A stretch of 64,000 nt of DNA, taken from the NCBI GenBank assembly GCA_011634665.1, contig WAEK01000009.1, positions 731,001 through 795,000 of the forward strand, read 5' to 3'. The notes under the pieces are model-generated. The model saw nothing but the letters and a program-made list of their open reading frames with translations, did no database searches and was not told where the DNA came from. A program made the position numbers and the translations under genes. Below, one piece after another: positions 1 through 64,000 of this stretch (its first letter is position 1; each line of letters begins with the position of its first letter). This DNA comes from Mortierella sp. BCC40632. Taxonomy: Eukaryota; Mortierellomycota; Mortierellomycetes; Mortierellales; Mortierellaceae.

Positions 1-263
1 ACCAATACCGAGAGCCGACCGATGCTGGCTGCGTCCTTTCTCTGCTACTTCCCGCCTACCTGTTCGATCGAGGCCTGCCGGGGCTGATCCAACCAGCACC
101 GACGATCTGACGTCTTCGAAGACAGCGGAAAATCCGCTCGCTCACCCGCACCAATGCGACCGTATCCACCTCGATCCCTCACTCGCGCGATGACGACGCA
201 GCCAATGCACCGTATCATCACTATCTCAATCATCATCACTCTTGCACCACCACCACCACCACC

Positions 264-518
264 ATGACCCCTCGTCGCTACAGGAGTGGACTCAGCGACG
301 ACAGCCTCACCGAGTCGGTACTGCATCCGCTTCGATTCTCTCTTCGTCCTCGTCGTCGCTGGCGATGGCAGAACAACAGAGCCAACCGGCATCGGAGAAA
401 ACTCTACAAACCCCAGCAGAAATCACTGGTGAGATTGATTCTTCAACAGCATCCTCTGTCCTTGCAACTTCTGCTTTTCCTTCTGCGCCTTTACCGGAGC
501 CTGCTTCAATGGCCATGA
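264..518 (+). promoter_or_regulatory. Possible upstream ORF overlapping the kinase start
   Basis: An ATG at 264 opens an 84-codon frame that runs across the kinase ATG at 365 in a different frame. If the transcript starts upstream of 264, this overlapping frame would reduce initiation at 365. It may equally be chance, or an upstream exon may supply another start. Confidence 0.3.
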
Positions 519-2153
519 CCGCTACAACCACTACACCGATTCCAGTGCCAGTGCGCAAGGCTACTGCCCCCACTCCGATCGAGATGGCCTCGTCCGCCTC
601 GTCATTTATCTCGATCTCACCTTCATCTCCACTCAAGCACGCCTCCAGTTTCTTTAAACGTCGCAACTCGAACAAGCCCACAGCATTGGCACGTAAAAAG
701 TCGGGTCGTGAGACTTCGCATGGTATCTTCCATGACTTGAAGCGGTTCCTCAAGGTCCGCTCCAACTCTCTTTCTGCCTCGGCCTCCTCCTCCCCACCAC
801 AGTCGCCTACCAGCCTGGTGGCCAAGGTTGGTAGCGGAAGTGCGACAGGAAGTGTCGAGAGCGAAATGGTGACCGGTACCGAGACAGTTCATCATCTCCA
901 CAAGCACCCACACCACCGCCCCCATCGCCATCACCATCACGGCAACGCAATCGAGACGGACTTGCGCAAAAAATATGGCAAGCTGGGCAAAGTCCTCGGA
1001 AAGGGTGCCGGAGGCACCGTTCGTCTCATCACCCGTGAGTCGGACAAGAGGGTCTTTGCGATCAAGCAATTCCGTAAACGCCGGGCCAGCGAGTCAGAGC
1101 GTGCGTATATCAAAAAATTGACTTCCGAATACTGTCTGGGTTCGTCTCTTCACCATCCCAACATCATCGAGACGTTGGATATTGTTCAAGAAGGGGATAA
1201 CTTTTATGAGGTGATGGAGTTTGCCAAGTATGAACTCTTTTCTGCTGTCATGTCGAATGCCATGGACCGAGAAGAGGTGGCGTGCTGTTTCCGAGGCGTC
1301 GCGAGTGGTGTTGCCTATCTGCACGAGATGGGTGTTGCCCACCGAGATCTCAAGTTGGACAACTGTGTAATGAATGAGCGTGGTATTGTCAAGATTATCG
1401 ACTTTGGATGCTCGATGGTTTATCAGTTGCCCTTTGAGACCAAGATCCAGATGGCTACAGGTAAGCTTTTTTCTTTTTTCTTTTTTCTTTTTCTTTAGTC
1501 AATACTTGCTCGGGTTTTCGTAGGCCAATGAAGAACGAAGTAACTCATCTTCTCCCTTCCCCGATCTCTTTTTAGGTGTCTCTGGCTCGGACCCATATAT
1601 TGCTCCTGAAGTGTTTTTGACCGAAGAACATGACCCACGAATGGCCGATGTCTGGTCCTTGGGCATCATCTTTGTCTGCATGACCCTTCGTCGTTTCCCT
1701 TGGAAGTTGGCCCGGGTTGATGTTGATCCTTCGTTTGAGGCCTACTTGAATGCCAGTGGATCGGGCAAGGCACGTCTGTTGAAGCTCCTTCCACGTGAGT
1801 CGCGAAACATCATTGGTCGTATGTTGGAGGTTGATCCTTCCAAGCGTGCCTTGATGACCGAGGTCATGGAAAATGAATGGATCAAGTCCATTGATGGTTG
1901 TACTATCGGTGTTTCGAGCCTGTACCACATGCACCATTTGGGCGATGACCCTTTTGCGATCTGGAACCCAGACCCCAAGCGCAGACCTGACTGTTCCTGT
2001 GAAGAGGACAATTCGTGTTCAGAGGTGGAGGGTGATTGTGACGAGGCTGAGACCAAGGCGGATGTCAAGAAGATTGAGTCGACAATTGCCAGGCCTGTGG
2101 TCCCGTCGATGGTCGCCTCTTCGAACCAGGTTCCCGTGGCCCCAGTCCATTAA
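365..2153 (+). CDS. HAL4/SAT4-type serine/threonine protein kinase
   Basis: Two exons, 365..1460 and 1576..2153, give 557 residues. The join restores the activation segment ([16 protein letters not shown]) in frame. Kinase signatures are visible: glycine-rich loop GKGAGGTV near residue 212, AIKQF lysine, HRDLKLDN catalytic loop near 325, DFG near 345, and the GSDPYIAPE and ADVWSLGI segments. The SDPYIAPE form and the long Ser/His-rich basic N-terminus are typical of the fungal HAL/NPR kinase group, which controls potassium transporters and nutrient permeases at the plasma membrane. The first in-frame ATG is at 365. The frame is open back to 242 and would encode a His run, but has only non-ATG starts there. 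Function is inferred from family. Confidence 0.85.
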
Positions 2154-2588
2154 TACACACCCTTCCCCCCCCCTCGATTATTTTTCTTTCTACTCACAAC
2201 CCACAACCACCACACCGCTCTCAATGTAGAATAGCACAACGTTGCATGTAAAATTATACCAGACTTCATATAAAATTGTTACGATATGTGAGCACTCTTT
2301 TGCTCTTTCACTTCCACTGAAGTTTGAGATAGTCATAAAAACAGTCGAGTACCAGTTCCTTGGATAACTGAGCTCTCTAAGGGAGGAGGAGCGGACGACA
2401 TCTCTCTCTCTCTCTCTTGATGACGACATTGGGAAGGGTGATGATGGCTTTGTGAACGTGGATGCGAGACAGAGATTTCTATGCAGGTCACTGTTTTTTT
2501 GATGTGTCCTTTTGGTTGTAGTCAGGGGGGCTACAGCCAAAAGAGTCAACTAACTCTGTACTCTGGAAATGAGCTACGCTTTCTATTC

Positions 2589-2619
<31 letters not shown>

Positions 2620-3380
2620 TTTTGGACGAATCTATCCGCGGAACAGTACGATGAGTTTCTATCCGACGATACTGACCTCTCCCCCCAACGGGTTTTGAAG
2701 ATAAATTTTACACGGGGTTAGCACCGCTAATTAATCCATACACTCTCCAGCCTGGGGCCCCGGCTCCTAGAAATTTGATATCCTAGGTGGAACACCTGCT
2801 TCTATCAGTTGATTCAAAAAAAAATAATTATGATATCTTGGTGCCTGGGGCCTATAATGCCCAGTACGGCGGATAGTAATCATCGTACGGTACGGCCATC
2901 AGTTTTTTTTTATGGGTGCTGTAGGATCACGACTGTTAAGAGTTTTATGTCATTGACCAGGAGGCTGAAGAATGCAGCTCTAGATCTCAGCAGACCGCAA
3001 CTTTCTCAAACCACCCACTTCTCTCTCTAATATGAAATTTGGTCAAAAGGGTTTCCATAAAGAGTTTCATTATATCACTAGGTCCTGGACTCGGGACCTC
3101 CAAAAACTTTCATTGTAAACACAGTCTCTTTACACAGTGTCACTAAATAGAGAGTCGGCTGTATAAATCTCGTGCCCTAGACCAAAGGAAGTGGTCCTGG
3201 TTCTGTAGGTAGATATATTAACTTTGTAGTCTCATGAGAATGGCAACAGTTGAATATTGCTCCTAGCATTGGAATGATACAGTAATTCTCGTTATTCTAC
3301 TGGGGGGCCAACATTTACTGCCACTCATGATACTCTTGCTGCCACTAAACATACCTCTGTGACCCTCAGCTAAGCTCATT
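2154..3380. other. Intergenic spacer with a 27-nt T tract
   Basis: About 1.2 kb between the ends of the kinase gene and the Vps3844 gene, which converge. It contains a CT microsatellite near 2401-2418 and an uninterrupted T run at 2597-2623. I see no supported gene. Two short open frames (2190..2549 minus, 2809..3030 plus) resemble no family I know. Confidence 0.6.
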
Positions 3381-5179
3381 CTAATCTCTCTTCAACTGTG
3401 CCCTTGTTGGCCCAACAGGAACACCACCCTCGGACTGGGATCCCATCTGAAGTATAAGACCGACAGCCAGCACCACAGTCATTACCAGTCCTAATCCCAG
3501 CCAGAAAAAGAGGTGGAATTGAACTGAGATGTCGATTTTGTCGCATTGCGAACCCCCATATTGGGTTGTGCCCACTTTACTACACTTGCAGTGATAGCAG
3601 TTGGCTGCGACACTCAGGACACAACTGCCGTGCTGAGTGCATCCGTTTGTCGCCGTCTCGCAGTCAGCAACGGTTTCATAGCAGTGAGTTTGGTTCGAGA
3701 TTGGGAGTGCGCGCTTTTGGCGTGATGTCTGTTGCCGCTGTCGGTCGAGGTCCTGATTGTATTCGGATGGAAGAATGGCTGGTCCAGAGTTGGGCGACGC
3801 AAGGAAAATGGTTGTTGTGAATGTCTTGTGGATTTGTTCGAACTTCGGGATGATGGTCTTATTCCGGTCAAGAATCAAGTAGCATGGCGCAAAGAGAGAG
3901 ATACCTCAAGATTGGTTAGCTAGGGTAAAATGAATAAGGCCTCTTTTTTTTTTTTTTAAAAAAAAAAAAGACAAGCTTGGTTACCAGCTGCAAGAGTTCC
4001 TTCATTATCCCTTGGGCAGTCCTGTACTGGGGAGAATCGACACCATGCTCGCTTGCAAGAGCACTCAAGCCCTTGACGGTGAATTGGAGAAGGTTGGAAG
4101 GATCGGCTTCAGAGTGCTTATGGCCACTACTCTTCTTTCTCTGCTGTTGCTGCCCTTTATATGACTCTAAAAAGTTGCCCAAAGCGACTGATTCTTCTAG
4201 GAACAGGGCATCCGCCTGAGCGACCAAAGGGGAAAAGGCATTAGGTTAAAGAACACGCGTAGATTTGACGTCTACCAACGCAAACATCCGCTACTTCAAC
4301 TCACCTCTCGAGAGAGATCGAAAACTGTCACATCCATGTTATGGTGATTTTCTGCCACGAGTTGCTTGTTCACCTGTGCATCTCCTGACACAGAAGATTG
4401 GTGCTATCACACACGAAAAAAGGAGAGGGGGGTTGAGGTGCTGACATCGTGAACAGATACAAGGTGCAAGGGGTGAGAAGAAATAGAAGCAAAAAGTGGA
4501 TGAAGAGCTCTTACAACATTGAAAACGTATCGGTCTTCTGATGGGACATCCAAAGTCAAATCAGCAACAAGACTCTGGATGCTGTCGACATTTGATTCGT
4601 CCATGGTGAATGCTGGATCGAAAGCAGGCATGAGTTCTGATCATCAAGGTGGCCCAAAAGGAAATCACTTTAGTATTCGCTGGCTTCTCTTGAAAAGGCT
4701 GCTTCTGGCTAAAGCACAAGTTGACCCCTTCCCTATGCGCGCCTTCTCTCTCTTTCTCTCTCTCATGCCTTCTTCGTTGGGGATACGGTACCTTGAGGAT
4801 TGTTGACTCCTTCAATGACCATCACGAGGTTTCCGTCAATAGTCTCAAACAGATCCTTTCGTCCCATGCCTCGCTGTCCAAAGACTTGCTGAATGGGCCC
4901 ATGCACATCCACATAATCATCCTGAAGAGTACGACCCAAATTCAAGAGATGTGAGAGGGAAACGCGCGTCTCTTGAGTGGTAAGAGAAGGCAAATGGTCG
5001 GGGGCATTGTCGGCGCTGGGGTTGTGACGGTTACCCTGAGCGATAGCAGAAGGTCTCCCGTGGGAGAAGAAGTAGACAGTTGTCGTGGTCGAGGATAAAT
5101 GGCTGCCAGCGGAGACAGCAAGGATGCAGGCCGATAGCGCCAGCACCGAGGCTGGAAGCGAAAGCAGATGGAGCTTCAT
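3381..5179 (-). CDS. Vps3844 (DUF3844) family secretory/vacuolar sorting membrane protein
   Basis: Six exons on the minus strand keep frame: 5179..4792, 4636..4515, 4403..4305, 4215..3985, a 15-nt micro-exon 3919..3905, and 3857..3381 (about 443 residues). The start is ATG at 5179, followed by a hydrophobic signal peptide. The C-terminal domain has the cysteine pattern of Vps3844 proteins (CTQHGSC, CYHCKC, YGGSQCDK), then a single membrane segment near the C-terminus (LFFWLGLGLVMTVVL) and a short tail. Family members are ER or vacuolar-pathway type I membrane proteins. The first four exons have consensus splice sites. The micro-exon and the 3857 boundary are my reconstruction, because a direct join of exon 4 to the last exon breaks frame. 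Confidence 0.75.
3944..3969. repeat. T14-A12 homopolymer palindrome inside an intron
   Basis: Fourteen T are followed directly by twelve A, inside intron 4 of the Vps3844 gene just upstream (in gene sense) of its acceptor. A matching structure lies in an intron of the PHP-domain gene at 31813-31841. Confidence 0.9.
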
Positions 5180-6911
5180 GGTTTTTTTTTTTTTTTTTTT
5201 GGCGACGATTCTCCGTTGTTGTAAGGAGGAGTGGGGAGGGGATTAAGAGAAGAAAGGAGTGTTGTGGGCGACTCTTAACTTTGGTACAAAAAATAAGTCC
5301 CTTTCGGTAGATCCAATAAGTTAAAGCCTAGCATAATTAGCCTAGAAATGACTAAAAAGTCAGTTGAAGGTCCGGGAATAAATCTGTTCGATAACAGCTG
5401 GGTCAATGGTTACAACCTTCGAGGTGGTACTCCAGACTACACTACTACACTGGGCACCTGTAGGTGGTTTTTTATGGAGCGAGTTATCGAACTTGAACTA
5501 CAACCTGGCTCATTGAGAAACGCTGTATTTGCAGTAGACTCTCCTTCCATTCAAGTCACAAGACGTGTATACGAAGGAACTGATCCACGTGGGCTACATG
5601 TCGCCTCTCAGTCTCGTAACTCTCAACTTCTTATGTGTGAAGAGAGCCATGATGTGATATCAATACTTAAGAAGAGCCATACCGGAAGCATACCGTGTGC
5701 CTTCCATCATGACTCCGTAGATTGGTGTCACTGTGGTTGGTGACGGCTGTCGAAGATTCTATAGGAAAAAACTACACGACCTGCTGATGATGATTTAAGT
5801 TTGACAAGGCATTTGTCTTTCTAAGATATTAACAATCTCTTCTTTCGTGGCGACCGCATCGATGCCGCGTAGAACCTAAGGAAGGGCGGTTCTAATTAAG
5901 TCTACTCTTTTCTCCTCGAGGTAAAGATGGGTCATGAGAAGGGACGCCGACGACTTATGAAGATGAGGGAGGACTACATCAAACGGTTGGATCACCACAA
6001 TAAGGACTTTGGCTCTACGACCTTCTTCTATCTAAAGGTAAGATATGAATAGAAAGGAGGGGCTATCAATAATGGGATTGTAAGGCAAGAATCCATGTAT
6101 GAATCAAACTAGGATTGATCCGTCAAGCTCTCGCAGTTGACCAAAGGGAGGTTTGACTGAATGGTATCAGATGAAAGCCATTTCAGGAGCATTCTTTGTC
6201 CAGTCCTTCACTCACCGCCGAGTTTCATACTTGCAGCTGAGAAAACGCTGTTACTTATAGGTGGCTCTTGGCCTCTGCCTCTTGGATAAATGAATAGAGG
6301 AGGTAATGATTCAAATCTGTTCGGGGTTTGTAGAAGTTGTAATTGTTTTAGTAATGGAGAACGAGGGAATGATGGACCATGTACAGTTCTTGATCGAGAT
6401 TCGGGCTGGGTCAATACCTTGGACGGCGCAGCACTTCAGAAAGCAGGTCATTTTATGATTGCATGTGTAAAGTCATATCCGCCGATGAGTCTTTCCAGAT
6501 GAAGAGACGAACTAGTGGCTGTTGAACAGCATGAAGGCTGCTTTATTGTCGGATGAATTGTTTGTGTAGGCATAAGTCCCCTAGTAAGTCAGAACTACTC
6601 TTTACTTCGAACTCAACAGTTTAGCCGATCATTGAGCTACCATAGCTCAAGAAACAGCACTATCGTGGTCGCCATAAGATGGATAATGAGAGAGTAATTC
6701 CTTTGGAATGTCATGTGAAACTAAAGATGAGGAACGAGGGTTAGGCTAAGCTAGATTATCTTCATTTAGTTCTGTAAATTGCGTATGAGTATCCAATTAT
6801 AGAAGGTTTTACATGTAGGTTGCCAAGTTTTCTGTACAACGTTGCTAACGTGAACCTGCAACGCTCTTCGCTTGGAATCGTTAGTTTTGGCCCTCATCGT
6901 GTGCGTTGAGA
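5180..6911. other. Gene-poor region with orphan ORF and exon-like fragment
   Basis: No recognisable gene in 1.7 kb. A T run follows position 5180, upstream of the Vps3844 start. A 131-codon ORF with ATG at 5348 (to 5743, plus) has no family I recognise. A 111-nt stretch 5927..6037 begins with ATG and ends at a good donor (AAG then GTAAGA), and its translation is basic and hydrophilic; no continuation was found. This may be decayed coding or transposon DNA. Confidence 0.35.
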
Positions 6912-9900
6912 TTACCACCTTCGCCTCCCTCCATTATTTCCGCCGTATGCATTTTCACCCGTATGTGATCCTCCTTTGGATGAGTATCCATCCCGGGATC
7001 GATAGTCTACTCCATTGCCTCCTGGACGCTCCCCACCACCTGATCCACCCTTGTTTCCTCCGCATGCTGGAGCATTCCCTCCGCTAACATTTAAGATCTG
7101 TCCTCCTCTCCATCGTTCCACCATGAATGCAACTTTCTGCCCATACTTGCTTCCCCGTAAGCTAACCATGTGTCGCTTGATCAGCGCTGCACATGTCTCT
7201 CTATGCTGTGGTCCTGCATTCATTAGTATGTATTGCACAATGTAGTTTCCGTATTGGTCCGCTGCAATATCAATCAACGGAATTCGTGGTCGATCTGGAA
7301 TTCCGTCAGACACAATATGGATGTAGAGCGCCATGATATCCTCCTGCGTCATTTGGATCACCTTCCCATTCACTGTCACTGTCGGGGTATCGAATGAATT
7401 GTTTTCGGGTTGAGTTTGATTGTTGTTGTTGAATATGTTTCCACTTCTGTCATTGTTGTCCATGGTAGTACTGCTGTTGCTTGTATTCCCAGATACAGTC
7501 CTAGTAGGGGCCCTGATTAATGAAATGGTGGCAGCTGAGGTTGGTGTAGCTGAGGCCATACGGAGAGTTTTCTCAACCACTTTGGAGGCGTACTGATCCA
7601 AGGACAAACTAACAGCATCCTCCAGGATTCTCTGAGTCACAGCTGCCCTGTCGGATGGAAGGCCATGTTCCAGAATGTGCTGGATTACCCAGTTACCCCA
7701 CTGGCCCCTGGCGATTATGGTGACTGAATGCAGTATTTCGTCCAACACTGGGCGCTATTAAGAAATAAAAGTCCATCGTTAATTTTGCTCTGTTACCATG
7801 ACATTCAAGTTGCATCTTAAATAAACATAGTAGGAATACCTTGTCATGCTCCGCGCAGTTCTCGAAAATGTTCTGTACAACTAAACTGCCCGTTTCATCT
7901 ACAGCTACACTTGCCCACCGACCTGCTACAGCATTGTTCACATAGGTCATCACTGCAGGAGGAGCGTCAACCCAGCGAATCTCAAACACTTTTTGCCATA
8001 CATGGCACGCATATCTGTGCACAATCGTTTCTCGGATTCGTCGGAACATTTCTGTCACAATCCTTGCCTTCCATTCTTCTTCGACATTATCTAGTGCCTT
8101 TTGAACCACATGGCAGCCAAATGGATCACATGCCAATGACAAAATGTTTCCCTTCATCGCCTGTGCCAATGCATCGATTTGTTGTGGAGTCCCAAACTCG
8201 AAACAGCGTTGAATCAGGAAGTTCCCGAACCGGTTTGACATCAATGCATAAGCTTGCCCCAGAATTGCGTCAATGATCTGGACCTTGATCTCTGGTGGTG
8301 AAGTTTTGAGCTTTTGCTGAAGATGGATCGAGGCTTGTTGGTCAGTTGCCTGGAGTATCCGATCGACGCATACCTAGGTGATGAAAAAATGGACTGGTAA
8401 GTCTAACAGTCGCCTATGGGAACTTTGGTGGTTCATCTATAGAGAGAATGCTGTCCACTACTCATCTTTTACCTGGTAATCGATGTGGGGGGATTTTTCA
8501 CTATTGCGTCGATAACTACCACGGAAAGAAGGCACGCTTGGAAGTGGGTGTTGTTGATACTGCTGAAGATGGTGTTGTTGAGGCTGTGGCATTTGTGTTG
8601 AGTGTGAATATGGTTGACTGATAAAATTTGGATCGAATGAACTCGAGTGCATTGCACCTTGCTGAAAAACGCTTGGGGATGAAGGGTTAGAATCATACCC
8701 AAATCCTATGGCCTAGATTAGAGTGGGAAATTGTTTGAAAATATTTGTCAATGAGCGATAGAAATTAAAGCACTCTCATCCCGACCAGACCATTTACTTA
8801 CGTCCTCTGTCCATGATTGCGATTGTGATAATCCTCCAGGAGTATTCCAAGGGTATTGCATTTGCTGTTCAAGCGCTGGCGTATCAAAAGATCTCATCGT
8901 AGAAGAGAAGCCTCCTGAGTTCCGGTGATGTAGCGTTGGGAAGCTCGTATGGGTGTGAACTCCATGTTGGATTCCTAACACCCCTGGCCCACCACGATCA
9001 TTAAAAAGGTTTACTGGACCCACCGGATCGACTGCTGAAAAGTCAGATGACGACTCTACCACACTATTGAGGTCAATTAGCCCCTGCTTCTGATATGAAG
9101 ATTGTAAGTGTTGTTGGTGCTGGAATGATTGAGATTGTTGTTGCTGGAAAAACGACGTATAGTTATTGAGAAGCTGGCAGTTCCCGACCTTCGTACTGGG
9201 CGCGATGTTTGTCTGCTGTACCTGAGCACTACTCTGGACTGAGTTTGAGTGAGAGAGGGACAGATTTGACAACGCTGATTGTACTCCGAGAGCACTACCA
9301 AATGATAAGTTGGGCTCATATAGTTCATCTGGTGCGACATCTATGCCAGGAGCTCCTCCAGTTGTCGTGACCTCTAAAGCGCCAACTGCCGGTGAAGCTT
9401 CGTCGTCCTTTGTTGAGCACACGAGACTAAACGATGGTGATAACGATCTAAAGGATGGCATTGTTGATGATGCTGCCATGCTCCCACCGTTGGCTTGGGT
9501 GGTGACATGCGAGGTAAACTTCGATGTTGATCCTTTTAAGGTGGCCGTTGTGTCAAACCCAGATAGAGAATGTGTGACCGACGTGAAGCCTTTCAGATGC
9601 TGTAACCTCTCAATTTCCCTGTCCTTTTGTCGGATACTTCTTTGCCCCTCTTCCACCTCCAATCTCAACTTAGAGATTGTTTTCTTGAGTTGCTTAATCT
9701 CAGTAAGCTGTCTCGCGTAGGTTTGTTGTAGATTATTAGAGACAGCGCAATTGGCCTGGTCTTTCCAGTGAGGAGTGTCGAAGGTGGTGCCTTCTGCCGA
9801 AATGTTCGAGAGCAATAAACACGGCGAACTCTTGCGTCTTTGCTCCGCATGGATTGGAATAAAAGCTGAGTTCTATCAAAGTAAAGGGTGCTGACAATTA

Positions 9901-11270
9901 GACAATGGTCAAAACTATTCGTAATACTCTAAGCAGTACGAGACAGTGGTTAGTATTGACGGTGACACTCAAACCGCAGTGGCGGTTCCAGGACATCATT
10001 GAAGGGGAGTAGGGGGTGGAACATGAATAGGGTCAAGCCGCATGGAACGTGCAGCCGAGTTATGAGTAAAGGAGAGCAAAACACAAGATTCCATTACGCA
10101 CTGAAATTAGGAATGGTGATTCCTAGCCTTTGCGCAATTCCTTGCCACAAATATCCGAAGTCAAGACAAGGTCGAGAGGTGGAGCGTGGTACCATTTGAA
10201 AACGAAAAAGAAAACGAAAACGAGCAAAGTACCTCTTTGATGCTAGGTCGCTTATGATTTAGGAATTGGCGGATAGCACGCTGGATGGTCACAGCGGCTT
10301 TAGTCACTTGTGCACTTGCCCCAGCGTCTAAGTCCTTTGTCATTGTTAAAAATGATGTCGGGATTGTTTCCTTATCAGACTGGCAACCAAAAGTAGCTGG
10401 TAATTTAGCAGCTTTCCCAACTACTGCCATTGCCGAATTCTTGCTTCCAATTTGCTCGCCAGTGGTGGTGCTGGCATTGGCATTGATACTGACTTTGCTG
10501 AATTTGGGCAGATTCGATACTGATATTTTGTTGTCAGGGTTATGAGCTTTTGATGGGGTTTCCCCGAGTGAAGGAAGCTTTTTCAAGTTCCTAGCAGCCG
10601 AGAGGACTGGGTTTATGGATAAAGTCAATGTTGGGCGTAATGGCAATACGGGAAGATCGCGCTGTCGAGTCTTGACTGGGATGCATTCATAAATAAGATA
10701 TTCTTCTGTGCAGTTACCATCAGAAAGTGCTGGCTGCATGTGTTGTTCCAGACCTGGGACAAGTGTTGTTTTGCTTGCTATTGTGGTGGTAATAGACTCT
10801 GCTGTTGGGTCAGCAGCGCTTATTACTCCCTCATCTGATGATGTATTATCCAGGAACCGGCTGAAACTGTGCTCAATTGTTCGGTATCCGGCGTTCTTCG
10901 TGGACTTTTCAGATGGCCCATAATGCCGAGAAGCAGAGTTAGATTCCTGTATAGGTGCAGGCGCTAGTGGCAAAGATGAAAATTGTGGGATCCTAACACT
11001 ATTTACACCCTTGGTGTGCGGGTTCTGCTTCGGAGAAAGAACCACGTCTTGCAGTTTTATATCTGGTTGGAGGAGCCGGTGTTGATCATACTGCAGACTT
11101 CCTGGGGATGGTTGTGGTAATGGGGAGTCTGTTGCATATGACAGAGCTGCATCTACTTGATTCTGTGGAGAATACTGGTGTTGTAGAGATCGATCTGCGA
11201 GTTGAGCTGGCTGTTTGGGGATAGTGAGGAGCAGGGAGCCAGGACGCTCCTTGTACCCGTTACCCAACAT
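6912..11270 (-). CDS. Pumilio-repeat (PUF) RNA-binding protein with coiled coil; IQ-motif N-terminal exon
   Basis: Secure exons on the minus strand are 8802 back to about 9865, then 8712..8473, 8373..7840 and 7754..6912, all joined in phase 0. They encode a coiled coil (from NNLQQTYARQLTEI), a Ser/Gln-rich linker and eight or nine PUM repeats (DQQASIHLQQ, NRFGNFLIQR, DPFGCHVVQK, HRYACHVWQK, DETGSLVVQN, GQWGNWVIQH, DQYASKVVEK, DQYGNYIVQY). A Gly-rich tail follows. The layout resembles the fission-yeast meiotic coiled-coil protein Mcp2; such proteins bind mRNA 3' UTRs. An upstream ORF 11270..10233 (ATG at 11270) has an IQ motif (TIQRAIRQFL) and ends at a good donor. Because exon 2 has no ATG before the coiled coil, I join the two. 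The junction near 9866 does not keep phase with the obvious acceptor, so a small exon may be missing, or these are two genes. Confidence 0.8.
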
Positions 11271-12291
11271 GTATTATCGTTTAGCGAACAGGGAAGGTAA
11301 TTCGTTTCAAGCAGGAATAGAGGTGCAACAAAATGGAGAGGAAAGTAGCTGGAAGAGGTAAAAAAAGGAAGAAATGCAAAGCGAGTATGGTCCCAACTTG
11401 TCGTACCTTTTAACCACCTTTTTTTACTTTTCATCTTCGTTCCACTTGACTAACATCTCGTTTCTCGTGCCTGATGCCACCGAATACAGATGCCTATCTC
11501 TCCTTCGCTCAAGCACTCTCGCTTCTGCCCTTTAGCCTTCCCCCTCTCCCACACCTACTTTTTTTCATTTACACAACTCACTCTGTCAGACCATTGTTGA
11601 GCCAGAGAGGACAGCATTGGTAGGACGACATGACTACTCCATTCAGCGAGCCTCGATCTCAGTGCTAAACTAGGAAATGCCTGTCGGTCGACCCTTTTCC
11701 TTACTTTCAAAGGGGGAGGGGGCATGTTGATTCCCAAGCGTCCTTTGTTTATTCCTAAAAAGTGCTAGTAGAGTTGAGCTAGCAGTCATGACCCACCAAA
11801 CTGCGGCTCCTAGTTGGTGTAAAGCAATGAAAGAGTAGATGTGGTACTACTTAGGGTATAGGATAGATCAGGGTTGTCGAGACATCATGATCAGCACTTG
11901 GATGCTCAGAGCCAGGTATCTTATGTGAAGGAGGGACGGCGCAGAGTTAATATTTTCTATTGACTTGCACACGTGCGAATGACCTAATTTTCCTCCTTGA
12001 ATGTCCTCTTGCCGCCCTTCTGCAACTATCGCCATAGTGAACATCAAATTAACCGTTCTGTATGTGCGACCAAGTCTTTAAATCGAAGAGCACACAAAAG
12101 CTCCACGATATTGGCCTGCGCTGTAGATGCTCAACACAAATCTTGCTTTATTGTCACAAGTGGTTCCAATTTGGTCTTACAGGAAAGTCAATTTGTCAAC
12201 AGTTTAATAGGACCAGATGTCCTACAGACAGTTGGTCACGCTTTATGGTTGCCTATCTATTAGTCTGTGCGGATTGCTAATGGCAGATGTG
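11271..12291. other. Intergenic spacer
   Basis: One kilobase between the start of the PUF/IQ gene and the 3' end of GTP cyclohydrolase I. It should hold the PUF gene promoter (CT-rich near 11480-11560). No coding feature is supported. Confidence 0.6.
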
Positions 12292-13823
12292 TTAAACCCC
12301 GTTACGCCTGATCAACGACAAAAACTCCTCTCTTGTCTTTGCATTGTCACGGAATACTCCAAACATCGAACTCGTAATAGTATTGCTTCCTGGTTTCTGG
12401 ACTCCGCGCATGACCATGCATAGATGGCTATAAATATGGTATGGTGGTTTGGTTTGGTATGGTATAGGATTGTTGGCATCAGGGAATCATGACATCTTAC
12501 TTGTACCCAGCCACAAGGACAAAAAACAGCGTTGCATACCTTGCCTCCATGACCACAGCAACACCCTGTGGTTTCAATAGCTCCTGCAAGGCCATAGCCA
12601 CCTGTTTTGTCAAGCGTTCCTGAACTTGAAGACGCCGACTAAACATCTCAGCCAAACGTGCAATCTTGCTTAATCCAACAACCTTGCCATTCTCTGGGAT
12701 ATAGCCAATATGAATCTAAAGCAGCCAACAACCGATTTAATAGCCATAAATGCCATAGTAAAAAGTGCGAAAACTTAAATCTTAGCAAGGCTCTACTGAC
12801 CTTTCCAGTGAAAGGAACCATGTGGTGTTCACAGAGGGAGAACACATCAATATTCTTAACGATAACCATTTCATCGTGGTCTATTCAGAGAGGCAACCAT
12901 GCACTATAAGCTTCCTTGTCTCAATAGATTAAGGAGCAGCATTGGCTCTTTTTCTTGATTTTACCTTCTTGAAAGAGAGCCTTGTTCATCAAATCTATGT
13001 AGATTGGTTCACATATAAGCAAGCTAGGAGAATGGAGAATAGTTGCATCTTATTCTGCCCGATTTCTTACGTGTTACGCTTTCTTCGTATCCCTTCGAGA
13101 AGAACATTAGAGCCTTTGCGTATCGCTCAGGTGTCTTGAATAGTCCTTCTCGGTCAGGATCTTCGCCGATGCACTCAAGGATTGTACGGACGGCGCCTGC
13201 GATCCTGTCAATCCTGGCTGCTCTTGACTCCTCTGTATCTTCACGGCGTTCTCGGGCCCCGATACCTGTTTAAGGGAAATGAAGACAAGATAGAGTTGAT
13301 ACGGCATCCAGTGTCTTCTGCTTAAATTGTGTTGTTACAATGCCTCCTATCACAAGATCAGAGACAGCAAGAGTAACATACTAGGGAAGCTTAGTCCATC
13401 AAAGTCAATTGGGGAGGCACCCCGGGCGTGAGGCGACTCTCCACGCATATAGCTGCGTCCCGTGCTCTGCGAATGTCCTGTTAGAGCGTGCACTGGTGTG
13501 GGCACAACCACCTTGGGATGAACGAGTCTAAGGGTTCCATTTAAGGTCAACCAAGGACGTTGGTTAAGCAGAGAAACATAGCAGATTGAAGGTCCCACCA
13601 ATGCGCCCTCTTATGGACAAGCCGTGATACAATCGTGGTCTTCGGTCAAGAGAGATTAAGCGTGAGTGTCAGCCTCACGATGCTTGATTCTTTAATTCGC
13701 TGGCATGAACTGATGCCGATCCACCGGGATCCGCTGTTCAAAAAGCCCATCAGCGTGGAAATGCTAGGATGTCTCTTACTGAACATGATCCGATGCAATC
13801 TTGAGGTCGATGTTGTTGGACAT
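12292..13823 (-). CDS. FOL2: GTP cyclohydrolase I
   Basis: Converts GTP to 7,8-dihydroneopterin triphosphate, the first step of folate and pterin synthesis in the cytosol. Exons in frame on the minus strand are a segment ending at 13382, then 13265..13071, 12994..12965, 12880..12801, 12715..12540 and 12427..12292. They read through [68 protein letters not shown] and [13 protein letters not shown]. The Cys/His zinc ligands in SLCEHH and HLCMVMRG are present. The stop is at 12294..12292. The likely first exon is ATG 13823 with donor GTAAGA near 13779. Its join to the second exon is uncertain: only an acceptor just upstream of the codons YMRGESP keeps phase. Confidence 0.92.
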
Positions 13824-13849
13824 TTTGCTAAAAGAGAGTGTGAGAGAGT

Positions 13850-14856
13850 GTGTGGGGAGGAGCGGAGACTCAAGGCAAGTGTGGGGTGGTTTGCCTGACT
13901 CAGGAGGAGTGGCTGAGTGCAAAACCCCTCCAAGACCTAAAGCTGAGCTCCTTTGGTCGTAATCCTTTTCCCTTTGCACCGGTTTTCAAGACCCTTGGCC
14001 GTTGCGCACAGATCACATGTATACTTTTATACTGTGCAGCAATCAATCATCTACAGGAACAAGGCCACAACAGGCTACTGTTGAGTGTTAAGCAGGCTCA
14101 ATATACTACCTGGAGGCGATGTCTCCTACTCGTTGTTCATGGTGGCGAGAGGCGCCCAGAAGAGCATCAGGCTATGAGTTACATGCCAGGATACGAGGTG
14201 ACGGATCTCAGGTTCGTCCAACGGAAAGCTGTAGACGACTCCCAATACCTCAAACATCCAGAATCATTCATTGATTGGACAGAGCTATCTTACGCTAACA
14301 GCGGAGGGGATGGAGGCAAAAGGCGTCTGAGTGGATGCGAAGGTGACAACCACGCTCTAAACAGTATGGAAAAGATTGACCACGAGCAAATCATGAAGTC
14401 TCAGTTGTTTGTTGGGCGATCCTCAACTCCAGGTCCAACGAGGGGAGGAGGTGTTGCCCTACAGAAATGGCAGAGCATCTATGAAGTAGTCCCAAAGATG
14501 ACCGCTTTTGGCATGTGGGACTACCACAACGCGCCTGGTCAGCTGTTTGGCGTACTAGCTATTACTGGGATCACAGCATTAGTGACAACGCTTGGATGAA
14601 AGAGTACTAAGAGGGTATACAAAGAACTTTGGATATGGGTTCATCCTTCTTCGATAGAGATCAAAGCTCCCAGCGAATGGCGATGGCATCCATTCCAAAG
14701 AGTATTCTGGAAGACCGAGGGTTACCCTCAATTTACTATCGGAATACTAGAACAGTAGGCTCTTGGCGTATGGATGGAGCGGACCAAATCTTGAGATTGA
14801 GGGGCCGTGTAACCAAGACAACGAAAAATGAAAGCTCATCTCAAATGTCAGCTTGA
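13850..14856 (+). pseudogene. Degenerate coding-like region, family unknown
   Basis: A frame open from before 13850 to a TGA at 14597-14599 continues in the same frame past the stop with plausible protein (KELWIWVHPSS), ending about 50 codons later. The first ATG in frame is far inside. The composition is protein-like, but no domain can be assigned. LWIWVHP loosely recalls the RNase P subunit Pop1, but the order of other Pop1 motifs does not fit. A decayed gene or transposon fragment is the best guess. Confidence 0.25.
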
Positions 14857-15349
14857 CATGTGGCGGCAAAATAGTATCGGATCCCAGTGGCGGTTTGAAA
14901 GAAATAGAGTAGTCGACGTGTTCAGGAAGGTACTTCGGATGGGATGAGTTCTTCGTTTACACTACCTTAGTTCATTGATGAAAGATGCCGTTGTCTGGAG
15001 GTCTATAAAGAAGAAAGCAACCACTACCCGAACTATTATTGGAGGGAGCCGTTCAAAACCGATGGCTACTCTTGAGCTTCCCCAAGCTGTAGCTGTCTGC
15101 TAAGACTCGTGCAGCCACTTCCAGTAATCGCTGCTTTAGCCGATGAATCAGAGCAGCCGCAAATTGACTTTCAGAAGCAGATAGTAGCCAGTTTGGATTT
15201 ATTGGCTTAGTTATGGCTGACAGCTTTCTGGTTCAAATTAAATGAAAGTGCTCTAGTCTGAGAATTAAACATCGCACAGTGTAGTGCGATGTTCGATAGA
15301 TTACAAGAAACCAAAGTAATCGCGATGTGGGCTTCAAAAGTAAACAAGC
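14857..15349. other. Spacer, no feature seen
   Basis: Between the degenerate region and the 3' end of holocytochrome c synthase. Nothing supportable is visible on either strand. Confidence 0.5.
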
Positions 15350-16627
15350 CTAATCAAACATGAATTTTTTGAATCTGAGCCAGGCGCCCTCGAGGGTAAG
15401 TTTTGGACGAACATCAAGATAGAAACTTGGTGCTTCTGGGTAACGAGGATCAGGCTGTCCTGAGTAAAAGTCAATGATATAGGTGATTTGTTTGCCACAT
15501 CGGTCAACAACCCAGTCGTGACGATCGAAAGGAAGCGTATAGCTGCTTACGCCCAAAAGTAATTGGTGTGAATGCGAAGGGTTGGTTAATTAAAGTGCAA
15601 GAGAGGAAGTTGAGGGGTCGGGGGGTTAGTTTTGTAAATTTGTAAATTTGTGCAGTAAAAGAGACGTTCGCTCATGAGCTCGAATAGAGTCATTCACAAA
15701 GGCCACATTGCGCTGATTTCTCCGGTGGAAATCGATTACATACCCCATCCATGATCTAAATCTTGCCTTGGGCGTAACCTCTTTCGGTTTGCCTTCAAAT
15801 TTCACAAGCTTCGGACCTCCACATTCTCTATAGATAATAGTGAATGGAGTGAACAACTCCAGTGTTAGCCTCAGCTTTAGTTGATCTCAATACGCAAGCC
15901 TCCAGTATGATGTTGTGATAAAAGCTTACACTCCTTGACCATTTTCCCATCTTAGAATATGTTTCCAGGCCATCTCGTTAACCATGTTGTGGATTGGTAC
16001 AACAAACTTCATGTCTTCTTCCCGCGGATTCCAGTTCTTGCGCTTCATGGCGTTGAAAAACATCTGCTCAGAAGGATAAATCCATACTTTCTCTGAGTCG
16101 CTGTCAGGATCGGGTGCATGGGCACCTGAAGAAGATGTACCATTGGGGAGTTGTTGTGCAGCAGAATATGGATCCGAGACTCCAGACGCCTTCGGGATTG
16201 TTGAGGTCTCACGCACAGTACTAAGGTCTATCCGTTGAGAAGTAACACGGAACTGATCTGGAGTCGCAGGCATGTTGTTGGTTGGATCAATCTTCAGAGG
16301 AGACTCTTTAGCCGATGTTTGCTCCAGATCAGAAGTCGGTATCTTGGTAGGCGAAGCTGGGGAAGGCGTGGGGGTGACATCGCCTTGGACGGTAGGCCGC
16401 GGCAAGAAATGTTTGTGGGCCTCTGGTGAGACGGGGCACTGTAAAGGCTTGCCAGTCGAAGGATCCGACAAGACTGAAGGGTGACCCTCAGGAAGGGCAG
16501 GCAAAGAAGAGTCTGTAGGAGTAGAGGGAGTATTCGGTAGGAAATGCTTATAGGCCGTATGATCGATGGGGCATTTCGATGCCGTTGAAGCCTCAGAAGA
16601 AGCTGTTTGTGATTCCTGTTGTGCCAT
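15350..16627 (-). CDS. CYC3: Holocytochrome c synthase (cytochrome c heme lyase)
   Basis: Attaches heme covalently to apocytochrome c (or c1) in the mitochondrial intermembrane space. Exons 16627..15930, 15827..15744 and 15542..15350 join with phases 2, 2 and 0 and give 324 residues. Two CP heme-regulatory-type motifs (KCPIDH, QCPVSPE) lie in the N-terminal third. The conserved core follows: [37 protein letters not shown] (with the heme-ligand-type His), [11 protein letters not shown] and [16 protein letters not shown] use ATG 16627; codons upstream to 16651 lack an ATG. CYC3 and CYT2 paralogues cannot be told apart here. Confidence 0.95.
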
Positions 16628-16824
16628 GAAATGTAATAGTTTCTTATCCACGTTCCATGAAGTGTTTTGTCAAGGAACGTTCGGGATCCCGAGAAAAGCA
16701 CGAGAGAAAGAAAGCAGCGTGACGTTGATATTTCCCTTGGACATTTTGCTTAATCTTACTGCCCGTGATTTAATCACATCTTATCCCTCTTTACCACAAA
16801 GAGAGAGAGAGAGAGAGATTCACC
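16628..16824. promoter_or_regulatory. Shared divergent promoter of holocytochrome c synthase and TAF3
   Basis: The start codons of the minus-strand holocytochrome c synthase (16627) and plus-strand TAF3 (16825) are 197 bp apart. A GA microsatellite (about 16800-16818) sits just upstream of the TAF3 ATG. Shared control is inferred from spacing alone. Confidence 0.6.
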
Positions 16825-19800
16825 ATGGTTATGGCTGCAGCAGGAAAGCGGCCAAACAACCGCAAGGAAGCATCACGATTTGGGAATAGTCAGAGGATTA
16901 GTAAATCCAGTCGCTTCGATGATTCACATTTGGGTCTTAGTGTGCTAAGCAACCATCAACATCTGCAGGACCAGGCTACTCTTTCCAACTTTTGTCAGTC
17001 AATGCTGCGCATCTCGGCCTTACACATACTTCAAGCATCTGGGTACGATGCTGTCCACATCAGTCCAATCAATGTCATTGTTGATTGCCTAGATCGGTAT
17101 CTCACCTACCTTGCAGAGTCTACCAAGGAGTTTGCAGAGCACTCGGGTCGCTCTCAAATCACAGCCTTCGATGCAGCATACGGGCTCGCAGGACTAGGAG
17201 TTGAGATCTCGGATTTGAAGGAGTGGTTGGTTGAGAATGGTGGCATCGAGACAGCTTCTGGAGCAACAGGTCAAGCGACTAATGACGGGACCAGTGGAGC
17301 TGGATCAGGAGGGGTAGGAAACGCACCCAACAGGCCTCCTTTTCCTTCTTGGAAAGGTGATGATCCCGGACGCGTCATCAAAGGTAGGCGATACTACTAT
17401 TATCCTTAGTATTTCTCGGATTCACTCTATATGGGAACTCAAATACCAGCTTTCGCCTTGATTATGCTAGATATCATTTCGGATGGAAAGAAGGAACAGA
17501 CAACAGATAGAAGCATATACGAGTGGAGAACCGTACCCGACGGGCTTATTCTGCCTATAACTGACGAGGAACAGGACGAGTATGCGTATCCAGAAGGATC
17601 CGATATTGAACTAGCGGAACCAGAAGAATCGCTGAGCAACGCAATATCAGTAATGAAAATCAGGAGTAGTCAGGTTCGACAGTCGAAATGGATCCCAGGG
17701 ACTTGCCCTAATTCTTTACCAGACTACTTTCCTCCGTACCCTAATGCAAGTGCGAATGATCTACAATGGGAGGAATCCGAAATTGGGGATAACCTTTCCC
17801 AAAAGTCTCAGGAACTGGAGCAATCCTATGAGACCCTTCCCACGCCTTCAGTTCTTATCGCAGGAGGTGACTTAACTGGACAAGACCTACCTTCCGAACT
17901 AGGTGCAAAACCAACAGACGCCAGTAATTGCTCTAGTACACAACATACCACAACGGCATCAACAAGCCAAGACCACTCTGCTGCTACTACTTGGGTGATT
18001 GAATCAAAGAGCCAGGTGGAAGCTAACCCATACGCGCGTGTTGTGCCTTTCCTCGAATCGACACTTCCATTTACTACACTATATGCAGCAATCCCACCCA
18101 AATCACCTGTCCAGCCTACTAATCGAAGGTCGGCAGGACTATCACAGGAATCAAAGCAACTGTTCTCAGAAGCTCTGCTAGCGCTTGTGGATCCAAAACC
18201 TTGTAATACGATGCTCTCAGCAGGGTCTAAGCAGCAGCCCAAGCTTGCACATGCTACCAAGCCATCTGAAGAGTTATCCGATACTCTTTTCTCGAGTTCA
18301 CAACTCAATATCATCGACGGTTTGTTAAAAAAGTCGGTACCCTCGACTATCCTGGACAAGTTCGCCAACCCTGGTGTTTCTGTGCAAGACATGCTTTCGC
18401 CTATTGCCTCTCCTGAGAGGACGGTAGGCGTGAATGGAGTTTTGCCCGACAACAGCCTTCCTGAAGTGACAGTATTTGCAAGCGGGCGAGGATCAACCTT
18501 ACCAGTTGCTACTGGGTCAAGGAAGGGGTCCTTTTCCAATTCACCTTTGTCTGCTGTCATATTCCCGCAAAAAGACGGCACAGCTCTAGGACTGTCAGGA
18601 CAACCTCAAAAGTCGAAGACTACTTCTTCCAGAAGATCAAGCTCTGTAGGAGTTGAGTTATCAACGCCTACCGCCACTACAGTGCTACAGCTTCCAGGCA
18701 GCCCCCCTGCCCTTGTCGGGGTCTCAGCATCAATGGCCTCACAACTATCATCTACACTCTCCTCAGTGCCTATCAATCCAAGCATACTTTCGAGAATTGG
18801 CTCGAACTTCGATCCTGCAGTATTACTCGCCGCATATGGACACAGTTCTGCTGTAAACCCGACTACGCCAATCCCTGCAGCGGCTAGTAGAGCAACATTG
18901 TCGGCCGTTGGCTTAGACCTGGAGGCCGTAGATCCAGCACCGTCTTTGGGCGTTGCTACAAGCCAGTCTGTAGTCTCAGAACATCTGTTGCCACACTTGG
19001 CTCCGACGAAAAGCTCATTGAGTCCAGGAGTTCCTTTGGCGGGGACAATGGCTTCTTCCATCGTGAATGCTAATACCACGGCAAAGAAACCTGTACCAAG
19101 CCCAATTTCACTCTCTGAACTACCCCTCTCCATGCCTATCACATCACTGAACTCCTCAAACACACTGGAATCCAGCGAGTCCACAGGGCCGGTATCTGCA
19201 ACACCTACGACACCCGCGGCACCAAAGATTCGCTTCAAGTTTTCTGCTTTTGACTCCATATCAACAAGCGATAGTGATCCCACTTCAACATCGTCGAAGC
19301 GAGACCATTCCTACTCCACGAGTAGTGAAGAGAAGCAGCAGCACAGATCTTCTATAACTACAACGGGATCATCGCGCCATCATGATCGCCATCACCACAA
19401 GAAGGAAGAAGGGGCCTCAAGGGACCACGATCTCGGCGGCAACGACGATGAGGAAGAGGAGCGACTGGCTGATGGTAGCGACAACACAGAACGATACGAC
19501 CGAGATAGGAAAAAGAAGAAAAAGAACAAATCTAAGGACCACGACCGTGAGAAGGACCGGGACCGAGATCGAGAGAGAGATCGGGATCGTGTTCGGGACA
19601 GAGATCGTGGTAGGGATCGTGATGGCGAGAAGGGACGAGATAGGGAAAAGGATAGGGATAAGGGCCGGGACCGCGACCGTGAGAGAGATCGAGACAAAGA
19701 TCGTGACTGGGACAGGGATAGGGGCCGAGAGCGAAGTCGAGAAGGCAGTACCAAATACCATCATAAGCACAGCAAGCATCATAGGAACTACCGTGAGCCT

Positions 19801-20157
19801 GAAGTTGTGACATCCAACGAGGCCCAAGCCGCCGGAATATTTACAACCTCTTCGGCATTCTCAACTGCTCAACATTCATTGACGGCATCGGTGACATTGT
19901 CGTCTCCAGCGCCGATTGGGACAATATCCAGAGCTATGGCACCTGGAAGCACCACCTATGGGTACGAACCTCTAACGGGACAGGAAGAGACAATCGACTG
20001 CATTTGCTCGAACCCGCACCTTGATGATGGTCTCTTTATGATTGCATGTGATCAGTGCGAGGTTTGGTTCCATGGAAGGTGTGTTGGAGTGCGAGAAGGG
20101 GATGCAGTGGAGACATGGTACTGTCAGAGATGCACGGCAGCGGGACTCGTACCATAG
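16825..20157 (+). CDS. TAF3: TFIID subunit TAF3 homologue (histone fold plus PHD finger)
   Basis: Exons 16825..17383 and 17471..20157 join at AAAG and AT (phase 1) and give 1,081 residues. The N-terminus carries a Bromo_TP histone fold (about residues 45-135, motifs MLRISALHILQASGYDAVH and ITAFDAAYGLAGLGVEI). This fold pairs with TAF10 in TFIID. The C-terminus is a PHD finger (about 1026-1076; CICSNPHLDDGLFMIACDQC, WFHGRCVG, TWYCQRC) with the aromatic WFHG typical of H3K4me3 readers. Between them lie a long Ser/Thr/Pro-rich linker and an extreme Arg-Asp/Arg-Glu repeat tract (about 19560-19740). Histone fold plus PHD is the TAF3 architecture. The start ATG follows a GA repeat. Confidence 0.9.
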
Positions 20158-20200
20158 CCGCTCGAAATAAAAAGTAGAAGTAATGAAGACCTGATAAAAT

Positions 20201-20367
20201 GGAGGCACAGAGAGTATGAGGGCACAGAGCGTATGAGGGCACAGAGAGTATGAGGGCACAAAGGTTACGGAGGCACAGAGGGTATGAAGGCACAGAGGGT
20301 ATGGAGGCACAGAGAGTATGAAGGCACAGAGGGTATGGAGGCACAGAGGGCTGGGCACAGAGGGCAT
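20201..20367. repeat. 17-bp minisatellite
   Basis: About nine to ten tandem copies of a 17-bp unit of the form GGAGGCACAGAGGGTAT, each differing by one to three bases, begin 44 bp after the TAF3 stop. The last copy is shortened. Confidence 0.95.
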
Positions 20368-20496
20368 GTACACCAAATTGGGACTGTTATAAATGATCTC
20401 CATTTCAACCCTTTTGCTTCAATCACTGAGCCAAGAAAGTCATCTATTCTGATCAGAGGACAAGACACAGAACCAAAGAACATCGTCTTAACAAGC

Positions 20497-21517
20497 ATGG
20501 AGTCTGTTCAACAAGAACTATTTGGCGGAGCCATCACCATGAGCCTGCCTCTTACGTTTAGGAATATTTGGTACTACCTTTTAGTCAATGCTTGTGCGCT
20601 CGATTAGAAGAAGGAATAGTCTTGCAATCGGCCTTTATGAATGGAAACGTTCTAATCCTCTTCTATCTCTTTCACTGATATGATTCTTTAAATTCATTCG
20701 ATATAAATACAGTCATGTCCGTGAGGTCCCAGACCATCAAGAAGTCTTTGTAAATGTTGAGGAAGACCAAAGTGTGATCGTTGAGATATTGGAACTTGCA
20801 AGAGATGCATCCGACGACCACTGCGCGGAGTAAGTTTTCTCTAATTTTTTTTATATTAAAGGGAGTAAAAGAATTTGTAGCCCCAAGAGTATCCCAAGTC
20901 TGACAGCTCACCCTCTCAATCTGTACCTCTGAATTAATTTGATCCTACAAAAGATTCCATTTCCAACAACTTGCTGAGGACAACGATGCCAAAAACTCTT
21001 CAACAGTTCAGAGTGTCTCAATGATTGACACTGCTGAGCTCCCTACCTGGCCGTAAGTAATGAAGTCTTAACCACTTACGCCTAGAAATATTGATTGTTA
21101 CTCTAACTCTGGCATCGCTAGAGGCAATTGCCACTTTCTCACATTACCCAACGATTCGGGCTATATCTGACACGATGACCTCTTTATATTACCGACTTTG
21201 TCTTCTAATGCTTTTCAAGGGCCGAAGCAAAGATTTATCTTCTTCTTGGTCAACAGAGAGTTGCCAAGTTCAACGAACAGCAACAGCATTCACAGGACGC
21301 GAGAAACCTGGTTCAAATTATGATGGTTGTTGTGCGGCTACCACATCAAGAAACGGATATTCTCATCACCTACAATGTACCCTTGCAAATATCGAACCTA
21401 AGTTCGTCAAAGCAAGTTGCACACGAAGGCGATCTCAAACAAGCCGAGGCGTGGTTCAGAAATCTTATTGGAACATTTCAAGTGCGTGAATGGAAACTCT
21501 TTGGGCCTGCAAATTGA
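20497..21517 (+). CDS. MOG1: Mog1 (Ran-binding nuclear transport factor)
   Basis: Four exons, 20497..20570, 20713..20829, 20954..21052 and 21220..21517, all join in phase 2 and give 195 residues. Family motifs are LFGGAI near the N-terminus, VREVPDHQEVFV, DQSVIVEILEL, FQQLAEDND and a C-terminal WKLFGP. Mog1 binds the GTPase Ran/Gsp1 and promotes nucleotide release, supporting nuclear protein import. The start ATG at 20497 gives MESVQQELFGGAI, matching the usual N-terminus. Confidence 0.92.
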
Positions 21518-21795
21518 AATTGATATTCTAATAAAGAATACTATTCTTGTAGACACATCATTGGAATCTAGGCGCCAAAGATCCCAGAATCGCATAATTA
21601 TAGCAGTTGTTAACTTCAAGCATGAATCAGGGCGCAGGACTAAAGGATCATGAAGCATTCGCCTATTTTTAAATAGCACCGCCCTCTCAATCATCTGGGG
21701 GTCGAGTGTATTACTAATTACTCTGTCTATAGTCAAACTCATTCGTACTCGTACTGTCTCCTAAAGGGATTTTATGACCTGATTCTAAGATGAGA

Positions 21796-23514
21796 CTAGT
21801 CTAACGTTGTATACTTCTTCAAGTGCTCAGGGATGGCATCAGATAAACCCTTGGACTCGACCCACTTCTTACTGAAGAGACGAGACTGATAGCGGTAGGC
21901 GCCGTCGCAGAGAATCGTGACAATGTTTTTGCCAGGGCCTAAGATTTTGGCCATCTCAACAGCAGCAACAACGTTGAGAGCTGAGGAGGCACCAACATAT
22001 ATGCCCTCCTCATCCAAAAGTCGATAGACCATCTGCAGAGAGCTCGTATCGGCAATTTGGAGTGCATCGTCAATGAGCTCAATATCGGGCTGCAAGTTAT
22101 CTGTGACACGGCCCTGACCAATACCCTCGGTAATGGAGCTGCCACCTCGCTCGTTTAACTTGCCCCCACTCTTGATGTAGCTATAGAGAACACTCCCGGG
22201 TGGGTCGGCGAGAAAGATTTTTGTCTTCCCCTGGCTCTTCTCCTTGAGGAAGCGTGCAATGCCAGCCAGCGTGCCTCCTGTGCCTGTTGCGCAGGTAAAG
22301 CCGTCTACGTTGCCGTCCAACTGTTGCCAGATCTCGGGGCCCGTAGTCTCGATGTGAGCACGACGGTTGGCAGTATTATCGAATTGGTTGGTCCAGACTG
22401 CATTCTCGAGCGACTTGGCGTGACGGGCAGCCTGGTGGTTATAGTTGTCGGGGTTCTCAAAGGCAACAGCGGGGACTGGATAAACCTCAGCGCCTAATGT
22501 AAAGTTTAAGAAGATCAAAAAGCTCATGACCTATTTAGAGTCATGTATGGAGATTCTTGAAAATCGGGATTACCAAATTTAAATAGGTAGAAAAAAATGT
22601 CGGTTTGCTGCAGATATTCCTTACCCAGCATTCGCAGCAGGTCGATCTTCTCCTGACTCTGAGTGTTGGGCATGTAGATGACACACTTGTAGCCCTTGGC
22701 TCGACAGACATGGGCTAAACCGATCCCGGTATTTCCAGCCGTGCCTTCAACGACGGTACCGCCAGGCTTGATCAATCCTAAGACCCCAGAGAAATAGTTT
22801 ATTGAGTTAGTATCAGTCTTAAGGTCAAATGGGCTAGCAACCAAATCCCTCACTCTCTTCATCTTCTCTTTCATTTTGTTTTGTCCCTTCAACCTACCTC
22901 GCTCCTCTGCATCCTTGACAACGAAAAGGGCTGCACGATCCTTGACAGAGCCGCCGGGATTCATGAATTCAGCCTTTGCGTAAATGTTACAGCCCGTCTC
23001 CTCACTCACTCTGTTCAGGCGGATCTAAAGAATGGAGGAGGACCTTCGTGATTAACAGGTTGGTTCCAGCTTTTAAATGAAAGCCCGATCCGATCCGATC
23101 TGCCCCCAATACCATCAGACTTCGAGACAATATCAGTCCCTGGGGACACTAGGCTCCAGGCACTGTACACACACGGTGACTTTGACTTGTCGTGATGCAG
23201 GGGATTCACTTACCAAGGGAGTATTTCCAATGGCTCCGACAAACCCATTGACAGGCTGGGTGCCAAAGTGATATGAATATAATCACATGTCCAATACCAG
23301 TGGATAAACGCATTGACAATAGAGAATTGAGAATGGATGGTGGTTAAAAGATGAGAAAAAAGACTATGGTGCATCTAAGAAAGATGGAGACGGCCTGCGA
23401 GACCGTGTTAATACAGAACGAAGCCAAGGAACCCATCCATACCTTGGCGGCAGAAATGACAGGGACTGTCGAGTACCCTCTCTTGAAGGAGGATGTCAGC
23501 GCAGACCTGATCAT
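21796..23514 (-). CDS. MCY1: Mitochondrial-type cysteine synthase (PLP-dependent)
   Basis: Five exons, 23514..23443, 23255..23214, 23024..22898, 22777..22625 and 22493..21796, all in phase, give 363 residues. The first exon is short and basic ([19 protein letters not shown]), consistent with a mitochondrial presequence. The enzyme core is clear: [23 protein letters not shown] with the PLP lysine, TAGNTGIG substrate loop and GTGGTLAG phosphate-binding loop. [11 protein letters not shown] is typical of the fungal cysteine synthase 2/Mcy1 branch. The expected reaction is O-acetylserine plus sulfide to cysteine. Mcy1 versus cytosolic paralogue rests on the presequence. Confidence 0.92.
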
Positions 23515-23591
23515 GATTCAATGTAGGTGATGGAAGAGGATGAAGAGAAGGAGGATGAGATGAATCAAGCTAGGGCAGCCTGGGGGGAAGA

Positions 23592-23637
<46 letters not shown>

Positions 23638-24033
23638 CTGGACTGTTTGTGCAACGGGCGATGCGATATTCTCTCACGAAGAATCTCGTCGCATGGCGCC
23701 ATTGCTGGGTGTACCGATTTGGCCCTGCAAAATAAGGCAGTCAAATGAGGTGGGAAATGTGATGATGCAGGCGGTTTATACTTGTCAAAATTATCCTATG
23801 ACCAACTCTTTCTTCAACAAAAGTGCCAGGCGAAGGCACAGATTAAGAGGGTGGGGCTATTAAACATGGACCATCTATTTGATCCCTATGTGATCATGCA
23901 GACAAGCGCCTTTTATCCGTCACCGTAGTGGAATGATCCACAAAAATGAAGTCTGGACTAACACTAGATTGTCCATTTTGAATAGTTCCGTTAAGTCAAC
24001 CGTTCTATCCTCCTCTCTTCTGCTGAAGTCGTC
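23515..24033. other. Spacer with GA microsatellite
   Basis: Region upstream of the cysteine synthase start and downstream of the LIM gene. It contains a GA repeat at about 23598-23632. No gene is supported. Confidence 0.6.
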
Positions 24034-24205
24034 TTAGATCTTTCCAAAGAATGTCTTGCGACGCTCTGCTCGAATATTTCGGGTTCGCTGGATAACCATT
24101 ATGTCCTTTTCACAATATGCCTGGTTCTCGTAGTTGTAGTAAATATCCGTCAAAGGAACCTTGCATTCCACGCAGCAGAAGCATCCAGGATGGAATCTCC
24201 ATCCC

Positions 24206-24264
<59 letters not shown>

Positions 24265-26958
24265 AGAGAAAGAGAAAGAGGATGAGCGACTGTTTAAGGA
24301 AAAGTGAACCAGAGAAGAGACAATGACAAATGAATAGCTTACCTCCATCGTTTGTGCACAGGGACCCTCAATGGGCTGATCGCAGCCTTTACAAAGTGAG
24401 TTATTCAATTTGTGGTAATGCCTTCGGCAGTATGGTGCATCCCCAAAGACATAGAAGCTCTTGTCCGGGAATGGCTTCTTGCAGATTTGACATCCAAAAC
24501 AGGCTGCATGCCATTTACCCTCCAGTTTTCCGTCTTGTGCACACACAGCCTCTTTCTCCACTGGGAGGCCACAGCCGCGGCACTTGGGCAAGAACAGTTC
24601 ACCAAAGTCCCGAGGACAAAAGATTCGCCCATTCTTTTCAACATGTCCAACAGATTGGTTGATGGGTTTCTTACAATGGGAGCACGTCAAGTGGTGTTCG
24701 TGCCATGCTTGACCCAAAGCATAGACTGGGGTTTCTCCCTGGATAGTGGCATTGCATCCTGCACAGGTGGCAGACACGCCTGCGCCAGCCCGACTGCGAG
24801 ATGGTCTTTCTGATCGCTGAGCCTCCTTCTCCAAGTACCGCTGATAGTCCTTTTCACAGAGCAGGCGACCTTCGTACTCGTGCCCATGACGTTGTGACTC
24901 AATCGGGCGGCGACAGCGAGCGCACTTGAAGCACTCGGGATGGTAGTCACCGTGTGGCATCTTGATCACCTCATTAATCTCGTGCGGTTCAATATCGTGC
25001 TTACAACCTTCACAGTGAGCAACACCTCCACGTCGATGCGCCGAACGACTACGAGTAGATGAGCGCGCACTAGGCATTGAGCGGTCTCGATCCCGTCCTT
25101 CTCGAGATCGGTCTCCATCGCGCTCACGGTCCCGCTGAGCTCGCTCTCGCTCCCGATCAGTACGATCACGCTCACTACGGTGATCCCTGTCTCGCTCTCT
25201 CTCTCGTTCTCGATCCCGATCCGTTCTGTCGGCTCGCTCGCTCTTATCCCTGTGTCTCTCGCGATCTCGGTCGCGTTCTCGATCGCCACGATCGCCACGG
25301 TCGCGATCTCGGTCGCGATCACCTCTTTCACTACGCTCCCTTCCCTCCCTTCCTGAGCGATAGCTTCGAATACTCTCAGTTTCGCTGCCAAGCTTGGGCA
25401 GACCTGGTGTCGGGGGAGGAGAGCCGGTCATATCGCGGGTCCTGGACGATCCAGACTCGTGAATGTTAGGACGGGATCTCGAGCGGTGAGAAGATGCTGG
25501 TCGAGTCGAGTCTCTTGACGACGTTGGTAGGACGTTGATTTCCTGAATCAGATCATCCATGAGGGCGTCAAACTGATCTCCGCTGGGTTTACGTGCCGGT
25601 GCAGCGGAAGGGCGACGACCTATGAAGAGAATGGCGCGTTGGAAAGTGTAAGAATGAGTAAGAGACATCTAAGAACTGGCGAAAGCCGTTCATGGAAATA
25701 AAACCATAGGTTCACGGTAGTACCTCTAGCCGGTGCAGGTGAAGAGGCATCTGGCGGCGTAGGTGGTCGGTAGGCGGACTGTTGTTTCGAAGAAGAAGAC
25801 GGATCAACAGCGAACAAATCACCAGGGGACACTGGGGGCGACGGTGTTTTGTAGGCAGAGGCAGTGTGCTGGTCCCGGTCCCGGTCTCGCCGGTCTCGGT
25901 CTCTTTCCCTTTCCCTTTCCCGGTCTCGATCTCTGCGATCACCCGAGTCGTTCATCAGCTCCTCTGTCTTCTCAGAGCGAACAGAGCGAATGGACCGCTC
26001 GGACCGCTCGGACATGGCGGTGTTGGATCGTTCTCGCTGGAGACTCCTCTCGGCTAGGATCGAGGAAGCTGTCGATCCAGAAGACCCTGATCGGCTGAAC
26101 CCGCTGGCCGTCGCAGGGGGAGAGCTGCTGTATTCACTGTGCTTCTGGCGGTAGTCCCGAGCCTTGTCCCGTGGGTCCCGCACAGAATCACCATCTCTGT
26201 CGGGGTAGCCAAAGCCATCAGTCGGGGACCGGACGCGTCCGGATGCTTCCAGACCATTGATGCCTAGTCCGTGTGCTGATGCAATTGATGGGCTCCGCGC
26301 ATTGGACTTGATTGGCACGGCAGGCTGGGAGGCACGCGTTGAGTTGGGGCTAGTCGAGTAGGGACTCGGAGAGTCGACGGGGGTTTTTGATCTTCCGGGG
26401 ATAGCAGTTGGTGAGGATGAGGCTGGGAAACGGCTATCGTCGAGAGGAGTTGCCGAACGAGAGTTGGCAGAAGGCTGCTGGTAGTGAAGCTGACCATTCC
26501 TGTCATCGAGAGGTGCTTTTGGGAAATACTCGTTCTGCTCTCGCAAATAGTGCGAGTTCATCCCATTGGCAAGCACCTGGCGGTCGTAGCTGGGAGCAGT
26601 CGGGGTTGTTGGTGAAATAGAGATGGGTGAGCCCGTCGTAGTGGCATTATTGGGAGCACTACTGCTGGGGGCTGGCGGGGACGATGTCGACGACGATGCA
26701 GACTTGTTCTTCTTTGCGTACTTTTCTAGGAATGGGAGCGAAGGCCGCGACGACGGTGCGGAAGGTCGGCCTGGCGAGAATGGCGCCGCACCAGGACTTC
26801 GGGCACTCGGTGTAAATGGTAATGGTGAAGCCCCGGGCGATGGTGATGCTCCTGGTGGGGGCGGTGGTTTATGGCCTGGACGGTAGGCTCCAGACGACGG
26901 AGACTCTATGAAGTTAGGATGCGGACAGGAAGTTGAGTTGAGTAGATTGCTTTGAGCA

Positions 26959-27033
<75 letters not shown>

Positions 27034-27575
27034 CTAACCGCTTCTTGAGTTCTCACCAAGGGCTGCAACGCATCAATATCAGAAAGAGAGAGATATATTT
27101 ATATTAGAGCCGACGCATAGAGACATTCATTCCACCGATTCGGCTGCCATCACCCTTCTCCTCCTTCTCCTTCAGGCAATTGCCTTCCTCATCGCGATGA
27201 GCTATGGTCTCCATCCATTTGGCCCTGAGATGTCAAATAAGCTTCTGTGGATTCACTGGTCCGTCATCGAAGAGAACAAGGGGTATTGGCAGCCCGACGG
27301 GGCCTGTCACCGACAACAAAGGCTATGTCATGCTTCCTGCGTCTCCTGCGTCTCCTGCACACACGTTCCAGTTGTCCAGTCCCTGAAGAGAGGGCACAAG
27401 ATGACTTCTGTAGATGAGACTTACGCTTCGAGAGTGGAATCACTGGGAGAGCAGGCATGGCAGGGGCAGATGAGCAGACATGCTCGCCCAGCATGCGGAA
27501 CTCCACATCTTGTCCACAGTCAGAACAGCGGATGACAGGGAGAATCTGAGAGAGGCGAGGATCTTTTACACTCAT
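24034..27575 (-). CDS. Four-LIM-domain protein, paxillin-like
   Basis: Exons 27575..27425, a 24-nt micro-exon 27062..27039, 26905..25724, 25619..24343 and 24204..24034 keep phase throughout (934 residues). The start ATG 27575 gives MSVKDPRLSQILPVIRCSDC, a short zinc-ribbon-like N-terminus. Then come a Pro/Ser-rich disordered region, a strongly charged Arg-Asp/Arg-Glu stretch, and four LIM domains beginning CEGCKHDIEP, CAGCNATIQG, CRGCGLPVEK and CKGCDQPIEG. The last LIM is split between the final two exons. LIM arrays scaffold actin and Rho signalling at growth sites; fungal Pxl1 is the closest functional analogue I can name. Two introns contain long CT repeats in their 3' parts. Confidence 0.88.
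24209..24280. repeat. CT/GA microsatellite forming the polypyrimidine tract of an intron
   Basis: On the LIM gene sense strand this is a CT repeat running directly into the 3' splice site before 24204. Confidence 0.95.
26959..27030. repeat. CT/GA microsatellite in a LIM-gene intron
   Basis: About 70 bp of GA on the plus strand, CT on the gene strand, between the 24-nt micro-exon (27062..27039) and the exon starting at 26905. Confidence 0.95.
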
Positions 27576-28605
27576 CACGTATAAGGGTCGTGCGGAAGAG
27601 AAGGCCCCTGGAGGGAGAAGTGAGAGAAAGAGAGAATGAAAGAGAGAGAAAGAGAAGGAACCGGCGACCTGCACACAGGGCTCGTTCGCCGGAGAGAAGA
27701 GAGGAGGAGGAGAAGGTGAGTGTGAGGTATGAAGTGTAAATGTGAGTGTGTGTGTGAGAGGGAGGCAGAGAGAGGCAGAGAGAGGCAGAAGGGAGTGGAG
27801 AGAGGAGCAGAAGGAAGAGGAAGAAGAGGTGAAAGATGATGAGGATGGGGTGGAATGGTGAGCGAGATGAGCAAATGATATTATTGTTGTCTGGGTATAT
27901 GAGAGCCAGACCTGACCATGCCCTTCACGGTCCCTGTCCTTGCACGACTTTTTTTTGCTCACTCTCCAACCAACGAACCGCTCTCTCTTTCCCGCCTCTT
28001 ACCTCCCTTTTTCTCTCGTGTGAGTCTCTCTCTCGGTCTGACCACGTGGTTGGGCCGTTGCGGCCTTGCAAGTAAGCTGATCGATTCTTGGCTAGAGAAG
28101 GGTTTGGTCTACTAGACTCGTTTGCACTTTTGATGCTCTGGTATCTCTCCCATCCACTCTGGCTTGACCCCAGGTTCAATTCAAATACATGAAACTCCTT
28201 AGCCTCTGCTCTCCTCCCTAGTACTTTTGTCTAATGATTGCAATTATTGTAGACAAACGTAAATCCTACACGAGCGAGCCTTTTGTAAAAACATGTACAT
28301 TCTTAATGGCATTCCCACAAGACTGGGGCCATTGAAGTCGTCCTTCCCAGTCCTCTACAGATTAACCTTCATCATTCTCAATCGACATGTCATCTCTAGC
28401 ATCACCATTCTTCGACCTTTTTCTTTCGTAATGGCTGTAAGTCAGATCTCTATTCTTTTAAACTACTCGTACCAGACGGTTCAATTACAGTATCAATGCT
28501 AGATATTGTGTCGAAATAGTCCCCAAAGGCTCATTTCGCGGTCGCTATTTGGTCCGCCTCCATTTCTCGCGCAAGAAATGGTACTTTCATGGTAGATCGC
28601 CTTTC
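27576..28605. other. Intergenic spacer upstream of the LIM gene
   Basis: One kilobase, purine-rich on the plus strand (GAGA and AGAGG runs about 27600-27840). It likely holds the LIM gene 5' UTR and promoter. No coding feature is supported. Confidence 0.6.
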
Positions 28606-29742
28606 TTACTTGTCGAACTTTTTGCGTGGAGATATGGAGCGCTTTCGGTATTTGGACTTGTTGTTGGGCTGTTGCTGGCCATTATTATTATTATTATTGT
28701 TGTTGTTGCGCATCTTGATCATCCTCTTTCGCATAACATTCATCATTTGCATGACGTTTGCAAGCTCATACACTTTGGACTCTGTCCCTGACTCGCTCTC
28801 GGACCAAGATGAGCCTGACCGGTCTGTGGTTCCCTTGGAGGAGGCTGTGGCTGCCGATACCGCAATATCCCGAGACTGTAGCTTAGCCTGCTCCGCCTCA
28901 TCCTCAAGCTGCTCTAGCGCATGCTTTTCCTGGACATCTTTTAAAAAGTCATCGACTCCATTGACAATAAGCTCTGGGAGGAGCTGAGGCATACTCGCCC
29001 AAGCGGTTGCCGTTGCTGTGGTGGCAATGGATTGAGGAATAGGCTGCGCCGATACTGGAGGCGCATGTGGGTACAGTGAGTCAAAGAAATGAATCAACTC
29101 CTCCATGGGATCTATCACATACAGGCGATATCAACAAAGTGTCAACGAAGTCCTGGTCAATACACTAAAGGGCTTCATTTCCAGCTAAAGTCCATCTTGG
29201 TTATAGAGGGTTGGCAGCCTACCTTCAAACAAGCCGTCGTAGGAGCCAGTGCTAGCACTATTGCTGATGTTGCTGTTGTCATTACTATTACTGCTGCCAT
29301 TACTACTACTGTGGCTACCATGAGTATTGTTTGTGAACATGGGCCCGTTGGTTATCCCGAGCAAGGGTCGATGGAGCGCAAAGAAGGCACCATGGGCAAG
29401 GTCGATTCTATGAAGGTCTAACAAAGGCTGATGAGGGATATCGGATGCCGAATTTGGATCTTCCTCGGGATGGAGACTACTGTTGCTGTCGCTGTCTTTG
29501 TCACTATTGTCCCCGTCACTATCTGTGTCACCATCACTGCTGTTGCTGGCTGCTTTGCGAGAACTGCCGTTGCCGCTGTTGTCATTGTTGCGGTTGGAGG
29601 ACGAAGACTGATGACGGCGATGGAGGGCTGTTGAGTCGTGGATGACAGAAAGCATGCCAATATGAGATGATGTCACTTGTAGGCGTGGCAGCGAGCGGGG
29701 AGTCAATGACAGGCCCCTGAGCGGCGGGAATCGGGCGAGCAT
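28606..29742 (-). CDS. Probable mitochondrial protein, possibly small-subunit ribosomal protein mS38
   Basis: Exons 29742..29223 and 29111..28606 join in phase 1 (341 residues). From ATG 29742 the N-terminus (MLARFPPLRGLSLTPRSLPR) has the Arg/Leu/Ser pattern of a mitochondrial presequence. A Ser/Asn/Asp-rich middle and a conserved-looking segment (LLDLHRIDLAHGAFFALHRP) follow. The C-terminus is very basic: VMRKRMIKM, then a poly-Asn run, then KYRKRSISPRKKF. Apart from the Asn run this resembles the mS38/Cox24 tail. The identification rests on those few residues. The stop at 28606 overlaps a good donor (GTAAGA), so a further exon cannot be excluded. Confidence 0.5.
28680..28710. repeat. ATT microsatellite inside the coding region
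   Basis: An ATT repeat (AAT on the gene strand) encodes the run of nine Asn in the C-terminus of the mS38-like protein. Confidence 0.85.
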
Positions 29743-29810
29743 CAAAGTCAATAAGTCGATGGCCCAAAGTATACAGTAACAGTAGAGAGAAAGTTGTTGA
29801 AAGAAAGAAA

Positions 29811-30008
29811 GAGAGATATAGATAGATAGAGATATATAGAGAGAGAGATAGAGATATATAGATATATATATATATATAGAGATATATATATATATAGATA
29901 TAGAGATATATATAGAGAGAGAGAGAGAGATATAGAGAGAGAGAGAGATAGAGAGAGAGAGAGATAGATAGAGAGAGAGATATAGAGAGAGATGAGAGAG
30001 AGAGGTGG
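29811..30008. repeat. GATA/GA compound microsatellite upstream of the mS38-like gene
   Basis: About 200 bp of interspersed GAGA, GATA and TATA repeats begin about 70 bp upstream of the start codon at 29742. The SLSLYISLS-type frames through it are artefacts of the repeat. Confidence 0.9.
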
Positions 30009-30599
30009 ATTGTCCGTGAATACGAGGATGAGGATGAAAAAGATAGTGGTGACACTGATGCTTTTGAAGATGCTTTGATGAGGATGAAGATCTTGTTGAT
30101 AATCGAGAAGTAGAAAAGGGGAAAGAGATAAAACACGCACACATTCGTGCGAGTAGTCTCCAAGACAAAGGTCACAGAATCGACAAAAAAATTCAGGGAG
30201 AAGCTAAAAAGACATGGTTAGCATTATGACAGGTTTGTTCTTAGCCCAGCCTTTATCTCCGCAATGAGAGTGCCTGAGAACCCTGCGTTCGCCATTCAGA
30301 GTGCCAAAGGGATGTGACCTCCGCTAAATCCTTGTCAAAGCCCTTTCGTCGCTTCTTGCAGACCTCTGTCCTTTCCTCCTTTATTCTCCATTTCATCTGT
30401 TTTATTTTTTCCACTCTTATTTTCGTGGATTATGCACGGTCCGTTACATGGGGCTACTGCGAAGGGAGCTGTTAATCCTCAATTAAACAGCGCACACTGA
30501 AGTCAAAAACAGGTGAAAGGTCGCAATACATCAAGCAAAAAAAAAAAAAAAAATCCGCTTGCTTATTTCTACGAAGTATCCAGGCTGTCTTTTCAATTT
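30009..30599. other. Spacer
   Basis: Region between the microsatellite and the 3' end of the PHP-domain gene. It contains an A run at about 30537-30553. No gene is seen. Confidence 0.5.
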
Positions 30600-32965
30600 C
30601 TATTCCTGACTCTCCAGGTCATGCCCCAGTCCACGACCTGGTCTATTTCTTTGCCCATTATGGTTGGTCTGAAGACGGGCACTTCCTCTTCCTTGATCTT
30701 CGCTTTCACTTTCGGACTCGTCTCCTGCAAGACTCTTCTGTTTTCTTCGCTGTTCTCTTTGATATCTCCTGCGTCTCTGAAATGGTCCCCAGCAACACCC
30801 AATCACGATCAATCGTACTGCTTCAAATAAAAGGAATCCAACAATGACCCAAGCAATAAAGTATCCAATGATCTCCCATCGCATCCGGAAAGAAGACTCG
30901 TGACAAAATCCACCCTGATGTGAAAAAGAGTACATGCCCGTCTGTTCTATCCAGAACATGCCAAAGTATTGACCCAACAAAGTGGGGGGCGCAGTTCGAT
31001 AGTATCCAAGATCCTCAGGTGGGTACGAGAGAGGTTGCGTGCCTGTGGGATCAAATAGGAATGAAGTGCGACGAGCACGTAGTTCGGCCATGATGCTTTC
31101 CATAGATCGGTTCCCATTCGCAGTTCGAAGAATGGTCCAACTATATGCATGCGAATCAGGATAGTGGACATCGACCCCGGTCATCAGCAAAAGGTTATTG
31201 TCCTGAATAAACCTGAGTGAAATGGTATCCAATGTATCTCCGTTAAGAATTTCGATCCCATCAATGCCTAGCTCAACGAGTCTCTCTCGGCTTGGATGAT
31301 TCTGCATTCTCGGTAATTGGTATCCATACTCTATGAGTAGTGACAGGGATCGATGGTTGAGATGAGTCGGATAAAGTCGAAAACCAGGAATATAAACATG
31401 TGTGTGAGAGAGAGAAGGTTTACAGTCTGATAGACTATCCATACCTGTGGAGTTGGACCAAGGAATGTGGTTAATGATTGCTAAACCTCCTAGTTCATGT
31501 GTCCGGTCAATTGTCGCCTTTATCTCTTCATCCGTCGGCCATTTCTTCAGTGCAACTTCGATCGTCTCGTTGATCCCAATCAGGTTCATATGGAACCGAC
31601 ATGTTCTATCGGTGATTCGTGTAAAAGATTTAGCATTCAAAGCAGAGGAAGAAGAAAAGTGGAAAGAAATGGTGAAAACTTACGATAGCTCCATGGCTGG
31701 GATCACAGTAATCGTATCACTGTACTTTTCCAGAGCAATCTTCTGAGCCGCCAATCCGCCTCGAATTGTATTGTGGTCACTCACAATCACTGCATTGTAT
31801 CCATTTGCTGTATTTTTTTTTTTTTTTTTTAAAAAAAAAAATATAAAAAAAGACCATGTGGAAGTCAAAAAATGGTCGACTGTCTCCCTTCCCAGAGATC
31901 GCTATCTTCTTACAGAGACACCCACTTACCAATATGCCATTTCAATAATACCTCAGGCGCCATTCTCCCGTCAGAATAAACAGAGTGTGCATGGCCGTCT
32001 AATAATACATTATATCCACCTGCTTCAGCTCCAAAGTAAGTCGCATTGATCATTGGGCTAAGATACGACTGTGGTTTGATAGGTTCCCAGTCAAATTCCG
32101 TTACGGCACTATAGTCCGATAGTTCCAATTGTCCTGATCGGAATGAATACATGATTGTTGCCGCTATCAACACCGCTAGGATCAACCACAGCATTACAAA
32201 CCGACAAAAAGGTCGCAGGACGGTAGAGCGGATGACGGATCGCTTTGATCGGAAGTGAGGCAAGAGCCATGGAGGAAGATGACGATAAAAGAACCGCTCT
32301 GCAGCTGAATATCCACCTTTTGACATATTCATATCCTGGCTTTGGTCGCAAGTGATAGAAACTGGATCAGAAGGCATGGAATCATGATCCATGTAACTGT
32401 GAAGAAAGAGAGTTCGTTCATGGTGTGGACTTGCAAGGTAAATCCCAAACCTCTGGATAGGTTGTTGGATCCATTTGTCAAATAATCGCTTGGGTTGAGA
32501 TTTATGTTCTCGCGAGAACGTTTGCTGCCAATCTCCTCCACTAGGTTTGTTCGAGGCAGTGTTCGGGGTAGTGTCCGGGATCATGGGGCTCTTGCCTGGA
32601 GTGACAGTGGTACGGTGATCCAGATCGTTGGACACATGGTTGTTGTAGTGTGATGAGGAAGCGGCAGTATCAATGATTCCTACATTTCGTTCAGTCATGG
32701 CTACTGCTGAGTTGGCCACGCCTGTTATGTCGCCGCTACTACCGTTATATTCTTGAGCCGAAAGATATTCAGTCCGGGGTTCATGCAGGATAGGTCTAGT
32801 CGAGTTATCATCGCTTTGGGCGAGGATTGACCGGGAGCCTGTGCTTTCTTCGGAGACATTCGAGGACTGGGATCTGGAGTGCGGCAGAGGTGTGAGGGTG
32901 CTAAGTGGTGAGGATGCTGTTACTTCTATGGGGAGAAGGCTACTATTTTGTCTGTTGATTGCCAT
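30600..32965 (-). CDS. Membrane-anchored PHP-domain metal-dependent phosphoesterase
   Basis: Exons 32965..31930, 31807..31684, 31605..31445 and 31330..30600 keep phase (683 residues). A long Ser/Thr-rich N-terminal region is followed by a membrane segment near residues 255-275 (LWLILAVLIAATIMYSF). The PHP domain then starts with DGHAHSVYSDG, continues with VSDHNTIRGG, IPAMELSTC, INHIPWSNST and LMTGVDVHYPD, and so carries the His/Asp/Glu metal ligands. A second membrane segment (IGYFIAWVIVGFLLFEAV) lies near residues 580-605, before a basic tail. PHP enzymes hydrolyse phosphoesters; the substrate of this fungal membrane group is unknown to me. Confidence 0.85.
31813..31841. repeat. T18-A11 homopolymer palindrome inside an intron
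   Basis: Eighteen T followed by eleven A within the first intron of the PHP gene, immediately upstream (gene sense) of the acceptor at 31808. Confidence 0.9.
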
Positions 32966-33811
32966 CGATTCTTTTTGGCGCCACTGACTTGATATGATTC
33001 GCCACTCTCTCCTTTTTAAATTGGTCTAGTCGTAGTGCAAAGGGAATTTGTAATGTCGACGATGAACCCGACAGAAAGAAAACGGGATGTAAAGAAACCA
33101 AGGCGAGATGAGATGGAGCGAATAAAGATGACAAAATGTATAATGTAAAGAGAGGAGAGAGAGAGAGCGAAGAGGAGAAATTGTAAAATGTCTAGCAAGA
33201 CAAGACAAGACAAGACAAGACAAGACAGGTCTGTGTGAGTTCTGGAACAATGCTCCTGGTCTGTCGGCCTGGAAACACAACACGAATCTGTTGTACTCGC
33301 GCGCCCTTGCCATCTTAGTGAAGCTCCACAGCGCGATGGACTGGTTAATCACTTCTGTTCTCATGGCCTTGCCATTCCCATCATTTCTTTGGTTTTCTAC
33401 TCCATCAAGACCATAATATCTATTGTCTATTACTCTTGAGCCCACGCCCAAAAAGGTCCAAAGCCCTCCCATCCATCTACCAACAGCCCATTTTCCAAGA
33501 TATTTGTATTGTTCGAGTGGCGCTTTGACCTTTGTCAAAGGTGTGTGAGGCAAGTTTGAGAGGTTGGAGAGAAGTAAAGGAGGGCAATGGAGCATTTAAA
33601 AGTTTGACATATAGACTCTCTTTGCCCATTTCCCAACCGTTTTTTGCCAGAAAAGATCGCCACGGTCTCATAAGGCACCCGATAACTGTTCTTCGAGGCA
33701 TTGTCACGCATAAGTGCTAGTCGGAATGAAAATATATAGTTTAATGAATGTCGTTCCTCCTATGTCAATGTCCATGTCTCGAGTCCGAGATATCATCTTC
33801 TAAAGGCGTCT
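32966..33811. other. Spacer with ACAAG repeat
   Basis: Promoter side of the PHP gene and 3' side of cytochrome c peroxidase. A 5-bp CAAGA repeat occupies about 33196-33227 (six copies). No gene is supported. Confidence 0.6.
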
Positions 33812-35982
33812 CTAGGCAGTCGTAGGCTTGAACTCGTACACCTTGACGTTCTCGTCAAACTTGCATCCCAACTCAAACAACTTGGCGCAGGCCTTGGCAA
33901 AGTCCTCAAAGAACTTTTGCTCATCCTTAGCGTAGATCTCGGCCCACTTGCGGAACTCCTTGTCCTTGGCAAAGGCCATATCAGCGGGCAACATCATCAA
34001 AGACTTGCTTTCCTTGTCTTCGAACTGCTTGGGTCCATTCCACTTCTTCTCGACCCACTTACGGCCCAAAAGCTCGGTGAAGAAAGTGTTTGTGAATACA
34101 GTGGGAGAAGCCGTCCAGGGGCCATCAAATCCAGAACGATCAGAGTGACAGCGGCCGAGAGCGTGAGCGCCGATCAAAGCAACAATCTCTTGGTCGTTAA
34201 AGCCCATCTTGTAAAAGATATCACGTGAGTGCTGGGCATCGGGTCTGGCAGCGTCAGGGAGACGACCTTCGGGAGGGGAGCTGTCCTCCTCACCATCAAC
34301 ACGTCCAGGTCTCCACTTGATAATAGGACCGCCCTGTTGTTTCCATCGAGTTCGTTAGTATACTTTTAGCGATTGACAAGACTGTTGCCTCATTGTTCTT
34401 AGTGAAGCAAATAGAGGCTCCGTGATCAGGTACCATCAAATAAACAAAAGATCATACCATTTCCTGGATGGCGCATACACCGGCGAGGGTCCAAAGATCA
34501 CCGTACGAAATCTCTGGGAACTTGTCCTTCACTCGGTTGAGGCGCTCACGAGCAATGGCAAGACCTGCATTGGCGCCATGACCAGCCTCGGGCTTGTAGC
34601 GCATGGTAGCAAAGTAAGAGCCGCCGTTGCCAGCGTTCTTGTCAAAGGTACCAGATGCATGCCATGCAAGGCGCAAGAAGACGGGTCCGTAGCTACCATC
34701 ATCGTAGTTGTCGTCCTCAAGGATATCAGCAATGGCGTTGTAGACTTTCTGGTAGTCGAGTGGCTCCTTAGGCTTCTCGGTCGAGGCGACAGCAGAGGCG
34801 GAAACAGGAACGGCGGCCCCTACGGTTCAACAGGAGAATGAGCAGTTTACGTTAGTTCAGTAGACAAGGCGAGAAGTGTTCGTTTAAAGTGAGCATTGAG
34901 CAAAGCGACAGGAGGGCTTCGGTTCTTGCATCCACGCCGACAAGCACAGTCCGGGTGTAGAGGGGGAGGAAACAGGGCTTGCCGTTGGTCCAGACAAGCA
35001 AGTTCGTCGAGTTTTAAGTTTTCCGAGATCCCCACCTAGACCGCCTCTCCTTCCTCTCCGAGATGTCTCGCATTGGAGTGACTAAGTGTGTAATGTGTGT
35101 ACTGAGTATGGGACGCAAAGAAGCCACAAGGGTACCAGAAGTCGCATCCAAAAGATCCAGAAGCCTCGCCTGCCTTCTTCACAAGTTCCATGTAGAGAAG
35201 ACTGATCCCTTTTGCTACTCCCCACCCCTTTCCTTGCATGTGCGACCCACGACCGAGGGAACGAGAGCACAGGAATAGAGTTTTCCGAAAAATTATCTTC
35301 TCACTGGGCATTGCGTGTCCATCCTCTCCCACTGCCCTTCATTCACTTTTATCCTAACGTGTGGACATGCTCCTTCTTTCTCCAAAGCAACCGATCACTT
35401 GGCAGCTTGGTCTCTCTCTCTCTCTCCCTCGCATCTGTATCAAAAGTAATCCTCTTTGATGGGGGAGAAAAGTAGAAAAACGGGGTGCACTCATCGAGGT
35501 AGAGTGGAGAGAAGGAATAGTGCATGAGAAAAAAAGGCAGGAGGACTCCGGGATCTTTGCCCGCACTGCGCAGCTAGGCTCCTCTCGGTCTTTTCTTTCT
35601 TGCGAGGCGCCTGTTCGGATCTCTGATACTAACCAACTCTCCACTCCGCTCGTCACCGCTCTTAATAAAATTAAAAGAAAAGAAACGCGTCTTCAAGCAG
35701 GATGACTGCGCATGCTAGTTCTCTCTTTTTTTTTTTGTTCTTACCTTGGTTCTGGGTGTAAAAGTGATATCCAGCGGCACCAGCTCCAGCGGCACCAGCT
35801 CCAGCGGCAATGGCGGCGATGATCAAAGTCGAGGCGCTACCACCGCCACTTGATGAGCTCTGGGAAGCATATCCGCGGCGGGCTGACATGGCAGCGAAAC
35901 GCGAAGGTGTAGCACTAACGGTGGCGCGGCGCGCGACCGAAGCAAGAGGTGCGCGAAGAAAGCGAGCAGCAGTAAGGGACAT
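33812..35982 (-). CDS. CCP1: Mitochondrial cytochrome c peroxidase
   Basis: Exons 35982..35745, 34819..34458 and 34333..33812 join with phases 1 and 0 and give 373 residues. The enzyme reduces hydrogen peroxide with electrons from cytochrome c in the intermembrane space. The N-terminus is a basic presequence ([19 protein letters not shown]) plus an Ala/Gly membrane-sorting segment, as in Ccp1. The distal heme site is [12 protein letters not shown]. The proximal His motif is [19 protein letters not shown] holds the expected radical Trp, and [10 protein letters not shown] and [17 protein letters not shown] are family-typical. The first intron is unusually long (about 925 bp). Confidence 0.96.
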
Positions 35983-37036
35983 GATGAAGGTAAATGGGAT
36001 GAATGTAATTTACAGCGGGTGGGAAATGAATGAGTGGACCAAAGGAATGAAAAAGTGATGAGGAAAAAAGAAAAGAGCGAAAGGCCAAAAAAACTCGGGT
36101 TTTATACAGTGAACTCGGAGAAAGGGATAAGGACTTGACGGAAAACGTGATCCTCGGACCAATGCCCGACGACTCTCCGAGCCTAGATGGGGACAACTTC
36201 GTCGGGATTTGGGGTACCCCTGCCCGCATCCACGCTCGTACCTTCAGCTCACACACTTTTCCGTCTCACTCACATCCTGTTGTCTCCTGGCATGTACCCT
36301 GTTCTTCCTCCTCCTCCCCTTCCTCTTGTTCAAGCTTCGCACTCCCATGCGATGAAGAGTGGGCATCTTTTCTTAGTGCAGAGGGACGGGTGTCTCCTTA
36401 CCGCCTTGGAACAGATCCGTGGCCCTGGACAGGACAATGGCTCCGGATCAAGGTGTCCTTCTGGTCTCAACAGGGGGGCAAAAAAAAGCGCGCAGTCCCT
36501 GTTCAATGCAAGATCCAACGCGATTCGATCGCCGAATTGCGCAGAGAATGATAATCAGGGGCGGATGACCCTTCATTCTCATGGCACAAGTGAGGCATTG
36601 TAACATCGATTCCATGGCATCACTTTGGCATTTGATGCAAAGGCCCAGTGATCTGACCTGGATTGTCTCAAACTGCGCAGCTGCCCAGAGCAACCATTCA
36701 CTCGTACACTCTCGCAAGCTCCGATCATCTCTCACGGTATGTTCTCAAATAACTAGTACTGAATCCGATGGGTTCGAATCAACCATGCTTTACCACCCTA
36801 TTCCTGTTAGATTTCTTTGCAGAGTGTGTCTTCATAACCGTTTAGCTGGCATTGGGACTTCAGGGTAAAAAGAGTATTATTTATTTTAACTCGTGCATGC
36901 AATTAGGGGCATCATACCCGCTTCACAAGTGTGGCTCTCCTTCTTTTTGTTGTTGTCGATGCTGACACTGATGTCGCTGTCAACGCTGTTGCTGTTGCTA
37001 TTGTTGTTCAAATAAAAGAGGAGTTTACTTCCCCAG
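35983..37036. other. Spacer between CCP1 and the CNOT11-like gene
   Basis: Contains the CCP1 promoter. Open frames at 36135..36603 overlap each other and look non-coding. I searched the minus strand for the missing CNOT11 C-terminal domain and did not see it. Confidence 0.5.
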
Positions 37037-38815
37037 TCAGGTCTTTCGCTGCTGCTTATGCTCCTGGTCCCCGCATGGTGGTCCCTGCTTCTGTTCGGGC
37101 TGCACTGTCACTTGTCCAATGGGTACCATTAGATTGGACTGACCCATCCTGCCCACTGGCCCTTGCATTTGAATCCGAAGTAGCTGCTGCTGATGAAAAT
37201 TATAGTAGGCAGGAAAATGGTGCTGAGCTCCCACCACCGCTGCTATAGGCTCCATCCCTGGGGTGAGCTTTTTTCTTCTCATTAACTCGACGCTGCTGGC
37301 CCCCTGTCGACTTGCAATAGTGAAAGCTACTGCTGCAGTCGCCGCTGCCTTACTCTTTGCCTTGGTCGCTGCCGCCACCGCCACCACTGCTGCTGCTGCT
37401 GATGTCGGCGCCAATCCTGAAGTCAATGTGACAGGAAGCGTCGTCGAGGATAGGGTCTTTGGAGGTGGGAGCGATGGTACATCATCGCTATCCGAATCTT
37501 GGAACCGTCGCTCTGCTTCGATTTCCCATTCTTCCAGTGCATCATCATTCTCATCAAATGTAGCGTTCTCTATGATCTGGGTTGCATCTCTGACAGTAGC
37601 ATCGACTTTGGCAATGTTAGCAGGCTCTGAAGGGGCAATTGCTTCATTGTCTTCCTTTTCATTTGTTGGTTCCAGCTTTTCAAGGATTCCATTAATATGC
37701 TCTAGGTCGCTATCCGCGGTAACTGCCAACGAGACAGGCAATATGACGGCGTCGGACTCTCCAGAGTTGACTCCATGTCGACTCCCGATAATAGCAACTA
37801 CTGGGGTTTCCTCTCGATTCTCGTTGATCATCTGTAATGCCGATGCTCCAGGAAGAACTGTGGCGGTTGATGGCTCATCTAAATGTCGCTTTTGGCTACT
37901 CCACCCGATCCCCTTCCCGACCTGATCTTCAATAGGTACCTCTGGTAAAAACTCACCCAGAAAGTCCAAGTTGACGGTCCTTGCCTCTGCCACCCGCGAC
38001 AACGCAATCAATTCCGATGGTGTCTTGCCTGCAAGCTCCTCGCCTTTACCACTCAAAATCACGCTCGTTACAAACCGCTCTGACCTGAGGCTTTCATCCA
38101 GGAGTCCCATATTATAAATGTCAACAAAGAGGCACAGAAACGGATTCTGATGAATAGGGAGAAAGTTGTAAAGGTAGTGAAGCAAATAAAGCGACATGAC
38201 TCGAACTTCCACTGCCCAGTGTTTTCGCTACAAAAAATAGAGGCAGAAGAATGAACTTGATCATGTTAGTATCAAATTTTTAGGCGCGTATCAAAAAGAA
38301 GAGGGGCTGGAAGGATCCAAGGTGAATAGAATACGGAAAATCGACCCCATGCAGGAATAGGTACTGCCCATGAGCGAGACTGATTTCCTGTTGATCCATA
38401 CTCAGAGAGACCTGCCTGTAAAAAATAAAATAAAAATAAAAATAAAAATACGCGCTGTTCACCCTTGCATCCAGCGCCCAGCACCCTGCGTTGCTGTCAA
38501 GATTCGATCAAGCAAGATTGGGCTTGGGTATCATCCATTTCGTACAATCTGATCTAATGCGTTCTCTCTTTCACCCTTTTCCAAAGCCATTACCTCTGAC
38601 TCAAGCCCCCCGACAGCTGTCTTCTGCCCCATTAATCTTTGTAGAGTCTCCTGCACAGAGTCCACACCATTGAGGACATCCATCATGGCACATCCTGCCC
38701 GGAATTCGCGATTCGCAGCTACAGACTTAAGGAAATTGATCCCTGTCCGCTGTAGCACATGATCCAGATGGTTGCCGAGAAACGCCGCGATCTCTTGCGA
38801 AGGAATCGTTATCAT
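37037..38815 (-). CDS. CNOT11-like CCR4-NOT subunit, N-terminal part
   Basis: The first exon starts at ATG 38815 (MITIPSQEIAAFLGNHLDHV, then EFRAGCAMMDVLNGVDSVQ) and probably ends at the donor near 38600. The last exon is 38227..37037, preceded by a TACTAAC branch point. Its opening (SLYLLHYLYNFLPIHQNPF, RSERFVTSVILSG, GEELAGKTPSELI, DFLGEFLPEVP) follows the order of the N-terminal region of CNOT11, a scaffold subunit of the CCR4-NOT deadenylase. A middle exon around 38415-38330 is likely but its frame is unresolved. The protein continues into acidic and Ala/Gln-rich sequence and stops without the conserved CNOT11 C-terminal domain (DUF2363). Confidence 0.55.
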
Positions 38816-41345
38816 GCCTCTATTTCCCAGCGGTCAATATCTTTTCACTTCAACGAAGCAGCTGATCCCAGGTCCCGACTTCCTGAAGTTCCTTTCCTTG
38901 CGTTATTTTGAAAGAAAGGTAAAAATAGCAGAAAAGGGAAGGTGGCCCCTTGACTGGGGTTGTCGGTTATCCTGGATAATAGAGTCGAAGGACTAAGAAA
39001 GGTGCTATACATGCACCTCGGGTACTGAAAATAGGCAGCAATAGTCTGATCCACCAAAGTTAACTTTAAGGATGGGTCCGTTGTATGTGCTCAAGGCACG
39101 TTGGCTGAGGGATATGTGTCAAAGCAAGAACAATGACCACAAAGAGTAGCGAGTGAAACGTCGGATCTGACTGTACAAGAGCCTGATGCAAGATTGGATG
39201 AAGAGATTGGCTTGAACACTGCAAAGAGGTCAATAGAAACAGACAGCGCTGCAATGCATTGTAGTCAGTAGACATGAAGACTGGTTGGCGGAGTTGTGAT
39301 GACTGAATCAGAGCCAATCTTTATATCCTTACTTTTTTCGAATTGAGTAGTCTGATTATAGATGGTCTGGTGCTGGCCCCGCTCACCTGAGGACTCGATT
39401 CGATGGTTGCAAGGGTAAGTGGCCGTTGGATGGACCAAAAGGGTGAGCTGGAAAAAAAAAAAAAAAAAAAAAAAAAAAAACAAGAGCGAGGACAGTAGAG
39501 TCACCTGCCTGAGAAGTATAGCTGCGAACGACGCAAAATCAAGGAGGAGAAAATGGATGGTAAGTAGCTCAAAAGTAGGGAAGAGAAGGAAAAGTAAAGG
39601 AAGGCGAGACCCTCCAAGGGTGGAAAGGGACAGACTCGAAAGTCTCTAACTCTGCTCTGACTAGAACGTTCACGAGTAAAAGTCTGCAATCACCGACTGT
39701 TTCATTGTCCAGTCTGCAATTTGTTGCCCTAGCGATGGCGAGGAGTAACGACGCCTTTGTGCCGACAGAAGGGACTAAGGAATTCAGAGGAATCACAGAG
39801 GGCAAACAAGAAGTAGAAGCCTTTGTTCCCTTACTCAACTACTTCACAGCGTTTGCTGATCTAGAGACAGTAGGCGGCGGATGCTGCTCTTTCGAGAATG
39901 GCGTGGCGTGAGAAGGGAAGATGAATAGGTCAGGATGGCCTACATCTTTTATACGTCACCATCTCTTCGGTTTTCAGGTGTCAAAGGCGATACCATTCTT
40001 CAGAACCCGATTTTTAGACAGTCGTGAGTCCAAAGAGGAGCCACCAGGTCATACACAGAAAGACTGACAAACCTGCTCTCTATTGATGACATTGATGAAG
40101 CCCTACATCGGCTGTTCACAAGTCTGTTGAGACAAAGTTCTCTGCAGCTGAATTGGCTGGATCGATCCTGAAAGACGTGTCTTGTAGAAAGATACCATTC
40201 CCATGCGACTTTGTACCCAAAAAGCGAACGAAGTTAGTCAAGTTAACTTCAGGTTACTATGACACTGAGATATCGTGAACCGGTTCGGAAATGCATAATC
40301 ATCGCAACCACCATAATTACTAAAGTCAACCTCATGATAGTACCTGCTGGGTGAACATTTAATTCTGTTTGTATAGGACCGAAAGGAGTATATGACTTTC
40401 CCAATAAAGCTCTTGACATTGCTGCCAAGAGCTGGGTGTCTCGATGGCTTCCGACTGTGAATACTGCTGAGGAGCACAAGAATGAGGTTCACTTCTGTCC
40501 TTTTCTCAACTTGTTCGTCTGTAGGATCGTTCGACTGTTCATTGTCCTCGTTTTCGGCGAGTATATCTGAACCAGATACCATCACTCTCTATCAATTGAG
40601 AAAGATCTTGGGATAGTCTATAGAGATAAATGACAGCGGCTCGTTCACAGGGACGTCAGACTCAGTGAACAACTTGCACCACATACTTTGGGATTTTCTC
40701 AGTTTCAGAGATCAGACCCCTGACGACATGGACCTTCATCACACGTTCGCCCCATATCAACACACAGGGTACCAACTTGGAGTGCCATAGTTGTGTGCTC
40801 GAGTCACTGTGCAATGTAATTCTCATTGTCCGTACTACGGGTATCCTTCTTGCTCAAGCATTTAACTCTCTTCGTCGTGAGCCCCGTGTCAACGGTCCAT
40901 ACAGAAGGCGTGTTGCTACCTGAGCAGGGGTTCTTTGTCCAAATCCTCCGTTTGTGAAGCGCCATGGCGTCAAGGAAGGTTGCGCTTGATTTTCCGAGCC
41001 TAGTTTTTTCCAGGTACCGGATGCGATGCTTGTACTAGTAACGGTATCGCTAACTGGAAAATTCGACCAGACACCTTACCAGTAACAAAATAGATAGGGC
41101 GAGACCAGTCCTTGTTGGCCAATCCTCTCTCAGTTAACAAAATAGGAAGGAGACACCAACTTTTTTTTTTTACTTGGATACCTGTAAATCCCCACTACGA
41201 GAAAAACCAATGTCCAAAAAGCCCCGCAGGGGCCGCTCATTGGAAATGGGCAAGATGAGGGAGGTAGGAGAGGGACCAATGGAGGGAAAAGGTATAGAAG
41301 CTGAATTGGTCTAAAATGAGCAGAAGATGCCATTGAATTGCGACG

Positions 41346-41376
<31 letters not shown>

Positions 41377-41521
41377 CGAGTCAGGTACGAGGGAGGATGA
41401 TGACCCATGCCATCAAAAAGCCTAACGAGAGGCCGGGGACGCCAGGATGGAGGTTGGATCAATAGCTTCGTGCTGGGTGCAGGCCCAGGTGGCCCTTGAG
41501 CCTTTTGTTTTATTTCATTTG
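38816..41521. other. Gene-poor spacer with A tracts and an orphan ORF
   Basis: A runs of 29 nt occur at 39452-39480 and 41346-41374. A minus-strand ORF from ATG 40582 to 40238 has protein-like composition (acidic start, then KVIYSFRSYTNRIKCSPSR), but I cannot name it. The rest shows nothing supportable. Confidence 0.4.
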
Positions 41522-42532
41522 TTACTTCTTTGTCCCATCGTAAAGTATGAATTTCATTTCTTTGCGATGGTGTCCCGGCTTTGCAGGAGCAGAGGAAGAT
41601 TGAAGTGCCTGGAGACCTTGAGGTTGTTTCTGGGACTGCGCCGGGGGCTGCTGTTGGTGTTGACGGCGCCACTGAGAGAGAGGTGGTATTGGTACGCGCT
41701 CCGCTTGCGGCAGAGGCGCTATATGCTGCGGTGAAGTGGGCGTTTGCATCGTCTGCAACAACATGTTGAACATGTTATGTTGTTGCTGCATTTGTGCTTG
41801 GTGCATGTGTTGCATGTACTGCAATTGCAACAACAACTGCTGCTGCTGAATACTTGCTGTTGGGGCAGCGATCTGTGGAAATTGGGGATGAGGATGGCGC
41901 TGTTCTTCAGCCAAGTACTGGATTTGTTCATACACATTCTCCTGTGTGCGTTCAAGTCGGTCGATTTTCACCACAACAACCGACACCGTGCCCTTGAGAT
42001 CTTTGATTGACTCGGCTAAACACGGAGTAAGTTGCTGGTACTGATCCAATGGATCCGACTCTGGTCTGTCCAGGCTAGCGATCACTTCCTCTTTGAATCT
42101 CAGGAACGCTGGCGATCGAAAGATACCATTCTGCCGAAGGACTGTGTTTGTCTCGTTAAGCTGGAGCCGTATTGCGGCATCTTGAAGGATAATCCTTCTA
42201 AACCTCACAAGTAGTTTCAAGAATGCCTTCTTTGCCACATCGTCGTCTGAAAAGAGCGCGCCTGATGAATTCGAGGGAGGATCAACACCTGCGTCAGCTT
42301 GAGCGGATGATGGGCTCGATGAAAAAGGAGTGTGTCGATCGGACTCGACAAGTTCGTTTTCATCTTTCTCCAGCATTTGGTTGGTACACTCCTCATTCCA
42401 TTGATGGAATACAGCCGTCCCTGGTCTTCCAAATGCTGTCTCGATCCACGGAAATATTTGACGTTGCAGCTCCAATGGCGGAGATACCCTGTTTCTGGCA
42501 ATCTCGAAGGGTTTGTTCTTGAAGCCTGCCAT
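41522..42532 (-). pseudogene. C-terminal part of an Ndc10/Crypton-type protein
   Basis: An open frame from ATG 42532 (extendable without ATG to 42598) to a stop at 41522. The start MAGFKNKPFEIARNRV, followed by PPLELQRQIFPWIE and FLKLLVRFRRIILQDAAIR, matches my memory of the Ndc10-like DNA-binding domain at the C-terminal side of fungal Crypton tyrosine recombinases. The tail is Gln-rich (QQQQLLLQLQYMQHMHQAQM). The catalytic recombinase part that should precede MAGF is not visible in the roughly 300 bases upstream, so this looks truncated. It could instead be a domesticated single-exon gene. Confidence 0.55.
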
Positions 42533-42924
42533 GCCGATTCTATAAGAGACTCCTCTGAGAGAGTAACCGACTGAACTTGGACAATATCCACTATTCACTC
42601 CACCATCTCTCTGGTTGGGTCGGGCTGTTCGTCGTTGCTGTCATAGATGACTGTTGGGGTCCAAGACTAGCCTGCCAGATTATCCAGCACATTGTGTTAT
42701 GATATAACTCGATGAACAGAGACTGGATCCACTCTTCCTAGCCATATGAGCCAGCCTGCTTGTCATTCTTGTCATTGATGGAAAGGCAGTTCTCAACATA
42801 GTCTTTTGCTCTCGGACCTAGGATCCTTTTGTTTCGTTATCCGTTTCATTGTCACTGTCAAAAGCATCTCGGATCTCCTGCAATGCCAAAGCCGTCCATG
42901 TCTGTTTTTTTCTCTCTTTTTGTT

Positions 42925-43106
42925 TGTGTGTGGTTTTTGATAAATGTTGGCTGCCAATATTTCAAGGCTTTCTTTTTTTTTCTCTCTTTTTTTTTGTGTG
43001 TGGTTTTTGATAAATGTTGGCTACCGATATTTCAAGACTTTCTTTTTTTTTGTATGTGTGTGTTTTTTGATAAATGTTGGCTGCCGATATTTCAAGGCTT
43101 TCTTTT
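42925..43106. repeat. Three tandem copies of a 62-69-bp unit upstream of Fanzor copy A
   Basis: Each unit contains GATAAATGTTGGCT followed by an ATATTTCAAG-type block and a T/CT tract. Copies differ by a few bases. T-rich sequence continues to about 43173. Confidence 0.95.
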
Positions 43107-43284
43107 TCAAAGTATTTAAGGCAGATTTTTTTTTTTTTTTTTTCTTTCCTTTTTTTTTTTTTTTTTTTTTTTTACGAGTTATCATTCTTTGCGACACTCC
43201 CTCTTCGTTGACGCACTATTCCCTTCCTTTTTCCTTCCTACCCCATGGCACACTCATTAAAAGTACGTGGTCCCTCCCGGCCTA

Positions 43285-46200
43285 ATGGAGGAGCTAGAAT
43301 CAGAAAATATGCCTGCCGACGATGGTGGTCTGCTGCTACAGCGCGCCTCTGCAGCATTTGGCCATTTGGACTCGCAACAGGCCACTGGAAGAGAGGATGC
43401 CCGACTAGCTCTAAGCACCTTGTCAGAGTTTGGGCTTGTTGTCACAAAAGGCTCCTCTCATTTCTTGGCTAACTATATTGCACGAAGTCTCAATGGCGCA
43501 ACGAAAGGACCGATCAAGATCAGTATTGCCAAGGACGGAGACGATGTCGAGGCAGTATTCTTCCTTACAGGGAGATTACTCCTCAGACTGTTTTCTACAG
43601 AGTTGAGCGTTGATATTTTTTCTCTTCTCTTCCGCGCGCGGCCCAAGCGGTTCACAGTCGACAATCCAAAAGCAACTATCGCACTGTTCCATATCAAGGA
43701 CTCATTCTTGGGTTGTGGTGAATATGTTGTGATTACTCCATCCACCCGCTCGATCGTTCCAACGCCTTTGGGCCCTATTCAGACGTCTCCAAGAACTCCT
43801 ATGTCGACAAGACCAGCAGCGTTCCGAATTAGCAAACGAAAACGGGCAGTTTCGCACAGCATTCCCGACCTTGATTCGGACACTTGTCAGGCTTTGTTCA
43901 TGCAGGCATGGTGAGTACAGCCAAGAGTTGATTTGATCGATATTGCAACCATCTATCAGCCATCCGCAGGATACTGATTTTTTATTTTTATTTTTATCTT
44001 TTTTTTTTTTTTTTTTTTTTATTTTTTTATTGCTTGACTAGCCTCGAGACGCTAAAATGAACAGGTAAAGGACGAGTACCTCAAGATCGTGGCTCGCAAG
44101 AACTCCAAAAAGGCAAAGGAGCATTTGAGCCGTGTCAACAAAGCCCGTACAACAATCAAGGAACGGATGCTAAGATGGACCAGGCTTCCGCCAAAACACT
44201 CTCCAAGACCACCGAAGCAATTTGCCAAGAATACAATATCAACATCTCATCAGCCAAGGCTAAGGCATCGCTAGGCGACTGCAACACTTTAGAAGTGTGG
44301 AGGGATGTTGTTAATCAAAACTTTGAAGGAGCCTGGGAGCTCTGCACAGTCGACCCCGGAAGTCCCAGCAGTAGCCAGCGGAGCCAAACCAGCGCCAATC
44401 AAGAAAATTCATCACAAGACGAATGGCGTACCTGTACAGCCACTTTTCGCCAAATTTTGCGCCCCGAGCTCCAGGACCAGTACGAGTACCTTTGCGACCT
44501 TTTAATGGAGCAGCAAACGGATCTCACCAAGGTTTTGGAAGAGATATCGATCCTTGCACTGAAGACAACCCACGTCGTAAGTAATCCATTGTACTGAAAA
44601 TATTTGAGAGCGAACAACAGGTTAAATCTACAGCAAACTAACACCAGATCCACGATCTACTTTGCTGCCGTAGATGGCTAGTGGGAACCTCTTTGATGAT
44701 TCTCTCGGACCCATCGAATCGGATGGCTTCGACATCCAGCGTGTGCTCCCAGGCGGTTTCCAAATTCGAAATGACGTGCCACAGACTCTTAACGTTGCGC
44801 CAATACCGAAACTTTTACAACAGCATATTGAGGAGCCCATGAACCAGCGCGATGACCTTTCGACACTACTGTCCAAGGAATATCTCCAGTTTGCTTACGC
44901 ACGACTGATCTCGGCCAGCCAGAAAGTATCGGCTCGTGGGAGCGCAAATCATCCACTCTGGCAAAGAGCTGTAAGGATCATCGACACGGATCAAGTACCT
45001 AAAGCACCTGGAAACATGTCAAGGACCATTCTGGCCCACCTTGGTCAGTATGCGACCGCAATCGAAAATCTTTGGAACGGAGGCGCCTACAACAAGGTGC
45101 TGGATTATCTCCTTCGCGTCTTGCTACGTCTACACCTTGCTCCTATGCGAGAGAAACGGAACAAGGATCGAGCCGAAGCATTTTTGAGAGAAAGAGAACA
45201 AAAAGCAGAACTACATTCGAATACTGTCGAACCAAGACTGTCAAAGTCTCTCTGGAGAACGACTGTCTCAAGGATCATGGACGAGATTGCCGATTCGGAA
45301 GACAAAAGCAAGCCTATCCGTACGATGGTGCTCATTAAAAAGCTGTATGAGCTCTACAAGAGGAAACCGATACCTGGTCCAAGTAATACACCTCCAATAC
45401 CTCCATCTTCTGGTGGTGTCCCAGGCCCGTCTTCATCCAGCAACGTGCCAGATCCGCCTGTACAAGCCTCTGCCTCAACAAACGTTGGTGGGCCAAGCAT
45501 GCACACGGGTGTTTCACTGGACCCATCACTAGATGCATTGACGAATGCATCAATGAATGTGTCATTTGATACCCTGCAGAACGATCCACCCGACACATCG
45601 CTGGACATTCTTCTATCCAAGAATCCCAATTTGGACGTTGCTGACCTGGAGGATATGATGGATGACGAAAATGAAGTTGAGAATGTGATTGGGCAAGACG
45701 CTACAAGAGCACGTCTACGTGCACTGCAGGCCATGTTGAAGACGCTCCTCGAGTCACCCTTTATTCAGGAGAGGATCAACCCGAACTATGTCAAGAGAAT
45801 GGCATTCCACGGCTCTCCATTAACCGACAAAGAGTGCATTGTGGTGGCTGTCTTGGCTGAAGTCCTCAGACCATACGTTCCCAAGAGGCGTCCACTTGAC
45901 CGTGGCGGAACTGCACCGCCTCTAGCTCATCCTACAGTTAGGGCACCCTTGATTTGTATCGCAAACTCTGTACTGAGAGCAACGGGATATTCTCACTTTG
46001 CTCGACTGATCTGCCCGGAGGTGTCCCCCTCGTCACTCCAGGCGCTTCACATCGGTCCAGCAGAGTTGTATGAGGTGTTCTGCACGAATGAAGAGGGACG
46101 TTTCGACGTCAACGATGCTAGAGGACGCCCGTTGACTAGTACTGCTCAAGCAACTATGCCCCCAGAGAACAAGCGAGCAATCTTTGAAGCGTTCTTTGAT

Positions 46201-47027
46201 CTTCCCAAGATCGCTCAGATTTGCGATAGACATGGCCTGAATTTCACAGACAGGTGAGTACATCTTGTTCTATTGTTACCATTGTATCCTCGGAGCCATT
46301 AGACTAACTCGAATGATTTTTTCGAACAGGCTGGTGTTTGCCGATCCCCATTGTGTCCGTATCCTAGGCAAAGAAAAAGAGTACACTCAGGATCACTCAG
46401 GATATCGTCGCCGGAGCAAGTATGAAGAAAGGCGAAAGCAAAAAAAACCTACAGGCCAGATCAACTGGAATGAAGAGCTGGATCGAACCCAATGGACCAA
46501 GGATCGGGCCGAAAGCCAACGCACAGAGGTGTCTCAGCAGCTCCACCAACTTGAGTTAACTGTACGACAACTCAGGGATGAACTGGCAGTCAAAGAGAAA
46601 AATAAATCAGGACTTGGTCAATCGGTTCACGAACGGCGAAAGAAGCGCCACCTTATGGAAGAGGGGCGATGGTACCATGCACTCCGAACATATAAAAAAT
46701 CTGTCAGGCGCCTAAGGTCTACTGTCATGGAAAAAGAGGCTGAGGTTCGACGATTACGACAGGAGCTGTACTACTGGAACAAAGTCCTTGCTGTCAGCCA
46801 GGTAGCCTCCAAGAGCACCGGGGAAGACGAGTTCGCGGCAGACACAGTTCTAACACCGAATAGATTCGCTGTTGAGGACTCCACTGAGAGATTAACTATC
46901 GAGCAATTGCCGAGCGATCAAATTGTCTTTGCAGGGACAGACTATGGAATTGTCACGATGTCTGAAACGGTTCCTCAGACACTGAGCGAAATCCAAGTCC
47001 ATTTGAACAGATTCAGCTTGCTTTTTG
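43285..47027 (+). pseudogene. Fanzor (eukaryotic TnpB) copy A: N-terminus through RuvC-I, C-terminal half absent
   Basis: Segments are 43285..43910, 44065..44577, 44674..46253 and 46330..47027, with good splice sites between the last three. The last segment has a coiled-coil, basic region and the RuvC-I block IVFAGTDYGIVTMSE with the catalytic-type Asp, then ends at donor GTACG. No zinc ribbon or RuvC-II/III follows before copy B. The first splice and a point near 44165 do not keep frame, so the N-terminal part appears broken. Homology to copy B runs along the whole length (for example CTATFRQILRPEL here and CTATLQQVLRPDL in B). About 1,100 residues precede the RuvC-I Asp. Fanzors are RNA-guided nucleases carried by transposons; activity of this copy is unlikely unless it joins copy C. 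Confidence 0.75.
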
Positions 47028-47254
47028 GTACGTTTTTTTTTTTTTTTTTTTTTTTTTTTTGAGGAGGAAAAGAAATATTTAACAAATACTAAAGAAATAT
47101 CTGAGTTTCGCGTCACCTGATAGAAAATCCCCCTTTTCCTTTTCTGGTTTGCTCTGCTGTTACCTGCCCTTCTTTGCTACCTGTTCTGCTGTCTGCTACA
47201 ACATGCCCTTCTTTATTCGGCCGTAGGTGTCCTGCGTGTAATGTGCTACGTGCG

Positions 47255-47370
47255 TGCTACGAGAAGGCATACGACCGGAGTGCTATGAGAAGGCGCTATG
47301 AGAAGGCGCTATGAGAAGGCGCTATGAGAAGGCATAAGATCGGAGTGCTGTGAGAAGGTATAAGATCGGA
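47255..47370. repeat. 13/26-bp tandem repeat
   Basis: Units of the form GCGCTATGAGAAG, four in direct succession, flanked by longer 26-bp versions that add CATAAGATCGGA. Confidence 0.9.
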
Positions 47371-48324
47371 GCACCGGTCATGGCCATTAACCGGAATAAG
47401 AAACTTTCTTCTATTCTTTTTCCATCCTGAAGGGTACTTTTAGCAAACCTTGCAATTGCAATGTGAATAGTGGTGGTGGTGGTGGTGACTGAACATTTGT
47501 AATAGCGGCTGCAATCGTAATCATTTTCTCACTCCATGTGGGGTAGACCTTTTAATCTTTATACATCCCAAAAAGGTATCGCAGACCCGAGAGGGGCTCT
47601 TTTTCACCGAGTAGTCGGGTTCTCTCAGACATCTCTAATCGATTACTCAGAACCAACTTTAGGATCCCATGCCCTCGCTTCGCACTGTTTCTCTATGCGT
47701 CGGCATGCTTTCTCGACCATGTACAGTAGTAGGACATGACAGGTACAGTGTCTTTCATGGAATTGATATCAATGACCCTCAGGCAAGAAAGCAGGCAGTA
47801 GAGGCGTTTGCTCGGGCACTGGTGTGGTGGTACGACTCTAGCAGGGCGAACGATCAAGGCCGATTCAAAGCCATTAGCGACTGCCACTCGGACCAGGACG
47901 ACCAGCGACACTCACTAAGCCGAAACATGAAGAACCTGAGATGGAACTTCAAGAGTGCCATGAATAAAAAGAGGAGCTAGCAATCAAGGTACTGGGGTGA
48001 AGGCGATTCAAGAAAAGTACCTAATCCAATTGGTGAAACACAGACTCAAAAGGGCACATGTTGAGACACCTGGTCACCTCTTCCTATTGACCTTTTTGGC
48101 AGCAGTCTTTCTCCTCACTCCTTCCCATTGCAACAAGCAACTTGAGACATTGGTGGCCCTAATGGGTCGATGCAAAGCTAATCAATAAACACTTGGTGTT
48201 TGAAAGAAAAAAAAAGAAATAAAAAAAGTAGGTTTCTGAAAAAACGGTGTCCATCCCTATTCTCTCTCTCTCTCTCTCTCTCTTCATTTCATCCACTTTG
48301 GTCGGACAGACCCAAAAAAAAAAA

Positions 48325-48665
48325 AAAAGGACTATTTCAGAAAAGAGGACTATTTAGAAAAAAGTAGTATTTGAAAAAGGACTATATCGAAAAAAAAGGA
48401 TTTGAAAAAGGACTATTAGAAAAAAAGTAGTATTTGAAAAAAGGACTATATCGAAAAAGTAGGATTTGAAAAAAGGACAATTTAGAAAAAAAGGATTTGA
48501 AAAAGGACTATTTAGAAAAAGTAGGATTTGAAAAAAGGACTATTTAGAAAAAGGACTATTTCGAGAAAAGTAGGATTTGAAAAAAAGGACTATTTCGAGG
48601 AAAAGTAGGATTTGAAAAAAAGGACTATTTCGAGGAAAAGTAGGATTTGAAAAAAGGACCATTTA
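48325..48665. repeat. A-rich satellite of about 30-37 bp units
   Basis: Roughly ten imperfect copies built from AAAAGGACTATTT and AGTAGGATTTGAAAAA blocks. Copies vary in the number of A and in ATTTAG versus ATTTCGAG endings. Confidence 0.9.
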
Positions 48666-49049
48666 GAAAAGAGGTCAATTTGAGAAATATTCAATTCAGC
48701 AAGGGCAGGAGTTTGAATACAAGTGCTTGGTCCTGCGTGCCACAGCTATGCAAAATAGAGCTACTACGTAACGAACAGCTTAAGTCTGAGGAATGTGTGT
48801 TCAAAAGCTCTCTCTCTCTCTCTCCTCTTCTCTTTCTCTCTCTCCATACAGTTCATGATTATGTCAGTTTGAAGACCGTGCACTGCGCATGGTCCCCCTG
48901 AAGCGTGAGGAAAAAAGAATGATTCATATTTTCCCAGCGCCATTCTGGCACCGACAAATTAAAAGTGAGAAGATGCAAAGTGCAGCGCACTAGAGGATTC
49001 AACAATGAGAGAAGAGAGAGAAGAGAGCTCTGCTTGAACTTGACCTTTT

Positions 49050-49165
49050 TCTTTCCTTGCACACACACACTCCACACTCCACAATCCACAATCCACAATC
49101 CACAATCCACACTACACACTACACACACACTATACACATACACTACTACACACATACACGCTCTC
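49050..49165. repeat. CA/ACACTCCACAATCC microsatellite
   Basis: CACACA runs with a short CACAATCC unit repeated about four times, about 180 bp upstream of Fanzor copy B. Confidence 0.9.
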
Positions 49166-49347
49166 TCTTCCTCTTTTTTATCATGGTAGGGCAAAGAATA
49201 AAGAAAGCACAAAAAGGACCCCCAACAGTTCAACTTTGACACCTTGCTAAATATTTACTACATCGTTTTGCTCTTTAGGAGTCAACACTGAATTATTCTT
49301 TTGCAAAGAGAGATCACAGCGCAGGACTCTTGAGAGTCTGGAGGAGC

Positions 49348-52300
49348 ATGCTAGAGAGGCATGACCCTGCTCTTGCACCCAGACTGGAGAGTACTCTGTC
49401 CCTTGACCACTGTCAATTGGAAAACAGGGCAAGTACGATGGAGACACTCTGCCGACAGGGCATCGTCGTCGACATGGCTCCACTTGAAACATCTCGGGTA
49501 CCAGCGACAACATCGATCGTGCAAAGTCTTCTCAATAACACTGCATCTCGAAACCCTCTATTCACTCTTACCATTGGAGACACATCAGTTGACATCCCAC
49601 CCCACAGCAACCTGCATTTCCGACTATTGTCATCAGAGCTACACGTTGACATTTTTGTCTTCTCCACCCGAAAAAAGACAAAGGTCTTCAGGAGCGAAGA
49701 CTCGACAATGTCAATCGGTATTCTTCAACACGTTGACTCCTACCTTGGGACGAGGGAGTGTTTGGCATTGGTGCCATCCAAGAACTACTCGGTCCAACAA
49801 CATACCCCAGGAGAACCTCCAGCCCAGCCATACCATAGCCGCTACTCCCCGGCGGTCTACCGCACAGGCCCAAGAACCTATAGCGGTTTTAAAAACGGAA
49901 GTTAGACGATCCTGCGGACGCTGATATCCAGGAAGCCTTCAAAAAAGCAAGGTAAATGTTTAAACATGTACTTTTCAAGTACTCGATAGCAGAAATAGCC
50001 TCATAAAGCATGGTGTATCTAATGGCTTCTCCACTTGATACTGTGCAGGCATGACTACATAGCAAACCGCATTAAAGGAAGCATCTTAAAGGGCAAAGAC
50101 AAAGGGGAAGCCTACCAGTCTCTTATTGCAACAAAGAGACTTCCTCTATGCATCAAAAAGTCCGCCTTCGATACCATAAGAGCCTCCAACGTGGCCGCCC
50201 GAGATCTTTCTAGGACTACTATGGACAAAAATTGGGGAAGGACGGCACCGTCAACCAATGGAACAGCTACCTCGAAGCAAACTTTCAGTCACTATGGGAG
50301 GCAGAAGAAGAGGCCAAGACCAAAAAGCTGTCTAAAAGGGAAGGGTCGCGCCGACTCGAACGATAAAGTCGATGCGGCAGCTAGAACAAGTGGAGAGGAG
50401 GAGGAAGAGGTAGTAGTAGTAGGAGAGGAAGCGGGAAGAAACGGTGATGGCGATGATGGTGGCAGCGATGGTGATTACGAGATGGAGGAAGAGACTGGAC
50501 CCGATCAGAGACAGCTCCGATCCTGCACAGCCACACTTCAGCAAGTTCTTCGGCCTGATCTTTGTACAGAGGACAAAGAGAGAATCCGAATTCTCCTAGA
50601 GAAAAGTCAAGAGGCTATGACGGTGGTTTGTGAGGAAATCTCGGTGCTGGCTACGAAGGCGGTTCATGAGGTAATGGCTCTGCATTTTTATTTTATTTTA
50701 TTTTATTATTTTTTTTCTATTACTGACAAATGAATATCACCTCTTTTTTTCTTTTTTTTAGCTCGCATCAGGGACTCACTACATCAATCCATCTACCAAG
50801 ATGGCCTTTGACATCCAGTCGGTCTTTCCGGCAGGATTCGAGTTTCGGGACAAGACTGTCCTGTCCTTGCTCCCAGTTGCGGCCCTTCCTGACCTTTTGC
50901 CAGAGCACCTGGAAGCCGAGAGAAAGAGCGACACGACAACTCTAATGTCGTATAGCTTTCTCCTGTTCATGTATTCTTGGTTCTTCGGAGCTCAAGGAGT
51001 TAACGCAGCGAACAAAGCCAGGCGACAGGTCTGGAGCAGTGTGGTCGGTAACCTCGTATCGGGCAAAAGCAAGTTTTCAGTAGATGTTGGAGGCCGTTCA
51101 AGTACTGTTAGTGAGCACTTGAAGCAAATGGCTACAAACATCGAGAACCTTTGGGGAGGCCAGATGTATGACAAGCTTCTCGATCACACTCTCTTGCTTC
51201 TATTGCGGCTCCATCTGGCTCCAGAGAGAGAGCGAAAGCAGAGAGAGAAAACTCAAGTCGTCAGGCCACGAGAAAGAAAAGTCATCCCAAGAATGCAACT
51301 GTAGGCAAGAGTAGATGGAAACGGACAATCCTGGTGCTCTGCGATGATCTCAACCGTGCTCTTGACAAAGACCCAACCGGAGATGGGCAACGGATTCAAT
51401 CGGTCCTGCACAGGATTGAATACATCCTGGCTCACAAGTACACAGCCCAAAACCGCTGGGGCGGAATGTTTTGAACCACTGGATGTCCGACTCGAACATC
51501 TGGATACGGACAATTTCGGAGGGGTCAATTTTGATGACTGGGATTTTAGCCAACTGGAGGGTGACCCTGTCAAAGAGCCGACAGTCGAGGCGGGCGGTGA
51601 ATCCAGTATTCAAGCCCTAAGGAGAGCCGTCGAAGACCTGAATACGGACGACCTTGAAGGGATTGATTTTTGACGATTGGGACATTAAAGAACCGGAGGA
51701 AGATTTTGTCAAAAAGAGCCGGTGGTTGAGGTGAACAACAAGGACAATGGTGTGACCCAAAGGAGAACTGTCAAAGATCAGGACTCTGACAATCTCGAAG
51801 GGTCTGATTTCGACGACTGGGATCTCGATGAGATGGAGGAAGAACTAGAAAACGAATTAGGGGATTCTCTCGCTAAAGAGCCAACAAGAGCGATCATATT
51901 GTCTTTGAGGAGACTTCTTCGTATGCTCCTAGAGTCACCCCGAATCGAGAAGGAAATCGACAACAACTGGGTCAGAAAGTCAGCACACGGCGGAATGGAT
52001 ATCACCGAGGAGCAATGCAGTGTTGTAGCCAAGCTGGCCAACGCACTTCGACCCTATGTTGCAAAACGTCGAGTTAGCCGAGAGACGAGACCCCAAGGTG
52101 GAACGAGGGGGCGCCCTTGGCCCACGCTACTTTGCTTGCACCTATGGCCATCATTGCCAACGCAATTCAAAAGAGCGGCTGGGTATCCTCAGCACACTCG
52201 GCTTTTGTCACCGCAGATATCACCTTCTTCCAGTCATGCATTGATTCTTGGAGCGAAGGGGTTATACGAGGTGTTGTGTGCCAAGACGCCAGGCCACTTT

Positions 52301-54492
52301 GATATCAAGAACTCTGAAGGCACTCCTCTAATAGCCGGAGAAAGAGTCCCACATCACAAGGACGCAGTCTTTGGGGCATTCTTCGACTTGGAGAAAGTTC
52401 AAAGGCTGTGTCGCAAGCATGGCCTCAGATTTGCGGACAGAATGATGTTCGTCGATAGGTACACAGTCCGGATTTTGGGTGAAGTGATTCCACAGGGAGC
52501 CGAGCGTGGAGGTCGCCCGTTGTTCAGCCACTACGAGAGGCGGGTCAAGGCCAAGGTCAGGACTGATACTATGGACTGGACCAAAAAGAGATAGAGTATC
52601 AAAAAGATGGAAGTGGAAACAATTGCTGAAGAGATCAAGAGAGTAGAGAGCAATATCAAAGACCTTGAGAGTAGAATCAAGCGAGGCCGAAAGGAACTCA
52701 AAAGGTGCTCGAGACGGATCAAAAGCCTGACAGCCAAGAACCACCGCACAGCAGTCAGAAAAGAGAATGAGAAGGCAAAACAAAGGAAGGCATCGGGGGG
52801 GCGTAGACACGAATGAGGGGGCAATATTCAGAGTGTAGAGGACGGAAGAGGGAGTGAAAAAAAAGACATATCGCGTTCTTCAAGAAGCAAGGAGAAAGGT
52901 GCGAGCTCTTTCGAGCAACTGTACAGCCACAGGAGAGTCAGTTGCGACGCCTGCGGAAAAGAGGAGTTACTGGAATGGGCTCCGCAGGGTAGTTACAGCA
53001 AAACCCCAAAGAGCAAGGATGGCTCAAAGGCGGTGGAGTACACCACACCTACTGTGAAGGATTTTACAGTCGAGGATTCAACGAGGCGCCTCGATATTTC
53101 CAAGTTGCCAGAGGACAGAATTGTCTTTGCAGGGACAGATCCAGGGATTCGAACGATGAGTGTAACATGTGCACAGACCCTGGGCGAGATCAAGACGCAT
53201 ATCAACCGATATGCTGTACTTTTATGGTAAGTTGAATGGGCAAGATGTAAGGAATAATGTCGGTCATCTGTCAAGCTCAGCGCATCTAATAGCTTTTTTT
53301 AATGATGAATAGGCACAGAAGAGGATGCGGAGGAAACCTTTGGGAGCTCTAATCCTGAGCCATGGCCACCACCTCCGGATGAGGAGTCATCAGGAGAGGC
53401 AACTGCCTCTAGAGAACAATGGACATCCCAGAGTCGTCCATTCAAGATCACGGCACCTCAGCTCAATGAAGCTTCAGGGATGCGACGGGTAGCCAAGAGG
53501 CGAGAGATGCGACTTAAGAGACCGGAGAATAGTGATGTACGCGAAGCACTGGAGAAGCTCTCAGACAAGGAACAAGTTTTGAAGACAGCACAGACGATGG
53601 AGGAGATTGACAGGGCGCATGAGCTGCATCGAGAGTCACGCAAAGCATTGAAGGGATTTGAGAAAACCAAGGCAAGGTTGAAGGATCTGCACAACCAGCG
53701 ACTTCACGCACAAGAAGGGTGGGGGAAGGTGGCGGCAGCAGAGAGGGAGTATGTGAAGAATCACGCATTGGAAACGTTTGGGTCAGAGAGCCCATCAGGT
53801 ACAGTTGAGCAGAACAAAATGTCCTTTTTTTTTTTTTTTTTTTTATTTTTACTGAGTCTTCTTCTTTTAATGTTCTAGAGGTATCCCCGTCAGATGGATG
53901 GTGTGGTGGTTGCCAACGGCACCATATAGCGTGTACCTGGGGTAACTACCAGCACCTGGCTCGGTGTCGCAAGAATGGTCCATCACTCATCCCAGTGATG
54001 CTGGTGGGGTCAGGAGGAACGGGAGTAGGAAGCAGAATTGGAGGGCACGCTAGACGGGGAGGAGGAAAGATGAGAGAGCAGCATATGCGGTACGGAGTGG
54101 TTGGACTTACTGATGAATTCAGGACGAGCCAGACGTGTGCCGAGTGTTTTGGTCAATTGAGGAAGGCACGGTCGCGTCGGATTGTGGATGGCAAGGAGAA
54201 GATGGTTCAGGTGAATGGAGCAATGGAGTGTACGAACAGCCAGTGCGGGTCAGTCCAGCGAGGACATACGATCAAGTCCCGGGATGTGAACGCAGCCGTT
54301 TGTATTGCGATAGCAGGAGGGTCGACTCTACTCTCACTGGAGAGACATACACTGGAGCCATTTACAAGGACAATCCGTCCCACCAAACATACCTGTTCAT
54401 ATTCACAGGAGATAGCTCAACTTACTATGCCTCCAACATCAGTTAGAGATGCAATGGGGGATCCCTGCGGTACGCAGGGCAAACTAGGCTAG
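49348..54492 (+). pseudogene. Fanzor copy B: full-length layout, multiple frameshifts
   Basis: N-terminal homology to copy A starts near 49348 and runs through segments near 49348-49960, 50047-50670, 50762-51300, 51320-51680, 51722-52594, 52607-52815, 52850-53230, 53310-53805 and 53880-54492. Frame breaks against copy A or against internal repeats occur near 49880, 50240, 51280, 51666 (an extra T in a T5 run), 52590, 52815, 53030 and just before 53226. RuvC-I reads FAGTDPGIRTMSVTC. The C-terminal part is open: GHARRGGGKM, TDEFRTSQTCAEC, CTNSQC, and RuvC-III SRDVNAAVCIAIAG. The DEFRTS Glu is where fungal Fanzors carry their alternative catalytic Glu. The stop is TAG at 54490-54492. The gene is broken, but the catalytic residues remain. 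Confidence 0.8.
54463..54479 (+). ncRNA. Hairpin in the last codons of Fanzor copy B (candidate omega-RNA element)
   Basis: CCCTGCG, three-base loop GTA, CGCAGGG: a perfect 7-bp stem ending 13 bases before the TAG. In TnpB/Fanzor systems the guide RNA derives from the 3' end of the gene. This assignment is inference from position and from a hairpin at the aligned place in copy C. Confidence 0.35.
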
Positions 54493-54549
54493 TTTAATCA
54501 CCATTAAAATTCTTATTAGATCAAGTCGATACTGACGTACCCTCCACAG

Positions 54550-55815
54550 AGTCGCCAACCCAAACAGGTTCTTCTGTTGTTGCAACTGCCACAAAACGGT
54601 CGCTCACTCAACTGATGGAGTTGGAGAAACTACGGTTGCCACGGTCCCACAGAATCACTGCGAAACAGATTAACGACATTTCGCATTCCGAAAGGTCGAC
54701 AAGAAAGCGAAATCGTCGACTCAGACGTCCTGAAAATAATAGCACACGCGAGGCTATTGAACAGCTGTCTGATAAGCAAAACGTCCTAAAGACAGCCAAC
54801 AGTTTGGGAGCCATAGACTCTGCCCGTCGCTTCCATCGGCCTGTTGAGGATGACTTGAAGGCATTCGAAGCTTCTACCGTGCGGCAGCGAGATTTACGGA
54901 ATCAGCGCCTCAGGACAGCTAAGGCATTGGCAAAACTCGGTGCAGCAGAACGCACACATGTCCGAGAGCATGTCAGACAACACGATGTGAAGAATGATGG
55001 AGCACGTAAGTACCATGAAAATGAGCATATTGCCTTGCCTATCTATGGAAAGAACGTGGGGCTCAAATCTTTTCCTTTCTACGTTCTAGTCGTAGGTACA
55101 GTAGCTTACGGAGACGGCTGGTGCTCTTCATGCTTAGCCCACCATATTCCTCGAAACTCGGGCGGACGTTTTAGACACATTTTGCAGTGCCCCAAGGAAG
55201 AAAAGAAGTATTTCAAAGTCATGCTCATCGGAGATGCAGGAACTGGAGTAGGCAGCCGCATTAAAGGCCACGCACGACGAGGAGGTGGAAAGATGAGAAA
55301 GGAGCATCGACAGCACTGCACTGTCGGCATTACCAGCGAACATCGCAGCTCCAAAACATGCATTTTTTGCTTCCAAGAAGTCAGGTTAGCCTGTGCTCGA
55401 CGAGTTATCCGAGGCGAGGTAAAGACGGTGAAGGTGCATGGCGCTGTAGAGTGCGTGAATCCCAAGTGCCCGTCTCTCAAGTGTGGATACTCAATCCGGC
55501 CCCGAGATACTCACTCGGCGGTAGCAATTGCGATCGCAGGGGCATCCAACCTCCTCTCTCCAGAGCGTGCCACCTTAAAACCATTCAGCCGGCAACTGAG
55601 ACCCTTGGGAGTCAATCCCACCACCAAAAACACCAGTCAGACACTGGAACCACTTTCAAGCTCTTCCTCATCCAGGCGGATTCCAGGAGAGCCCCTCGCA
55701 GATCGAGGCGTACTTGTAAGTTCTCTCTTTTTTTTTCTTTCTTCTTTTTTGATTGGTCAAATGAATACACGTGACGGCTCTAATATGGACATTTCTTATT
55801 TTTCTTCATTAGTGA
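54550..55815 (+). CDS. Fanzor copy C: intact C-terminal half without N-terminus
   Basis: Exons 54550..55005 and 55090..55715 are followed by an intron whose acceptor at 55812 leads directly to TGA (55813-55815). The product has about 360 residues. The first exon begins after an acceptor CCACAG in phase 1, with no ATG, so an upstream exon is required. It aligns along its whole length with the B C-terminus: basic helical region, DGWCSSC, GHARRGGGKM, SEHRSSKTCIFC, CVNPKC and RDTHSAVAIAIAGAS. The first zinc pair is CIFC and the second CVNPKC. The RuvC-III Asp and the alternative Glu are kept, while the usual RDxNAA reads RDTHSA. No frameshift was found. It may be the missing half of copy A. Confidence 0.7.
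55694..55708 (+). ncRNA. Hairpin in the last codons of Fanzor copy C (candidate omega-RNA element)
   Basis: CCTCG, loop CAGAT, CGAGG: a 5-bp stem at the codons aligned with the B hairpin (GDPCGTQG in B, GEPLADRG in C). The stem sequences differ, yet pairing is kept with a two-base offset. Short stems can arise by chance. Confidence 0.3.
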
Positions 55816-56311
55816 TACAGTTCTCCTTTTCGGATCAGTTAGTGAATTCTTGCCATTTGAAGCTAGTCCGCTCAGCTGCCCGCACCGGGGTGCAATCCTG
55901 TAGCTTTATATTGCTTATTTGCGAATCTTTTATCCTACCCTGTTCTCTCTCTATAGAAACGGTGAGACGCATCTTGATAAGTATGTCACCCTCTTCCACC
56001 CTTGCGATCCCTTTCTCAATAGGTCTCACAAACCTGCTTGTCATACAGTGCGAGCCTTTCCCCCCGGTGCTTGTCCTCTACACCGCACATCCTTTCCCAG
56101 CCTTTCTCTCTTGATCCATCATTTTCTTTCCTAATCAACTATTTTTAACAAGTCTTCATATCATACCTTCCACTTTTTAACATCTTCTCCATCAAAACTA
56201 CTTCTTTTCATCCTTTCTCTCTTCCTCACTCCCCTTCCCCGAGTATATTTATCATTTTTTTTTCTTTTTTCCATATCTTGCACACTTGAGTTCGATTTCG
56301 AGCCCTATTTG
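55816..56311. other. Spacer between Fanzor copies C and D
   Basis: Pyrimidine-rich, AT-rich DNA. The frame of copy C stays open through it to 56114 if the last intron is retained, but the sequence there is hydrophobic and low in complexity, so I do not treat it as coding. Confidence 0.5.
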
Positions 56312-56932
56312 CTGGAGGGGCTGGCGACTGCCCGGATGCCTTTCGGATAATAGCGGGGCACTCCTCGAGCGCGCCACGGCGGCCTTTGGGTGGGATTCAC
56401 AACACCTGCCAAGAAATGAAGATGCTCGTCGAGCTCTGAAGTTTCTGGCAGAGTGTGGATTAGTTGTTTACACACCTACCAGTCCTGAGAACTCGCATAG
56501 GCAAGTCTGCCTCATTGCTGACATTCTCAGCGGCAGAAGACCAAACTCATTCAGTGGTATTGTTACCAAAAATGACGAAGAAGTCGAGGCCTTGCTGCCA
56601 CTCGGAGGGAAACTTGTAAGATTTCTCTCTGGAGAGCTGGAATTGGACATTTTTTTTGTTCTCTTCTCGCCCCCGGCCCCGCAGGTTCCGGAGTATCACT
56701 CCAAAAGCAACAATCGTCTTCTTTCACAGACAGGATTCTTTCCTGGGCTGTGGAGAGTACTTTGTTCTTACCCAACCATACATCCTTTCACTATGCCACT
56801 TACAAATCCCCTTTCACCACTCCAGAACCTTCCCTTATCGGCGCTGAGTGGCTCCAGACCTGCGTCGTTTAGAAAGGGCAAGCGGAAACGGAGAGTTTAC
56901 AACAGACCCCAGAGATTGTTGAAGCAGGCATG
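56312..56932 (+). pseudogene. Fanzor copy D: damaged first exon only
   Basis: Aligns with exon 1 of copy A (NEDARRALKFLAECGLVV, GELELDIFF, DSFLGCGEYFVLT, SRPASFRKGKRKRR, ending KQAW at donor GTGAGTACC). The start codon position is CTG instead of ATG. One base is gained before the CGCGCC block, and stops TAA TAG appear. A further shift lies at a T8 run near 56650-56657 and is reversed near 56760. Nothing of the later exons remains: the 3' end of MCP1 follows within 110 bp. Confidence 0.75.
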
Positions 56933-57041
56933 GTGAGTACCATAAAGCGATTTGATTCAGTTTTTTTTTTACTCGCCACTTTAGATGCAATTCTAGACTT
57001 TTTACATTCTATATCGATATGAAATACGAAACCTTGGTCAT

Positions 57042-58976
57042 CTACTTTGTTAATGACAAGTAAAACCTACTCATTGGGATTGTCCCTGGCGCAAGTGCGA
57101 TTTGGTACACGCCTACAAGAGATACCGCTGTGACTACACCCGCAACTACTCCTCGGACAGCCTTTGGTTGAATGAGCCCATACATGTATTTCCTCCACTG
57201 GCCTGCCCTTCTTGCCCCCAGCAACAGTGGTAGGGCTCGGTTCAACGCAACGACTGACCCCCCAAGCCAATGGTATGTCGTCAACACTACAATCAACCCA
57301 AGCGGCACAAGGGATTGACCGATCCGCCAATGGAAAGTCACTAGAGAGTAGTCAACCAACGAGGAATCTCCAAAGACGCTGGCAGGTCCAAGTCGCATCA
57401 GATCCAAGTGCGAGAGGACAAACGGTGTCAAGACCCATCCCACAAGTCGATGAAAAGGGAACGAGCCTGGTGGTGGCAAATCAGTGCCCGCTCCTGTGTG
57501 CCTATCTACAGTCGTTGACGATTCCGATATTTGCGAAGTCACTCCAGTCGCAGCAATCTTGGTCGAGGTGGTGTTCGTTGCAGATGTTATCTTACTGGAA
57601 AAGTTCTTTTCCTTCTCGGAAGTCGTCGTCGTTGTTATACTCATTGGATTGTCTGAAGTCTGGGCCGTTATCCCCAAGCCCTGCTGCCGCTCCTTTACTG
57701 ACGAGTCCTTGAGTAGCAGTGACCTCGCCTTCCATGCCATCCGAATCAACATTCGACCTAGACCAGCGCCGACATGGGCTGCTAGTGAGCCATACACAAG
57801 TATCTGCTCTACACCCGTAGTCTATTCAGAAAAACAATGATGTGCATATTAATCACTAGTTGCTTTGTATATCAGACCGATATGTGGACCAGGGCCTCCT
57901 TATTTTACCTGATAATATACCCGACCCCAAATGAGCGCTTTGTTCGCAATCTCTATACCCCCAACAGACGCCAATGCTGGTGGAACCAAATGGATTGACG
58001 TGAAGGATGCAAACATGATAGCCGAGATTGCTTGAACTCTACCCAACCCCTGGTACAGTCCAATACACCGGACCTTTCTTTCTTCTTCCCCCTTTCTTGG
58101 AGTCGATCCGGCCGCGGAGCGAGACCGCTGGACAGTTGAGGAGGTAGAGTCAGCTGAAGCTTTGGATATTGCTGCTTTGGCTCTAGGATCAGGGTTTTCG
58201 GCGACTATGCCTTCTGCCTCCAGTCCCTCAAACGAATCCTCTGGAAGATGCGAATCCTGTCCGACACCACTACTACAAGCGGGCCTGGACTCGCTCAAAT
58301 CTGGATATTGTGACTCGAATGTGGATGACAGTCCCATTGTATTCGACAATCTCCCTCGGACGATTAGACCTGTCCAGATCTCGGGATCTGTAATGGTGGC
58401 TATCCCCGTTCTGGGGAGGGTTGGTTCTGTTGTTGTCAACGCCGAAGACTGCCCATCCTCGAAACTACTCCGGTTACTACTGTTGCCACTGATTTCTCCA
58501 TGCATAGCTGAGATCAGTTTCCTTCCCCTTTTTTGTCGGATGGTCTGGATACTATACTTTTTGCTCCTAGTTCCACCACAGACTTCTGCTCCAGAACCAG
58601 ACAAGGACTTAGATGACAGGAGCTCGTTCTCGTCTAGGTGCTTCAGTTGGAGCTTACCCTTGCCTTCTTCATTCTCGACGCTAGTCTCAGTCGAAAGACT
58701 TACTAGGTTGGGCGATGGTTGTTCTTTAGGGTACCTGCCATCATTGTCTCTATTGTCCTGGTGGCAATCATCAACTTCATGAGCACGATTGTACTCTTGA
58801 CCATGGACACTATCTACTTCGTCTGGTAGAATCTCATGGCCATTATTGATGTTGGTGTTGTGTTCTCGCTCACATTTAACCTTGTGAACGACCTCCTTGA
58901 CCCAGATGTTCTGGTTTTCTGCATTTGTGCCAAGTGGGGGAGTCATCGGCCCGGCTGTTGCTTGAAGGGTCGGCAT
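57042..58976 (-). CDS. MCP1: Mcp1 (Mdm10-complementing protein 1) homologue, mitochondrial membrane protein
   Basis: Exons 58976..57909 and 57821..57042 join in phase 0 (615 residues, ATG 58976). The first 290 residues are hydrophilic and low in complexity. The conserved part begins GLYQGLGRVQAISAIMFASF, with SIHLVPPALASVGG, then YGSLAAHVGAGLGRM and LVGWVLTPFVLSHL, YSLVTFHWRIGQ, and hydrophobic helices near the end. These His-containing helices match the DUF1691/Mcp1 family, outer-membrane proteins that interact with Vps13 and suppress loss of ERMES lipid transfer. The 3' end abuts Fanzor fragment D. Confidence 0.82.
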
Positions 58977-59102
58977 GCTGGCACGATATTGTCATAAGAC
59001 AAAGGATAAAGACACTGAGCTTGAAAACAAAGCTGAGGCGAGAAGCAGAAAGTACAGGAAAAGAGGGATGAAGGAGGCGGAAGAGGTAGAGAAAACGAAA
59101 AA

Positions 59103-59824
<722 letters not shown>

Positions 59825-60998
59825 CTAATGTTCATAAACTGTGTAAGACAAGGAGCAGACCTTCCTCGACTTGTCCTTACTCGTAGGTCGATAGAAACCG
59901 CTGATAACAAAGTTAACGGCACTTTAACTACTCTGAGGACTTCAATTAAGGCTTCTGTACCAATGGCTCCTTGAACAAACACGGTTTCGATTTCACCACG
60001 GACCCTTCAGCGTGAGCGTGCCTGTGCTGTCCAGCAGAAGCACACATTGTGCAAAGCTTGCTCTCAAGATACTCGTTCATTATGGCGATGATTGTATGCT
60101 ACTGACGCTTTTGGTGAGTTTGCTACCTCTTCGACGCTTGGGCCTAGTGATCCTTGAACCCATGTCAATCCGTGTATCGCTGATAAATTCAATTATACGC
60201 ACCTCTAGCCCCCTTCTTGATGCAATCTGAAGGGCGACAGAAATTATCCGAGTCAGCTTTTGGACCTCGTGTTCCTAGCACTGTGCGAATCCATATCGTA
60301 ATAGTTGACTGATAACGACACGATGTCTTGATCTGTTGCTTCTACGACTGTATGAATCGTGGTTTTGTCTCGGATATTTCTTGCAAGCTTAGCCTACGTC
60401 CTGCGAGTTCGGGAATAGTTTTACTCGCTAGAGCCTTTTATTTATTTTATTTTTGAGAGAGAAGACAGTCGAGTTCCATTAGCACTCACCTTAATTGGAG
60501 TTTCTTTGGTCAATGTTATATGGATTGAGCGCGATGTCAAAATTGCGTCTATTGAACTTTCCGTTTCCAACACTGCTTCTTCTCCAACACTAGCGTCATC
60601 TTTCGCAGAATCAGCACCTTGCTCATCTTGACTAACGCCACACTCTGCTGCTGAACCGACGAAGTCAACTCATTGGCAGAGTCAGCGTTACTGATAGAGT
60701 CCAGATCGACTTTACCAGCGTCCAGATCTGAGTCGGTGTTGTTGTGACACGTGCCATTGCTATTCCAGCTGGGTAAGGGTCGCTATCAAGGAGAGCAGCT
60801 TAAAAATTAAAAAGAGGGAATGTATTAGTATTGTGGATAGCGATATGCCAGTAATTGTTTGATCCACCAAACAAAAGACATGAGATAGCACTAATCGGCT
60901 TCTACAGACTACTAATGACAAGCTTTTCACAAAGTGCGCTTCCTCTTCATTGTTTATTGGAGAACTAGCTCCTGACCGCTGGAGCAACGTTATTTGCA
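59825..60998 (-). CDS. Unidentified multi-exon gene
   Basis: Several exon-like segments on the minus strand keep frame across splice motifs. One is an acidic exon after acceptor GATAG near 60785 (LPSWNSNGTCHNNTDSDLD). A possible 41-bp intron follows, then QGADSAKDDASVGEEAV and SIHITLTKETPIK to donor GTGAGT near 60489. Next is AKLARNIRDKTTIHTVVEA and SLSVNYYDMDSH, then IASRRGLEVRIIEFISDTRI, and a last exon EIETVFVQGAIGTEALIEV with stop TAG at 59827..59825. The first exon lies near 60998-60900 but no ATG is obvious. No family is recognised. It would diverge from UBC1, whose ATG is 91 bp away. Confidence 0.4.
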
Positions 60999-61088
60999 CT
61001 CCGGTGACGTAATATCGCGCCCATTGTCACGCTTTCACCTCACCTTGTATTAGCTCATTCTTCAAGAACAATTACCACAACCTGCATC

Positions 61089-64000
<2,912 letters not shown>

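Follow-up and report, generated by a model that had tools for sequence, protein, structure and literature searches.

A probable nest of two Fanzor1-type transposons in Mortierella, with a Helitron-like element inside an intron of another Fanzor gene

Introduction

Fanzors travel as passengers of several transposon types. In the window, a stretch of 64,000 nucleotides from contig WAEK01000009.1 of Mortierella sp. BCC40632, halves of related Fanzor genes lie close together on one strand, which raises the question of whether they are independent neighbouring elements or parts of one composite structure. That Fz1 is very widespread among incertae sedis fungi has already been reported (PMC10432273, section 5), and searches of an open-licence library yielded no report on Fanzor in Mortierella or on Crypton among Mortierella transposable elements.

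Results and Discussion

Two genes and one fragment

As described in the earlier note, three N-terminal (A, B, and D) and two C-terminal halves (B and C) are present on the plus strand, and all motifs quoted there for copy B were located (Table 1). However, they represent two genes and one fragment rather than four Fanzor copies, since A and C form a single gene. The uninterrupted orthologue P0030 from Lunasporangiospora spans A to C across the splice sites: the A/C intron falls at P0030 residues 427-430, where this protein is continuous, and the splice sites are consistent with its LLF-DQVDTD junction. Within exon 3, positions 45658-46254 share 91% identity with P0030, and positions 43393-43767 of exon 1 resemble residues 51-183 of the family protein P0039. 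In the present assembly, exons 1 and 2 do not join in frame. Exons 3-6, when joined, contain no stop and read through all three catalytic motifs; because no in-frame stop occurs up to 55900, the 3′ end of exon 6 was placed via P0030. Among five to six composite copies, exons 3-6 differ by 54 silent changes and 40 replacements (dN/dS 0.27, p = 2.5e-10), a signal that may partly predate the insertion of B.

The best explanation, to which we assign a probability of roughly four in five, is that two Fanzor1-type transposons are nested here, with element B inside the intron of the A/C gene. As part of this explanation, the A/C transcript would be spliced across B, as judged from the exon and splice-site sequences.

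Table 1. Positions of the nested elements, their genes, and their termini in the window.
Feature	Position	Strand	Remarks
Outer A/C element	41031-55820		Holds A/C Fanzor and truncated Ndc10/Crypton-like recombinase
Outer element, left end	41031-41060	+	GTATCGCTAAC at 41044-41054
Ndc10/Crypton-like tyrosine recombinase remnant	41522-42640	-	C-terminal part only
N-terminal half A	43285-47027	+
A/C predicted exon 1	43285-43910	+	Donor GTGAGT
A/C predicted exon 2	44065-44576	+
A/C exon 3	44674-46253	+	Open reading frame
A/C exon 4	46330-47027	+	RuvC-I GTDYG at 46934-46957
A/C intron	47028-54519	+	GTACGT donor, poly-T, element B, ATTAG acceptor
Element B	47078-54492	+	Helitron-like, carries second Fanzor gene; edges common to solo copies
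Tandem array in B	48324-48687	+	Units of ~16 bp
N-terminal half B	~49330 to 53215	+
B Fanzor RuvC-I exon	52829-53215	+	GTDPGIRT 53132-53155
C-terminal half B	53309-54492	+
B Fanzor helical exon	53309-53800	+	RuvC-I to RuvC-II
B Fanzor last exon	53881-54492	+	Knuckle DGWCxxC 53893; Glu DEFRTS 54112-54129; C4 ribbon, CAEC 54136-54147 and CTNSQC 54229-54246; RuvC-III 54277, RDVNAA inside 54277-54297
B 3′ terminal hairpin	54463-54479	+	CCCTGCGGTACGCAGGG, 7-bp stem, 9 nt before CTAG
C-terminal half C	54520-~55715	+
A/C exon 5	54520-55005	+	Copy C of the earlier note
A/C exon 6	55090-55715	+	Glu (SEHRSS 55335), C4 ribbon (55359, 55452), RuvC-III (PRDTHSA 55500)
Outer element, right end	55800-55820	+	Ends ..CATTAGTGATACAG
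Fragment D (N-terminal half)	56181-56933	+	First-exon fragment of a third relative

Family assignment and catalytic residues

With the last exon of B as protein query, at least 154 matches with E<=0.001 were obtained in the same genome (150 of 252 candidates scored); therefore, the island is not a product of chance. The proposed membership in the Fanzors holds, and the proteins are of the Fanzor1 type. Structure prediction, performed for the family member P0006 from Benniella rather than for the window's own protein, gave a RuvC (RNase H-like) fold with a pLDDT of 81. Solved Fanzor1 structures top the match list, with CasPhi nearly tied in VIA-align, and the Foldseek TM-scores with Fanzors, normalized by query length, range from 0.29 to 0.41. 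A first model, built for P0030 from 17 sequences, had a pLDDT of 54 and was left unused.

At the sequence level, support for the family assignment is weak. Pfam and NCBIfam scans detected no family above its cut-off, either in ten ORFs of the island or in P0030. The larger A3 profile, in which P0029 (probably a fused gene model, matching ribosomal L35Ae) was retained, yielded 5wti as best match among PDB sequences (E 0.33), with SpuFz1 dropping to E 0.69.

The D-E-D residues and the alternative Glu are present in the family. The motif ExxxxxxCxxC ahead of the zinc ribbon reads DEFRTSQTCAEC in B and SEHRSSKTCIFC in A/C, and the alternative-Glu pattern occurs in 30 of the 47 homologues; of the remaining 17, several end before that region. 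A RuvC fold, a C4 zinc ribbon, the D-E-D residues, and six residues between the Glu and the first ribbon Cys are likewise found in the Fanzor1 proteins SpuFz1, PpFz1, and GtFz1. The ribbon and RuvC-III read CAEC..CTNSQC..RD in B and CIFC..CVNPKC..RD in A/C; the second Cys pair is CxxxxC and lies at a longer distance than in the pattern CxxCx(12,18)CxxC. At RuvC-I, B contains DPG and A/C contains DYG. The motif G[TS]D[YHP]G matches 18 homologues (16 DYG, one DHG, and one DPG), and a looser pattern adds one DFG. The family is mostly DYG, in contrast to the DPG of known Fanzors, a motif described as near exclusive rather than absolute (PMC10711439).

The proteins are moreover unusually large, comprising ~1,480 aa with an extra zinc knuckle inserted in RuvC, whereas most Fz1 proteins have 600-700 aa (PMC11423790). 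In P0039, itself still partial, the RuvC-I Asp lies at residue 1084, and 233-301 residues separate RuvC-I from the Glu in the nine homologues where both were found, compared with 158 in SpuFz1 (by subtraction from D383 and E541 as given in PMC10432273). Being roughly double the size usual for Fz1 and having the inserted knuckle and mostly DYG at RuvC-I, these proteins extend the known range of Fanzor nucleases.

The outer element

The left end of the outer element was set where other copies begin to match, the flanks differing further left; its right end was seen at five loci, all five with different flanks. The termini form short imperfect inverted repeats, and a 7-bp direct repeat, TTAAATA, was seen in only one relative. 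A possible Helitron-type end of A/C at CTTG-T near 55715 (hyphens mark element edges here and below) was set aside as only resembling the end of the host RepHel elements.

As noted before, no transposase is obvious between the halves, and none was found there by a Pfam scan of ten island ORFs or a Helitron_like_N search of the genome. A short way left of the interval considered then is a recombinase gene in truncated form. This remnant matches NDC10_II at profile positions 233-298 (E 1.7e-4, 21.2 bits, below the cut-off of 26.3). Recombinase sequence also adjoins Fanzor C-halves in degraded relatives, and an N-terminal half is present at C5. The outer element is reminiscent of MCi-2 from Mucor circinelloides, in which a Fanzor1 lies beside a partial Crypton transposase and whose 3′ parts are likewise conserved and 5′ parts variable (Bao and Jurka 2013, PMC3627910). 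As far as described there, MCi-2 differs in that the C-terminus of its recombinase is missing and in its 11-12 bp duplications; a nested second Fanzor is absent from its description in section 12.

Element B

Element B nearly fills the A/C intron. Of 15 left-edge rows, 12 show A-TC exactly at the first base; in the copy on C30 the A-TC lies a few bases further out, the plus-strand copy of a head-to-head pair on C17 is without it, and the composites have TT in place of TC. At the right edge a T follows in all 28 rows (21 places), with CTAG-T at 20 places and CCAG-T at one. Target duplications were not seen by eye in the flanks. Genome-wide, 54 3′ ends and 26 5′ ends were found with at most two mismatches (controls, 0 and 2). 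A Helitron_like_N search, covering the N domain only, matched no RepHel/replicase domain in B, and its 23 matches in the genome all fall outside the window and more than 10 kb away from the listed B 3′ ends. Non-autonomous Helitrons without RepHel are known.

We consider it unlikely that B is another recombinase-type element whose Helitron-like ends are coincidental. Besides the failure to identify a RepHel in B, this would be in line with the CACTTG-T ends of the two host RepHel Helitrons compared, unlike CTAG-T of B, and with a recombinase gene situated 1.7 kb away from a B copy on C25. However, the 5′-A-TC, the hairpin 9 nt before CTAG-T, the flanks devoid of visible duplications, and the excess of 3′ ends are Helitron-like. 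The Helitron2-Fanzor1 elements CRe-1,2,3 of Chlamydomonas (PMC3627910), which have no RepHel, resemble B, where none was identified, and share with it a multi-exon Fanzor1, many 5′-truncated copies, and T-run junctions. B differs from them by Helitron1-type ends (TC, CTAG, and a single 3′ hairpin), again with no duplications seen by eye.

A search for an empty site of the commonest B target gave no match to the pattern. At C6:733316, a candidate for an empty A/C intron, poly-T and GAGGAAAAG are present, but so are the last 7 nt of B, and the upstream A part is absent; this site therefore looks like a deletion scar. A better conservation of the B 3′ end than of the remainder found no support in the conservation profile, and the apparent placement of a truncated B copy behind a tRNA 3′ end was dropped since ARAGORN finds no tRNA there. 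Constraint on B itself is weak (13 silent and 24 replacement changes, dN/dS 0.66). Compared with shuffled sequences, the 3′-terminal 200 nt of B have a somewhat more favourable fold (z -2.77), and no Rfam match was obtained across 41000-57000.

Origin and spread of the nest

The nest occurs at six loci, one of which is interrupted by a contig end and visible only to the start of B. That A, B, C, and D are independent neighbouring elements, some of them truncated, as previously thought, is scarcely credible. The four fragments indeed differ in sequence, share one strand, and lie in a genome with many such fragments, but the end of A and the start of C are adjacent in P0030, B has sharp edges of its own in solo copies, and the same arrangement is repeated elsewhere, with the A part at five further loci (97-98% identity) and the C part at four (96-97%). 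This view is refuted for A and C, and only D stays a separate fragment.

Among five nests, B diverges by 0.3-0.7% and the host A/C gene by 0.6-2.0%. Since B is less diverged, it may have invaded pre-existing A/C copies or undergone conversion among them. A tentative alternative is a single insertion of B into one A/C element, followed by transposition of the composite, only as a unit, to all six places. The T variant at the left end of B, shared by six of six composites and by none of 15 other ends listed without mismatch, points in this direction, as do the differing outer flanks and the pair C6-C1, with about equal differences in A/C (0.57%) and B (0.63%). Nevertheless, A/C, although more constrained, differs more than B in nine of ten pairs (0.96-1.96% versus 0.34-0.73%), and A/C copies are mosaics. 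Gene conversion among full copies, 16 by pairing of ends, has a good though less than even chance of being what keeps B copies alike, in which case their low divergence would be uninformative on homing. In line with conversion, B of the window differs by 0.25% from the solo copies C19 and C17 but by 0.34-0.66% from the other four composites in the comparison, and only one fixed difference in 48800-54450 separates five composites from five solo copies; the retention of the private left-end variant in all six composites argues against it. It appears improbable that B homes, i.e., that its Fanzor, guided by the right-end flank lying in the A/C intron, cleaves A/C introns that are still empty, and that repair from an occupied copy then installs B in them.

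With respect to the nested arrangement itself, the outer element would represent a multi-exon giant Fanzor with a dead Ndc10/Crypton-like recombinase remnant. B, which carries a diverged Fanzor, would have entered the A/C intron in a single insertion between A and T, in the same direction, so that splicing could remove it. Both proteins are probably RNA-guided nucleases aiding element retention or genome spread, and the elements would rely on enzymes supplied in trans for movement. The data show the split gene, the element edges, the fold of the family, its catalytic residues, and the recurrence of the nest at six loci; we infer the guide RNA, cutting, splicing, and mobilizing enzymes. If homing were true, the nest, removed by host splicing, would be the eukaryotic equivalent of intron elements that carry TnpB, and one RNA-guided transposon would be colonizing the nuclease gene of another without destroying that gene. 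One Fanzor lineage is found in two carriers, one lying in an intron of the second, and numerous close copies exist in this one genome, which makes a direct test possible of whether Fanzor promotes retention or homing. Next to the right end of the outer element, positions 55827-56482, which include the start of D, share 85% identity with C7:2737229-2737867.

A Nest of Two Fanzor1 Elements

The gene fragments and motifs named in the earlier note were found at the places it had given, and the island that it described as a cluster of four copies is real. However, it does not hold four copies; it is a nest of two Fanzor1 elements in different carriers and is worth following as such. Fragments A and C belong to an outer element (gene A/C), whereas B is a second element with its own Fanzor gene and D is a separate exon fragment. 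A protein search with the last exon of B against its own genome (49.9 Mb, 62 contigs) yielded at least 154 matches at E ≤ 0.001, with 150 of 252 candidates scored. Fanzor1 in Helitrons and Fanzor1 adjoining Crypton-like genes are already known; for the intronic nest, the protein size and the active-site variants, no precedent was found in a limited look at the literature.

Coordinates of the features (window positions unless a locus is named)
Feature	Position	Remark
Outer element	41031-55820	boundaries as in A/C relatives
Recombinase ORF	41522-42640	minus strand
P0030-aligned segments	45658-46254, 46319-47023, 54504-55709	in this order
A/C intron holding B	47028-54519	predicted
Element B	47078-54492	
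Array of 8-bp tandem units	59028-59350	right of the island
Third Fanzor-carrying element	~5090-7209 (oriented)	loci L025, L026, L028
Third Fanzor-carrying element	5875-7209	matched part in locus L027

A and C as Parts of One Gene

The closest protein relatives of the window are from Mortierellaceae, in which the genus of Lunasporangiospora selenospora is placed. Its homologous protein P0030, a gene model 802 aa long, shares 91% identity within the aligned stretch of exon 3. Residues 427-430 of P0030 meet across the gap between A and C. A GTACGT donor follows position 47027 and an ATTAG acceptor precedes 54520; their joining gives LLF-DQVDTD, matching P0030, and the remaining predicted A/C introns likewise have GT donors and AG acceptors. 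The joined exons 3-6 comprise 1,191 stop-free codons with GTDYG, SEHRSS and PRDTHS in this order, read to 55900; because the stop-free reading still ran on at this point, the true gene end was set only via the P0030 comparison. A and C are a single gene, with predicted splicing across B.

In the present assembly, exon 1 joins exon 2 out of frame. In the exons of 10 aligned B copies, we counted 130 indels relative to the majority (93 single-base; 121 in homopolymer context), nearly as many as the 143 substitutions summed over the same copies. This indel pattern suggests assembly errors, and some frame breaks may be of that kind.

Exons 3-6 of A/C, compared in five to six copies, differ at 54 silent and 40 replacement positions, with an expected replacement share of 0.735 (p = 2.5e-10, dN/dS 0.27), indicating that the gene has been under past constraint. 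The exons of B are less constrained (dN/dS 0.66 from few changes, 13 of them silent and 24 replacement), and part of the A/C constraint history may be older than B.

The Outer Element

The minus-strand ORF inside the outer element weakly matches the C-terminal part of the NDC10_II domain, and this part also adjoins Fanzor C-halves in degraded relatives on contigs C14 and C4 and, by coordinates, on C8 and C2. An N-terminal half is present on C5 and absent from the window. Since only the C-terminal recombinase part is present in the window, the outer element is recombinase-associated and this copy non-autonomous. It may move as a Crypton, though its ends carry short inverted repeats and one relative has a 7-bp direct repeat.

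Element B and Its Helitron-Type Ends

B is a separate element, as copies elsewhere start at window position 47077 and stop at 54493. At the left edge, A|TC lies at the first base in 12 of 15 rows; two of the others, on C30, have A|TC a few bases farther out, and the third is a C17 copy meeting another head to head. At the right edge, T follows the end in all 28 rows (21 separate places); 20 of these places read CTAG|T and the remaining one CCAG|T. A hairpin with a 7-bp stem lies 9 nt before CTAG. With up to two mismatches allowed, the 3′-end has 54 matches in the genome and the 5′-end has 26 (controls, 0 and 2), three of the 5′-end matches belonging to a single tandem repeat on C17; by our own pairing of copy and end matches, 16 copies have both ends. 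Among 11 loci with both sides fetched, six have one common flank and those on C6 and C17 a common right flank, so the independent B sites number about six, the composite (A/C with B nested) included.

Ends, hairpin and end counts together make up the Helitron pattern. Fanzor1 is known from non-autonomous Helitrons of Chlamydomonas (PMC3627910). None of the 23 genome matches to Helitron_like_N falls in the window. Two Helitron replicase-helicase (RepHel) copies of the host show a hairpin and a CACTTG|T end, a plan like that of B, but the end itself is different.

Four of the seven related loci read (L016, L018, L020, L022) start within a T-rich run; these are 5′-truncated B copies, near 6500 (oriented). 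No tRNA was found at L022, although the sequence looks tRNA-like. Copies of B also lie near contig ends (C17:5380-5439, C1:2412, C12:4715, C30:197698), and on C17 two are placed head to head with a repeated 20-bp unit.

Spread of the Nest

Six places, the window among them, carry the A part with 97-98% identity. The C part is found in the window and at four further places with 96-97%; at the sixth, a contig end cuts the sequence off. The outer flanks, five right and four left, are all different, from which we conclude that the outer element moved. B is inserted at the identical point in the five composites whose junction sequence was compared. A T variant at the B start is found in all six composites and in none of 15 other ends among the matches listed without mismatch.

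In nine of the 10 pairs of five composites, A/C has diverged more than B (0.96-1.96% versus 0.34-0.73%), and in the tenth the two are about equal; the A/C exons are moreover mosaics of two sequence groups. Either B spread among pre-existing A/C copies, via homing or conversion, or the B copies were homogenised with solo copies outside A/C. At C6:733316 (L049), an A/C C-half lacks B, and the last 7 nt of B remain after poly-T; judged by this remnant, it is perhaps a deletion scar.

Protein Size, Motifs and Predicted Function

In the homologous protein P0039 (partial, 1345 aa), the RuvC-I Asp is residue 1084; adding the remainder from the P0030 comparison gives a full length of about 1,480 aa. 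Fz1 proteins mostly comprise 600-700 aa (PMC11423790). Both window genes and 23 of 47 homologues, a count that takes in partial sequences, carry a CxxC..HH..C knuckle after RuvC-I and ahead of the Glu. PpFz1 has an insertion of ~100 aa in RuvC. RuvC-I reads DYG in 16 of 18 pattern-matched homologues, DHG in one and DPG in one, a looser pattern adding one DFG; B has DPG.

Characterised Fanzors cut DNA guided by a right-end RNA (PMC10432273); by this analogy, A/C and B are both likely to be genes for RNA-guided nucleases. For the final 200 nt of B, the predicted folding is slightly better than that of shuffled sequences (z -2.77). Any putative guide scaffold of B would overlap coding sequence, since the stop codon is the TAG of the terminal CTAG.

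Other Elements

A third Fanzor-carrying element of ~2.1 kb is present at four loci (L025-L028). It begins within a run of poly-T and finishes with ..GAGTAGACCCATT, its flanks differ, and in L028 it sits in the poly-T of an intron belonging to a B copy. Tandem units of 8 bp form an array beside the island.
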